Below, one piece after another: positions 1 to 52,499 of a stretch of DNA of 52,499 nucleotides. The DNA is taken from assembly GCA_038851035.1 (NCBI GenBank), contig JAWCLH010000020.1:1-52499 (forward strand), given 5' to 3'. The notes beneath the pieces are model-generated. The model worked only from the letters and a program-made list of their open reading frames with translations. It ran no database searches and had not been told where the DNA came from. The position numbers were made by a program, and so were the translations under genes. The first letter of the stretch is position 1; each line of letters opens with the position of its first letter. Source of the DNA: Thermoplasmata archaeon. GTDB taxonomy: Archaea; Thermoplasmatota; DTKX01; VGTL01.

Positions 1-363
1 TATGTACTACCCTGACCCTTGGGTAATTGCAGGGCTTTGCGTTCATGTTATATCAAGATCCGTAAGGCCCTGCCACGCGATTAACCTTTCTCTCGGTCGT
101 CAGGGGTTGGCCGACTAAATGGCAGTATTATCTATCAAGAGCCTGCGTTGGAACTCTGTCCACAGGTAACCACCTGTGCGAGAGCGGCTGGGTTTTCCGT
201 GCAAGCATGTCAGGACAAGTCATGGCTCCTACTTGCTAGAGGAAGAAGTATTTACCAAAAAATTAGTAGCAGAAGCCTGATAATAATAATTTATTTATAG
301 GGAAAATGGATTAATGCAGCCACGATCCCGGTCAAGGGAGAGAGTCACGGGAGAGATGGTGAA
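1..363. other. Leader region without a supported gene
   Basis: No open frame of useful length crosses this stretch. One frame reads as three short pieces broken by stops, the last ending near position 280. A strong hairpin lies at 161-178: seven perfect base pairs around an AACC loop, with a possible four-pair extension (154-157 with 181-184). The last part is AT-rich and holds a TATA-like stretch. It may be a decayed gene or mobile-element end, or part of a structured RNA; I recognise neither. Confidence 0.4.
287..300 (+). promoter_or_regulatory. TATA-like element before the RAM-repeat gene
   Basis: The stretch TAATTTATTTATAG is the most AT-rich box before the start at 364 and resembles an archaeal TATA box. 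A start site about 25 bases downstream would leave a leader of roughly 40-50 bases. A GGTGA-like ribosome binding site lies just before the ATG. Confidence 0.4.
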
Positions 364-1719
364 ATGTTACTCTGCCTCAGATTGTATCCCAAGGGCGGGC
401 TTGGAGAGCTATGGAAGCTGATCGAGGCTCAGAAGCGCAACCTTTTCTCGGAGGGAGTCATGCCTCTCTTCGCCCAGCAGATGGAGGGGCGGGAGTACAT
501 CGGTATCAACATGGACGTCCAGAGGCTGGAGCTCATCCAGAGCGTTTTTCTGAAGAACATCGGCACGATGATCTCCGTCGACCGGACCAAAACCATTCCG
601 CTTATTCATCCCGTGTTCTTTCCGATGCCGAGAGGCCACCCCAGGAATCTCGAAAGGTATCAAGTGTTTCTTAAAGTTTCACCCGATAAGTACGACGAGG
701 TCAAAGAGCTTCTCATGAGCCTGGACTATCCGAAGGACATCGTCCTGACATACCTCTCCTTCTCCTTCGGAGATGACGACATTATTCTGTCTTTCCTCGC
801 TCGTGACCGCGAGAGCATAACGAAGTTCGTGAATGATAGAATCAGGACAATAGATGGGGTCGAGGCGTTCGAAATCGCTCGAGTTGTGAAACTCCTCAAT
901 CTCTGCCCCGAGGACCAGCTCTCTGCCTACAACTCCCGTTTCCTCTTCTCGGTCCCGGCCGGGAAGAAGGGGAGGATGCGCAACCCGAAGGCATACGCTA
1001 AATATATCGCCGAACGCTCAACAAGCACGGTGATTGTCCGTCTCTTTCCCAAGAAGAGCCTGGAGGAGCTCTGGAAAGAAATCGAGAGAGAGATGCCCAG
1101 ACTGGAGACAAAAGAGGTGGTACCTCTTTACGCTTCACAGCAGGAGGCAAAGGGCTGGGTGGCGGTAATCTTTGAAACACAGAACCTAGAGGCCCTTGGA
1201 AAGTGCATCATCTCCAAGCTGCCCCGCGTCCTGAGCATAAACAAGACAAGAACGATTCCCATGGTCGAGCCCACGTATTTCCTTCTTCCCAAGAAGCATC
1301 CGAAGAACCTGAAGAGATATCTCGTGTCTATCAGAACCGACCCAAGACATTACCAGTCAATATATTCACAGTTGATCAGCTACCCCTACCCCCCCTCGAC
1401 TTATCTGACCTATATCACCTATACCCTGGGGGACGACGATATCCTCCTTTCCATCCTAACGGATCGATATGAGACAGCAGAGGAACTCACTAAAAAAGTC
1501 GCGGTGCAGATAGAGGGGATAAAGTCGTATGACCTGTCCTCCCAGGTAAAGACCAAGCGCCTGACCTCCAGACGGCGATGGGAGGAACATCTGAGCCTCT
1601 TCCTGTCGAGCTATGATAAAATCCATCAGAGGGAGCTGGACAGGAATTACCAATGGCCCGAGGACTTTTACGAGCATGCAGCTCTCACGGGAGCTTTCAA
1701 GCACGACCTTGAGGACTGA
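364..1719 (+). CDS. Tandem ferredoxin-like (AsnC/Lrp RAM-like) repeat protein, function unknown
   Basis: This 451-residue protein is an internal duplication. Residues about 1-190 and 215-400 align by eye: each half has an HP.NL.RY segment followed by a TY....GDDDI.LS segment and a GV/GI-containing end. The GDDDI part, with its following helix and strand, resembles the ligand-binding (RAM) domain of Lrp/AsnC regulators. Each half therefore probably holds two alpha-beta ferredoxin-like folds. No helix-turn-helix, membrane segment or metal motif is visible, so direct DNA binding is not supported. It lies 76 bases before the aconitase gene on the same strand and may be co-transcribed. A small-molecule sensor or assembly factor for the carbon island is possible but unproven. 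The C-terminal 50 residues are charged and outside the repeat. Confidence 0.75.
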   Translation: MLLCLRLYPKGGLGELWKLIEAQKRNLFSEGVMPLFAQQMEGREYIGINMDVQRLELIQSVFLKNIGTMISVDRTKTIPLIHPVFFPMPRGHPRNLERYQVFLKVSPDKYDEVKELLMSLDYPKDIVLTYLSFSFGDDDIILSFLARDRESITKFVNDRIRTIDGVEAFEIARVVKLLNLCPEDQLSAYNSRFLFSVPAGKKGRMRNPKAYAKYIAERSTSTVIVRLFPKKSLEELWKEIEREMPRLETKEVVPLYASQQEAKGWVAVIFETQNLEALGKCIISKLPRVLSINKTRTIPMVEPTYFLLPKKHPKNLKRYLVSIRTDPRHYQSIYSQLISYPYPPSTYLTYITYTLGDDDILLSILTDRYETAEELTKKVAVQIEGIKSYDLSSQVKTKRLTSRRRWEEHLSLFLSSYDKIHQRELDRNYQWPEDFYEHAALTGAFKHDLED

Positions 1720-1795
1720 ACTACAGGATAGTGAAGGGAGCCTTTGTGGATCACTATCATGATGGGAATCAAGCAAAAATGAACGGGGTGAGCGA

Positions 1796-3730
1796 ATGGG
1801 CAAGAGCCTGACGCAGAAAATCATAGAGGAGCATTTAAAAGTTGGGAAGTGGGCGCCGGGAGAGGAAATCGGAATCAGGATTGACCAGACTCTCACGCAG
1901 GACGCCACGGGCACTATGACGTATCTGCAGTTCGAGGCAATGGGTCTGGAAAGAGTCAAAACAGACCTCTCGGTGAGTTATGTGGACCACAACACAATAC
2001 AGGTTGGCTTTGAAAACGCTGATGACCATCGCTATCTCCAAACGGTGGCCGCGAAGTATGGAATCTATTACTCCCGCGCCGGGAACGGCATATGCCACCA
2101 GGTCCACCTCGAGCGCTTCGGGAAGCCGGGGACCACCCTCCTCGGTGCCGATAGCCACACGCCGACCGGGGGCGGCTTGGGCCAACTCGCAATAGGAGCC
2201 GGCGGTCTGGATGTTGCACTAGCAATGGCGGGCGAGCCGTTCTACTTGACATGCCCCAATGTGGTGAGAATAAATCTGAAAGGGAAGCTGAAGCCCTGGG
2301 TGAGCGCAAAGGATGTGATACTGAAGGTGCTCGAAATATTCACAACAAAAGGCAACGTGGGAACGGTCTTTGAGTACTGCGGACCGGGTGTCGAAACCCT
2401 GACGGTCCCGGAGAGAGCTACTATTACAAACATGGGGGCGGAGTGCGGCGTTACAACCTCGATCTTTCCTAGTGATGAGAGAACGAGGGAGTTCCTAAGA
2501 GCTCAAGGTAGGGTGAAGGACTGGAAGCCACTTGCCCCAGACACGGACGCGGAGTACTCCAGGACAGTTGACATAGACCTCTCGGAGCTTGTGCCCCTTG
2601 CGGCCACTCCCCATAGCCCTGGGAACATAACGACCGTGAAATCGTTAGAGGGGCTTGAGGTCAACCAGGTGTGCCTCGGCTCCTGCACCAACTCATCATA
2701 CAGGGATCTGATGACGGTTGCGAGAATTCTGAAAGGGAAGAAGGTCCACCCCAACGTGAGCTTTGTCATCGCCCCGGGCTCGAGGCAGGTCCTACAGATG
2801 ATAACCAAGGACAGCGGCCTCCAGACCCTACTCGCAGCTGGAGCGCGACTCGCCGAGAACGCCTGCGGGTTCTGCATAGGCAATAGTCAGTCCCCGCAGT
2901 CCGCTGGCGTCTCCCTGAGAACGAGCAACCGCAACTTCGAGGGGAGGTCCGGGACAAAGGACGCAAAGGTCTACCTAGTGAGCCCCGAGACCGCGGCGGC
3001 CGCAGTGATCACTGGTAAGGTCACAGACCCAAGAGAGCTAGGAATTCGCTACCCAGTGGTTAAAATGCCCCAGAGGTTCATTATCGACGACTCAATGATT
3101 CTCCCGCCCTCAGCGGAGCCTGAGAAGGTAAAGATATTCAGGGGCCCGAACATAGGAGAGCCGCCAAAGAGCGAGAGGCTCCCAGAGGACATAAGGGCGG
3201 CGGTGACCATCAAGGTCGGGGACAAGATAACCACCGACCACATCATCCCCGCCGGCGCGAGGATGAAGTACAGGTCAAATGTGCCTGAATATTCGAAGTA
3301 CCTCTTCGAGGTGGTGGACCCGAAGTTCTACGAAAGGGCGAAGGCGAACAGGGAGAGGGGGCTCTACAACATCATCGTTGGCGGGGTGAGCTACGGCCAA
3401 GGCTCATCTAGGGAGCATGCCGCGATGTGCCCGATGTTCATGGGGGTCAAGGCAGTCATCGCCAAGTCCTTCGAGCGAATTCACAGTGCCAATCTCGTCA
3501 ATTTCGGCATTCTGCCCCTCACATTTGTCAATGAATCAGATTACGATAAAGTGGCACAGGGCGACGAGCTCGAGCTACTTGGTGTCCGGGAGAAGCTAAA
3601 GGCAGGGAAGCCCCTGCTCGTGAGTGACAAGACAAAGGGCTTCGATTTCGAGGTCAGCTACGAGCTGAGCGAGAGGCAGAAGGCGATTGTTCTGGCGGGA
3701 GGGACCCTTTCGTTCATCAAGAGCAAGTAG
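1796..3730 (+). CDS. acn: Aconitate hydratase, Aquifex-type
   Basis: Interconverts citrate and isocitrate. The 644-residue length and continuous order (catalytic domains 1-3, then the swivel domain from about residue 470) match the compact aconitase family of Aquifex-like bacteria rather than the roughly 900-residue AcnA. The three [4Fe-4S] ligands are visible as Cys297 (in LGSCTNSS) and Cys357/Cys360 (in CGFC). [11 protein letters not shown] near residue 120 and [11 protein letters not shown] near residue 535 are active-site loops of the family. A GGGGTGAG ribosome site precedes the ATG. It is first in the order acn-idh-aclB-aclA; 13 bases separate it from the next gene. In the reductive direction it would convert citrate-lyase substrate and isocitrate-dehydrogenase product. 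Homoaconitase/LeuC is unlikely because both domains are fused and the neighbours are TCA enzymes. Confidence 0.95.
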
Positions 3731-3743
3731 GCAGGTGGGACCA

Positions 3744-4967
3744 ATGGTGAATAAAATCGAGGTAAAAAACCCAATAGTCGAGATAGACGGTGACGAGATG
3801 ACCAGAGTCATGTGGAAGATGGTGAAGGAAAGGCTCCTCTTGCCCTACCTCTCCATGAAGCTGGAGTACTACGACCTCGGGCTGAAGAAGAGGGACGAGA
3901 CTGACGACAGAATAACTCTTGAAGCCGCGGAGGCTATAAAAAAGCACACTGTGGGCGTCAAGTGCGCCACAATCACCCCGGACAAGAACAGGGTCAAGGA
4001 GTACAACCTGAAGCGGGAGTACAAAAGCCCCAATGCCACCATTAGGGCAGCCCTCGACGGGACGATATTCAGGGGACCAATACTTGTCAAGAATATACTG
4101 CCGGCGGTCAGGAAGTGGAAGAAGCCGATAATAATCGGCAGGCACGCGTACGGCGATGTGTACAAAAATGCAGAGATAAGGGTCCCTGGGCCTGGGAAGG
4201 GGGAGCTGGTCTTCACTCCCAAGAAGGGAGGGGAGCCGATAAGGATGACCATTCATGACTTCGATGGCCCTGGAATACTCCAGGGCATCCACAACACCGA
4301 CGCCTCAATTCAGAGCTTTGCCAGGGCGAGCTTCCTCTACGCTCTCGACCAGAAGGTTGACCTCTGGTTCTCGGTCAAGGACACAATCTCAAAGACCTAC
4401 GATGCGCGCTTCAGGCAAATATTCCAGGAGGAATATGAGAAGAATTGGAAGCAGAAGTTCGAGGCTGCGGGTATAACCTACTTCTTCACACTCATAGACG
4501 ACGCCGTAGCTAGGATAATGAGGTCCGAAGGGGGACTGCTCTGGAGCGTGAAGAACTACGATGGCGATGTGATGTCGGACATGCTGGGCTCGGCCTACGG
4601 AAGCCTAGCCATGATGACCTCCGTGCTCGTCTCGCCGCACGGGTATTTCGAGTACGAGGCAGCGCATGGAACGGTTCAGAAGCACTACTACAAGTATCTG
4701 AAGGGCGAGAAGACCTCCTCCAACCCGATGGCGCTGATATTCGCCTGGACCGGGTGCCTGAAGAAGAGGGGCGAGCTCGACGGTACCCCAGAGGTTGTGG
4801 AGTTTGCGAAGAAGCTTGAGGAAGCATCCATCGAAACAGTGGAGAGTGGCATTATGACAGGGGATCTGATAAAGGTGGCCGAGCCAAGCCCCCACAACAA
4901 GCAGGTCTACACGGAGGAATTCATAGAGGCGATAGGCCAGAGGCTGGACCGGAAGCTGGGGGTGTGA
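3744..4967 (+). CDS. icd: Isocitrate dehydrogenase (NADP-dependent, type II, eukaryote-like)
   Basis: Interconverts isocitrate with 2-oxoglutarate and CO2; in a reductive cycle it would carboxylate 2-oxoglutarate. The 407-residue protein has the type II signatures: a SPNATIR stretch starting at Ser95 with Arg101, Arg110 in GTIFR, Arg133 in GRHAYGD and Tyr140. These sit one residue off the human IDH1 positions as I remember them. I chose ATG 3744 because AGGTGGG lies just before it and the protein then begins at the conserved segment; an upstream in-frame start would overlap the aconitase gene. Many characterised archaeal enzymes belong to the shorter type I group, so a type II enzyme here hints at transfer. 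The NADP preference is inferred from the subfamily. Confidence 0.93.
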
Positions 4968-5022
4968 TGGTGGGAATCAGGGTCTGAGACTTGAGCGTTG
5001 ATAAAAAGGAGAGGGTGGTTGT

Positions 5023-6300
5023 ATGGCTCAGAAGGCGATAAGGGAAGCGGACGGAAAAAAGATGATGGCCAGGCTACTGAAGGACTACACCGGCGGCAAG
5101 TATGCCCTCGAGGACAAATACATCAAAATCGGACCCGAGACCGACCTTGAAAATGTGCCGGTGGAGAACCCTTGGGTCAAGACCGAGAAGCTGGTGGTCA
5201 AGCCCGACCAGCTCATCAAGAGGAGGGGAAAGAGCAAGCTCCTTCTCCTAAACGCGACTTGGGAGGAAGCTAAAAATTGGATAAAGGAGAGGATGGGGAA
5301 GGAGATAACCGTGAGCAATGTAACTGGGGTTCTGGACCACTTCATCGTCGAACCCTTCATTCCCCACAAAGAGGAGGACGAGTACTACGTTGCCATCGTC
5401 TCCGTGAGGGATGGCGACACCATCATGTTTTACCACCAGGGTGGAATCAACGTAGGCGATGTGGACGCCAAGGCCGAGAAATGGATGGCGCCGATAGACA
5501 CCTTCCCGACCGCAGAGGAGATAGAAAAGAGACTTCTGGGCAAAGTCCCGAAGGAGAGAAGGGCCCTCCTAGCCGGCTTTATCGAGGGTCTCTTCAAGTT
5601 CTACGCAGACCTGAACTTCGCCTATCTCGAAATCAACCCGATAGTGGTCGTGGGGGACAAAATCTATCCCCTTGACCTAGCCGCGAAGCTGGACGACACT
5701 GCGGAGTTCGAGAGCGGGGAGAAATGGGGCCCAATCGAGTTCCCCTCGCCCTTCGGCAGAACTCTTTCGAAGGAGGAGGCCTACATTGAGGAGCTGGACT
5801 CTAAAACAGGAGCCTCGCTGAAGTTGACGGTTCTCAATCCCAAGGGCAGAATCTGGACGATGGTTGCGGGCGGAGGAGCGTCGGTAATTTACTCGGACAC
5901 GATTACAGATCTGGGCTATATGCATGAGATGGCAAACTACGGGGAGTACTCCGGAGACCCGAACGAAGAGTTCACGTACCTCTACGCGAGAACAATCCTC
6001 GACCTGATGACCCGCGAGCCCAACCCGAAGGGCAAGTATCTCTTGATAGGGGGCGGCATCGCCAACTTTACTGACGTGGCAAACACATTTAAGGGAATCA
6101 TTCGGGCCCTGAAGGAGTACAAACAGAAGCTGATCGAGAATAAGGTAAAGATATACGTCAGGCGCGGCGGGCCAAATTATCAGGAGGGGCTGAGGATGAT
6201 GAGGGAGCTTGGCAACGAGCTCGGGGTTCCTATCGAGGTATATGGACCTGAGACCCACATGACTAAGATAGTTTCAATGGCTCTGAAGGAGGGAAGCTGA
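5023..6300 (+). CDS. aclB: ATP-citrate lyase, ATP-grasp/citrate-binding subunit
   Basis: Small subunit of ATP-citrate lyase, which splits citrate with ATP and CoA into acetyl-CoA and oxaloacetate; this is the hallmark reaction of the reductive TCA cycle. The 425-residue protein has an N-terminal succinyl-CoA-synthetase-beta-like ATP-grasp part (about 1-240) and a citrate-binding part from about residue 275 with MVAGGGAS, NYGEYSG, GGGIANF and VRRGGPNYQEGL. These match the N-terminal region of animal ACLY and bacterial AclB. A strong GGAGAGGGTGG site precedes the ATG. Its TGA is followed at once by the ATG of aclA, so translation is probably coupled. Succinyl-CoA synthetase is excluded by the large citrate-binding segment and the next gene. 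Confidence 0.96.
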   Translation: MAQKAIREADGKKMMARLLKDYTGGKYALEDKYIKIGPETDLENVPVENPWVKTEKLVVKPDQLIKRRGKSKLLLLNATWEEAKNWIKERMGKEITVSNVTGVLDHFIVEPFIPHKEEDEYYVAIVSVRDGDTIMFYHQGGINVGDVDAKAEKWMAPIDTFPTAEEIEKRLLGKVPKERRALLAGFIEGLFKFYADLNFAYLEINPIVVVGDKIYPLDLAAKLDDTAEFESGEKWGPIEFPSPFGRTLSKEEAYIEELDSKTGASLKLTVLNPKGRIWTMVAGGGASVIYSDTITDLGYMHEMANYGEYSGDPNEEFTYLYARTILDLMTREPNPKGKYLLIGGGIANFTDVANTFKGIIRALKEYKQKLIENKVKIYVRRGGPNYQEGLRMMRELGNELGVPIEVYGPETHMTKIVSMALKEGS

Positions 6301-8175
6301 ATGGTCGAGGCAGAGGCGCAGCAGGTGAGCGGGGTGAAGGCCAAGACAAGGCCAGATTATGTCCTCTTCGACAGGGACACCCAGGCCTTTATCTATAACA
6401 TGCAGGTGAACGCGGCCCAGAGGATGCTGGACTTTGACTATGTGGCCCGCAGGCCCACGCCCTCCGTGGCGGCGCTCATAGACCCCACAGGCTCCGATGG
6501 CTACCAAAGATTCTTCTTCGGAACACAGCAGATAATGATTCCGATCTACAAGTCGCTGAAAAGGGCGGCAGAGAAGCATCCGAACGTGGATGTGGTGATA
6601 AACTTTGCGTCCTTCAGGTCCGCCGCTCCTTCGACGGAGGAGGCCCTGAACATCCCGCAGATAAGAACGGTGGTAATAATTGCGGAGGGCGTCCCTGAAA
6701 GGAAGATGAAGCACCTAATAGCACTTGCAAAGAGACTCAACAAGGTGATTATCGGACCTGCAACGGTCGGTGGCGTGGTGGCCGGTGCTTTCAAGATAGG
6801 CAACACTGGTGGAATGCTGGACAATATCATCGAATCAAAGCTCCACCGGCCGGGCTCCGTGGGGTTCGTTTCGAAGTCAGGTGGACTGAGCAACGAGTGC
6901 TACAACATCATCGCCCGCAACACCGACGGCCTCTACGAAGGAATGGCGATAGGTGGGGACCGCTACCCCGGGACCACACTTCTCGACCACCTACTCAGGT
7001 ACGAGAAGAACCCCGAGATCAAGATGCTAGCGGCGCTCGGAGAGGTCGGCGGAGTGGACGAATATGACATCGTCGAGGCTCTGAAGGACGGAAGGATAAC
7101 CAAGCCGCTCGTCATATGGTGCATCGGCACCTGCGCCAAGGCCTTCAAGACCGAGGTCCAGTTCGGGCACGCGGGGGCCAAGGCGGACTCGCTCCGGGAT
7201 ACCGCGGACGCCAAGAACGCAGCGCTAAAGGCGGCTGGGGCGATCGTGCCCAACTCGTTCGACGACTACGGCGATAAAATCAGGGAGGTCTACGAGAATC
7301 TCGTGAAAAAAGGAGTCATAGTCCCAAGGCCCGAGCCGCCCGTCCCGAAGATACCCGTGGACTATGCCGTGGCCCTGAAGACTGGAATGATTCGCAGACC
7401 GGCCAACTTCATCTGTACGATATCGGACGACCGTGGAGAAGAACTTCTCTACGGCAACATGAAGATATCTGAGGTCATAGAGAAGGACATCGGCATCGGT
7501 GGGGTGCTGAGCATCCTTTGGTTCAAGCGCCTCTTCCCTAAATATGCCACGAAGTTCATAGAGATGGTCTTGATGATAACAGCGGACCACGGGCCTGCGG
7601 TCTCTGGCGCCCATAACACTATAGTGGCGGCCAGGGCGGGCAAAGACCTCATATCTTCTCTAGTCTCGGGGATGCTGACCATCGGCCCCAGGTTCGGAGG
7701 GGCAGTGGACGGCGCGGCCCAGATGTTCTCTAGCGCCTTCGACAGAGGCCTCACGCCAAAGCAGTTCGTGGATGAAATGAAGGCCAAAGGCGTGAATATA
7801 CAGGGTATAGGCCACCTTGTGAAATCCATACACAACCCAGATGTGAGGGTCACGCTCATCAAGGGCTACGCAAAGAAGCACTTCAAGGCCACGCCGATTC
7901 TGGACTACGCCCTCGAGGTGGAGAAGATAACCACGGCCAAAAGGGACAACCTTATCCTGAACGTGGACGGCTGCATAGGCGTGTGCTTCGCAGACCTGCT
8001 TAGGAACGAGATGGGCAAGGAGGAGGCGGATGAATACATCAATATGGGCGCGCTGAACGGCCTTTTCGTGCTCGGGCGCAGCATCGGCCTCATGGCGCAC
8101 TACCTCGACCAGAAGAGGCTCAAGCAGGGCCTGTATAGGCATCCGTGGGAAGACATCCTCTATCTTAAGGAGTAA
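6301..8175 (+). CDS. aclA: ATP-citrate lyase, catalytic CoA-ligase/citrate-synthase-like subunit
   Basis: Large subunit of ATP-citrate lyase, 624 residues. Residues about 20-330 form the CoA-binding/ligase part with the phosphorylated histidine His290 in FGHAGAKA. Residues about 345-624 form a citrate-synthase-like lyase domain. Candidate catalytic residues there are Asp429-His430 (ADHG), His505 (GIGH) and Asp556 (LNVDG). The C-terminal [17 protein letters not shown] is nearly identical to eukaryotic ACLY as I recall it. All catalytic residues appear intact, so the enzyme should be active. It abuts aclB without a gap, with a GGAGGGA ribosome site inside the aclB end. It converges with the hdrA fusion 55 bases downstream. 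No separate citrate synthase gene is in the window. Confidence 0.97.
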
Positions 8176-8230
8176 GGTGACCCTAGGGGGGAGGGAGCAG
8201 GGAATTCGCCAATCCCCATTCAATATAGCG

Positions 8231-11200
8231 CTACTTCCGGTAGGGGTTAGGTCCTAGCTCCTTTACCTCCTGCACCATCTCCCGCATGACCTCGGCAAAC
8301 CGCTGGCCCTCCGAGGCAGATATCCATTCCAGCCTGAAGCGCCCTTCCTCGAGGCCCAGGTCCTGAAGCATCAGTTTGATTGCCTCGGCTCTCTGGGCCG
8401 CCTTTTTATTCCCGTCCAGATAGTGGCAGTCGCCCGGGTGACAACCGCAGATGATGACCCCGTCCGCACCGGAGGTCAGGGTCTCGATGACGAAGTTGGG
8501 GTGAATCATTCCGGAACACATAACCCTGATGATGCGAACATTTGGGGGGTACTGGAGCCTGGACACACCGGCCAAGTCGGCGCCGGCGTACGAGCACCAA
8601 TTGCAACAGAACGCCACTATGCGGGGCTCGAAGACCTCCGGGGGCGGCTCCACGCACCTCTCTATAGCAGCTTTGGCCTGAGCCATTATCTGATTATAGG
8701 CGAATCCTTTCACATACACCCCCTGCTTGGGACAGGTCGCCATACACACCCCACAGCCTTTGCATATCGCCTCATTGACTTCCACTATCTTCTTGGTCTG
8801 GCCGTCCCTCGTTATCTCCTTCAGCGTTATTCCTTTGAATGGGCAGGGGTCCACACAGTAGGCGCAGCCGTCGCACTTGGTGGCATCAACATATGAAACA
8901 TTTCCAGAGAGCCTTATCTCCCCTTGCATTATGGGAATGGCGGCTCTGGAGGCTGCGCCTTCGGCCTGGGCAATCGTGTCCGCGAGGTTCTTGGGGTAGT
9001 GGGCGCTGCCGCATATGTAGACCCCATCCGAGGAGAAGTCCAGGGGCCTGATTTTGGCATGGGCCTCGGTGAAGAAGTTGCCCAGCCCCGCGGGGACCTT
9101 GAAGAACTGCTTGATCTGCTCCGTGGCGACGTTGCCCTCGGTCTCGGCCGTCAGAACCACAAGGTCCGCCGGTAGGATATATTCGTCGCCGTAGACCGCG
9201 TCAACCACTTTCACCTTCACATTTCCTCTTGCGTCAACCTCGACTTCCGGTCCCATCTCGGGTAGGTAGCGGATAATTTTAACCCCATACTTCTCTATGA
9301 CATCAGCGTAGTACTCTTCCTCTTCCTTCCCGAAGACTCTGATGTCTCTGTAGAGAAGAGTTATCTCAGCACCCGGATTGTGCTGACTCAGCAGCTTTGC
9401 ATTCTTTATCGCCACTCCACAGCCGATGCGGCAGCAGTAGGGTCTCAGCTCGTCCATGGAGCCTGCACAGTTTATCACCACCACGCTCTTCACTTTCGGC
9501 ACGTTCTCCTCTTTGAGCATTCGTTCGAGCTGGAGCTGGGTGATTATCTTTGGGCTCTTCCCGTATGAATACCTCCCTTCCAGATCTATCTCTTTAAACC
9601 CAGTAGCGATAATGGCCGTTCCGAACTCGAGCACCTTCTCTCCCATCGGCGTTCTTACCCGGGCTTTGAAGTTTCCAATGAAGCCCTCAACGTCCAGTAA
9701 CTCCGACTCAGTCAGAACGGTGATCAGCCTCTCCTTTCCCACCCTCACCTTCAGCGGTTCTATTATATCAGAAGCTTTGATGTCCATTGGGAAGAGCGAG
9801 TGGAGGTCGTTCAGGTTCCCGCCGAGCTCTTTGTTTTTCTCGAGAATAATCGACTCTATACCCATCTCCGCGAGCGCCAGCGCAGCTCTCATGCCAGAAA
9901 GGCCGCCACCGATAACGAGAATTCTGGGGGTGACAGGCACGCTCCTCTCTTGGAGCGGCTCGAGCATTGCCGCCTTGGTCACCGCAATCCTGACCAGGTC
10001 CTTCGCCTTCTCCGTCGCTTTATCTGGCTCGTGGGAGTGGACCCAGGAACAGTGGTTGCGGATGTTTGCCATCTCGAACAGGTACTTGTTCAAGCCCGCC
10101 TGGACCAGCGTCTCCTGAAAAAGAGGGCCATGGGTACGGGGGGAGCAGGCCGCCACAACGATTCGATTCAGAGCCATTTCATTTATCTTCTCCTTTATTT
10201 TCTTCTGGACGTCTTGGGAGCAAACGAACATGTCGTGGTCCGCGAAGACAACATTTGGAAGAGTCTTTGCATATTCCGTTACAGCAGCCACATCGAGGTA
10301 GCCAGCGATGTTTTTACCGCAGTGGCATATGAAAACTCCTATGCGGGGCGGCTCCCCGACCACGTCCCTTTCAGGGGGCAACTCAGGCCGGGCGGCCCTC
10401 TTTCTTCTCACAATCGGAACTATCGCTCTGGCGGCGGCCCCGCTGCCCATCGAGACGCTATCTGGAATGTCCTTGGGACCCTGGTTGCAGCCAGCCAAGA
10501 ATACTCCCTCTCTTGTGGACTGGGTAGGGTTGGAAAGAATATCGGCTGACCTGAAGAACCCGCTCTCGTCCACCTCGATTTCCAATATCCTAGCCAGCTT
10601 TCGGTTGTCCTTGGAAGGAACGATGGCCGTGGAGAGAACCAGCAGGTCAACCGTTTTCTCCCTGAGCTCTCTTGTATGTGTGTCAAGATAGCGAACAGTT
10701 AAGCTCTTGTCAGGGTTCTGGTAGACAGAGGAGGGCCGGGCCCTGATGAAGTTCACCCCGAGCTTTTTCGCATTCTCGTAGTATTGCTGGAAGTCCTTTC
10801 CGAAGGCCCTCATGTCCATGTAGAATATCGTGACGTCCGTGGAGGGGTCGGCTTCCTTCGTTATTGAGGCTTCTTTGGTTGCGTACATGCAGCAGACGCG
10901 GGAGCAGTAGGGGAACCCCAGCTGCTTGCTCCGGGAACCGACACACTGTATCCAAGCTATCGACTTCGGTTTTGCGCCATCGGAGGGCCTTAGAATCTTG
11001 CCTTCGGTTGGTCCGAAGGAGGATAGCAGCCTCTCGTATTGCATGGCCGAGATGACGTTCGGGTACTTTCCGTAGCCGTACTCCCTCCTCATCTCGAGCG
11101 GCTCGAAGAGCTCGAAGCCTGTGGCGACGACTACGCTTCCGATATTGACCTCGATATCCTCCGACTTCTCGAGGAAGGATATCGCCTTGGGCTCGCATAC

Positions 11201-11848
11201 CCTCTCGCAGGAGCCGCATCCCGTGCAATGCTCGTAATCTATTGTGTAGACGATTGGCACAGCCTGCGGGAACTCGATGTATATGGCCTTCCTCTTCGAG
11301 AGTTTCTCATCGAAGGGATTGATAACCTCCACAGGACAGACGGCCGCGCAGTCTCCGCAGCCTGTGCACCTCGACGGGTCGACGTATTTGCTCTTCCTGA
11401 AAATGTGAGCCGTGAAGTTGCCCACCGCCCCGTCTAGCTTAGCAAGCTCAGCATAGGTTATGAGTGTGATATTAGGATGCCTCGCGACCTCTACCATCTT
11501 TGGGGCGCAGGTGCATATCGAGCAGTCGTTCGTCGGGAAGGTCTTGTCGAGTTTGACCATGTTGCCCCCAATGGTCGAGGACTTGTCTATCACGATTACC
11601 CTGAAGCCCTTGTCGGCGATGTCTATGGCCGCCTGCATTCCCGTGATTCCGGCGCCCACAACAAGCACATCGCCCTCGAGGATTTTCTTCTTTCTCCGGA
11701 AAGACATCTCCGAAACAATTCTAGGAGTGGTCTCAAACCTCGGCGTGGCGTCGAGGTGTTTCAGCCTCTCGGGCAGCTCGACGCAGTAGTCCTCCTCAAA
11801 GGGAACGTCCTCGTAGTAGCGCCAGATTATCTCACTCGGCCCTGGCAT
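8231..11848 (-). CDS. hdrA: HdrA-HdrA-MvhD fusion (flavin-based electron-bifurcating heterodisulfide-reductase-type subunit)
   Basis: Giant 1205-residue soluble flavoprotein. In order: a first HdrA-type FAD domain (GAGITG near 62; CSIC near 109), an inserted two-cluster ferredoxin (about 157-225), then a second, complete HdrA beginning near residue 505 with its own ICHCGKN iron-sulfur domain, a second FAD domain (GGGLSG near 643), a C-terminal two-cluster ferredoxin (about 985-1040), and an MvhD/FlpD-type domain from about 1075 (CCNWCSYAG, CSGM, GCHPGDC). In methanogens HdrA is the bifurcating flavin subunit and MvhD links it to hydrogenase or formate dehydrogenase. The second flavin domain lacks the CSIC-type cysteine pair, so the halves probably differ in role. 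It is last in the operon, overlaps korG by 17 bases and has a GGAGGCAGG ribosome site. The electron donor is not encoded here. Confidence 0.92.
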   Translation of the reverse strand: MPGPSEIIWRYYEDVPFEEDYCVELPERLKHLDATPRFETTPRIVSEMSFRRKKKILEGDVLVVGAGITGMQAAIDIADKGFRVIVIDKSSTIGGNMVKLDKTFPTNDCSICTCAPKMVEVARHPNITLITYAELAKLDGAVGNFTAHIFRKSKYVDPSRCTGCGDCAAVCPVEVINPFDEKLSKRKAIYIEFPQAVPIVYTIDYEHCTGCGSCERVCEPKAISFLEKSEDIEVNIGSVVVATGFELFEPLEMRREYGYGKYPNVISAMQYERLLSSFGPTEGKILRPSDGAKPKSIAWIQCVGSRSKQLGFPYCSRVCCMYATKEASITKEADPSTDVTIFYMDMRAFGKDFQQYYENAKKLGVNFIRARPSSVYQNPDKSLTVRYLDTHTRELREKTVDLLVLSTAIVPSKDNRKLARILEIEVDESGFFRSADILSNPTQSTREGVFLAGCNQGPKDIPDSVSMGSGAAARAIVPIVRRKRAARPELPPERDVVGEPPRIGVFICHCGKNIAGYLDVAAVTEYAKTLPNVVFADHDMFVCSQDVQKKIKEKINEMALNRIVVAACSPRTHGPLFQETLVQAGLNKYLFEMANIRNHCSWVHSHEPDKATEKAKDLVRIAVTKAAMLEPLQERSVPVTPRILVIGGGLSGMRAALALAEMGIESIILEKNKELGGNLNDLHSLFPMDIKASDIIEPLKVRVGKERLITVLTESELLDVEGFIGNFKARVRTPMGEKVLEFGTAIIATGFKEIDLEGRYSYGKSPKIITQLQLERMLKEENVPKVKSVVVINCAGSMDELRPYCCRIGCGVAIKNAKLLSQHNPGAEITLLYRDIRVFGKEEEEYYADVIEKYGVKIIRYLPEMGPEVEVDARGNVKVKVVDAVYGDEYILPADLVVLTAETEGNVATEQIKQFFKVPAGLGNFFTEAHAKIRPLDFSSDGVYICGSAHYPKNLADTIAQAEGAASRAAIPIMQGEIRLSGNVSYVDATKCDGCAYCVDPCPFKGITLKEITRDGQTKKIVEVNEAICKGCGVCMATCPKQGVYVKGFAYNQIMAQAKAAIERCVEPPPEVFEPRIVAFCCNWCSYAGADLAGVSRLQYPPNVRIIRVMCSGMIHPNFVIETLTSGADGVIICGCHPGDCHYLDGNKKAAQRAEAIKLMLQDLGLEEGRFRLEWISASEGQRFAEVMREMVQEVKELGPNPYRK

Positions 11849-12371
11849 TCAGTCCTGCCTCCAGCCCTTTCTCGAAAGCCTGTAAATTCAGCTCAGCAAA
11901 CCGTTTTGGAACGCTGTCTAGTACAGCTTTCCTTACGGCGTCTGGTTCTAGCAATTTATATACCCCAGTAATCCCGCCGACCATGGCGATATTTGTCACT
12001 ATCTTGTTGCCTAGGCTCATGGCTATTCTCTGTGCTGGTATCTTGTATACGCCCCTCCCTATGTCATGCTCTGGAACTAGGTCCGGCTCAACGATGACCA
12101 CAGTGTCGTTCCTTATGTCTTTCTTATAGGTGTTGAAGGCCTCCTGGGCCATTGCGACAAAGAGGTCCAAACTCGTGGGTCTCGGATATCCTATCTTCTC
12201 GTCGGAAATAATGACCTCCGCCCTTGCGGCCCCACCTCTAGCCTCCGGGCCGTAGGACTGGCTCTGGACGGCGTTATAGTTGGAATAGACGCAGGCGGCC
12301 TTCCCCAGAATCACCCCGGCCAGGATTATTCCCTGTCCCCCGAAGCCGCTGATGCGTATCTCTTTCCTCAT
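11832..12371 (-). CDS. korG: 2-oxoglutarate:ferredoxin oxidoreductase, gamma subunit
   Basis: Gamma subunit (179 residues) of a 2-oxoacid:ferredoxin oxidoreductase. The N-terminal ISGFGGQGI and the YGPEARGG segment are signatures of the family's gamma domain, which helps bind CoA and hold the complex together. It lies between korB (stop and start overlap by one base, TAATG) and the hdrA fusion. A GGAGGG ribosome site precedes its ATG. The D-A-B-G gene order and the TCA context favour 2-oxoglutarate as substrate, but branched-chain or indolepyruvate enzymes share this fold. In the reductive cycle it would carboxylate succinyl-CoA using reduced ferredoxin. Confidence 0.92.
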   Translation of the reverse strand: MRKEIRISGFGGQGIILAGVILGKAACVYSNYNAVQSQSYGPEARGGAARAEVIISDEKIGYPRPTSLDLFVAMAQEAFNTYKKDIRNDTVVIVEPDLVPEHDIGRGVYKIPAQRIAMSLGNKIVTNIAMVGGITGVYKLLEPDAVRKAVLDSVPKRFAELNLQAFEKGLEAGLNARAE

Positions 12372-13255
12372 TACTTACCCTCCTTCGCCCACCTTGCATC
12401 GTCTTCCGCTATCAATCTCTGGATGAGCCTGTCGTTCCTCTCGAAGAAGCCCTCTTTCCTCACATTCTGGAACACCCCGATTTGGAACTTGCCCCTGACC
12501 ATCTCCTTTTCCTCCTCCGTACCGTAGGTCATTATCCTCTCGTAGTCCTCGACAAGAATTGAGTGCTCCTCGTACCACCGCCAAAGCACGTCCACATCTC
12601 CCATCTTATTATTCCTTCCAAAAGCGGTGGGGCAGGGGGACATAAGCTCTATGAGAGCGAAGCCCTTGTTCATTATCCCCTCCTTGATTGATTTGATTGG
12701 CTGGTATGGGTAGTGAATGGGCCATCTTGCCACGTATGCCGCGCCCAGTGCCTTGGCGAGCTCACAGATGTTGAAAGCGTCCTCAATATTGCCGTAGGGT
12801 GCAGTTGAGGCGATACTTCCCAGTGGGGCGGTCGGAGCCAACTGGCCTCCTGTCATCCCATAGATGAAGTTGTTCAGCAGGATGACGGTGATGTCTATAT
12901 TCCTCCGCGCGGCGTGGATGAAGTGATTCCCGCCTATGCCGATCCCGTCACCATCACCCGTAAACACGATAACGGTTAGGTCGGGGTTGGCCGCTTTCAG
13001 GCCGGTGGCGAACGCAAGCGCCCTTCCATGAGTGGTGTGGAGGCCGTCGGCGTTGAGGTAGCCCGGAATTCTCGAGGAGCAGCCGATTCCCGAAGCGAAG
13101 GCGACTTTGTCCATATCGAGTCCTAACTCATCAATGGCGCGGAGAACATAGTCTATGGCAGAGCCGTGGCCACAGCCAGCACAGAAAATTGTCGGCAACA
13201 TTCCCTTGCGCAGGTATTTCTGCCTCAACTTCTCACCATCAATGATATCGGTCAT
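12371..13255 (-). CDS. korB: 2-oxoglutarate:ferredoxin oxidoreductase, beta (TPP) subunit
   Basis: Thiamine-diphosphate-binding subunit, 294 residues. CAGCGHG near residue 21 supplies iron-sulfur ligands seen in the family's beta subunits. The TPP/Mg motif is GDGDGIGIGGNH, followed by a stretch ending in NN and then YGMTGGQ. It binds TPP and carries out the carboxylation or decarboxylation chemistry with the alpha subunit. The beta subunit ends about 290 residues in, as usual for Kor/Vor-type enzymes. Its ATG lies three bases after the korA stop, with GGAGGG in front of it. The substrate is inferred from context, not from a residue I can point to. Confidence 0.93.
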   Translation of the reverse strand: MTDIIDGEKLRQKYLRKGMLPTIFCAGCGHGSAIDYVLRAIDELGLDMDKVAFASGIGCSSRIPGYLNADGLHTTHGRALAFATGLKAANPDLTVIVFTGDGDGIGIGGNHFIHAARRNIDITVILLNNFIYGMTGGQLAPTAPLGSIASTAPYGNIEDAFNICELAKALGAAYVARWPIHYPYQPIKSIKEGIMNKGFALIELMSPCPTAFGRNNKMGDVDVLWRWYEEHSILVEDYERIMTYGTEEEKEMVRGKFQIGVFQNVRKEGFFERNDRLIQRLIAEDDARWAKEGK

Positions 13256-13257
13256 TT

Positions 13258-14436
13258 TTATCCCTCCGCGTAGGGAATCAGCTCTTGGGGTAGGTGCATC
13301 TCCCCCCCCACCTTTGGTGCCAATACCACCTCGCAGTCACCCGCGGCCCATTCCCTCACCGGATGAACAATTTGGCCTAGGTTCATTTCCGCAACAACAA
13401 TCCTCCTCACCTTTTTCGAGAGCTCTTTTATCACGGCCCTCGGGAATGGCCAGACGTGCCTCAGCCTGAGCATCCCTGCCCTCACACCCTTCTTCCTAAG
13501 GAGTTCGATGGCGGTCTCGGTGGGCCGGGCCGAAGCCCCGTACGTGACGAATGCGACCTCAGCGTCGTCAAGCTGTATTTTCTCCACGTCCGTCAGCGCC
13601 TCTCTGTCGTCTGAGATCTTGCTCACTATTCTCATTATCAGCTCCTCGTGGTCCCTTTGCTTATCCGTAGCGGGAAAGCCGAGCTTGTTGTGGGTGAGAC
13701 CCGTGACATAGACTCTGTAGCCCGTGCCGAAGACGGGGAAGTCCGGGACCCTGCTATCACGCGATTGCGAGGGTCCGAATGGTAAGAACTTCTCGGGTTC
13801 TACGGTCGCCTTGACCCTTTCTACGAGCTTCAGCTCGTTCTCTTCGGGTATCACCACCTTTTCTCTGAGGTGTCCTATCTCTCCATCCGCCATTATGCAT
13901 ACCGGGTGCCTGTACTTCTCGGCTAGGTTGAAAGCCTCGACCGTCATGTCCAGACATTCCTGACAGGTGCTCGGCGCCAGCGCTATGGCCTCGATGTCCC
14001 CGTGGGTTCCCCAGCGCACCTGCATCATGTCCCCCTGGGCGCCGAGCGTGGGCTGGCCAGTCGAGGGCCCAGTCCTCTGTATGTCGGCGATGACACACGG
14101 TGTCTCCGTCATGATAGCATAACCGTAGTTCTCCATCATCAACGAGAATCCCGGCCCGGAGGTTGCGGTCATCGCCTTTGCGCCGCCCCACGAGGCGCCG
14201 ATAACGGCCGCTATGCTCCCTATCTCGTCCTCCATCTGGATGTAGGTACCTTTAACGCGGGGCAGCAGGAGGGCCATCTCCTCCGCCACCTCTGACGCGG
14301 GGGTTATCGGGTAGCCTCCGAAAAAGGAGCAGCCCGCGAGGAGCGCTCCGTAGGTGATGGCTATATCCCCCTGCACGAACTGGACCTTGTCCCCAATGAC
14401 CCTCCGAATTCTCACCGGGTCCCTCTCATACTTCAT
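13258..14436 (-). CDS. korA: 2-oxoglutarate:ferredoxin oxidoreductase, alpha subunit
   Basis: Alpha subunit, 392 residues, with the pyrimidine-binding half of the active site. It begins with VQGDIAITYGALLAGC and continues with GYPITPASE, ATSGPGFSLM and GPSTGQPT, all typical of KorA/VorA. It needs KorB for activity. The ATG overlaps the end of korD by 11 bases and has GGAGGT in front of it, so the four kor genes are translated as a unit. The domain III and C-terminal Rossmann-like part (about 260-392) are present, so the subunit is full length. KorA alone does not distinguish 2-oxoglutarate from other 2-oxoacids; the adjacent TCA genes do. Confidence 0.93.
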   Translation of the reverse strand: MKYERDPVRIRRVIGDKVQFVQGDIAITYGALLAGCSFFGGYPITPASEVAEEMALLLPRVKGTYIQMEDEIGSIAAVIGASWGGAKAMTATSGPGFSLMMENYGYAIMTETPCVIADIQRTGPSTGQPTLGAQGDMMQVRWGTHGDIEAIALAPSTCQECLDMTVEAFNLAEKYRHPVCIMADGEIGHLREKVVIPEENELKLVERVKATVEPEKFLPFGPSQSRDSRVPDFPVFGTGYRVYVTGLTHNKLGFPATDKQRDHEELIMRIVSKISDDREALTDVEKIQLDDAEVAFVTYGASARPTETAIELLRKKGVRAGMLRLRHVWPFPRAVIKELSKKVRRIVVAEMNLGQIVHPVREWAAGDCEVVLAPKVGGEMHLPQELIPYAEG

Positions 14437-14686
14437 TCACATTACCTCCGATTATCAGTCTGCTCTTCTTCGGCACTTCTTTTCTCTCCTCAGGAATCAC
14501 GGCCAGGGCGAAGTCGGGGCAGAGCAACTCGCAGAGACGGCAGAAGTTGCACTCGTTGGGCTCCTTGAGCTTCGGCGGGAAGACGCCTCTCTTGTTCATC
14601 TTCTTGGACGGCTCCAGGGCCTTCACCGGGCAGCGCTTGATGCAGACCTCGCACCCCTTGCACCAGTCCTCCAGAACGATAATCAT
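14426..14686 (-). CDS. korD: 2-oxoglutarate:ferredoxin oxidoreductase, delta (ferredoxin) subunit
   Basis: Small ferredoxin of about 86 residues with two complete [4Fe-4S] motifs: CKGCEVCIKRCP and CNFCRLCELLCP. It is the electron-transfer subunit that links KorAB to free ferredoxin or to a partner such as HdrA. I prefer ATG 14686 because GAGGGGTGA lies just before it; an in-frame GTG at 14692 is the alternative. It is the first of the four kor genes and follows tfrA by nine bases. Its tail overlaps korA. Confidence 0.9.
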   Translation of the reverse strand: MIIVLEDWCKGCEVCIKRCPVKALEPSKKMNKRGVFPPKLKEPNECNFCRLCELLCPDFALAVIPEERKEVPKKSRLIIGGNVNEV

Positions 14687-14695
14687 CGTCACCCC

Positions 14696-16342
14696 TCACA
14701 GAATATCAAGCGCGCGGGCCATGGCTTCCTTCCCCCTGTACTCAGGAAGAATTATCGGCGCTTTTCGCTCAGGGGGCACCCCGAGCGCCTCCACGGCCCT
14801 GTTGTATTCTTCAATGTGCCGCAGAGTTAGTTTGCCCACTGTTCTTTTCTTCACATACTCTGCCGCGTATATACCTGCCCTCCGGCCGAAAACGTTGAAG
14901 TCGAGCAGGGAGTTGCCCATCAGCCTGTTCTTTCCATGCACCCCTCCCGATACCTCACCGGCCGCGAAGAGGCCGGGGACCCTGGTCTCAGTCCTCGCGT
15001 TGATTTCTACGCCGCCGTTCTGGTAGTGCAATGTCGGGTAGACTAGTATGGGTAGCTTCACAATATTGATTCCGAACCTGCGGAACCTCCTGACCTCACC
15101 CGCGAGTTTCTTCTCTATCGTACCCTCACCATGGATGATATCTATCATCGGCGTGTCGAGCCAGACACCTGGCATTCCCGACGGTGTCACGATGCCCCTG
15201 CCCTCCCTGCACTCCCGTATGAAAGCCGCAGACTCAACGTCCCTCGGCTCAAGAGGGAAGACGAAGGGGTCTCCGTTCTTGTTCACTGGTATGGCCCCTA
15301 GACCCCTCACCTTCTCCGTCGTCAGGATTCCGATAACAGCGTCCGGGTAGGCGTCCCCCGTGGGGTGTATCTGGATTGTGTCAAGGTCCACGAGGTTCGC
15401 GCCCACGTGATACGCCATCACAAGGCCGTCGCCCGTGGCGCCGTAGTGGTTGGTTGTGGGATAGTCGCAGAGGTGGAGGCGCCCGCTCCCGCCCGTGGCG
15501 AGAATCGTGGCCTTTGCCCGAATTACATGGTACTCTCCGGTTTCTATATTGAATGCCACGGCGCCCGAAACCGCGCCACTATCGTCTAAGAGGAGCTCGA
15601 CCACTGGGCAGAACTCGAGGACGGGTATCTCCCTGTTCCGGGCCTCGTCCCGAATTGTTCTCATTATTTCCATGCCTGTGTAGTCTTTAGCGCTGTGCAT
15701 TCTGTTTCGCGATGTGCCGCCACCCGAGAGTTCTAGGAACTCCCCTTCATCGTCCCTGTCGTACATCACTCCGAGTTCCTCGTGCCACTTGATGATCAGC
15801 GGTGCGTCCATCGCCAGTGCGCGCACGAGCTCGGGCTTGTTGGTGAAGTGCCCGCCACCATATATGTCTAGATAATGAATCACTGGACTGTCCTCCGGTC
15901 TATCGGCGGCCTGAATTCCCCCCTGGGCCATCATCGAATTTGCGTCGCCGTGTCGGAGTTTGGTCACGATCAGAATTCTGTCCCTAGGGACCCCTGAGTC
16001 GTTCGCGAAGAGGGCCGCGACGGTGCCGGCCCCGCCGCCGCCAATTATGAGTATGTCGACGTCGAAATCTATGCGAGTGAGGTCGATTTCCTTTGTGTCT
16101 AGGGCGGACCTGGACTCAAGGAGGTCTACGATGCCGTTGTACATGAGCTTCCCTTTGTCGATTCCTATACGCACCTCCCTCTTCGTCCCTTCCATATAGT
16201 CAGGGTGGAAGCGCTTCAGAATTCTCTCCCTCTCCTCTAAGCTCATCGGCTTTACCTGACGGGAGATGTTCTCGTGCCGCTTTGCCTCAACCAGCTTGAT
16301 CGACTCGTACATGTATTCCGGATAGCCCTCTATCATTTTCAT
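14696..16342 (-). CDS. tfrA: Soluble fumarate reductase flavoprotein subunit (TfrA/SdhA-like)
   Basis: Flavoprotein of the succinate dehydrogenase/fumarate reductase/L-aspartate oxidase family, 548 residues. The FAD motif DILIIGGGGAG starts near residue 94, after an unusual charged N-terminal extension. Active-site segments are present: IQIHPTG, TEKVRGLGA, GGVHGKNRLMGNSL and FGRRAG. In the MAQGGIQA region the histidine that covalently holds FAD in membrane enzymes is not seen, so FAD is probably non-covalent, as in soluble reductases. The usual long C-terminal helical domain is shortened. With tfrB and hdrBC beside it and no membrane anchor gene, it should be a cytosolic fumarate reductase like thiol:fumarate reductase or the soluble Hydrogenobacter enzyme. 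Its donor here could be Hdr rather than CoM/CoB thiols. GGTGAGG precedes the ATG. Confidence 0.88.
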   Translation of the reverse strand: MKMIEGYPEYMYESIKLVEAKRHENISRQVKPMSLEERERILKRFHPDYMEGTKREVRIGIDKGKLMYNGIVDLLESRSALDTKEIDLTRIDFDVDILIIGGGGAGTVAALFANDSGVPRDRILIVTKLRHGDANSMMAQGGIQAADRPEDSPVIHYLDIYGGGHFTNKPELVRALAMDAPLIIKWHEELGVMYDRDDEGEFLELSGGGTSRNRMHSAKDYTGMEIMRTIRDEARNREIPVLEFCPVVELLLDDSGAVSGAVAFNIETGEYHVIRAKATILATGGSGRLHLCDYPTTNHYGATGDGLVMAYHVGANLVDLDTIQIHPTGDAYPDAVIGILTTEKVRGLGAIPVNKNGDPFVFPLEPRDVESAAFIRECREGRGIVTPSGMPGVWLDTPMIDIIHGEGTIEKKLAGEVRRFRRFGINIVKLPILVYPTLHYQNGGVEINARTETRVPGLFAAGEVSGGVHGKNRLMGNSLLDFNVFGRRAGIYAAEYVKKRTVGKLTLRHIEEYNRAVEALGVPPERKAPIILPEYRGKEAMARALDIL

Positions 16343-16355
16343 TTACCTCACCACC

Positions 16356-17105
16356 TCACTCCTTCTCCGCCTCTATCTTTCGATTGGCGTAGAGTCTCCT
16401 CAGCTCGGGAAGGCTCATGCTCATCAGGGCGTTTAGCTCTGCATCGAACTTGCCCCGGGAGATTTCCTCAAGGCGCCTCTGCAGGTTCTTCGACTTCTTG
16501 TCCAGATACTTTCCGCGCAGCCTTCGCGCCAGCTGGGCGACGTGGTAGTGCTTTATATCCGCGGGGCACCTCATCGCGCACATACCGCACTGGATACAAT
16601 CGAAGGAGAGCTCGGCCGCCTTCGCTATGTCGCCCCTCAGAGCGCTCTGGATGTACATCATCACCTTCACGTCTTGGGCGCAAGACTTGGTGCAAGTGTT
16701 GCAGGAAACGCACCTAGCTATCTCCGGGTAGAAAGAGAGGATGGTGTTAGCCTCCGGCCTTATTTTGTTGATGTCGTATAATGCCTTCTCCGCCGGAACG
16801 AAGGGAATCTGTACGAGGTAGAGCTCGTCCTCCACTAGCTTCTGGCAGGCCAGGGCGAACTGGAGCTTCTGCTCCCTAGCCTTCCTGTATACCGTGGCGC
16901 AGGCACCGCAGAAGCCTGCACGGCAGCCGCAACCGCGTATGAGCTGGTAGCCGGCGTACTCCATCGCCTTCATCAAAGTAAAGCCCGCCGGGACCCGGTA
17001 CCTTTTACCCATTATGTAGACATTGCAAAAGGGCCTCCCCGCCTCCTCCGGCTTCTCTGTGCTGACTCCTTTATGGAGCACATCATGGACCGCATTCTCA
17101 TTCAT
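16356..17105 (-). CDS. tfrB: Fumarate reductase iron-sulfur subunit (TfrB/SdhB-like)
   Basis: Iron-sulfur partner of the flavoprotein, 249 residues. After a roughly 25-residue leader it has a plant-type [2Fe-2S] domain (CGCRAGFCGAC, then a further Cys near residue 86) and two ferredoxin motifs (CVSCNTCTKSCA and CIQCGMCAMRCP). It passes electrons one at a time to the FAD of TfrA. It lacks the CCG domains fused to TfrB in methanogens; those sit in the separate hdrB just upstream, as if the methanogen protein had been split. The ATG has GGGGTGAG in front of it. The charged helical C-terminus (about 205-249) is longer than in SdhB. No transmembrane segment is visible. Confidence 0.9.
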   Translation of the reverse strand: MNENAVHDVLHKGVSTEKPEEAGRPFCNVYIMGKRYRVPAGFTLMKAMEYAGYQLIRGCGCRAGFCGACATVYRKAREQKLQFALACQKLVEDELYLVQIPFVPAEKALYDINKIRPEANTILSFYPEIARCVSCNTCTKSCAQDVKVMMYIQSALRGDIAKAAELSFDCIQCGMCAMRCPADIKHYHVAQLARRLRGKYLDKKSKNLQRRLEEISRGKFDAELNALMSMSLPELRRLYANRKIEAEKE

Positions 17106-17118
17106 CTACCGCTCACCC

Positions 17119-18000
17119 CTATATTTTCATTATCCCCTTCGCCCTCAGGAGAGGCGCGGGGTCAACCGCGTTTTCCTCCAGTCCCAGCTCCCCGGCGTCC
17201 ACACCGAGAGCGAGCGCGAGGAGCTGGGTGTAGTAGAAAACCGGCATCTGCCTGTAGCCCTCGAAGAGCCTCTCGGCCTCTTTCCCCCTTACGTCGAGGT
17301 TGTACCGGCAGAGGGGACACGAGAGCGCTATGGCCTCGGCTCCGGCCCTCCGGGCGAACTCCGATATGCGATATGCCCTTCTGGATGTGAACTCTTTCTG
17401 GTCTATCGTGTGATAGGAGCCGCAGCACTCGATGCTGAACGGATTCTCCACGACCGTGGCCCCGATTGCCCTGAGTAGGCCGGAGAGGACCACCGGCCGC
17501 TCGGCGTCGTCAATGGCCACCTCTCTAGGTCGGACGAGCATGCAGCCGTAGTACGGCATGATACTCATGTCCTTCAGGGGCCTCTTGACCCTCTTCCTCA
17601 GTTTGTCGAAGCCGACCTCGTCCCTTAGCAGCTCAAGGAAGTGAAGAACCCTCACGCTCTTTTTATATCTGTGCTCCTCGTCCATGAATGAGCTGAGCTT
17701 CTCGAGGTCCTCGGGCCTCTCGACCATCCTGTTGTGAGTTTGCTTTAGGGTATTGGAGCACATCTCGCAGAGGCAGACCACCCTGTCCCTGCCCTCGTCC
17801 TCGACGTGAATTAGGTTCCGGAGGGGCGCTAGATGCCTCATCAGGTCGTCGGTGGTAAGGGAGGCGACGACGCCGCAGCAGTTCCACTCCTTCATCTCGA
17901 CGAGCTCGTAGCCCAGCACCCTCGCCACCGCGAAAGCGGACCTCTCGAGGGGCTTGGCCGAGGTCTTCAGCGTGCAACCGGGGTAGTAGAGAAGCTCCAT
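17119..18000 (-). CDS. hdrB: HdrB-like CCG-domain subunit
   Basis: Heterodisulfide-reductase B-type protein of about 293 residues with two complete CCG modules. The first has the YYPGC, NCCG and CLCEMC segments; the second has YYGC, ECCG and CPLC. In methanogen HdrB these hold two non-cubane [4Fe-4S] clusters that split the CoM-S-S-CoB disulfide. I start it at ATG 18000, where the family's MELLYYPGC begins; an in-frame start at 18039 would overlap hdrC. The stop lies 13 bases before tfrB. In this operon it may deliver electrons to TfrAB rather than to a heterodisulfide; this is inference. Lactate- or glycolate-oxidase CCG proteins are less likely given hdrC and hdrA. Confidence 0.88.
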   Translation of the reverse strand: MELLYYPGCTLKTSAKPLERSAFAVARVLGYELVEMKEWNCCGVVASLTTDDLMRHLAPLRNLIHVEDEGRDRVVCLCEMCSNTLKQTHNRMVERPEDLEKLSSFMDEEHRYKKSVRVLHFLELLRDEVGFDKLRKRVKRPLKDMSIMPYYGCMLVRPREVAIDDAERPVVLSGLLRAIGATVVENPFSIECCGSYHTIDQKEFTSRRAYRISEFARRAGAEAIALSCPLCRYNLDVRGKEAERLFEGYRQMPVFYYTQLLALALGVDAGELGLEENAVDPAPLLRAKGIMKI

Positions 18001-18007
18001 ACAAATC

Positions 18008-18445
18008 TCAACCGATGCTCTTCCTGAACAGGCTGACAAAAGCGATCTGCGGAATGTGCTTCTTCTCCTCTTCCGTCAAGTCAGAAATCCTGACGCGATC
18101 AATGTTCTGTCTCAGAACAATCTGGCGCAACGCCTCCATCACCTTTGTGAGGTTGATGTCCCGAGGGCACCTCTCGGCACAGATGAAGCATGAAGAGCAG
18201 AGCCATATCGTCCGGGAGCTGAGAACGGACTTTTTGTTCATGATCACGAAGCGGATGACCTCGTCCGGGGTGAGGTCCATCTCCTCAGCGAAGGGGCACC
18301 CGGCCGAGCATGTGCCGCATTGGTAACATCCCGTGAAGCTCTCGCCGCAGAGAGCGGCGACCTCTTCCGCGAGCTTGCCCTCGAATTTAAAGGGCGGGTC
18401 CTGGAGCTGTCTCTTCGCCTTCCCCGTTGTGGGCGTCCAAACCAC
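18008..18445 (-). CDS. hdrC: HdrC-like ferredoxin subunit
   Basis: Iron-sulfur protein of 145 residues with two [4Fe-4S] motifs, CYQCGTCSAGCP and CSSCFICAERCP, followed by a helical tail. It is the usual partner of HdrB and connects it to HdrA. It is first in the nine-gene operon. The start is GTG; a GGGA stretch lies about six bases upstream. The next gene starts seven bases after its stop. Confidence 0.87.
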   Translation of the reverse strand: MVWTPTTGKAKRQLQDPPFKFEGKLAEEVAALCGESFTGCYQCGTCSAGCPFAEEMDLTPDEVIRFVIMNKKSVLSSRTIWLCSSCFICAERCPRDINLTKVMEALRQIVLRQNIDRVRISDLTEEEKKHIPQIAFVSLFRKSIG

Positions 18446-18531
18446 CCCCTAGTCCCTGCATATCGCCGATTGATGTTTCAATTCTGGGGGACACTGTCAC
18501 TTGTTAGCACTCTGCAAAGCCGTATGTTTTT

Positions 18532-18545
18532 CGAATATATGAGGT
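18532..18545 (-). promoter_or_regulatory. TATA-like element of the hdrC-to-hdrA operon
   Basis: On the - strand the sequence CTCATATATTCG lies about 90 bases before the hdrC start, in the 214-base gap between hdrC and the next gene. It is the best TATA match there and would serve the whole nine-gene operon. The leader would be about 60 bases. Confidence 0.4.
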
Positions 18546-18659
18546 TTTTGGATTGTGCATTTCTTCTTTTTAGGGCTCTCTCGGAGCTCAGTGACAAAAT
18601 AATTATAATTTAACTAGGGCACGGCAGGGTTTTTCAGGGGGGTTGTATTGGGGTCAGAG

Positions 18660-20936
18660 TTAGGTCTCCTCTCGCTCGATGACGAAGCATCTGGTCCTTC
18701 GCCCCAGCTTCTCCACCCGAATCATCCGCGCAGTCGCCAGAACGCTGACGTGATAATTCACTGTGGGGCTGCTGACGCCAGCCATCTGGGCGATCTCCTT
18801 CTGGGATATGCCGGGGTTGTTCCTGATGATGGCCAGAATTCTCTTCTGGATGTTAAAATGCCCCTCGTCCTCTGGTGGTAGTTTGGCGTTAGCTGGGAAG
18901 AACCTTCTGTACATCCCGTCCCTGACGCTGTGAATCAGCCCCTCGCGCTCGAGGGTGTGCAAGTGGTGGGCGACGATGCCGTTGGAGAGCTCGAGGGCGT
19001 CACGAATCGAGTTGTAGTGGTCGCCAGGGTTGGCGATAATATAGCCATGAATCTTGCCGCGGATATAGTTGTCTAGGACCTCGTCTTTCTTGAGGCGCAC
19101 GTACAGCGGCACGATAAAGAAAAGGAGCAACCTGTACTTGCCGAATTCCGTCGCGGAGAGGGCCACGCCGGCGAGAGCCAGAGCGCTCAGCGATATCGAT
19201 GCGATGACCGCTGGATGTGTAAGGGGCGAGGGCGCGGGGGACGGTGAGGGAGCTGCAACGATGAGGGTGGCCGAAACCACCACGCTGCTTCCGTTATCGT
19301 CCGTGACTCTGAGTGTTGGCGCGTAGGTTCCGTTTCTCTCGTAAGTGTGGGAAAAGCCCGCCTGGAGGAAGGTCCCCATCCAGTCGTACCTTCCATCGCC
19401 CTCGAAGTCCCACTCGTACAGCGCGATGACCCCGTCCGGATCGGACGACTCGGCAACCATGGCTACAGCCCTGCCCGCGACGGCCCTCTCTGGGAGAATG
19501 AGGCGCGCCGAGGGCCTGAGATTGAACACATCCACGAATAGATGGGCCGGGGCGCTCTCGGAGCCGTCGCCTGCCCTTACCTTCAGCTCAACGTTGAAAT
19601 TGCCTTTTGTCCGATATAAGTGCTCAACGCTTGCACTGGATATCCATCCCGTGGAAGTTCCGTCGCCGAAGTCAAAGCTGAACTCGGTTATAGGGACTCC
19701 AGCGGGGTGGGAGGAGTTTATTGCGGAGAAGCGGATGGGCTCGTCCACGGACACCCTTAGCGTGGAGGCCTCCAGCCTGGCGATGGGCTTGATGTCCCCT
19801 GATGGCCCGAGGGCGAGCAGTTTTCCATCCAATGTGGTGACGATAAGAAGCTCACAGCGTAGAGCGGGCGACGCGGTCAACCTGCTTGTCAGACTGTAAT
19901 TCCAGAGCTCCATGCCAGTCGAGGCCTCCAGGCCGACGAGCCATCCACTTTCCGACCCCACTATGACTTCCTCGCCCATCACCACTGGAGAGGAGCTGAT
20001 TTTCCCTGAGATTTCATGGCACCAAAGCTCTGTTCCATTTTCCTGAGAGAGGGCAACGACTAGGCCGCTTTCTATTCCGAAGTAGACGCGGGTGTCATCG
20101 AGGGCCGCCGAGGTAGATACTGCCGCCTTCACGCTCGCGGACCAGATCTGCGCACCGCTCGAGGAGTTGATGCATAACGCGGTCCTCCCTCTCGTGCCGA
20201 TGAAGAGCCTGCCATCCCTGTAAGCCGGTGTGAAGGCGTCTATTGTGCCTTGGGCGATGTCAATTGTCCAGATGGTCGTACCGTTTGCGAGGTAGAGGGC
20301 CGTGAGGGAACCGGTTTCCATGGGAACGTATACCATGTCCCCGCCTATGCTCGGTGCCCCGATAACCCTGCCACCGACACTGGAGCTCCAGAGAAGCCGG
20401 CCGCCGTTCTCTATGCCGATGCAGTGAACCCCTCCCCTATCGTCAACCGCGATCAGGCGCTCGCCGGATGCCACTAGGGGACCGACGAAGCTCCCGTTGT
20501 GCGGGAGGCGGAGCTCCCAGCGCAGCTCGCCGCTTGAGGCGCTGATGGCGCAAAGCCGGCCGCTCTCAGATATTGCAAAGAGCTGGTCCCCGTGCAGTAA
20601 CGGCACGGAACTCACCCGGTCCCCCATGCTGAAGCGCCAGGACTCGGTACCATTGGCCTCGTGGAGACAATGAATTCCTCCGTCCGAAGATCCGAAATAG
20701 ATTCTGTCCCCCACCGATACAGGAGAAGTGGGCAGGCCGCCACCTGTGCTTACCTCGTAAAGAAGGGCGGGTCGTGGTGAAAGGCGGCCGTCGAGGAAGC
20801 CGCGGTGCTCACTGTCTCCCCTGAACATCGGCCATGAGGAGCCCCTTTGAGCCTCCAGAGGTGACGCGAACGCCGAGAGGAGGGCAGCGCCTAGAATAAG
20901 AAAAACAGCCAGCGTGAGCGCTCGGGGAGAGCTCAT
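18660..20936 (-). CDS. Membrane one-component regulator: PQQ-like propeller, PKD domains, tandem winged helix
   Basis: A 758-residue protein that starts with a signal/anchor segment (about 5-28). Residues about 35-385 are a PQQ-like beta-propeller, with repeats of an ALxxxNGTxxW type. Two PKD-like domains follow (about 385-560; YEWDFEGDG is typical), then a transmembrane segment (about 575-597) with a second hydrophobic stretch next to it. The cytosolic end carries two winged helix-turn-helix domains (about 625-690 and 695-755; SQKEIAQMAGVSSPTVNYHVSVL is the clearest). This is a one-protein sensor and transcription factor, with an outside sensing part and an inside DNA-binding part. The ligand and targets are unknown. 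GAGGTGTGG precedes the ATG. A palindrome near its predicted start site suggests self-control. Confidence 0.85.
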   Translation of the reverse strand: MSSPRALTLAVFLILGAALLSAFASPLEAQRGSSWPMFRGDSEHRGFLDGRLSPRPALLYEVSTGGGLPTSPVSVGDRIYFGSSDGGIHCLHEANGTESWRFSMGDRVSSVPLLHGDQLFAISESGRLCAISASSGELRWELRLPHNGSFVGPLVASGERLIAVDDRGGVHCIGIENGGRLLWSSSVGGRVIGAPSIGGDMVYVPMETGSLTALYLANGTTIWTIDIAQGTIDAFTPAYRDGRLFIGTRGRTALCINSSSGAQIWSASVKAAVSTSAALDDTRVYFGIESGLVVALSQENGTELWCHEISGKISSSPVVMGEEVIVGSESGWLVGLEASTGMELWNYSLTSRLTASPALRCELLIVTTLDGKLLALGPSGDIKPIARLEASTLRVSVDEPIRFSAINSSHPAGVPITEFSFDFGDGTSTGWISSASVEHLYRTKGNFNVELKVRAGDGSESAPAHLFVDVFNLRPSARLILPERAVAGRAVAMVAESSDPDGVIALYEWDFEGDGRYDWMGTFLQAGFSHTYERNGTYAPTLRVTDDNGSSVVVSATLIVAAPSPSPAPSPLTHPAVIASISLSALALAGVALSATEFGKYRLLLFFIVPLYVRLKKDEVLDNYIRGKIHGYIIANPGDHYNSIRDALELSNGIVAHHLHTLEREGLIHSVRDGMYRRFFPANAKLPPEDEGHFNIQKRILAIIRNNPGISQKEIAQMAGVSSPTVNYHVSVLATARMIRVEKLGRRTRCFVIEREET

Positions 20937-20968
20937 CGAACCACACCTCTTTCTTTTTCCGGGACACC

Positions 20969-20989
20969 GCTCCGGAGGATTCCCGGAGC
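20969..20989. promoter_or_regulatory. Palindromic operator candidate of the winged-helix regulator gene
   Basis: Seven perfect base pairs, GCTCCGG and CCGGAGC, are separated by seven bases. The site lies between the TATA-like box and the ATG of the regulator gene, around the predicted transcription start. A bound wHTH dimer there would block transcription. It could also form an RNA hairpin in the leader. Confidence 0.45.
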
Positions 20990-21011
20990 AGTTTCAATTA
21001 TGAGCTTGTGA

Positions 21012-21024
21012 GGTTAATATAAGA
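21012..21024 (-). promoter_or_regulatory. TATA box of the winged-helix regulator gene
   Basis: On the - strand CATCTTATATTAACC contains a good archaeal TATA box, about 80 bases before the ATG. Transcription would start near 20990. Confidence 0.45.
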
Positions 21025-21063
21025 TGCGACGGAGGGGAGGGGTCCGGCCACTGGAGACGCCTC

Positions 21064-21303
21064 CTATTCCCTTGCGACCCTGCGGGCCCTGACGGCGAAT
21101 AGAAAGGCCTTTGTGAAGGAGCCGAGCCTGTAGAATGACCTGGCTATCTTGAGATAACGCTGGGCTTCTGAGAGGTCCTTTCCAGTCGCTTCGAACTCCC
21201 TGAGTTGCGCCTCGCACTTCTCTATCTGGGTCTTGGCCTGATACTGGTCAATAAAGTGAGCCTCGCTCCCCTCCATCGTCATGGTCGTGACCTCGGCTGC
21301 CAT
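21064..21303 (-). CDS. Small helical protein, unknown function
   Basis: A 79-residue protein predicted to be all helix, with an E/K/A-rich middle (about 20-50) that looks like a short coiled coil and a C-terminal segment of the type A..F.RLGSF.KAF.FAVRARR. That end resembles a tetratricopeptide-like helix pair. No membrane segment and no cysteine motif. A TATA-like ATATAAG lies about 25-30 bases before the ATG, which suggests an almost leaderless transcript of its own. It is divergent from the DUF4350 gene. I do not recognise the family. Confidence 0.65.
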   Translation of the reverse strand: MAAEVTTMTMEGSEAHFIDQYQAKTQIEKCEAQLREFEATGKDLSEAQRYLKIARSFYRLGSFTKAFLFAVRARRVARE

Positions 21304-21440
21304 GAATAGAGTATATAACGCCTAGCTTATATCCGAAAATTGGTGCGGTTTAAAATCCACATATAAAATTTACTATCATATGGGAGTTTTATTACCAACC
21401 TAAACACTGTCTAGCGGTATAGTGGCTAGAGTGAGTGTGA

Positions 21441-22661
21441 ATGGACGGCCGGGTCGCCAGATGGTTGCTGGAGAGAAAGACGCGTATCGTCCTCATGACC
21501 GTCCCGCTCATAATTCTTCTCGCAGGAGTGTCTGACTTTCTCACCGGGGTCCGCCACCTCTCGGCATACGACGATGGGTGGGACGACCTCTCTGGCCTTA
21601 GGAGCTCACTCCAGCGAACTGGCTACATAACTTCCTCAATAGTCTCCACCCCGGTGATTCTCCGAGCCAGCGAGTCTTCCGTATCTACACAAAGGGCCCT
21701 AGCAATAATTGGTCTCGAGAAACCCTACCTCTCCACAGAGATTGAGGCGATTGTTGATTTCGTTAAAGACGGCGGCTCTCTTCTCTTGGCTGACGACTTC
21801 GGCTACGGTGGAGCGCTGGCCAGTCGGTTCGGGGTAGGAATTTCGGGGAGGAGGCTCTGGAGCGCTTCTTTCGAGAGGAACCCGGCCTTCGTCAGGGTGA
21901 ATGTGTCTCTCGATGGGGTGGAGTACACCATCTTGCTCAATGAACCTACTGCTCTCGAGAGTGTGTCGGGAGGCGAAGTACTGGCCCTCACGGATGAAGA
22001 GTCTTGGCTGGACAACAACTCAAACGGAGAGAGGGATATCGATGAGGGCTCGGCGTCCTACGCGGTCGCCGCTTGGATACGCCACGGTTACGGCTCGGTC
22101 CTTATATTCTCAGACCCGGGAATATTTATCAATGACATGTGGACTAGGGCGGACAACGCTAGGTTCATAATGAACTGTATCAGGAAGTTCTTTCCTGACG
22201 CGAGGGAGCTAATCTTTGAGGAGAGCAGGCACAGGCCAGCAACCTTCCGTGAGGGGATGTGGAGGACAGGAATGCTGCTCGAGGTGCTGGCCCTGGACAA
22301 TCTATGGGGGAGGGCGACACTCTCCACCATCACTATTCTCGCTTTAATGCTTGCAGTATCGAGAGTGAGGACGCCCGCGGAGTGGCACCACGAGGACAAC
22401 CTCTACGACTTCACCCTGTACCACCTCGCCGACAGGCGCTTCCGTCCCGAGGACCGGCTGCGCCTTCGCAGGGCATTTCTGGAAAAAGTGAGAATCTCCA
22501 TGGGGCTTTACCCCGACGAATTCGAGAGGCTGGGAGAGGCGGAGCTCTCTGCCATCATCAACCACGGGGATCTGCTCGCTCTAGTACGGGACCCTGACAG
22601 CGTGCCGCTGGAACGGATGGATGAGCTCGTAGACGCTGCTAGCGAGTGGAGGAGGACCTGA
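21441..22661 (+). CDS. DUF4350-type membrane protein
   Basis: A 406-residue protein with an N-terminal transmembrane segment (about 15-33), an extracytoplasmic or lumenal alpha-beta domain (about 40-235), a second hydrophobic segment (about 290-310) and a charged cytosolic end. The sequence DFVKDGGSLLLADDFGYGG near residue 110 and VLIFSDPGIF near 220 match the DUF4350 family, whose fold resembles class I glutamine amidotransferases without a clear catalytic triad. DUF4350 genes often lie beside DUF58 and MoxR ATPase genes in archaea and bacteria. Here the next gene is DUF58, overlapping by 16 bases. The function of the family is unknown; an envelope or protein-assembly role is suspected. Confidence 0.75.
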   Translation: MDGRVARWLLERKTRIVLMTVPLIILLAGVSDFLTGVRHLSAYDDGWDDLSGLRSSLQRTGYITSSIVSTPVILRASESSVSTQRALAIIGLEKPYLSTEIEAIVDFVKDGGSLLLADDFGYGGALASRFGVGISGRRLWSASFERNPAFVRVNVSLDGVEYTILLNEPTALESVSGGEVLALTDEESWLDNNSNGERDIDEGSASYAVAAWIRHGYGSVLIFSDPGIFINDMWTRADNARFIMNCIRKFFPDARELIFEESRHRPATFREGMWRTGMLLEVLALDNLWGRATLSTITILALMLAVSRVRTPAEWHHEDNLYDFTLYHLADRRFRPEDRLRLRRAFLEKVRISMGLYPDEFERLGEAELSAIINHGDLLALVRDPDSVPLERMDELVDAASEWRRT

Positions 22662-23914
22662 ACGTGTGGACGATGAAGGCGGCCACGATAGTCTCCGCGG
22701 GCGTTCTCTGCGGTCTCGTGGGGTTCATTTTGGAGGATATTCAGCTATTTACGCTCGGCATTGTATTGTGCTCTTTCATAGCAGTCAGCCACCTCTTCAG
22801 GCCTGCGATAAGGGTGGAGAGGCCAATTCATCTCACCCGGGTCTTGGAGGGGGACACGCTGGAAATTGGGGCTTGGGTGCGAAACGAGGGCAGGGTTGGG
22901 GCCTTGATTGAAATCTACGACACTCTCCCCGCTCAAATGAGGGTGCATGCGGGCTCCAACAGGCTCTTAGCCCACCTCGAGCCAGGCGAGGAGGCGATGA
23001 TGGGCTACACCATCGAGACACCCTTGAGAGGGCATTACGTGCTGGGACCAGTGCTGCTCAGGAGAAGGGACCCGTCCTTCCTTTTCTTCGAGGAGGAGCA
23101 GATAGTTGAGAGGGGCTATCTCTCCGTCTACCCGCGTCCCATGGAGATCCACTCTGTCCCCATCACCTCCCGGTATACGATTCCCTATTTTGGCATGGTC
23201 GCCCAGAGGCAGACTGGGCTCGGCTCCGAGTTTTATTACATCAGGGATTATGTGATGGGCGATGCCTTCAAGAGAATCAACTGGAAGGCATCGGTCAGGC
23301 ACAGGAAATGGCTTGTTAACGAGTACGAGAAGGAGAACTTGTGCAATGTCATGATTTTCGTGGATGCTAGGTGGGTGACAGGTCGCGGCTCGACCCTGAG
23401 GAACCCGCTCGAGTTCTCGGTGAAGGCTGCAGTCTCCCTCTGCACCCACCTCCTCCGCGGCCGGAACGAGGTGGGCCTTGTAACCTATGGCGATGAGGTC
23501 AGGACATTTTTCCCGAGTGTCGGTGAGAGGCAGCTCCAGAACCTCACCACCGCACTCGTTGGGACCTACGCAAGGGGCGACATACCCCTCCTCACCGCCC
23601 TAGAGACATCCCTCATGCACATCCCTCCCCACTCAACCCTTTTTGTGATAACCAGCTTGGACGCTGACGAAACCCTCATCGAGGCGGTCCGTTTGATGAA
23701 GGACCGGGGGCATGAGGTGGTATTCCTCTGCCCTTCTCTCATAGGAATCGAGATGGAGCTCTCCGAAGGAAAGCCGGGTAAAAAAGTGGGAATTGCAATG
23801 CTTGAGAGGGACAACCTGATATCAGAACTACGCGCTCACGGAGCTGTGGTGATGGACTGGGACGTTAGCCAGCCCCTGTTCTCCGTGCTGGACAAAGGGG
23901 GTGTGGCGGGTTGA
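22646..23914 (+). CDS. DUF58 domain protein
   Basis: A 422-residue protein with two N-terminal hydrophobic segments (about 10-50), a beta-rich middle and a von-Willebrand-A-like C-terminal part. The DUF58 hallmark GSEFYYIRDYVMGDAFKRINWKA is seen near residues 193-215, followed by VMIFVDARW, the first strand of a vWA-like fold. DUF58 proteins are usually clients or partners of MoxR AAA+ ATPases, but no MoxR gene is in the window. It overlaps the DUF4350 gene by 16 bases and the next gene by four, so the three form one operon. It may help assemble membrane or surface proteins; that is inference. Confidence 0.85.
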   Translation: MEEDLNVWTMKAATIVSAGVLCGLVGFILEDIQLFTLGIVLCSFIAVSHLFRPAIRVERPIHLTRVLEGDTLEIGAWVRNEGRVGALIEIYDTLPAQMRVHAGSNRLLAHLEPGEEAMMGYTIETPLRGHYVLGPVLLRRRDPSFLFFEEEQIVERGYLSVYPRPMEIHSVPITSRYTIPYFGMVAQRQTGLGSEFYYIRDYVMGDAFKRINWKASVRHRKWLVNEYEKENLCNVMIFVDARWVTGRGSTLRNPLEFSVKAAVSLCTHLLRGRNEVGLVTYGDEVRTFFPSVGERQLQNLTTALVGTYARGDIPLLTALETSLMHIPPHSTLFVITSLDADETLIEAVRLMKDRGHEVVFLCPSLIGIEMELSEGKPGKKVGIAMLERDNLISELRAHGAVVMDWDVSQPLFSVLDKGGVAG

Positions 23915-24939
23915 ATGAGGCTTTACTCTCAGGGCAGTTGGGGCGCGGTTTCCGGGAGGGGAGGCTTAGAGATGGTGCGGGGAGGGGTCCGCTACCCAAT
24001 CTGCTCCCATGGGGGAACGGGCCCACGGGGGAAGAGTCCTCCCCGACTTACGGAATCTCTGGGCCAAGTGAGATTTATGGCCACAAACCCCTTTTTCTCA
24101 CCATCCTCGCCGCCTTCGCCCTCTTCGTCGCCTTTGTACTCAACTGGGACATGAACCGGGGAGCCTATCTCGTGGTGGAGAAGTCGGAGTTGCTGAGCCG
24201 TCTCGGGACCCTGGAGGGTGCCTCCCTTTCTCTGTTAGTGGCGGCATCTCTCGTACTTTTCGGACTGAACAAATACAGGTTGCCGTTCAATGTCACAGTC
24301 TGGCATCTCCTCGGGGGCCTGGTGCTCTTTTTCATCATCGCACTTACTCTAACCCAGGATCCAAACCTGACCGCCACAATAGCAGTCCAGCTATTCCTCT
24401 TCTCATTCTATTCCGCACCCCTGTGCTTCGGCCTCTATGGCCTGTTTCTCCACAAACCCGTATACCTAGTTATATCGGCCATGTTCTCCTTCTTCATCAC
24501 CGCCGGGACCCCAAACACTGCCTCCGAGCTCCCCCAGATCCTCCTCTTCTCGTTCTGCTTCCTACTATTCATCGAGACAGGGGAGTCTTCAGTGAGGTGC
24601 TGGGGTTACATAGAGGAGGGAAGGCTCTCCCCTGCGGATGCCTCTTCTTTTGTAGAAAGCTACCTCCGCAATCTGGCACTCTTTCTCTCGCTTTCTCTTC
24701 TCCTCACGCTTTTGACCCTCAATCTCCCTTCCCTGCTCGGTGCCCTAGGCCTACAAGCTGTGGCGGCTTCGCTTGAGCTCAACTCGATTTATGGCCGAGT
24801 TGCGGGCGCTGTGGCGGTGCTGGGCGGTCTCGGGCTCTTGCGTTTCCTACACGACCGGGGCTACACTAAATCCCTGCTTCTTTGGACTGGACGAGCGGCG
24901 GGCCACCTGAGGGCTCTCGCTGCCAGGCAGAATGGCTAA
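23911..24939 (+). CDS. Multi-pass membrane protein, unknown function
   Basis: A 342-residue protein that starts with TTG in the overlap TTGA with the DUF58 stop. The first 58 residues are Gly/Arg/Pro-rich and not hydrophobic; about seven transmembrane segments follow (from about residue 60 to 335). I see no conserved motif. It belongs to the DUF4350-DUF58 operon by overlap and probably forms a complex with them. The start is uncertain: a later start within the first 60 residues would keep all membrane segments. Confidence 0.65.
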   Translation: MNEALLSGQLGRGFREGRLRDGAGRGPLPNLLPWGNGPTGEESSPTYGISGPSEIYGHKPLFLTILAAFALFVAFVLNWDMNRGAYLVVEKSELLSRLGTLEGASLSLLVAASLVLFGLNKYRLPFNVTVWHLLGGLVLFFIIALTLTQDPNLTATIAVQLFLFSFYSAPLCFGLYGLFLHKPVYLVISAMFSFFITAGTPNTASELPQILLFSFCFLLFIETGESSVRCWGYIEEGRLSPADASSFVESYLRNLALFLSLSLLLTLLTLNLPSLLGALGLQAVAASLELNSIYGRVAGAVAVLGGLGLLRFLHDRGYTKSLLLWTGRAAGHLRALAARQNG

Positions 24940-25055
24940 GGCCCCACCTTCCTGTGGAGGCATGGGAGAATATTGGGACCAGCACCTAAAACGCATAGTA
25001 CGCTCCGCGGGTAGTCTCCGACCGTTTGTGGGAAAAGAGGGGCTCCATCTCTCGC

Positions 25056-25427
25056 CTAGCCCCTGAGCATCTTCCTGTGCTCTTTCATTATGCAGCGGTC
25101 CATGACCACTGCTAGGCCGGCCGCCCGGGCCCGGGCAGCTGCCTCCTCGTTCACGATACCCTCCTGCATCCAGATGGCTTTTGCGCCGACGGAAATGGCC
25201 TCCTCGACCACAGGCAGTATGGATTCTGGCCTCCGGAAAATGTCCACAACGTCGATTGGCACGGGCACGGATCTCAGGTCCGGGTAGGTGCCACGCCCAC
25301 CCACCTCTTTTATCGTTGGGTTCACTGGATAGACCTCGAAGCCCGCCCGAATCAAGTAGAAGGTCACGCGATGGCTCGGCCTTCCGGGCTTGTCGGAGGC
25401 TCCCACGACGGCCACCGTCTTCATCAT
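25056..25427 (-). CDS. CoA-binding domain protein (YccU type)
   Basis: Small Rossmann-type protein with the CoA_binding_2 pattern: VAVVGASDKPGRPSH at the start, PVNP near residue 35, DVVDIFRRPE near residue 60, AIWMQEGI near residue 84 and MDRCIMKEH at the end. Related proteins bind CoA, but no reaction is established. The listed start (123 residues) gives the conserved core only. Upstream the frame stays open for about 70 codons and encodes a Pro/Ser/Thr-rich stretch and a helix ending ILEILR, as members of the family usually have just before KTVAVVG. No ATG, GTG or TTG is found there and no ribosome site precedes 25427, so the true start is doubtful. Confidence 0.85.
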   Translation of the reverse strand: MMKTVAVVGASDKPGRPSHRVTFYLIRAGFEVYPVNPTIKEVGGRGTYPDLRSVPVPIDVVDIFRRPESILPVVEEAISVGAKAIWMQEGIVNEEAAARARAAGLAVVMDRCIMKEHRKMLRG

Positions 25428-25641
25428 TCGGAGGATTTCGAGAATCTGGGCGGCGAGAGGGTCTCCTGCAGGGCTGGGAGCCGAGGTGCTCTCCGTGAGC
25501 GTGCCTGCGCTCTCACTGGCCCGTGGAGAGGTTGGGGGGTGCGCGGGTCGAGAAGCGCCCGCGCGGTCTGGTGAGGTCTGAGGGGAGGGGGCGGGGGATG
25601 TCGTGGCCTCCCGGTGAGGTTTGCCGGCATTCTCCAGCTTC

Positions 25642-25923
25642 TCACTTCCTGTCCGTGACCAGGATTATGTGCCAGCCGAACTTTGTCTGGACAGGTCCTG
25701 AGAACTGCCCTTTCTGAAGGGCGAAGACCACGTCCTCGAACTCCCTGACCATTTTTCCACGCGTGAAGTAGCCTAGGTCCCCACCCCTCTGCCCCGAGGG
25801 GCATTTTGAGTACTGGCGCGCGAGCGCGGCGAATGGCCTGCCAGCCGTGAGTTGGTCGAGAATCTGATAGGCTTCCTGCTCCGTCTCAACTAGAATATGA
25901 CTCGCTCTGACCTGCGTTACCAC
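25642..25923 (-). CDS. ppiC: Parvulin-type peptidyl-prolyl cis-trans isomerase
   Basis: A single parvulin domain of 93 residues without a signal peptide or membrane segment, so it acts in the cytosol. It has RASHILVE at the start, the family core YSKCPSGQRGGDLGYFTRGKM and the C-terminal FGWHIILV. Parvulins speed up cis-trans isomerisation of proline bonds during folding. The start is GTG, with GGTGGT before it. It is placed next to dnaJ and the thermosome, which suggests a folding cluster. Confidence 0.93.
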   Translation of the reverse strand: MVTQVRASHILVETEQEAYQILDQLTAGRPFAALARQYSKCPSGQRGGDLGYFTRGKMVREFEDVVFALQKGQFSGPVQTKFGWHIILVTDRK

Positions 25924-25951
25924 AGCACCACCGGGAAATAATCTGTGTGTG

Positions 25952-25964
25952 GGTATTTAATAGC
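25952..25964 (-). promoter_or_regulatory. TATA box of the parvulin gene
   Basis: On the - strand CTATTAAATACC lies about 30 bases before the GTG start, so the transcript would have almost no leader. Confidence 0.5.
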
Positions 25965-26002
25965 TCCTGCCGGGAGCGGCCCTTTTTCTTCAAGGGCTGG
26001 GC

Positions 26003-27145
26003 TCACCTCCTTCCCGGTCTCTTGAAAAACCCCCTCCTCTCCCCGACCTCCTCCCCCTCCTCCCTCGCGAACTCCCTTAGAATTTCCTTCTGACGCTCGC
26101 TCAGCCGGGTGGGGGTGACCACTCTGACCCTGACGTAGAGGTCCCCCCTTCCCCCGCCGCCGAAGCGGGGCATCCCCTTACCCTGTAGCCTAAAGAGCGT
26201 GTGGGTCTGGGTGCCTGGAGGAATCGTCAGGCGCGCGGTGCCGTTCAGGAGCGGAATATCGATCTCACCTCCTAGTGCGGCCTGAACAAATGAGATGTCA
26301 GCTTCAGTGTAGAGGTCGTTCCCATCCCGTTTGAACCTCTTGTGCGGTGCGACATGCAGGACGACAAACAAATCACCGGGCGGACCACCCCTCCTCCCAG
26401 CCTCGCCGCCTCCGGGCACGCGCAGCCTTATGCCCGAGTCAGCGCCGGGCGGGATCGTAATCCGGATGGTCTCCTGCTTCGAGACTGCCCCCGCGCCTCG
26501 GCAAACGCTACAGGGCTTATCAATAACCGTCCCCTTTCCACCGCAGGCGTCACAGGTCGTGATGGTGATCAGCTGGCTGTAGCCTCGGGACCGGACGCTC
26601 CTCACCTGACCGGAGCCGTCGCATCTCGAGCACTTCCGGGGCGACGAGCCTCTCTCCGCGCCGGTTCCGCTGCAGGCTGAGCATGGAGCGGTTCTCGGAA
26701 TGGTGATTTCCTTCTCCATTCCGCTCGCAGCCTCCTCGAGGGTGATCTCGAGGTCGTAGCGCAGGTCGTCGCCCGGCACCGGCCCCGTCTGGGGACGCCT
26801 GTACCTGCCGAAGAAGTCGAACCCGAAGAACCCCAGGTCGCCGAATATGTCTTCGAGGTCTGCGAAGTGGGAGAACTGGTCCCAGGTGAACCCGCCCTCG
26901 CCGAAGGTCTGTGAGACACCAGCGTGGCCATAGGCGTCGTAAAGCCTGCGCTTTTCTGGGTCAGCCAGCACCTCGTAGGCCTCGCAGACCTCTTTGAATC
27001 TCTCCTCTGCCTCCTTCGGGTTGTCCTTGTTCAGGTCTGGGTGGTACTTCTTGGCGAGGGCGCGGTAGGCCCTCTTGATTTCTTCAGTGCTGGCGTCCCT
27101 CGAGACACCCAGCATCTCATAGTAGTCCCTCTTCTCCCCCGCCAC
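26003..27145 (-). CDS. dnaJ: Chaperone protein DnaJ
   Basis: A full-length type I Hsp40 of 380 residues. The J domain is at 5-70 with the HPD motif ([12 protein letters not shown]). A short G/F-like region follows. The zinc-binding domain (about 145-215) has four CxxCxGxG-type motifs: [24 protein letters not shown] and CSVCRGAG. The C-terminal substrate-binding domain ends in a basic tail. It delivers unfolded proteins to DnaK and stimulates its ATPase. No dnaK or grpE gene is in the window; in archaea the DnaK system is often acquired from bacteria. The start is GTG with GGTGAGG seven bases upstream. It lies between the parvulin and the thermosome. Confidence 0.95.
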
Positions 27146-27294
27146 AGGCCCTCACCACCCCCGGGCCTCGTCATCACCGCCCGAGCACCGCAGCCCCATC
27201 CCGAAGCGGCCGCCGCGTCGGGGCAGCAAATGGAGCCCCTCCTCCCCTTTCTCCCCATCTGAACTCCATCGCCAATTCTGAATAATAAATGGGA

Positions 27295-27338
27295 CCCCTT
27301 TCCCCTTCGCAGCTAACCCATTGCACAGGGGAAAGGGG
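27295..27338 (-). terminator. Hairpin terminator or 3' structure after the thermosome gene
   Basis: A perfect 12-base inverted repeat (27295-27306 and 27327-27338, CCCCTTTCCCCT and its complement) encloses a 20-base loop 11 bases after the thermosome stop. On the - strand it is followed by a T-rich stretch (ATTTATTATTC), which may end transcription and also serve as the TATA region of dnaJ. Confidence 0.6.
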
Positions 27339-27348
27339 GAGAGGGGAT

Positions 27349-29004
27349 CTAGTCATAGTCGCCCATGCCGCCGCCCGTGCCGCCCGCTCCGCCCGGAGGC
27401 GCCCCGCCCGGTGGGCCCTTGGTCGCCTTGGCTGCGATTATGTCGTCGATTCTTAGTATCATCACCGCAGCCTCGGTGGCGGAGAGGATGGCCTGCTTGT
27501 CGACCCGCAGGGGTTCTATCACGTTGAGCTTCTTCATGTCCTCGACCTTGCCGGTGAAGACATTCACCCCCGCGCTCTTCTCCTTGTTCTTGTGGGCCTT
27601 GCGCAGGTCTATCAGCACGTTTATTGGGTCGAGGCCGGCGTTCTCCGCGAGCGTCCTAGGGACAACCTCAAGGGTGTCGGCGAAAGCGTCTATTGCAAGC
27701 TGCTCCCTCCCGCCAACACTGGCAGCGTAGTCCTTGAGGGCGAGAGCGAGCTCGGCGTGTACGGCCCCGCCGCCGGGCAGAACCTTGCCATCTTCGATGG
27801 CGACGGCGACGACCCTCGTGGCGTCCTCTAGGGACCTCTCGAGCTCGTCCACGACGTGCTCCGTCCCTCCCCGTATGAGTATGGAGACCGCTTTGGCCTT
27901 CGGGCAGCCGGTGACGAAGGTCATCTTGTCCTCGCCTATCTTCCTCTCCTCGACCAGACCGGCGCGGCCCAGGTCGTCCTTTGAGAGGTCGTTCAGGTTA
28001 GTGACGATTCTGCCTCCCGTGGCCCGCGCTAGCTTCTTCATGTCCGACTCCTTCGCCCTTCTGACCGCCAGTATTTTCTCCTTGGCAAGATAGTACTGAA
28101 CGAGGTCATCGATGCCCTTCTGACAGATGACAACATTCGCCCCCGACTTCTTTATCAGCTCGACCTTCTTCTTCAGCATGTTCTCTTCCTCAGCAAGGAA
28201 GGCCTGGAGCTGGTCGGGCGAGGTGATCTCAATCTTGGCCTCGACCTCGGTCTTTTTGACCTCAAGGGCGCAGTCGAGGAGAGCGATCTTTGCATCCTTC
28301 ACGCTCTTGGGCATGTTAGCGTGGACGACCTCCTTGTCCAGTATGATTCCATCAACGAGCTCGGTGTCGCTGACGCTCCCGCCATGCTTCTTGACCACGA
28401 GGAGGCTGTCCTTGTCCACGACATACTTGCCGTCGCGTTCCTCGGCGATGCTAGTCACGGCCTTCACAGCGATTTCAGCGAGCTTCTCCCTGTAGGCCGC
28501 GCCGCCCTTGCTGGCCATGGAGGTCATCGCGATCTTCTTCAGAACCTCCTTGTCGTTTATGTTTACCTTCTCCGCAAGCTTTTCCAGAATTTCCGTCGCC
28601 TTGTCTGCCGCCATCCTGAAGCCGCCCGTGATTATTGTCGGGTGGACGTTTTGTTCAATCAGCTCCTCCGAGCGCTTGAGCAGCTCACCTGTGAGGATCA
28701 CCGCGGTCGTGGTTCCGTCGCCGCATTCTTGGTCCTGCGTCTTTGCCACCTCGACCAGCATTTTGGCGGCTGGATGCTCGACGTCAATCTCCTTAAGTAT
28801 GGTCACGCCGTCATTCGTGATTACGACGTCTCCCATAGAGTCAACCAGCATCTTATCCATTCCTCTCGGGCCAAGAGTGCTCTTAACCGCGTCCGCTATG
28901 GCGCGGGCGGCAGCGATATTGCTACTCTGGGCACCCCTGCCCTTCTCCCTCTGAGTCCCTTCCTTCAGCACCAGAATTGGCACGGTTCCTCCCTGTCCCA
29001 TCAT
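27349..29004 (-). CDS. thsA: Thermosome subunit (group II chaperonin)
   Basis: A 551-residue archaeal chaperonin subunit that forms double rings and folds proteins with ATP. Nucleotide-binding segments are [18 protein letters not shown] (about 42-60), [15 protein letters not shown] (about 95-109) and [11 protein letters not shown] (about 410). The C-terminal tail is rich in glycine and methionine, [19 protein letters not shown], as usual for thermosomes. The start has two ATG codons in a row with GGAGGTG six bases before, a strong ribosome site. A clear TATA box lies about 55 bases before the ATG. Only one subunit gene is in the window; others may lie elsewhere. Confidence 0.98.
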
Positions 29005-29058
29005 CGTTCCACCTCCCTTGAGTCTTTCTCTCGGGGAGGACAGGTATGTCAGAGCTTC

Positions 29059-29079
29059 TATAAATATTTAACTTTCAGC
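29059..29079 (-). promoter_or_regulatory. TATA/BRE promoter of the thermosome gene
   Basis: On the - strand GAAAGT (BRE-like) is followed by TTAAATATTTATAG, a strong archaeal TATA box. It overlaps the stop codon of the upstream RING-like gene. Transcription would start near 29040, leaving a leader of about 35 bases. Confidence 0.65.
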
Positions 29080-31188
29080 TCCCTTTCCCCATCTCCGGCC
29101 GCAGACGGGGCACGCCTCCCCCGCTCCCGTGCAGTGTTCGTGAAACAACCTTCCGCAGGAGCAGAGGAAGGCAACGTTTCCCCGCGCGATTCTGCGCCCG
29201 CAGAGCGCGCAGTCCCTGCTTAGCTCAAGCGCGACACGGCGCGGCACGAGCTCTGAATCGCGCTGGGCTCCAGCGGGGACTTCCTGCGGTCCAAGCTGAA
29301 GCCCCTCCACAACCGCCTCCCCTTCGGCCGTCCTTCGCGTGTTTATGAAGGCAATAAGAAAAAAGAATATGAGAGTTATGTTAATAATGACTAGGCCAAG
29401 GAAGCAGCACAAGTCGGTCTCTGGACTAGTAGCGAGGGGGGTCTGGACCCTAAAATATTCTTGGTGCTCGATGCCGCTCTCTGTTTCGTTGCTGATAGTT
29501 AATATAAGCGTCGCATTTGTACCTGGCTTAAGATGAATGGGCAGGGGGATTTCAGCAGAAAAGGACCCCTCCTCGTCCGGGCCCACTAGGTTCCAAGAAA
29601 ACGTGGACCACGTCTGCCATGCCCCATCACCCCCACCGGCGCCGTCCAGGGCCAGATGCGCGCTGACGCTTTGAAGGTCCTTGCCAGGTGCGGAGACGGT
29701 AACCTTCACTTTTCCACCAGGATAGGCCCTCGAGAGCTTAGTATGGAGGCCCCCGAAGAGCGTATCGTCGGGTTGGGACGAGCTTATGAAATCGTAGGCT
29801 CCAGAGGTGTACCCACCGCTCTCCGGCCGTGGGAGCGGGTTTTTAAAATAGATGGTGATGAAGGAGCTCTCCCCTGGAGGCATCGTGAGGTTCAGGGAGA
29901 ACCCTCCTTGCCCGTCTGTTTGCACCTTCACACACTCCACGTTCGATGAAACCAGCATAGAACCTCCATACCTCTTCGAAGTCACAAAGCACTTGAGCTC
30001 TGTCGAAGCCAGTGGCCTGCCATAGGAAAAGGCGCGGTAGGTAGCGCAAAGGCTCTCGCCCGGGAGTAGGCTCAGTGGGGGTTCTCGGCGGAGAGGGACG
30101 ACGGTGAAGTCGCTAGTAGATGGGACGTAAAAAGAGCCCTCACCCGGCCCCGCAATCCGTCCTGAGAATCTCTGTGAGAAGCGACTCGTATTGGCCCAAC
30201 CAAAAATGTAGTACCCGTCCCCTACGGGCGGTATGGGAAGGGAGCCCCTGACCCTCCCCTTCGCGTCCGTCTTGCCGAGCCCGAACATGGTCTCGCTACC
30301 GCTCGCTCCCGGCGCGCTCACCCTAAGGACCACCTCTGCGCCCCTGACCGGAGACCCCCCCCAATCGGATACAAACAGCTCGAACTTCTTTAGGCCAGCA
30401 TCCATGCCCAGCTCATGATAAATTACTGTGAAAAAGTCCATGCATATCCACGCACCGGTCTGTAGCTCGTGTTCCGCCCCAGGCACCACAGCATATAGAT
30501 AGAAGCGATCGTCGTGTTTTAGTGAGGGTATAGTGAAGTTGATCTGATAGATTCCCGGAGCGATTTTTGTGTGTTCGGCGGTGTAGCTACTCGGCTCCCC
30601 ATTCAGGGGACTATGGTGCATGGCGAAGCGAACCCCCTCAATGTCCACCAGTTCCGCGCCCCGGGTTATGCAGCAGAGGAAGGTGGCGTGGCTGCCCGGC
30701 TTGGGAAGTGGTGAGGAGAGTCTGAGGAGCCACGCCCGGGCGCGGAAGCCCTCAAGAGTTTCATCCGTTGTATTCCTACTAATGGAGACGGTTATGTATT
30801 TGGAGGCAGAGTTCAGAGCGCTCCCCTGAAAAACCCCGGTGCTGTGGGATGCTCTTACGACAATTTCGACCTCTCCATAACGGTTTGCGTGGGAAGCCAC
30901 CATTGTGTAGCAGAAATTGTAGATGCCCGGTGAGCTATTTTGGACGGGGAGCGGAATGTTGACATCATAGACCCCGCCCACAACCCAGGCCTCGATGGGG
31001 CGGTCGAAAGAGGCCCTCACGCCGTCAATGAATGTATAGACCGTGAAGTTTGCGCTCTCGCCTGGGCTCAAAACGCTCACGCTTGAGATCACGAACATAT
31101 CTAGCTCAGGTGCCTCAGCGGCGGCTGTGAGGGGATACGTCAGCGGAATGAGGATGAGCGCCACTGCCCAGGGAACAACGAATCTCAT
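29068..31188 (-). CDS. Membrane protein with beta-rich ectodomain and C-terminal C4HC3 (RING/PHD-like) finger
   Basis: A 706-residue protein with a signal peptide (about 1-24), a beta-rich extracytoplasmic part with several Ig-like modules, one transmembrane segment (about 603-623) and a short cytosolic end. The end carries a zinc finger: Cys660, Cys663, Cys676, Cys678, His683, Cys686, Cys693, Cys696, spaced C-x2-C-x12-C-x-C-x4-H-x2-C-x6-C-x2-C. That pattern resembles RING/PHD-type cross-brace fingers, including prokaryotic RING families. The next gene upstream (31216-33753) is a paralogue: FSQRFSG, FTVIYH and a WQTWS segment have counterparts there. It lies 27 bases after it and is the last gene of its operon. 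Its job is unknown; a link between the surface and a cytosolic protein-modification system is possible. Confidence 0.8.
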   Translation of the reverse strand: MRFVVPWAVALILIPLTYPLTAAAEAPELDMFVISSVSVLSPGESANFTVYTFIDGVRASFDRPIEAWVVGGVYDVNIPLPVQNSSPGIYNFCYTMVASHANRYGEVEIVVRASHSTGVFQGSALNSASKYITVSISRNTTDETLEGFRARAWLLRLSSPLPKPGSHATFLCCITRGAELVDIEGVRFAMHHSPLNGEPSSYTAEHTKIAPGIYQINFTIPSLKHDDRFYLYAVVPGAEHELQTGAWICMDFFTVIYHELGMDAGLKKFELFVSDWGGSPVRGAEVVLRVSAPGASGSETMFGLGKTDAKGRVRGSLPIPPVGDGYYIFGWANTSRFSQRFSGRIAGPGEGSFYVPSTSDFTVVPLRREPPLSLLPGESLCATYRAFSYGRPLASTELKCFVTSKRYGGSMLVSSNVECVKVQTDGQGGFSLNLTMPPGESSFITIYFKNPLPRPESGGYTSGAYDFISSSQPDDTLFGGLHTKLSRAYPGGKVKVTVSAPGKDLQSVSAHLALDGAGGGDGAWQTWSTFSWNLVGPDEEGSFSAEIPLPIHLKPGTNATLILTISNETESGIEHQEYFRVQTPLATSPETDLCCFLGLVIINITLIFFFLIAFINTRRTAEGEAVVEGLQLGPQEVPAGAQRDSELVPRRVALELSRDCALCGRRIARGNVAFLCSCGRLFHEHCTGAGEACPVCGRRWGKGAES

Positions 31189-31215
31189 GCCGATCTCACT
31201 CGGAGGGGTTTAAGG

Positions 31216-33753
31216 TCAGGAGACCAGCTTAGTCCTGCAGGATATACAGCTCTCGATCATTCTGGCGCACTGCTCGTGGTAGCACTTCCCGCAGGAGCAG
31301 AGGAGCGCGCTACCCCCCTGCAACATCCATTGGTTGCAGAAAGCACAGACGGTATTGTTGGGCAGGGTGACCGCCCTTGCTCCTTGCGGAGCGGTGGGAG
31401 GCTGGGGGGCCGCGGCCGGTATGACGGGAGTAACAGAGGGCTGGGGGCTCGGCGCGGGGGCCTGGGCCACCGGAGTCTGGACCTGGGCCTGCGGATAGTA
31501 TCCGGGAGCGGGCGTTGGCTGTGTCTGATACAATTGCTGGGGGGTTCCGTAGGGCGGCTGCTGCGGGTAGGGGGGAGGAGGATACAGGGGGACCTGACCG
31601 TACTGATAGGGATAGCTGGGAGGGGGCTGCGCGATGGGGGGAAACGGAGGTGGCTGGGGCTGAGAGGGCTGCTGGTAGAGCTGGGTAGGGGTTTGCGCGG
31701 GCGAGGGCGGCTGTGTGGGCTGGGGTTGGTACTGGGGTTGTGCCTGAGGTGCAGCCGAAGGGCCGGGCGGAGGTGCGGGACCCTGCGGAAAAGCAGAAGG
31801 CTCGATGCTGGCCGGTGTCACCTGCGTCGGAACAGGTATTGTCTCGGGAGCGGGCTTCGCTCTCTTCCTCTTTATCGCCACGGCCGCGACGGCAATGATT
31901 ATGATTATGAAGAGCAGGGCGATACCTATGAAAAGCATCGGGAGCGCGACTCCCGCGCCCGTTCCCTGGCTTTGTGTTCCCTGACCAGGCTTCAGGCTTG
32001 CGAAGCCATATGTGAAACCTTCCTCTCCCTCCGTAGCCATACCGACCGTGTATGTGAGGTCTTTTGGCATGAAGGATGGTATGAGCACGGAGCCGGGGTA
32101 GGTGCTCCCGCTCTTTGTTGCAAATCCAGATATCTGGCTCCAGACCTGCCAGTTGGGGTCCGCGCTCATCTCCATCGGGTCTGTGATTGCCCCTATAGCC
32201 CACCCCGTCGTCGCCACGGGGGGGTCGCTGGCGCGCGCGGTCGCGGTAATTTTGGTCGGGGAGCCTAGATTGAGCGTCTCAACTTTGACCTCCATCGTTC
32301 CCGTAAGAATATTGCCGGCCCAAAAGCTATCACTGTCCTCGGAGTAGTACTTTCCATCTAGGCTGTCGTGGTCCGAATCCCAGCCATCGGGCTTTGGATG
32401 CTCGCCCGTGGCGCTCTCGAACTCGACATTGTAGAAAGTGCTCTTGCCCGGGGGAGGCGACAGAGTCAGCTTCAATTTTCCAGAAGAGTCGGTGGTCAGG
32501 ACTTTCGCCTCCACGGCGCTCAATGAGGGCATTAAGAATTGGCTCAGGTCAAAAGTTCCGGATTTAATGTAGCAGTAGATCTCCTTTTCACCCCAAGGTC
32601 TAGAATTGTTGAAGACTACATATTCTCTAGTTAGGCTCTGGCCCGGTTTGTAGCTCTTTTCAGGCCCTCCAAATACCACCTCGAACTCCTCGCTCGATGG
32701 GTGAGGGGTGCCCGTCTTGTCGCGGAGCTGGATTTCACCGGAGAACCTCTGGCTCTTTCCGCTCGCATTGGCGTAGCCGGTGATGTCGAGGCTTTCTGAG
32801 CCCCTGTCATACTGCAGCGTTACCCTTGCCTTGCCGTTGTCGTCAGTGAATCCCGCATCCACCCACCTTGGCTCCCAGCTGTCCTCGTCGTCGTACCCTA
32901 GGTCGATGTGGGCCCCTTTGACTGGCTTCCCGTCGCTCCCGGCGATGTAAATCTCGAAAGTGGTCTCCGTTATTCCTCTGCTTATGTTGTGGTAAACCAC
33001 TGTAAAATGATTGTATTGGACGGAAACGGAGTCCTCCCTATCATTTCCATGGTAATTTGCCACAGCCTTGAACCTGAAATCGGTGCTGTATGGAAGATCC
33101 GGGATGGTGTAGGCCTCGCTCTCGTAAATCCCCTTTGAAGGGTTTGTATAGGCCAGATAGTCCGTTTCGTCTTCGCCCTCGTCATTCTCGTAGGTGACAG
33201 TCAGGTCGAACGAGCTGGGTGTTACAGCGGTGCCGTCGTCCGTGACCTCCGCCGCCACGACAACCTTGGTCCCTGCGTGAAGAACGCTGTCAGAAACAGA
33301 TTTCAGCCAGCACCGGACCTCTAGACCGGCTCCTCTCGTGGTGGGAGGCCATATCATGACGCTATCAGTATCCTCGTTGTAGGTGGTGTCGGTATCGTCG
33401 GACTTGCCAAACGTGGCAGTAGCGGAGATGGAGGCAAAGCCCCACCTGAAGTCCTCGCTCTGAATCGTGAATATGCCCTGATAGACACCCTCGGATACCC
33501 GGCTCACTGGGATTTCTCGGGAGGGATAAAAGCCAATCTCCACCTCAGGCGTAGAGTCCGCGTCCCTGTGTACTCCTTTGTCGAAGACGTGCACCGTGAC
33601 TTTCCCGGAGGTGCCAACGGAGTAGTCCTTGTCCTCGACCAGGACGACCACCTTGAGCGAATCATTATCTCCTATAGCTGCCGGAAAAAGAAGGGCGGAT
33701 ACCGTCATTAGCATCAGCACAATCACCGCGAGGACTCTGCGCATCATCTTCAC
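31216..33753 (-). CDS. Membrane protein with beta-rich ectodomain, Pro/Gln-rich linker and C4HC3 finger
   Basis: An 845-residue paralogue of the next gene. It has a signal peptide (about 1-28), an acidic beta-rich ectodomain (about 30-610), one transmembrane segment (about 625-648) followed by KRKR, a cytosolic Pro/Gln/Tyr-rich linker of about 130 residues with low complexity, and a zinc finger. Ligands are Cys803, Cys806, Cys819, Cys821, His826, Cys829, Cys836 and Cys839, with spacing identical to the paralogue. The linker reads as a flexible arm holding the finger away from the membrane. A GAGGGTGAAG stretch contains the GTG start counted here; ATG 33747 is the alternative. No enzymatic motif is visible. 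Confidence 0.8.
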   Translation of the reverse strand: MKMMRRVLAVIVLMLMTVSALLFPAAIGDNDSLKVVVLVEDKDYSVGTSGKVTVHVFDKGVHRDADSTPEVEIGFYPSREIPVSRVSEGVYQGIFTIQSEDFRWGFASISATATFGKSDDTDTTYNEDTDSVMIWPPTTRGAGLEVRCWLKSVSDSVLHAGTKVVVAAEVTDDGTAVTPSSFDLTVTYENDEGEDETDYLAYTNPSKGIYESEAYTIPDLPYSTDFRFKAVANYHGNDREDSVSVQYNHFTVVYHNISRGITETTFEIYIAGSDGKPVKGAHIDLGYDDEDSWEPRWVDAGFTDDNGKARVTLQYDRGSESLDITGYANASGKSQRFSGEIQLRDKTGTPHPSSEEFEVVFGGPEKSYKPGQSLTREYVVFNNSRPWGEKEIYCYIKSGTFDLSQFLMPSLSAVEAKVLTTDSSGKLKLTLSPPPGKSTFYNVEFESATGEHPKPDGWDSDHDSLDGKYYSEDSDSFWAGNILTGTMEVKVETLNLGSPTKITATARASDPPVATTGWAIGAITDPMEMSADPNWQVWSQISGFATKSGSTYPGSVLIPSFMPKDLTYTVGMATEGEEGFTYGFASLKPGQGTQSQGTGAGVALPMLFIGIALLFIIIIIAVAAVAIKRKRAKPAPETIPVPTQVTPASIEPSAFPQGPAPPPGPSAAPQAQPQYQPQPTQPPSPAQTPTQLYQQPSQPQPPPFPPIAQPPPSYPYQYGQVPLYPPPPYPQQPPYGTPQQLYQTQPTPAPGYYPQAQVQTPVAQAPAPSPQPSVTPVIPAAAPQPPTAPQGARAVTLPNNTVCAFCNQWMLQGGSALLCSCGKCYHEQCARMIESCISCRTKLVS

Positions 33754-33785
33754 CCTCGCGTGATACTGTTTTCGAGACTAAAATA

Positions 33786-34730
33786 CTATCGCTGCTGCAT
33801 TTTTAGCCCCGGGGTGGTCCACCGCTCCCCCGCCGAGTATTGCACTGGCGGCCCGGTCGGCCCCTTCCCCTCCCTCCGCTCGAGCCTTTCTCTTAGTCGG
33901 GACGCACCGCCAATAGCGGCCGCGGCTCCAAGGAGCACTAGAGACACTCCGAGAAGGGCAACTATCCTTTCAGTGTCGGGGCCGAGCAATGGTCCCCCTC
34001 CAGAGAAGCGGCTGTATTTTTTAAGAGTAATTATACTCAGCACGCCTGAGGCCGCATCGTACGTCTCCACCTTCACATCGCCCCTGACTTTCTCAGAGTA
34101 CCAATAGTTCGTATAATTGCCCGAACCCTCCTCCGTGCAGTTAACGAGGAATGCTGTGTAATTTGTCTTTCCGATTTTGATGGTGCCAGCCCAGCCGCAG
34201 ATGTAGTTGATGGTAAGGCAGTGCTCCGAGACTCTCCTCACCCCCTCCCAGACCTCAATACGCGTCACATTGAACCAGGACCTCCAGCTCCTATTGAGCG
34301 CGAGGGGGAAGAGGTAGCGGCCGTCTGAGGGGGTGTAGGTCAAGGTGAGCTCCGCCATGGAGCGCAGGGAGCCACTGGTGACCTCAATTGTGCTTCTCGA
34401 TTGAATTGTGCAGAGGGTGGCTTTTGCAACATAAATCCTAGAAACTGTTGTCCTCGTGTAGGTCTCACTCATCTCTTTCTTTTTGAGTGAGAGAATGTAT
34501 ACGCTATGAGTTTCATTGCCCGTCCTCAGCCTTCCCTCACCGGTAACGGAGACACTCATGTTTCCCCTGAGCGTTTCATATGGGGACTTCGTGAGTGTCG
34601 TATAGACCCATGTGTCGCCCGCCACCCATCTGGGCAGCCTGAACTCCTCAGCCCCCGTCACAGGTGTAACTGAAGGAATCATGAGGGCTACGATGATTAC
34701 GACACTTGCCCTTTTCATCCCTGCTAACAT
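33786..34730 (-). CDS. Secreted or membrane-anchored protein, unknown function
   Basis: About 314 residues from ATG 34730, with a signal peptide (about 1-28), a Ser/Thr- and NxT/S-rich extracytoplasmic domain that is mostly beta, a transmembrane segment near the C-terminus (about residue 245-270) and a basic cytosolic tail. Several N-x-S/T sites suggest glycosylation. I place the start after the stop of the zinc-ribbon gene; an upstream in-frame start would overlap it. The two RING-like genes follow 32 bases later. Family unknown. Confidence 0.7.
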   Translation of the reverse strand: MLAGMKRASVVIIVALMIPSVTPVTGAEEFRLPRWVAGDTWVYTTLTKSPYETLRGNMSVSVTGEGRLRTGNETHSVYILSLKKKEMSETYTRTTVSRIYVAKATLCTIQSRSTIEVTSGSLRSMAELTLTYTPSDGRYLFPLALNRSWRSWFNVTRIEVWEGVRRVSEHCLTINYICGWAGTIKIGKTNYTAFLVNCTEEGSGNYTNYWYSEKVRGDVKVETYDAASGVLSIITLKKYSRFSGGGPLLGPDTERIVALLGVSLVLLGAAAAIGGASRLRERLERREGKGPTGPPVQYSAGERWTTPGLKMQQR

Positions 34731-34744
34731 CGGCTCATTTTGTC

Positions 34745-36514
34745 TCACTTTCTGAGCACTCCCTCCTTTCCGCAGCTGGGGCACTTGACCTGAATTGGCC
34801 TTCGAATCTCCGTGACCGGGAAAACGGTTCTGCACCCGGGGCACGATATCATTTTAGGTGGGACGGATGGCGGAGGAGCCGCGGCGGGGGGCTGAGTTGT
34901 GACGGGAGGGGGTGGAAAGGGTGCCGGCCCGGCCGCCTGCGCGGTTGAGGGAGTCGCGGGCGTAGGCGCGGGAATAGGGGCCTGTGGCGCCGGCGCAGCC
35001 CTCTTTCCTATCGTCCCCTCCTTTCCGCAGAAGGGGCACTTCACTTGCTGGGGTCCCTCGGCTTTGTCTATTTGAAACGCCTGTTTGCAGCGGGGGCACG
35101 CGATTGTTCTTTTCTCGACGGCGGAAGGCGGTGGGGGCGGGGGGGCCTCGTAACGGGGCTCATATTGGGGGGCCGGGTAGTGGGGAATGGCCGCGGGCGA
35201 CTCCCCTGCGGGGTGGTAGACGGGCGCGGAAGGGGGAGCGGGGGGCGGCGGGGCCATATGGACGGTTTCCGGCTCGGTAGGGGCGGTGTAGGCCTGTGGA
35301 GCTGCCGGGGTAGGTGGTGTGGACGCGGCCAAGGATTCCTGAGCGATCCCCGGAGCCGGAGCTGTAGCCGGTGCAGTCTGGACTGGCGGGGGGACTCCCG
35401 CAAGGGTTCCTTCCTTCCCGCAGGTCGGGCAGCGAATTCTGGTCGGTCCGGTGCCGCGGAAAACCTCGAAGCGCGTGCCACAGCGCGGACAGTCTATCGG
35501 TTGCTTCACGCCCGTGGCGGGTGGTTCCGCGACCGAGGGGGGGACGGGCGTGGCGGGAGCGAAACCCGGGGCTCCAAGGGGCCCTGCGGGGGCTATCATC
35601 CTTTCCGGTGCTACAGGCGGCTGGGAGGGCGCGGGTGCCGCGCCAGGGACGCGAATCTGCGGAGGCGCGGCAGGCGCGAGAGCTTCTTTCCTTGCTCGTG
35701 AGCGCAAATAGACCACCCATCCGCTGACCGCAGCAATGTACATAAGCAAAAAGAGGACGATGGAGATGGAGAGCTCGTCGAAAGTTCTTTGGAGAATCGT
35801 GTACTGAATTCTTGCCTCCTCATCACCTTCGTTCTCTACGATGAGAGTGTAGCTGCGCGCCTCGAGCTCCGTCCCCCTGTAGACGTACCGGGTGGTGTTT
35901 TCTGCGTGGTCGTAGCTGGCCGTAGCCACACTCCTGTCGCTTTCATAGGCCTCGGCGTCCTCCCTGAGCATTAGAAAATAGTTGAGGGATACATTATTCA
36001 AGGATCTGACAGTCACCTCACTCCTCGAGACATCGAGGGGATCGCGTCCTTGGAAGTGAAGCTTGACAAAGCTCCCGCCCGAGACTGTGGTGACACCTTC
36101 TGTGGCGAGGGCGGCCTCGAGATAATTGTCGCCGGGCGACAGCGGCACGAGGGGGAGGAAGAAAACCAGGCCGATGAGGAACAGTATTATCCAGACGAGG
36201 CCCGTTCTTACGTAGCGGGATGTCATGCGGGGCCTCTCCTGAGGGGGCACGAGCGCAAGCAGCTTTGATTTGAAGTAGGCACCCGCGGCGATGGAGGCGA
36301 TGCCGAAGACTAAAGGGGCAAGAAGTGCCGGATAGATTGGGATGGAAAGCGGGTCTGTTCTGAAGTCTTTCGAGAGGCGAGCGAGCAGGGCGAATAGGAT
36401 GAGGGCGGCGACAGAGAATATAATAAAAACAGCGAGCCTCCTCCTCTTCAATTTAGTCATGGCCCAATCGCGCTGGAGCTCAGACTCATCCCCGTGGAAC
36501 CTGCTTGTTATCAT
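34745..36514 (-). CDS. Membrane protein with three cytosolic zinc ribbons on Pro/Ala-rich linkers
   Basis: A 589-residue protein. Two transmembrane segments (about 27-47 and 57-77), a third (about 103-123), an extracytoplasmic beta domain (about 130-240) and a fourth segment (about 250-272) precede a long Pro/Ala-rich cytosolic part. Three zinc ribbons are strung along it, each C-x2-C-x16-C-x2-C followed by GKEG: CPRC...CPTC, CPRC...CPFC and CPGC...CPSC. The ribbons resemble each other closely, as after recent duplication. I start it at ATG 36514 because GAGAAGGG lies five bases upstream; the in-frame TTG 36529 is part of that ribosome site. It is first in a four-gene operon with the RING-like proteins. 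Confidence 0.78.
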   Translation of the reverse strand: MITSRFHGDESELQRDWAMTKLKRRRLAVFIIFSVAALILFALLARLSKDFRTDPLSIPIYPALLAPLVFGIASIAAGAYFKSKLLALVPPQERPRMTSRYVRTGLVWIILFLIGLVFFLPLVPLSPGDNYLEAALATEGVTTVSGGSFVKLHFQGRDPLDVSRSEVTVRSLNNVSLNYFLMLREDAEAYESDRSVATASYDHAENTTRYVYRGTELEARSYTLIVENEGDEEARIQYTILQRTFDELSISIVLFLLMYIAAVSGWVVYLRSRARKEALAPAAPPQIRVPGAAPAPSQPPVAPERMIAPAGPLGAPGFAPATPVPPSVAEPPATGVKQPIDCPRCGTRFEVFRGTGPTRIRCPTCGKEGTLAGVPPPVQTAPATAPAPGIAQESLAASTPPTPAAPQAYTAPTEPETVHMAPPPPAPPSAPVYHPAGESPAAIPHYPAPQYEPRYEAPPPPPPSAVEKRTIACPRCKQAFQIDKAEGPQQVKCPFCGKEGTIGKRAAPAPQAPIPAPTPATPSTAQAAGPAPFPPPPVTTQPPAAAPPPSVPPKMISCPGCRTVFPVTEIRRPIQVKCPSCGKEGVLRK

Positions 36515-36552
36515 GTTAACCCTTCTCAAAAAACGAATAGAAATTTATTCTA

Positions 36553-36567
36553 ATAAATCTTTATACA
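36553..36567 (-). promoter_or_regulatory. TATA box of the zinc-ribbon/RING operon
   Basis: On the - strand CTGTATAAAGATTTATT lies about 45 bases before the ATG at 36514, in the gap after polB. Start of transcription would be near 36535. Confidence 0.5.
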
Positions 36568-36589
36568 GAGTGTCTAATACCACTTAGCT

Positions 36590-38962
36590 CTACATAAATT
36601 GGTCCAAACCGGCTTGCTTCGTCCCTGTGACAAGGGCCCTCTCGTCCAGACCAAAGACCTCGGTAACTCGGGCGAGCGAGACCGCTAGCCTCCGAGCGTA
36701 GTATTTCCAGTCCGGTGTGGCGCGGAATGGCCTGCCGTCGATATAAGGTTCTACCTGCTGGGGCGTTTTGTCTCCATCGGTCACAATCCAGGAAACCTTC
36801 ATTCCCGGAACGAACTCGTAACCTAGTGCCGTGAGCTTGCGCGCCGCCGCAACATTGGCCATCGAATCTGGATTCACGTAAGAAGTCCAGCCCCCGTCCT
36901 CTCCCTCACTGCCCTGAACGGTGCGGGATATGACTAGCTTTTCGAGAGGCACTCTGCCTGCCTGCGTGGCGCGAATCACGGCTCTCGCGTGTTCCGTGGC
37001 CTCCTCTATTCTGTCGTCCAGAATCTTTTCAAACACCTCCGCCATCGTCTCGCTCAGGAGGTCGAATGAGTCGGTGCGCCTGATTTCATAGCCCCGCACC
37101 ACGGTCTCCTCCCTCGGCCATATGCAGCGGGCAACATAGCGCTTCTTCTTTCCGTGGGAAAACATCGGCTCGTAAATTCCCTGGAACTCCAGAGTGGCAC
37201 CTCCCCTCGAGAACTCCTCGGCCTTCTCTCGGCCGAAGGCCACGGCTTTCTCGAGGGTCCTATGACCTTCCGGGAGGAGGAAGAACACGCTGTCCGTGTC
37301 GCTGTAGACCACCGTCAGCCCCTCCGCCTCCAGCCGTTCTATGACTCCCTTGATACTCTCTCTGGCGAAAGCGGTTATAGAAGCCCCAATGGTCGGGTTG
37401 GTGAACCTGTAGAACGCGGAAGCGAAGACACCGTAGAAGGAGTTCATCATCGTCTTCACGGCCTCCTGGAGGCCGTTGTAGTACTCCTCCTCCTCCTTGT
37501 TTCCCTTGGCCCTTGCTTCGGCCCTCCTCCTCTGGGCCTCGGCCCTGTCCCTCATCAGCTCCTCCAGGATAACGGGCAGGAGGCCTGGCCGGACTTCCCT
37601 CGAGAGGAATCTCGCTCCAGTCGGGCTACGTATCTCCCCCTCGGGGTGGAGGGTGGTGAAGCAAATATTTTTCGTGATTATTATTGTGGGGTACATTGAC
37701 TTAAAGTCGAGGACGCAGACCCAGTGGTAGAGGCCGGGGCTGATTGTGTGGACATAACCCCCCTCTATCTTCGCCTCCTTCCTCTCATGCCTCGTCATCG
37801 GGACCGCTATCCTGGCCCGGTCCGCCCTTCTTATCAGAATTGAGTCGATGAATGTGCTCGTCCGGCCATTGACGACGTCGTCGAGGGGGAGGCGGGCCAC
37901 AGTGGCCAGGTCCATTGCCTTTTTGAGAATGGCGATTCTCTCAAGAATTCTGAGAGCGAGCTCCGCATCCTTGGTGCAGTACCTGACCACCTTGTCTGGG
38001 TCCGCCGCCCATTCCTCGTCGATTCTTAGTGGGTCGACGTCGAGCTTCTCTTCATTCAGGACTAGCTTCGAAATCGCCGCCAGCGTCTCCTTCTTCGGCC
38101 TGAGCGCGAGCTTGGCGCTCCACCAAGCATCCGCGACAATCCGCCCCGTGACGCGCCAGAAGCGCTCGTTGAATGTCCTAGGTCCCGAGCGGTCTCTCCC
38201 CCAGTGAAGCTCTTCGATTCCGTTGACCTTTGCCCTCGCGAGAAGGGTCGGGATGTCGTAGTTGTCTATATTATACCCAGTGATGACGTCCGGGTCCTCG
38301 CGCACCACCAGCTCTTCGAACGAGTGGAGAATGTCTTTCTCACTACCGGTAAATGTGAAAGTCCGTAGCTCACGCGCTCCCGGGTCCCGTACAGCGGCCG
38401 AGACGCAGAAGAGCTTTCCGAAGGTTTCTTTCCGTATGCTGTTCTCGACATCGAAACTGAGTATCTTGAGCGGTGGATGAAAGGGCTCGCATGGCCCGTA
38501 GGCACCTTCGGCGGCCGCGTCCACTACAAGGTCAACCGCGTACTTCTCCCTTTCCTGGCTCCCAACCATGCTGCCCTCGGCTCTGAAACATGCACCCAGA
38601 TCCATGTCGAATACGAACCTCTGGCCAAACGGTATATCGGCCGCGAAGAACTCAGTCTCCCTTTTGTATTTCTCCCTGTAGTGGGGCACCCTATAGGGGA
38701 ATTTGATGGTAATCCTTTCGAATCTCCTCTTTTCCCCCCCGAGCTCGAGCCATTCCTCCCTGATATCAAGGACATCGGGGTCGGCTTTCAGGGACTGCAG
38801 GGTCGCATCGGAGGGCTCGAGAATATAGAAGTAGGGTTTGAAACCGTGGTGCCGGATGACAATTGACCTCCCGTCGCGGGTCTTTCCGTAGAGCTCGACC
38901 ACCACAGGGTCGCTTTTCACATCGTAGGTGGCCGTGAGCAGGCGTACATCCCAAGAGGCCAT
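36590..38962 (-). CDS. polB: DNA polymerase, family B
   Basis: A replicative or repair polymerase of about 790 residues. The N-terminal domain is followed by the 3'-5' exonuclease (FDVEN near residue 165, YNIDNYDIPTL near 230) and the polymerase domain: DFKSMYPTII (motif A), the KTMMNSFYGVFAS segment (motif B) and YSDTDSVFF (motif C). The exonuclease acidic residues and both polymerase aspartates are intact. I start at ATG 38962, where MASWDVRLLTATYDVKSD begins; the longer open frame upstream is low-complexity and overlaps the lsm promoter. A TATA-like ATCTATATGC 26-35 bases before this ATG supports it. Divergent from lsm. Confidence 0.95.
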   Translation of the reverse strand: MASWDVRLLTATYDVKSDPVVVELYGKTRDGRSIVIRHHGFKPYFYILEPSDATLQSLKADPDVLDIREEWLELGGEKRRFERITIKFPYRVPHYREKYKRETEFFAADIPFGQRFVFDMDLGACFRAEGSMVGSQEREKYAVDLVVDAAAEGAYGPCEPFHPPLKILSFDVENSIRKETFGKLFCVSAAVRDPGARELRTFTFTGSEKDILHSFEELVVREDPDVITGYNIDNYDIPTLLARAKVNGIEELHWGRDRSGPRTFNERFWRVTGRIVADAWWSAKLALRPKKETLAAISKLVLNEEKLDVDPLRIDEEWAADPDKVVRYCTKDAELALRILERIAILKKAMDLATVARLPLDDVVNGRTSTFIDSILIRRADRARIAVPMTRHERKEAKIEGGYVHTISPGLYHWVCVLDFKSMYPTIIITKNICFTTLHPEGEIRSPTGARFLSREVRPGLLPVILEELMRDRAEAQRRRAEARAKGNKEEEEYYNGLQEAVKTMMNSFYGVFASAFYRFTNPTIGASITAFARESIKGVIERLEAEGLTVVYSDTDSVFFLLPEGHRTLEKAVAFGREKAEEFSRGGATLEFQGIYEPMFSHGKKKRYVARCIWPREETVVRGYEIRRTDSFDLLSETMAEVFEKILDDRIEEATEHARAVIRATQAGRVPLEKLVISRTVQGSEGEDGGWTSYVNPDSMANVAAARKLTALGYEFVPGMKVSWIVTDGDKTPQQVEPYIDGRPFRATPDWKYYARRLAVSLARVTEVFGLDERALVTGTKQAGLDQFM

Positions 38963-38987
38963 GATGGATGCCAATATGCGCGCGGGG

Positions 38988-38998
38988 GCATATAGATT
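38988..38998 (-). promoter_or_regulatory. TATA box of polB
   Basis: On the - strand AATCTATATGC lies 26-36 bases before ATG 38962, which points to a nearly leaderless transcript. Confidence 0.45.
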
Positions 38999-39025
38999 GC
39001 TGCAGCCACCGGCGCATGGAACCCC

Positions 39026-39041
39026 ACCGAAAAATATTAAT
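39026..39041 (+). promoter_or_regulatory. BRE/TATA promoter of the lsm operon
   Basis: ACCGAAAAATATTAAT reads as a BRE (CCGAA) followed by a TATA box. The ATG of lsm is about 47 bases downstream, so the leader would be about 25 bases with GGAGGCAAGAGAGG as ribosome site. Confidence 0.55.
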
Positions 39042-39086
39042 GACCAGCCCCGCCTTGCGGATTCTGGAGGCAAGAGAGGAAGAGAG

Positions 39087-39305
39087 ATGCAGAAGCCCCT
39101 CAGCATCCTGAACCAGAGTCTGGGCAAGAGGGTGCTCGTCGAGCTCAAGGGCAACCGTGAGTACCGAGGGGTTCTTGACGGCTACGACCCGCACATGAAC
39201 CTGGTGCTCAAGAACGCCGAGGAACTCGTGAACAGGCAGCTCAAGCAGGTCCTCGAGCTCGCAATCGTTCGGGGGGACAACGTAATCTACATCTCACCTC
39301 CCTAG
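39087..39305 (+). CDS. lsm: LSm (Sm-like archaeal) RNA-binding protein
   Basis: A 72-residue Sm-fold protein. Sm1 includes the GKRVLVELKGNREYRGVLDGYDPHMNL region and Sm2 includes IVRGDNVIYIS. Archaeal LSm proteins form heptameric rings that bind U-rich RNA. I start at ATG 39087, where the fold begins; the longer open frame upstream covers the promoter. The gene precedes rpl37e and purF, a common order in Euryarchaeota as I recall. Confidence 0.95.
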   Translation: MQKPLSILNQSLGKRVLVELKGNREYRGVLDGYDPHMNLVLKNAEELVNRQLKQVLELAIVRGDNVIYISPP

Positions 39306-39345
39306 CCCCGGGACAAGGGCTTGGGACCCAAGCAGGTGACCTGAA

Positions 39346-39510
39346 ATGACGAAGGGCACGCCCTCGATGGGCAAGATGGTTAAGAAGACACACATCCGGT
39401 GTCGGAGGTGTGGGAAGAGGAGCTACCACGTCCAGAAGAGGCGGTGCGCCTCCTGTGGCTTTGGAGAGACTAGAAGGCTCAGGCGCTACAGCTGGAATAA
39501 AAGGCACTAG
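39346..39510 (+). CDS. rpl37e: 50S ribosomal protein L37e
   Basis: A 54-residue basic protein, short enough to be missed by length filters. It begins [19 protein letters not shown] and has a zinc finger with Cys19, Cys22, Cys34 and Cys37, then a basic C-terminal part ending WNKRH. These are hallmarks of archaeal/eukaryotic L37e of the large ribosomal subunit. It lies 40 bases after lsm and nine before purF; AGGTGAC precedes its ATG by seven bases. Confidence 0.95.
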
Positions 39511-39519
39511 GCCTGCACT

Positions 39520-41022
39520 ATGCTGCCCAGGGAAGCGTGCGGAGTCGTTGGAATCGCCTCGAACGGCCCAGTCGCACTGCAGCTCTATTTCGCGCTCCGG
39601 GCCCTCCAGCACAGGGGCCAAGAGTCTGCGGGCATCGCCACCCACAGCGACAGAATTCGCTGCTCCAAGGGCATGGGACTGGTACACGAGGTCTTCCCGG
39701 ATGGCCCCGCAGAGCTCCCCGGAAATATGGGTATAGCACACGTGAGATACTCGACCACGGGCGCATCCAAGCTCGAGAACGCCCAGCCGGTCGTTGCTTC
39801 GTCGCAGATGGGCGACATCGCGCTCGCCCACAATGGGGACATCGTGAATGCTGATAGAATTCGCAGGGAGCTGAAGAAGCAGGGCTGGGCCTTCATCACC
39901 TCCACGGACTCCGAGGTTCTCATCAGGCTGCTCGCCAACGAAATTGCCCCCGCTGGGGACCTGGTGCGTGCCACGCGGAACCTGATGAGAATGATCGTTG
40001 GCTCCTACTCGCTAGTTGTCCTCCTCCCGGACAGAATTCTGGCGATTCGGGACCCCCTAGGCATCAAGCCCCTCTGCCTCGGAAGGCTACCCGGCGGCGA
40101 GGGGTACATCGCCGCTTCAGAGACCGTAGCACTGGATGTCCTCGGCGCGGAATTCGTCCGCGAGGTAAATCCAGGTGAACTGGTCGAGCTCACCGCTTCC
40201 GGGCTCCGCTCCCACACAATTCTCCGTTCCTCACATACCGCACATTGCATGTTTGAGTGGGTCTACTTCGCGCGCCCGGACAGTCTTTTCGCTGGAAAAT
40301 ATGTGTTCGACGTGCGATGGTGCTTCGGGAGAAAGGTCGCCGAAGAAAAGCCTGTGGAGGCCGACATTGTGGTCCCTGTCCCAGACTCAGGCCGGACCCA
40401 TGCTCAGGGCTACTCCGAGGCCTCGGGGCTGCCATACGTCGAGGGGCTGATGAAAAACAGATACATCGGTCGAACATTCATCCTGCCGACGAGGGAGGCG
40501 AGGGAGATGAACGTCCAGCTAAAGCTCAACGCTATTCGCTCCCGGGTCGCAGGCAAGAGGGTCGTCTTAGTGGACGACAGCATCGTGCGCGGGACCACAA
40601 CAGGGAAAATCGTCGAGCTCCTGCGCCGCGCAGGGGCAACGGAGGTCCATGTTCGGATAGGTTCCCCACCCATCCGGGCCCCTTGCTATCTCGGCATTGA
40701 CATGAAGACCAGGGATCAGTTCGTCGCAACGGACAGGACCGAGGCCGATATTGCGCGCATCATCGGGGCTGACTCCGTGGGCTACCTGAGCATCGATGGT
40801 CTTGTCGAGTGCATAGGAATACCGAAGAGCGATCTCTGCCTCGGCTGCCTGACCGGTGAGTATCCCTTAGAGATACCAGGGGAGAGGGCGCGCTTCCAGG
40901 CCAGGCTGGACGACGTCTGGCCCCCTCCGTCCGCCACCTCCCAAAATCCTTTTCTGTTGATACCCCATGCACCTCCGGATGAAAATCGAGAGGGGGCTCG
41001 TGCTCGCACTAGAAGTGGCTGA
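39520..41022 (+). CDS. purF: Amidophosphoribosyltransferase (PurF)
   Basis: Makes 5-phosphoribosylamine from PRPP and glutamine, the first step of purine synthesis. The 500-residue protein has a short propeptide before the catalytic Cys7 (EACGVVG) and an Ntn-type glutaminase domain (about 7-240). The phosphoribosyltransferase domain has the PRPP motif VVLVDDSIVRGTT (348-360). Cys243, Cys389, Cys440 and Cys443 (the last two in CLGC) correspond to the four ligands of the [4Fe-4S] cluster of Bacillus PurF, so this is the iron-sulfur type with probable oxygen sensitivity. The last roughly 40 residues are outside the conserved part and overlap pyrF. Confidence 0.96.
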   Translation: MLPREACGVVGIASNGPVALQLYFALRALQHRGQESAGIATHSDRIRCSKGMGLVHEVFPDGPAELPGNMGIAHVRYSTTGASKLENAQPVVASSQMGDIALAHNGDIVNADRIRRELKKQGWAFITSTDSEVLIRLLANEIAPAGDLVRATRNLMRMIVGSYSLVVLLPDRILAIRDPLGIKPLCLGRLPGGEGYIAASETVALDVLGAEFVREVNPGELVELTASGLRSHTILRSSHTAHCMFEWVYFARPDSLFAGKYVFDVRWCFGRKVAEEKPVEADIVVPVPDSGRTHAQGYSEASGLPYVEGLMKNRYIGRTFILPTREAREMNVQLKLNAIRSRVAGKRVVLVDDSIVRGTTTGKIVELLRRAGATEVHVRIGSPPIRAPCYLGIDMKTRDQFVATDRTEADIARIIGADSVGYLSIDGLVECIGIPKSDLCLGCLTGEYPLEIPGERARFQARLDDVWPPPSATSQNPFLLIPHAPPDENREGARARTRSG

Positions 41023-41650
41023 GAGGAGAAGGGCTCTTAAAGTCGCTGAAGAGGTTGAGCCCTTCACGGACGCGGTCAAGGTCGGCCTCCCGGTCCTTCT
41101 TTCCTCCGGTCTCGATATTGTGAGGAATCTTTCGAAGCGAACCTATGTCCTGTGCGACCTTAAGCTCGCAGACATCCCCAACACCAACAGGCTCTCCGCA
41201 GCCTGTGTTTTCGCGGCTGGTGCGGATGGGGTCATTGCCCATGCCTTTCCCGGCCGGGACAGTCTACTCGCCGTGGTCGAAGAGGCGAGGAGGCACGGAG
41301 GAGAGGTCTGGGCGGTGACGGAGATGAGCCACCCCGGAGCACTCGAGCTAATGGCACCCGTGGCTAGGGAGATGGTAAGGATAGCCGTGGAGACAGGGGC
41401 AGCGGGAATAGTAGCCCCGGCGACAAGGCCCGACAGGCTCAAGGCACTCAAGTCTATCGCCGGGAGCCTCAAGATAATAGCGCCCGGCGTTGGCGCTCAG
41501 GGGGGTAGCGCTACGGCCGCAATTCTCGCGGGGGCGGACGCCGTCATCGTCGGGAGGAGCATCTACGAGAGCCCGGAGCCCGGAAGGGTGGCGAGGGAGC
41601 TCGCAGAGGAGACGGCGCGCGCGCTGAAGAGCAGGGGTGGAGGTGATTAA
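40979..41650 (+). CDS. pyrF: Orotidine 5'-phosphate decarboxylase (PyrF)
   Basis: Converts OMP to UMP, the last step of UMP synthesis. The protein (about 223 residues) has the catalytic segment DLKLADIPNT with Lys and two Asp residues near residue 60-65, and PGVGAQGG plus AVIVGRSIYE for phosphate binding. It is full length. I start at ATG 40979, where the first TIM-barrel strand begins (GLVLALEV); ATG 40967 is possible. Either way it overlaps the purF end by 44-56 bases. The overlap and the direction suggest translation coupling with purF. Confidence 0.95.
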   Translation: MKIERGLVLALEVAERRRALKVAEEVEPFTDAVKVGLPVLLSSGLDIVRNLSKRTYVLCDLKLADIPNTNRLSAACVFAAGADGVIAHAFPGRDSLLAVVEEARRHGGEVWAVTEMSHPGALELMAPVAREMVRIAVETGAAGIVAPATRPDRLKALKSIAGSLKIIAPGVGAQGGSATAAILAGADAVIVGRSIYESPEPGRVARELAEETARALKSRGGGD

Positions 41651-41698
41651 ATAAGAATCGTTAAGTGCGAGAGGAGCGGGAAGCTCTGTAGGGAGCTA

Positions 41699-42331
41699 AT
41701 GGGGTGCCGCAGAATAGAGGTGGTGGAGCTTGCTGCCGAGATTATAAGGAGCGGCGGACTAGTGGTCTACCCCACAGACACCCTGTATGGTCTCGGTGCG
41801 GATGCCCTTAGCAGCAGGGCGATAGGAAAGGTGTATGAGGCGAAGGAGAGGCCCCCAGACGTACCCCTGCCTGTGGCGGTTTCGGATGTGGAAATGATGG
41901 GGAGGGTGGCTGCCCTAACGCCCTGGATGACAAGGGTGGTCGAGATGGTTCTGCCGAGGCCCGTGACCTTCCTGCTACAAAAAAAAAAGAGGGTCCCGGC
42001 CATGCTGACCGCTGGCAGTTCTAAAATCGGCGTCAGAATTCCCAACCACATGTTCGCGCTGGCCCTGCTCGCAAGGACGGGGCCGATTACCACCACGAGC
42101 GCCAATCTACATGAGGGTCACCCGCCCCGCACGGCCCGCTCCGCTATTCGGCAGTTGGGGGAGGCCGTGGACCTTTACGTCGACTGCGGACGAACCTCTT
42201 TCGGAGGTCCCTCTACCGTAATAGACATCTCCGAGGGACCAGAGGCGGTGGAGGTCGTGAGAAAGGGCGTGGTAAGCCCCGAGGAACTATTGCGGCTCAT
42301 AGAGGCAGTGGAAATGGACCGAAGTGAGTGA
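41699..42331 (+). CDS. sua5: Threonylcarbamoyl-AMP synthase (Sua5/YrdC family)
   Basis: Makes threonylcarbamoyl-AMP from threonine, bicarbonate and ATP for the t6A modification of tRNAs. The 210-residue protein has the YrdC fold motifs VVYPTDTLYGLGADA, KxRP-like KERPPDVPLPV and ITTTSANLHEG, and PSTVIDIS near the end. It lacks the extra C-terminal Sua5 domain and is therefore a YrdC-length protein. A run of ten A (41979-41988) codes for Gln-Lys-Lys-Lys in frame. Its TGA overlaps the GTG start of the next gene. Confidence 0.93.
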   Translation: MGCRRIEVVELAAEIIRSGGLVVYPTDTLYGLGADALSSRAIGKVYEAKERPPDVPLPVAVSDVEMMGRVAALTPWMTRVVEMVLPRPVTFLLQKKKRVPAMLTAGSSKIGVRIPNHMFALALLARTGPITTTSANLHEGHPPRTARSAIRQLGEAVDLYVDCGRTSFGGPSTVIDISEGPEAVEVVRKGVVSPEELLRLIEAVEMDRSE

Positions 42332-43230
42332 AGATGCGCCTGAGCGATGAGGTGCTAGAAAAGTACAAACTCGCTGGTAGAATAGCGCGAGAGGCGAGAG
42401 ATTACGGGCTGGGGCTCATCAAAGAGGGCGCCTCCATGCTTGAGGTCGTCAACACAATCGAGGCCCTCATAATCTCAAAAGGCGCCAAGCCGGCATTTCC
42501 CGTGAACATCGCGGTCAACGACGTCGCGGCCCACTTCACCCCCCGCCACGACGAGGTCTCGCTTGTCTTTAAAAAGGGCGACGTGGTGAAGCTCGATGTT
42601 GGAGTGCATGTGGATGGCTACATAGGTGACACAGCCAGAACCGTGGAGGTGGGCACCGACAACTGGCGAGACCTGAGGAGGGCCGCGGAGGAGGCCCTCC
42701 GGACCGCGATAGAGATGCTCAGGCCGGGCGTGGACCTGAGCCTCGTGGGGGCAACGGTGGAGGAGACTATTTCCTCTAGGGGGTTCAAAGCCATCGAGAA
42801 CCTGACGGGTCATAGTCTCGAAAGGAACGTGCTGCATGCGGGCATAAGCGTGCCGAACGTTAGGGACCGGGGGGCCGGTATAGTCAGGGAGGGCGATGTG
42901 CTGGCGGTAGAGCCCTTCGCCACGAACGGCCTAGGCAGGGTTGATGGGAGGAAGAACAGCAGTATTTATAGATTCCAGAGAAGGAGATTCACGCGTGGGT
43001 CGGAGGCCAGGACTCTCCTCAGGGAAATCGAGCTCAACTTCAGCAACTTGCCGTTCAGCGAGAGATGGTGTGTCCGGTACGTCCCAAACCCGGTAGAGGC
43101 GCTGGATGCTTTGGTCAGGGCAGGTGCCATTTCTTTCTACCCGACGCTACGTGAGGTAGACGGCGGCATGGTGACGCAGGCTGAGGACACAGTGATCGTC
43201 TGTTCCGACGCAACTATAGTGACAACTTGA
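42328..43230 (+). CDS. map: Methionine aminopeptidase, type II
   Basis: Removes the N-terminal methionine from new proteins. The 300-residue protein has the pita-bread fold residues: His of HFTPRHDE, Asp in VVKLDVGVHVDGYIGDTARTV, GHSLERNVLHAG, VEPFATNG and the Glu of EDTVIV. Those would bind the two metal ions. A helical insert of about 60 residues between the last two metal motifs marks it as type II, the archaeal/eukaryotic form. It starts at GTG 42328 in a TGA-overlapping GTGA, or at ATG 42334. Last gene of the purF-pyrF-sua5 run. Confidence 0.95.
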   Translation: MKMRLSDEVLEKYKLAGRIAREARDYGLGLIKEGASMLEVVNTIEALIISKGAKPAFPVNIAVNDVAAHFTPRHDEVSLVFKKGDVVKLDVGVHVDGYIGDTARTVEVGTDNWRDLRRAAEEALRTAIEMLRPGVDLSLVGATVEETISSRGFKAIENLTGHSLERNVLHAGISVPNVRDRGAGIVREGDVLAVEPFATNGLGRVDGRKNSSIYRFQRRRFTRGSEARTLLREIELNFSNLPFSERWCVRYVPNPVEALDALVRAGAISFYPTLREVDGGMVTQAEDTVIVCSDATIVTT

Positions 43231-43307
43231 TTCCGTGAAGGAGGCCGGCTTGGGCAGGATGAGGAGTTCTCAATCGATATAAATCGGGCGGCGGACTTAT
43301 GTGGGTC

Positions 43308-45833
43308 TCAGGTCGCAGGCCGCTTGCTCTTGCCCCGCGCCACAACCCTCCTTACCAGAAGCCACACAAAACATACAAACCCGCAGAGGGCGATGATGAA
43401 GAGGCTGTCGTTCAGGGCCGCAAGTAACATCGTCCACAGGTTGACCTGAACGTCGGCCGTAATGCTCACGGTCCTCTCCGGCGCCTTGGGAGACCTCGCA
43501 GCGATTGTGATGTTGACTTTGGTCGCGTGCTTGCTCCCGCTCGAGGGTTTGATGGTCACGTTAACTGTCTGGGTGTCCCCCACTCGGCCCCCCGGGCTGA
43601 GCTGGAGCGTCAGCGAGCTGGGGGGAGACAGGACGTCGTTGATGTGGACCTCCCAGTCCTGTGGTACCCCGGCGGCCACGTAAAGGATGACGCTGTCGTT
43701 CCCGTTGCCCAGGTTCTTGAGAGTGAGGGTCAGGGCTCTCTTCTGGCCAGGGCTCACCTCGATGGAGTTCGTGGAAGCCTCTATCGAAATCTCGTACTTC
43801 TGCTTCACTTTGACAATGAGCGAAGTTGTATTGGTCCTAGTGGGCTGGTCCGCGGGCTCCGCCCTGAGAAGAATCTGGTAGCCAGACTCCTCGCTCGCAA
43901 CCGTTCCCGCCGGAGGTGTCACGCTCACTGTGAGCGTGGTGCTGCCACCTGCGTTAAGCACCGTCTCCCGGGGCTCAAACCTGATGGATGATGCAGGCCA
44001 GTCCTCGGGCGGGGTGGCGGTAATTCTGATTTGGTGGGAGTTGACTGGGTCCAGGTTGCTGACCGTGGCCCGGAAGTCGACCCTCCCACCGAGAACGGAG
44101 GGGTCGCTGAGGGCGACTGTGGGCTCGACGCTGAGGCCCAGGATCGTGATCAAGCGGGTAACGGTCGTCACAGCCTTTTCGAGCGAGGGGTCCTCTATTG
44201 CTTGAGCAGTGACGGTGACCTGGGCGACGCGGCTGATGTCAGCCACTTCCTCGGGCGGGGCCGTGACCTCAAGGGTGAAAGTCTTTTGAGACAGGCCCGC
44301 AGTGTCGAGATAGACCCTCAAAGGAGCGTCGAACCGGTGAGACCAGCCCACAGGGGTTCCCGAGATGGAGAAGCTCAAGTTCATATCCAGGACTCCCTTG
44401 TTTTGGACTAAAATCTGGTAGCTGGCAGTCTGGCCGACGTCGACCCAATTCTCCGATGACCCGACGATTGAGAGTTCGAAATTCCGGGACATTGTCGCGT
44501 TGGTAACGGTCTGGATGGTCCAGGACGCCTTCGGGGTCTTGGTGTCTGCGTCCGCGATCGCTTCTATATATATCACCGCCCTCGTCCCGAACTCGACCTC
44601 CTCTCCTGCAGAAACTGTCAGGGTGACGTTGGCCGATGCGCCCGGGTCCAAAGAAGCCACATTCTGGGGCGAGAGCCCGGCCCTCCAGCCAGGCGGCGGC
44701 TCGGAGGATACGCGCACGGTCATGGAGCTAGCGGAGTAGCCCGTGTTAATAATATTGAGCGCATAGACGGCGTCCTTGGCGTTGCTCCCGCCGCGGGGGG
44801 GAGAGGCGGCTCCCTTGACTACTCCATCCGCGTCCGCGGAGGGAGAGGTTATATAGACAGCGTACCTGAGCATTGTCACGATAGTGGAGGCATTAAATAA
44901 ATGGCCCTGCTGGTCCTCGACAATCGCCGTCACGTTGTAGTTTCCGGGAATCTGGTTGGCTGGATAGCTCCAATTAAAGTAGTAGCGCCTCCCACTGAGT
45001 TGGGCGGTGCCATTGCTAACAACCTCGCCGGAGGGGTTCCGAATCGACACATTCACCCTTCTTATGTCAGAGGGGCCGAAAGCGCTAGCGATGTCCCCCT
45101 CGACCATCATCTTCCTGACGTTTTCTGGCCAGTTGGGGTGGAACTCCGTGGTCGGCTTGCCCGGAGCGTAGGCTGTGGAAACTGACGGCTCTATTGGTGG
45201 ATTGGTCATGGAGAGGAGGAGGTAGGACTGGTCGTTGTTGAAAGTAATTGTGGTCGGCGCGGCAGAAGAAGCCGCTATCCTCAGCCGGATCACGCTCCCG
45301 GCCGGGAAGATGCAGGATTCACCCATCACGAAGGGAACGTCCCATCTTCTCAGAGCGGTGGTGAATGAGACCTGTATGTCTGCTGTGGCTACTGTTGTAT
45401 TGTCGCTGGAAATTGTGATGGTGATGGTGTTCTGGGGGACTAGGCTGGTTAGCTGGAACTGGAGCCAGAAGCCCTTCCCACCCTGAATCATGTCCTTGCC
45501 CGCCACTCCGAGGTTCGACTCGAGGGGGGCCCTCAATGAGAACTCCATGGGCAGGGTCCCTATAACGGAGTTGGTGCCGGAGGTTGTGCAGAGGTACTCT
45601 GGATTACCAGTCCCGCCGGAGCGGAGAAAGAGCCTATCGTCCCAGACAGCCTGGCGGCCCGGCGAGTCTTGTGGCTCATTTGATTGAGTAGGAGCCGCAT
45701 GGCGTGGGAAATGGGGGGCGCCCCTCACGCCCGCGAGGGCTGCTGAGAGAATGAGCACCATCAGAACAACGGAGACGGCACCTATTTGACTTCGTATTGG
45801 CTCCGCTCGCCCGCCTCCAATTTTCACCCCCAT
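43308..45833 (-). CDS. Large secreted protein of repeated Ig-like (NEW3/CARDB-type) domains with C-terminal anchor
   Basis: About 841 residues from ATG 45833, with a signal peptide, a beta-sandwich N-terminal domain (about 45-200), then Ig-like modules rich in Ser/Thr. Several repeat the pattern P.GW/DW... LSPG....LTV, which fits NEW3/CARDB-type domains often found in archaeal surface proteins. A transmembrane segment lies just before the C-terminus, followed by a basic tail of about 12 residues. I place the start at ATG 45833, 41 bases after a strong TATA box (CTTATATATGG); the longer open frame upstream runs into the promoter. It converges with map. Function is probably cell surface or adhesion, not enzymatic. 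Confidence 0.8.
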   Translation of the reverse strand: MGVKIGGGRAEPIRSQIGAVSVVLMVLILSAALAGVRGAPHFPRHAAPTQSNEPQDSPGRQAVWDDRLFLRSGGTGNPEYLCTTSGTNSVIGTLPMEFSLRAPLESNLGVAGKDMIQGGKGFWLQFQLTSLVPQNTITITISSDNTTVATADIQVSFTTALRRWDVPFVMGESCIFPAGSVIRLRIAASSAAPTTITFNNDQSYLLLSMTNPPIEPSVSTAYAPGKPTTEFHPNWPENVRKMMVEGDIASAFGPSDIRRVNVSIRNPSGEVVSNGTAQLSGRRYYFNWSYPANQIPGNYNVTAIVEDQQGHLFNASTIVTMLRYAVYITSPSADADGVVKGAASPPRGGSNAKDAVYALNIINTGYSASSMTVRVSSEPPPGWRAGLSPQNVASLDPGASANVTLTVSAGEEVEFGTRAVIYIEAIADADTKTPKASWTIQTVTNATMSRNFELSIVGSSENWVDVGQTASYQILVQNKGVLDMNLSFSISGTPVGWSHRFDAPLRVYLDTAGLSQKTFTLEVTAPPEEVADISRVAQVTVTAQAIEDPSLEKAVTTVTRLITILGLSVEPTVALSDPSVLGGRVDFRATVSNLDPVNSHQIRITATPPEDWPASSIRFEPRETVLNAGGSTTLTVSVTPPAGTVASEESGYQILLRAEPADQPTRTNTTSLIVKVKQKYEISIEASTNSIEVSPGQKRALTLTLKNLGNGNDSVILYVAAGVPQDWEVHINDVLSPPSSLTLQLSPGGRVGDTQTVNVTIKPSSGSKHATKVNITIAARSPKAPERTVSITADVQVNLWTMLLAALNDSLFIIALCGFVCFVWLLVRRVVARGKSKRPAT

Positions 45834-46146
45834 CGTCTCAACCTTAAGAAGGTAACTGCGTTTTTTACCATATATAAGTTTCGCAATTGTTGAGAGAGAT
45901 TTAGAGCCCAATGGATGTGCCGACTTCGTCATCCTATCGTCTCAATTCTTAGAAAAAATAATTAAGTACTTTGGTATGGTCCCTTGTCCACCCGCGCATT
46001 CCACCCACTTCGGCGCCCCGCTCGCCAGACGCTACCTACAGTCTCGCTGGAGCTTTCCTTTCTCTAAGAGTTGGTCATTCTCTCTTTTATCATACCACAA
46101 AACATTAATACAGAAACCACAATAGAACCATTCGAACCGATAGACA
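45834..46146. other. Divergent promoter region between two surface-protein genes
   Basis: No gene is supported in these 313 bases. The left end holds the promoter of the 43308-45833 gene. The right part is AT-rich and holds weak TATA-like boxes (near 46082 and 46104) for the + strand gene at 46147. A T-loop-like stretch near 46125-46140 has no tRNA around it. Confidence 0.6.
45867..45881 (-). promoter_or_regulatory. TATA box of the surface-protein gene ending at 45833
   Basis: On the - strand AAACTTATATATGG is a very good TATA match. It lies about 41 bases before ATG 45833. Confidence 0.65.
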
Positions 46147-49065
46147 ATGGTGATGACAATGGAAAAAAGAGTTGTCAGGACACTGGCCCTGTGGCTGATT
46201 GTATTAATGATTGCCGGAGCCTCTCCGCTGCCCCTCGCTGAGGCGGATGAGGGTGTGGCGTCAGGCAGGGCCACCGACTCCGAGCCAGCCAACAACGACC
46301 CCGCGACCGCGCCCACTATAGCGAGTGGCGAGGTCGTGGAGGGCAGCCTGATGGTGAGCCCGACCAACGACTATCAGGACTTCTACCACATCTTTGTGCC
46401 TTACAAATCCGTCCTGAACGCCAGCCTCAAAATGGTCACCTACAACCCCGAGATGAAGAATGAGACCAACTTCAATCTCCAGCTCTGGGTCGTGTCGGGA
46501 GGTAACTACGTCCGCCTAGGATACTCCTGGACAGAGAATCAGTGGGACAATGTGATTTCATTTCAGATATATTCCACAGACGGTCTTGATGTGTGGGTCG
46601 AGGTGCGCGTCAACCACACCAACGACAACCCGCCGGTAATCACCACCGGGCCCGGGCATTATCTTGTGAGCGCCTCGGTCTCGGAGCCCATCCCCTATAC
46701 TGGAGGGGCGGCCACGGGATACCTCGATGTTAGGAACAGTGGCTCAGCCGGCAGATTCTACACCCTCTCATCGGGCCTCGCCGACAACAAGCTGATGCAC
46801 GCCCGTCTGACGGTGCCCGTGAATGCCGACTTCGACCTCTTCGTCTATAATATTTGGCCCAGGCACACACACAGCCAGATCGGGACCCTATGGCTCCAGA
46901 ATGCCTCGTGGACAAACGCCAGCCTTGGGAACGTTGAGGAGGTAAAAATCGGTGGAATGGATGGTGGAGAGTACTATTTCTGGGTGCGCTGTTGGGACGG
47001 CGCCGGGACCTACTCCCTGACCATAGACACGACTGCCAGTGCCATCGACGATAATAACGTCCCCGCCAAAGCGACCTTTGTAAACGACAACTATCCCCGT
47101 GAAGATTTTCTAGACCAGGGACTTGACGCGACAGACTGGTGGAAGGTGAACATGAGAGCGGGCAGGATGCTACCCGAAATATACTTCACATTGACCACCG
47201 CTGCGAACAACAACCTGTTCTGCATGCTGGTTTACGACAAGGATATGAATATAAAAAGCCAGAAATACAATACACAAAATGGAGGATGGCCCGACTTCAG
47301 CCAGCAGAACCCGAACCCGATTACCAATTTCATTAGCGTGAAGGACCTCGTGGTTGGCTACGACGGGCCAATTTACATATGCCTACAGGCGGTATTGCAC
47401 TTCTACGGCCAGGGCGAGGGTGCATCCTTCATCCCCTCGAAAGGCACCTACAAACTGACGTTCGTCCTGCCTAACGATAAGCCGGTGTTTAACGGTCCGA
47501 TACCGGACCTGCATATTCAAGAGGACACCAAGGACGAGAGCCTCCTACTCTCCAACTACTTCTCAGACCCTGACGGGAACAACCTGAACTATTCGGTGGC
47601 GGGCTCCGGCTACCACACCCGGCCGAGCGTGGACGTGACCACAGGTCTTGTCACGTTCAACCCAGAGCCCAACTGGACGGGGAGCGAGGTCGTGAAGTTC
47701 AGGGCGACAGACGACGGCCCCGGGGCGAAATACGAGGAAGGGAGCGTGAAGGTCTTTGTGGACCCCGTGAACGATGCCCCCTACCTGGTCAGCTCAATGT
47801 CGGACATTGTAGTTGAGGAGGAGGCCGTGGCCTACACTGAGGACCTCTCCACCATATTCACGGACATAGACGACCTTCAAAGTTCCCTGAGCTTCAGTTA
47901 CAGGATAATATCGTCCGACACAAGACCCCCAGGCTCCATGCTGCCCATAACCTACGACCTCAGCAACCACAGGTTTAAGCTCGGGCCGGCGGTGGGCTTC
48001 TTCGGTACCTTCGTTATTCAGATTACCTGCACCGACGGGCATCCGGGCACGACCCCCGCATCCACAACATTCAATGTCAACATCAACCACAGAAACCACA
48101 GACCCGTCCTGAGGGAGGGGGTGCAAGATCCGATCGAGCTTACGATAAAGGAGGGAGAGAGCGACAGCCACTTCAATGTTGAGGACCTATTCACAGACCC
48201 CGACCTCCCCGAAGACTACGCCCACGACACCCTCTCCTACACAATCTCCGGTGCACAGAGGCTTATAGTGGAGATAGATGACGACGGTTTTATCCTCTTC
48301 GACACTGGCAAGGAAGAGTATCTGCCGGGGAGCTTTTACGAAGAGAAGATAATGATCACGGCGAAAGACAAGGCCGGCCTTAAAGTAACTCTGAACTTCA
48401 CGGTTTTCGTCGACCCTGTCAACGACCCGCCGAAGATCGTGACCTCCCAGCCGGTGGAGGACGAGATCGAGCTCTTGGAGGGGCAGTCCCAGAGGTTCAG
48501 CGTCACCGCGCTAGATGTCGACACAGAGCAACTAACCTATACATGGTATATCGACGGAAAGAAAGACAAGTCCGCCAAAGGGCTCACGATGACCTTCGAG
48601 CCGGACTTCACGATGGGTGGGATGGTCCACAGCATCAAGGTCGAGGTATTCGACGGAACAACGACAGTGAGCAAGGAGTGGAACGTAACCGTCATTGATG
48701 TCAATCGCCTACCCACTGGTTTCATTAAATCTCCGAGCAACATGACCAAATTCAAGAAAGGGGTCTTCATCACCTTCACTGCCGAGGGTTTCGACGAGGA
48801 CGGGGACGCCTTGACGTATATATGGAAAGACGCCGCTGGTGTGGAGCTAGGCAGGGGGCCCACCTTCTCGACCAACCGCATCCCGAAGGGAACACAGACG
48901 ATAATACTTGAGATAACCGACGGAAAGGGAAGCATAACACAAACTGTGACGATAATAATCTATGCAGAAGCTCCTCCACAACAGAGCCCCGGGTTCGATG
49001 CACATGGAATTCTTCTGGTGCTCGGCGTGTGTACCGTAGCGTTCCTGCTCAAAAGGCGGAGGTAG
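46147..49065 (+). CDS. Giant surface protein with PPC- and cadherin-like domains and a PGF-CTERM tail (copy 1)
   Basis: A 972-residue secreted protein with a signal peptide (about 1-35). It has three PPC-like beta domains (about 40-430; SEPANND, then G-E-V-V-E-G and FYHIFVP). About five cadherin/PKD-like domains follow (about 440-945). The pattern P.L.I.ED...LLSNYFSDPDG..L.YSV and NWTG are typical of cadherin-like modules with Ca-binding DxDG. The end, SPGFDAHGILL followed by a hydrophobic stretch and KRRR, resembles the PGF-CTERM signal processed by archaeosortase ArtA. It would be lipid-linked to the membrane and exposed. The next gene is a paralogue. Likely adhesion or envelope; no enzyme motif. 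Confidence 0.85.
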   Translation: MVMTMEKRVVRTLALWLIVLMIAGASPLPLAEADEGVASGRATDSEPANNDPATAPTIASGEVVEGSLMVSPTNDYQDFYHIFVPYKSVLNASLKMVTYNPEMKNETNFNLQLWVVSGGNYVRLGYSWTENQWDNVISFQIYSTDGLDVWVEVRVNHTNDNPPVITTGPGHYLVSASVSEPIPYTGGAATGYLDVRNSGSAGRFYTLSSGLADNKLMHARLTVPVNADFDLFVYNIWPRHTHSQIGTLWLQNASWTNASLGNVEEVKIGGMDGGEYYFWVRCWDGAGTYSLTIDTTASAIDDNNVPAKATFVNDNYPREDFLDQGLDATDWWKVNMRAGRMLPEIYFTLTTAANNNLFCMLVYDKDMNIKSQKYNTQNGGWPDFSQQNPNPITNFISVKDLVVGYDGPIYICLQAVLHFYGQGEGASFIPSKGTYKLTFVLPNDKPVFNGPIPDLHIQEDTKDESLLLSNYFSDPDGNNLNYSVAGSGYHTRPSVDVTTGLVTFNPEPNWTGSEVVKFRATDDGPGAKYEEGSVKVFVDPVNDAPYLVSSMSDIVVEEEAVAYTEDLSTIFTDIDDLQSSLSFSYRIISSDTRPPGSMLPITYDLSNHRFKLGPAVGFFGTFVIQITCTDGHPGTTPASTTFNVNINHRNHRPVLREGVQDPIELTIKEGESDSHFNVEDLFTDPDLPEDYAHDTLSYTISGAQRLIVEIDDDGFILFDTGKEEYLPGSFYEEKIMITAKDKAGLKVTLNFTVFVDPVNDPPKIVTSQPVEDEIELLEGQSQRFSVTALDVDTEQLTYTWYIDGKKDKSAKGLTMTFEPDFTMGGMVHSIKVEVFDGTTTVSKEWNVTVIDVNRLPTGFIKSPSNMTKFKKGVFITFTAEGFDEDGDALTYIWKDAAGVELGRGPTFSTNRIPKGTQTIILEITDGKGSITQTVTIIIYAEAPPQQSPGFDAHGILLVLGVCTVAFLLKRRR

Positions 49066-49221
49066 CAGCGCCCCGCTTAGGAAACACTCCCAGCCCCCTT
49101 TTTGCTCCCTCCTTGCGGGGCCATTAATTGTCGACAGTCTGGGCATTTTAGTAAGGTCGGGACCCATGCAAGAAGCGTACCGTAGGCAGTTCAGGCCCCC
49201 CCGCGCCCCTATTTATGCCCC

Positions 49222-49240
49222 TATTTATTTTTTTCCTATT
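49222..49240 (+). terminator. T-rich terminator after the first giant surface gene
   Basis: A run of seven T (49228-49234) within TATTTATTTTTTTCCTATT, about 160 bases after the stop. A weak long-loop inverted repeat (49070-49076 and 49115-49121) lies before it. Archaeal termination often needs only the T run. Confidence 0.4.
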
Positions 49241-49324
49241 ATTAAAATTTGCACTAATAATTATTTATAATAAGCCTCACATTTGCTACCTTGCGCGGAC
49301 CCAATTTGATTGGAGGGGTGCGGT

Positions 49325-52189
49325 ATGAAACCCAGTGGGATGTGGACGGAAGCGCTGGCAGTCGGAGTGTGTGTTCTGATGCTGCTTGGCTCGGCGAGCG
49401 CGCTCACCCCCGAGGGTGGCGGGGCCGAGAGGGCCGCGGACACCGAGCCCAATGGGGAGCAGAACCAGGCAGTCCCGATAACGAGTGGCGAGACGGTCCA
49501 GGGCAGCCTCCTCATCACATCCCAGTGGGACACGAGCGATTATTACAGAATTGACGTTCCCTACGGAAAGGCAGTTCAGGCGAGCCTCTATATGGTGGAC
49601 TATGACACCTCTGACCCAGGCAGGTACAACTTCCACCTCCGCTTCTACAACAATCAGAGTCAATACTCATTTGACCGCTCGGAGACTTATAACCGTTGGG
49701 AGAGGTTGGGTGCGATTCAGTACTGGTACCCCGGGGGCTCGGCGGTGGTCTACATCAGGGTCATCGTGAACCAGACTGGGCAGGGCTGGACCAGAACGGA
49801 CCCCGGCCGGTACAACCTTAGCGTGTTCGTCGACGACCCGATAGACTACACTGGGGGATTGATCAACGGAACCCTCGACGCTTCCAGCGAAAGGGGCATC
49901 GATTTCTACAAGCTAGGCATTTTCCCGCAGCACAACCAGCAGATGCGCGTGAGCGTGCAAAGTCCTGTTAATGGTAAGTGCGCCCTCGAGGTCTTCCAGA
50001 TATGGCCCGTGAACGGAGGCTGGTACCGCTTGAATGGCTCCTGGAGGGACGTCGCGGGGGCCAATCAGGAGGTCTTCATCAGCGGGACGGGCTCCGAGGT
50101 TTTCTACGCAAAGGTTAGGATGGTTGCAGGAAGCGGTACATATAAGCTCTCCGCGGTGGTCGTTGGCTCCGCGCCAGACAACGACAACATCCCAGAGAAC
50201 GCTAACGTAATAAATGATAACTCCCCCCATGAGCACTTTCTGGACCAGGGCACAGACTGGCTCGACTGGTTCAGGGTGAACGCAAGGGCAGGAAAGACGA
50301 TTAAGGAAGTCTACATCGTCTTCTCTGCCGGCAACTTCCGTGACGACAGCAACTTCTACCTTACCGCGAGGGACAAGGACCTGAGATACATCAACGAAAC
50401 CCGCATCCCGAGGCAGCAGGGCTACAACTGGTACGACTACGCCTCCCTGACCGACATTACTGTGAACTACGATGGTCCGGTGTACTTTGAGGTCAGGGCG
50501 CTCTCCTATTCCGGTAATATGACTACGGACTTCATCGGGGCGCAGGGCTGGTACAAGCTGACCTTCACCCTGCCCAACGACGCCCCGAGGCTCAACGGGA
50601 CCCTTCCCGAGATTCAGATGCTCGAGGACACGAGCAACAGCGACCTCATACTGTCAAACTACTTCATGGACCCGGACGGGGACAACCTGACCTACTCCCT
50701 GTTTGGCTCAGGTTACAAGACGAGGCCAGTGGTGGACCGCGTGACCGGGAAAGTAACCTTCACGCCGGAGAAGAACTGGTACGGCAGGGAGACGGTGAAG
50801 TTCCAGGTGAAGGACAGCGGCCCGGGGAACCTCATATGCTACGGCACGACCAACGTGACGGTCTTCCCTGTGAATGACCAGCCCTACCTCTCGACCCCCC
50901 AGCCCGACATCGTAATTCAGGAGCACGCCGTTGGCTACACATCCAACCTTGCCACCCTATTCCTCGACGAGGACGACCCGCCCTCCAACTTCACCTACAC
51001 CTGCACCGTCCTGAGCTCCGAGACCCACCCAGCCAATATGAGCCTACCAATGGTCTATGAGAAAGCGAGCAACTGGTACAAGTTCGGTCCGGCTGAGTTC
51101 TTCTATGGTAGCTTCCTGCTCGAGCTCACATGCACCGACGGCCACGAAGGTACAGTTCCCGCGTCGACCAGATTTTATGTGAATATCACGCATATCAACC
51201 ATCCGCCCGTGGTCAAACCGACCATCCCCGACCCCTACACGGTCATTCTCCACGAGGGCGGTCGCGACGACCAGACAAACGTGGCCGACCTTTTCACCGA
51301 CCCGGACATCATGGAGGACTACTCCGACGACGCTCTCACCTACTGCATCACTGGCCAAAAGAAGGTCACGGTCAGCATAGCGCGGGATGGGCGCATCATA
51401 TTCGACGCCGGGAGCGAGGAGTATGTTCCCGGGAGCCCTTATGAGGAGAGACTAATAATGACCGCCAAGGACAGGGCAGGACTCCGGGCGACACTGAACA
51501 TCACCGTAAGGGTCGAGCCCGAGGACGACCCCCCATATTTCACCAAGGTGACTCCTGAGGACCCGAATATTGAAATGAGCGAGAACCAGAAGAAGACCTT
51601 CAGCGTGGCCGCGAGCGATATTGATACTCCGGAGCTGAGCTACTCGTGGTATCTCGATGGTGCGAAGGACAAGACCGCCAGGGGGTTCACATACATCTTC
51701 GCCACGGACTACAACATGGGCGGCAGGACCTACGCGCTCCGAGTGGACGTGACGGATGGTCACACCACGATTAGCTTCGAGTGGAACATCACTGTGATAG
51801 AGGTCAACAGGCCCCCCACGGCCTACATAAAGACGCCGACCAACATGTCCAGTTTTAAGAAGGGGGCCTACATCAGCTTCAGCGCCGAGGGCTCGGACGA
51901 GGACGGAGACAACCTGACCTTTGTCTGGAGGGACCAGACGGGGGCGGAATTAGGAAGGGGTCCGAGCTTCTCGACCAACAGGCTGCCGAAGGGGACTCAG
52001 ACCGTGACCCTCGAGGTCAGCGACGGGAAGAGCAGCGTGACCCAGACCGTTACCATCGTGGTCAAGGACGCGGGCACAACGGGCGGCGGGGGAGCTCCGG
52101 GCTTCGAGGCCCTGGCCCTTATCGGTGCGATCGGAATCTGCCTCCTCATGTGGCGCCGGAGAAAGCACCTACCCGCTGCCGTAGGATAG
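49325..52189 (+). CDS. Giant surface protein with PPC- and cadherin-like domains and a PGF-CTERM tail (copy 2)
   Basis: A 954-residue paralogue of the preceding gene, alignable along its length: EPNGEQNQAVPITSGETVQG against EPANNDPATAPTIASGEVVEG, then shared NYF.DPDG and NWxGxExVKF motifs. It has a signal peptide, PPC-like domains (about 30-420), cadherin-like domains (about 430-920), and ends with an APGFEALALIGAIGICLLMWRRRK-like PGF-CTERM tail. I start at ATG 49325 because GGAGGGGTG lies five bases upstream; an in-frame TTG 49310 precedes that site. A hairpin with a T-rich tail follows the stop. Codon use looks like its neighbour. Function is inferred as envelope or adhesion. Confidence 0.85.
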   Translation: MKPSGMWTEALAVGVCVLMLLGSASALTPEGGGAERAADTEPNGEQNQAVPITSGETVQGSLLITSQWDTSDYYRIDVPYGKAVQASLYMVDYDTSDPGRYNFHLRFYNNQSQYSFDRSETYNRWERLGAIQYWYPGGSAVVYIRVIVNQTGQGWTRTDPGRYNLSVFVDDPIDYTGGLINGTLDASSERGIDFYKLGIFPQHNQQMRVSVQSPVNGKCALEVFQIWPVNGGWYRLNGSWRDVAGANQEVFISGTGSEVFYAKVRMVAGSGTYKLSAVVVGSAPDNDNIPENANVINDNSPHEHFLDQGTDWLDWFRVNARAGKTIKEVYIVFSAGNFRDDSNFYLTARDKDLRYINETRIPRQQGYNWYDYASLTDITVNYDGPVYFEVRALSYSGNMTTDFIGAQGWYKLTFTLPNDAPRLNGTLPEIQMLEDTSNSDLILSNYFMDPDGDNLTYSLFGSGYKTRPVVDRVTGKVTFTPEKNWYGRETVKFQVKDSGPGNLICYGTTNVTVFPVNDQPYLSTPQPDIVIQEHAVGYTSNLATLFLDEDDPPSNFTYTCTVLSSETHPANMSLPMVYEKASNWYKFGPAEFFYGSFLLELTCTDGHEGTVPASTRFYVNITHINHPPVVKPTIPDPYTVILHEGGRDDQTNVADLFTDPDIMEDYSDDALTYCITGQKKVTVSIARDGRIIFDAGSEEYVPGSPYEERLIMTAKDRAGLRATLNITVRVEPEDDPPYFTKVTPEDPNIEMSENQKKTFSVAASDIDTPELSYSWYLDGAKDKTARGFTYIFATDYNMGGRTYALRVDVTDGHTTISFEWNITVIEVNRPPTAYIKTPTNMSSFKKGAYISFSAEGSDEDGDNLTFVWRDQTGAELGRGPSFSTNRLPKGTQTVTLEVSDGKSSVTQTVTIVVKDAGTTGGGGAPGFEALALIGAIGICLLMWRRRKHLPAAVG

Positions 52190-52211
52190 AGCAAGAGTGG
52201 TCGGCACCCTT

Positions 52212-52252
52212 AGCCCAGGGCAGATTTAATCTGGGCTCTCTCTTTTAATTTT
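52212..52252 (+). terminator. Hairpin terminator after the second giant surface gene
   Basis: A 7-base inverted repeat AGCCCAG...CTGGGCT (52212-52218 and 52231-52237) is followed by a T-rich stretch CTCTCTTTTAATTTTT. It lies about 20 bases after the stop at 52189 and overlaps the end of the transposase fragment on the other strand. Confidence 0.6.
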
Positions 52253-52499
52253 TAATCGCTCTGTGGAGTCCTGAATTAAGTTCCTCTCGTTGATTTGAGT
52301 CCATGTACCGGACCCCCTCTCTACCGTGAATCCCTCTTCCAATAGATAGGCAGGGGCATATCTGGCAACCATCTTGATGTTCTCCCTGATGAACGCCCTT
52401 CTCTTTACAGGCCACATCTTCCTTATGAATGCCTGGAACGGCGTCTCGCACTCCTCGAGCCTGAGGCTCCAGTGCGGCCTTCTGTAGTTATAGTAGCTT
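52226..52499 (-). CDS. Transposase/integrase (DDE-type), C-terminal part, cut by the window edge
   Basis: About 90 codons run from the window edge to a TAA at 52226 on the - strand. The segment SYYNYRRPHWSLR followed by ETPFQAFIRK is the usual end of an rve-type DDE transposase domain (YNxxRPHxxLxxxTPxxxF). A basic helical tail follows. No start, DDE residues or terminal repeats are in view, so the family cannot be named and completeness cannot be judged. It is the only mobile-element trace in the window that I can support. Confidence 0.65.
   Translation of the reverse strand, partial: SYYNYRRPHWSLRLEECETPFQAFIRKMWPVKRRAFIRENIKMVARYAPAYLLEEGFTVERGSGTWTQINERNLIQDSTERLKIKRESPD

Follow-up and report, generated by a model that had tools for sequence, protein, structure and literature searches.

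Paired RING-finger membrane proteins as candidate E3-like partners of a ubiquitin-like system in a Thermoplasmata archaeon

Introduction

Archaeal ubiquitin systems with small RING proteins have been described chiefly from Caldiarchaeum and Asgard archaea (PMC5654768, PMC6043591), and a survey of 2014 noted partial ubiquitin-system components in one marine group II euryarchaeote (PMC4327156). In Caldiarchaeum subterraneum the RING protein srfp, of RING-H2 type (C3H2C3), is linked to genes for E1, E2, ubiquitin and a JAMM peptidase within a compact operon (PMC5654768, PMC6043591), and its residue I30, a predicted E2 contact, is required for activity (PMC5654768). Our literature search, in which few subscription journals were covered, found no paper on a ubiquitin system of the Thermoplasmatota, and an earlier description is possible. 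The closest layout among membrane proteins is that of the eukaryotic PA-TM-RING E3 ligases (RNF13, ZNRF3/RNF43 and plant RMR1), which combine a signal peptide, a folded PA ectodomain, one transmembrane (TM) helix and a cytosolic C3H2C3 RING finger.

Here we describe two adjacent archaeal genes, P1 and P2, the products of which are predicted to share the PA-TM-RING order of signal peptide, folded ectodomain, one TM helix and cytosolic RING, and to differ in having a macroglobulin-like ectodomain and C4HC3 ligands. This likeness is one of analogy and not of homology between whole proteins; as they have no PA domain, P1 and P2 are not members of that family.

Results and discussion

P1 and P2 lie on the minus strand of a 52,499-nt stretch of DNA (the whole stretch analysed, hereafter the window), with P2 transcribed first and P1 following after a gap of 27 bp. 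The features of both genes are as follows.

29068..31188, minus strand: P1, a 706-aa membrane RING protein (open reading frame; paralogue of P2; finger-bearing orthologue in the related genome G001 at L107 230-2344)
29101..29211, minus strand: P1 RING-like finger, residues 660-696, CALCGRRIARGNVAFLCSCGRLFHEHCTGAGEACPVC (own-genome profile match, E 3e-15)
29212..29343, minus strand: P1 cytosolic linker, 44 aa
29344..29400, minus strand: P1 membrane helix, residues 597-615 (hydropathy; RR directly after)
29401..31116, minus strand: P1 ectodomain (homology to the P2 ectodomain)
31126..31182, minus strand: P1 signal segment, residues 3-21
31216..33753, minus strand: P2, an 845-aa membrane RING protein (open reading frame; orthologue in G001, 47% identity)
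31237..31347, minus strand: P2 RING-like finger, residues 803-839, CAFCNQWMLQGGSALLCSCGKCYHEQCARMIESCISC, then R840 (model pLDDT 85.7; best 50 Foldseek matches RING)
31348..31878, minus strand: P2 Pro/Gln-rich disordered arm, 177 aa (low pLDDT in the full-length model)
31879..31935, minus strand: P2 membrane helix, residues 607-625 (hydropathy; placed at 612-629 by the full-length model)
31936..33666, minus strand: P2 ectodomain, tandem macroglobulin-like beta-sandwiches (model; Foldseek E 1e-14; weak Pfam MG4)
33679..33735, minus strand: P2 signal segment, residues 7-25

A sequence-only reading of this DNA had proposed two paralogous membrane proteins at 29068-33753, each with a signal peptide, an ectodomain, one membrane segment and a cytosolic finger. 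Both open reading frames are present there and are paralogous (26% identity over 609 residues, E 1.4e-35), and hydropathy predictions agree with the proposed layout, each protein having a hydrophobic signal segment at its N-terminus and, at about residue 600, a single membrane helix with basic residues after it. Since positive residues follow the single membrane helix, the fingers, which end at most 10 residues from the C-terminus, are predicted to be cytosolic. They had been called identical, which is correct for the ligand spacing, C-x2-C-x12-C-x-C-x4-H-x2-C-x6-C-x2-C (C4HC3) in both, but not for the sequence, in which 16 of 37 residues are the same. A search of the window in six frames for exactly this pattern gave two matches, as against none in 100 codon-shuffled windows. 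The Pro/Gln-rich arm noted before the finger of P2 is also present, its length being 177 residues (56 Pro and 30 Gln) instead of 130. Along this arm (31348-31878) we observed a pair of PPxY-like motifs, at residues 711 and 726, as well as several of the form P[ST]xP.

The full-length model of P2 (mean pLDDT 75, pTM 0.57) comprises several beta-sandwiches, the TM helix, the disordered arm and the finger. The ectodomain fold matched macroglobulin domains of complement C4, C5 and C3 and of A2ML1 in Foldseek searches (E ~1e-14, with a low global TM-score). Tandem macroglobulin-like beta-sandwiches are thus what these proteins have in common with the complement/alpha-2-macroglobulin family, from which P1 and P2 differ in having neither a thioester domain nor a CGEQ motif. 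No relative was found with full-length P2 as the query against the contigs of named genomes.

The C4HC3 ligand order is common to PHD and RING-CH fingers. The P2 finger was modelled by AlphaFold from a 41-sequence alignment as a structure without metal, giving a RING beta-beta-alpha fold with a mean pLDDT of 85.7. The best 50 Foldseek matches of this model in the PDB were all RING domains, mostly of E3 ligases and with RNF13 first; their probabilities were 0.85-1.00 and their E-values 0.01-0.1 (none below 0.001), modest values that we attribute to a domain of only 51 residues. A profile of the finger family matched the PDB sequences of RNF4 (2.7e-7) and Arkadia (1.8e-6), with weak matches to XIAP and BIRC7 and a further match to the Pygopus PHD finger. 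The ligands follow the cross-brace order and their spacing lies within RING limits except for the x4 before the histidine, which is x2 in RING-H2 fingers. The suggestion of a RING-like fold is borne out by these matches, and the question set beforehand, whether the domain is a cross-brace or two separate zinc knuckles, is answered by a predicted fold that matches cross-brace RING domains; separate knuckles were rejected on the model and its fold matches. P1 and P2 thus very probably carry RING-type fingers at the cytosolic face.

A finger of PHD type, or another treble clef, that serves some unrelated binding function would account for the ligand order, for weak PHD matches in four of the 41 fingers and for the Pygopus match. 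We nevertheless regard it as highly improbable, given that six residues separate ligands 6 and 7, where a PHD finger usually has a longer spacer, and that only RING domains stand among the best 50 fold matches. A PHD finger in the strict sense was rejected on the same spacing (at least 12 residues expected before ligand 7), on the lack of the aromatic residue in P1 and P2 and on the fold search. RING-CH/MARCH membership was likewise rejected, there being no RINGv match for P1 or P2, a single TM helix where at least two are expected, and a different spacing.

Comparison with prokaryotic RING families was made through Pfam. Among the 41 fingers, zf-RING_2 was matched by 36, Prok-RING_1 (PF14446) by 32 (best E 4e-16), PHD weakly by four and zf_UBZ by one. 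The profile search proposed in the sequence-only reading thus connects the family with prokaryotic RINGs, several other members from the phylum exceeding the Prok-RING_1 cut-off of 29.1 bits, but leaves P2 (13.6 bits) and the P1 finger (17.2 bits) below it. The best Prok-RING_1 match among the relatives was a coiled-coil protein of family f24.

In IAP-type RINGs a six-residue spacer separates ligands 6 and 7, and the domain lies at the C-terminus of its protein. P1 and P2 have both properties in common with XIAP and BIRC7, the weak profile matches above, and differ from them in ligand order (C4HC3 as against C3HC4) and in being membrane proteins and not cytosolic ones. The E2-contact position (X in C1-x-X-C2) is occupied by L662 in P1 and F805 in P2, and by I, V, L or F in 44 of 48 family fingers; in our reading this is the position of I30 in C. 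subterraneum. The linchpin position directly after the last ligand (C8+1) is R840 in P2 and Gly in P1, which has R at C8+2; across the family it is Gly in 33 of 48 fingers, and about half carry K or R at C8+2. P1 and P2 therefore resemble srfp in the hydrophobic residue between the first two ligands and, for P2, in a basic residue after the last ligand; they lack the helix Trp on which the C. subterraneum RING depends.

As the sequence-only reading had stated, no gene for a ubiquitin-like protein (Ubl), an E1 or an E2 was recognised within the window. The genome search that it had advised did find such genes, on contigs C3 and C47. When the 2.69-Mb genome was searched with the finger profile, five proteins were retrieved: P1, P2, two on C3 and a weak one on C2. 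The two on C3 belong to an apparent operon coding for a membrane RING protein (971 aa, PKD/Ig/cadherin-like), an E1, a giant coiled-coil RING protein (3155 aa), a Ubl, an E2 and a JAMM peptidase, both RING proteins bearing the finger at the C-terminus. Pfam cut-offs were exceeded by the E1 (ThiF, 161 bits), the E2 (UQ_con, 55 bits, with HPN and a catalytic-type Cys) and the JAMM peptidase (JAB, 41 bits, with a TM helix), and the E2 profile matched UBE2A in the PDB (2e-15). The Ubl (104 aa, ending in GGG) remained under both relevant cut-offs (YukD 23 bits, ubiquitin 17 bits), and it is assigned from its place in the operon, its conserved GG end and an alignment across the phylum. With GG-ending Ubl, E1, E2, JAMM and RING genes clustered, the C3 locus has the make-up of an archaeal ubiquitin operon of the C. 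subterraneum type. The P1/P2 locus itself does not adjoin E1 or E2 genes: where srfp is encoded in the compact operon, P1 and P2 are large membrane proteins, and candidate ligases, encoded away from the C3 operon.

The genome holds in addition a second E1-HAD-E2-Ubl set on C47 (L103 7011-9509), which is kept in G001 (L111/L114), a second JAMM gene on C2, and proteasome genes of alpha and beta type. The weak finger on C2 (L104 6127-9387) caps a protein with an M14 zinc carboxypeptidase ectodomain, PKD and NEW3 domains and a TM helix. The gene for the coiled-coil RING protein adjoins that for the E2 in G001, G003 and G004 as well. PADLOC matches (E1-E2, BilD and JAB) were confined to the E1 and JAMM proteins and did not support a reading of these genes as a defence system.

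The presence of a Ubl system, together with the membrane location of P1 and P2, could also suit a reader or sorting receptor that binds the Ubl or ubiquitylated clients instead of an E2, and RING-like fingers are known from eukaryotic sorting proteins. We consider this improbable: a ubiquitin-binding zinc-finger signature is not dominant in the family (zf_UBZ in one of 41 fingers as against zf-RING_2 in 36), and most of the fold matches are RINGs of E3 ligases. For neither the PHD nor the vesicle-sorting alternative of the sequence-only reading was there positive support. Its E3 ligase idea fared better, in that the genome does encode Ubl, E1, E2 and JAMM, and their operon also includes genes for two finger-family proteins; it is qualified by finger-bearing genomes without an E2, described below, and ligase activity is putative.

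In order to follow the system across the phylum, relatives in named genomes were gathered with the E2 alignment as the query, and 80 E2 relatives were kept, all of them from Thermoplasmata, 'Euryarchaeota' or other archaeal metagenome-assembled genomes. Around these 80 E2 genes, a Ubl was found at 74 loci, a JAMM gene at 76 and an E1 gene at 57; the Ubl ended exactly in GG in 45 of 74 cases and the JAMM motif was intact in all 76. Among 390 Thermoplasmatota genomes the finger was present in 89 and an E2 in 82, a Pfam count that takes in a few other E2 types such as Ubl-E2 fusions. Both occurred in 66 genomes, the finger alone in 23, the E2 alone in 16 and neither in 285 (odds ratio 51). The association persisted by genus (41 both, 13 finger only, 11 E2 only, 90 neither; odds ratio 26, p 3e-16) and by family (odds ratio ~25, p 1e-6, with an estimated family total of 54-60), levels that reduce and do not remove the effect of relatedness. 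Three fusion-like single Ubl-E2 proteins were noted (L074 1150-1833, L202 6411-7094 and L077 1441-2157), the first of which matches both ubiquitin and UQ_con in Pfam.

A finger lay within 10 kb of the E2 at 3 of the 80 E2 loci only, and adjacency of finger and E2 as a phylum-wide rule was accordingly rejected; the link at phylum level rests on co-occurrence, and is operonic in the class of the window. In profile searches, the sampled finger-bearing genomes of families f24 (seven, some single-contig), f11 (five) and f35 (two) yielded neither an E2 nor a Ubl or JAMM of the cassette type. The proposition that every finger genome has the cassette was thereby rejected, and at least one use of the finger would be independent of it. 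For G168, G233 and G382 the apparent absence probably reflects a gap in the assembly, as a JAMM or Ubl gene is present there.

Most fingers of the family lie at the C-terminus of large ectodomain proteins, within some 20-60 residues of the membrane helix that precedes them, or in small membrane-anchored proteins of 170-290 aa; others cap coiled-coil proteins of roughly 1,000-3,150 aa. One genome, G041, has 16 finger matches and encodes a 1987-aa protein in which a single TM helix is followed by three fingers in tandem (L110 7805-13765). An FtsZ-type gene neighboured the finger gene at 10 of 13 loci inspected (by motif search, two being confirmed by Pfam), including that of a coiled-coil RING protein of f24. 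In G082 a small membrane RING gene is followed by an FtsZ paralogue, a 102-aa gene and proteasome alpha, and in G121 by a 120-aa gene, proteasome alpha and SBDS- and exosome-like genes, the last two assignments being read from sequence. Small membrane RING genes adjoining an FtsZ paralogue were observed at L199, L200, L063, L066, L067, L069, L071 and L072, and in two genomes they also adjoin proteasome alpha.

The FtsZ-type neighbours favour a further explanation, in which the finger would be a general cytosolic docking module with a RING fold and no E3 function, anchoring diverse membrane and coiled-coil proteins on one partner that they share, such as FtsZ-like filaments or a scaffold. That the finger occurs together with the Ubl cassette would then be due to common descent of gene-rich lineages or to an indirect link. 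The occurrence of the finger without E2, Ubl and JAMM in f24, f11 and f35 is in keeping with such a module, as are the very different proteins that it tops (the M14 carboxypeptidase, for example), the lack of the linchpin in most family members and the zinc ribbons that replace the finger in a paralogue of P2 in G001 (see below). Set against this are the strong association of finger and E2 by genome, genus and family, the fingers inside the E1-Ubl-E2-JAMM operon of the window's own genome, and the retained hydrophobic E2-contact residue, although the latter is also kept in the families without an E2. On balance we find the docking module, the main rival of the E3-like proposal, somewhat unlikely.

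The genes surrounding P1 and P2 that bear on their role are listed here.

26003..27145, minus strand: DnaJ (first gene downstream of the thermosome gene; order kept in G001)
27349..29004, minus strand: thermosome, Cpn60_TCP1 (Pfam 630 bits; first gene downstream of P1; order kept in G001, L107 2400-4070)
33786..34844, minus strand: 352-aa membrane protein, upstream of P2
34745..36529, minus strand: 594-aa membrane protein whose Pro-rich arms carry three MJ0042-like zinc ribbons (the G001 paralogue of P2 has a related tail instead of the finger)

P1 is separated from the thermosome gene by 63 bp, and the latter from the DnaJ gene by 203 bp, all on the minus strand; upstream of P2 follow the 352-aa membrane protein, the three-zinc-ribbon membrane protein and a family B DNA polymerase. 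The sole other sampled genome of the family is G001 (VGTL01, Euryarchaeota archaeon M_DeepCast_200m_m1_298), which belongs to another genus. Its synteny, split over two contigs, runs from the polymerase through the zinc-ribbon protein, the membrane protein, a P2 paralogue, P2, P1 and the thermosome to DnaJ, and both fingers are retained (CGFCNQWLLQGSPGIMCQCGKYYHEHCARIQDTCNAC and CAACARKVARGNAAWRCACGGTFHEHCAAGKGSCPSC). In the P2 paralogue (L105 14805-17612) the tail bears MJ0042-like zinc ribbons where P2 has its RING finger, from which the tails appear to be exchangeable. More distant ectodomain homologues from other families have no finger, with the Pro/Gln arm only (L011, L016 and L017) or neither element (L010, L012 and L015). 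Elsewhere in the window (1796-13255), genes for aconitase, an isocitrate-type dehydrogenase, parts of ATP-citrate lyase, a CoA-ligase/citrate synthase protein, an HdrA-FlpD-like protein and a TPP enzyme look like a reductive TCA gene set.

Taken with a complete Ubl system that has related RING proteins in its operon, the RING tails lead us to propose that P1 and P2 are probably, if with some reserve, membrane-anchored RING E3-like proteins working with the organism's own E2 and Ubl. The proposal draws on the fold, on the operonic relatives in the same genome and on phylum-wide co-occurrence, and the E1, E2, Ubl, JAMM and proteasome genes are all at hand. The hydrophobic residue at the E2-contact position speaks for it as well, as do the small membrane RING genes that sit among proteasome and exosome genes in two sampled genomes. 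A strict E3 reading is opposed by the E2-less finger families, by a linchpin Arg in P2 only, by the missing helix Trp, by the distance of P1 and P2 from the E1 and E2 genes, by their scores under the Prok-RING_1 cut-off and by the many finger genes that neighbour FtsZ paralogues. The RING fold is well supported; E2 binding, ligase activity, substrates, sensing and a part in quality control are inferred.

On the E3-like proposal, the finger would recruit an E2 charged with the GG-ending Ubl and help to pass the Ubl on, either to substrates on the inner face of the membrane or to the tail of P1 or P2 itself. The flexible Pro/Gln arm could lend the P2 finger reach, and the ectodomain would sense or bind envelope clients. 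The JAMM peptidase would reverse the Ubl mark, and the proteasome may be an end point for marked proteins. The location of P1 and P2 beside the thermosome and DnaJ genes suggests a role in envelope protein quality control.

Conclusions

P1 and P2 would, by analogy, work like a membrane RING ligase of receptor type, an architecture otherwise familiar from eukaryotes. It is conceivable, and we put it forward tentatively, that the Thermoplasmatota evolved receptor-like transmembrane RING ligases, in which an ectodomain and one helix precede a cytosolic RING controlling Ubl tagging at the cell surface, independently of the PA-TM-RING family. A phylum distinct from Caldiarchaeum and the Asgard archaea bears a compact, widely conserved E1-Ubl-E2-JAMM cassette, and its set of RING proteins is expanded and includes many that combine a large ectodomain with a membrane segment. 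If proteins of the P1/P2 type are ligases, membrane-linked control of the ubiquitin type would not be a eukaryotic invention, and the receptor-like reading, if true, would mean that a prokaryotic ubiquitin system serves envelope signalling or quality control.
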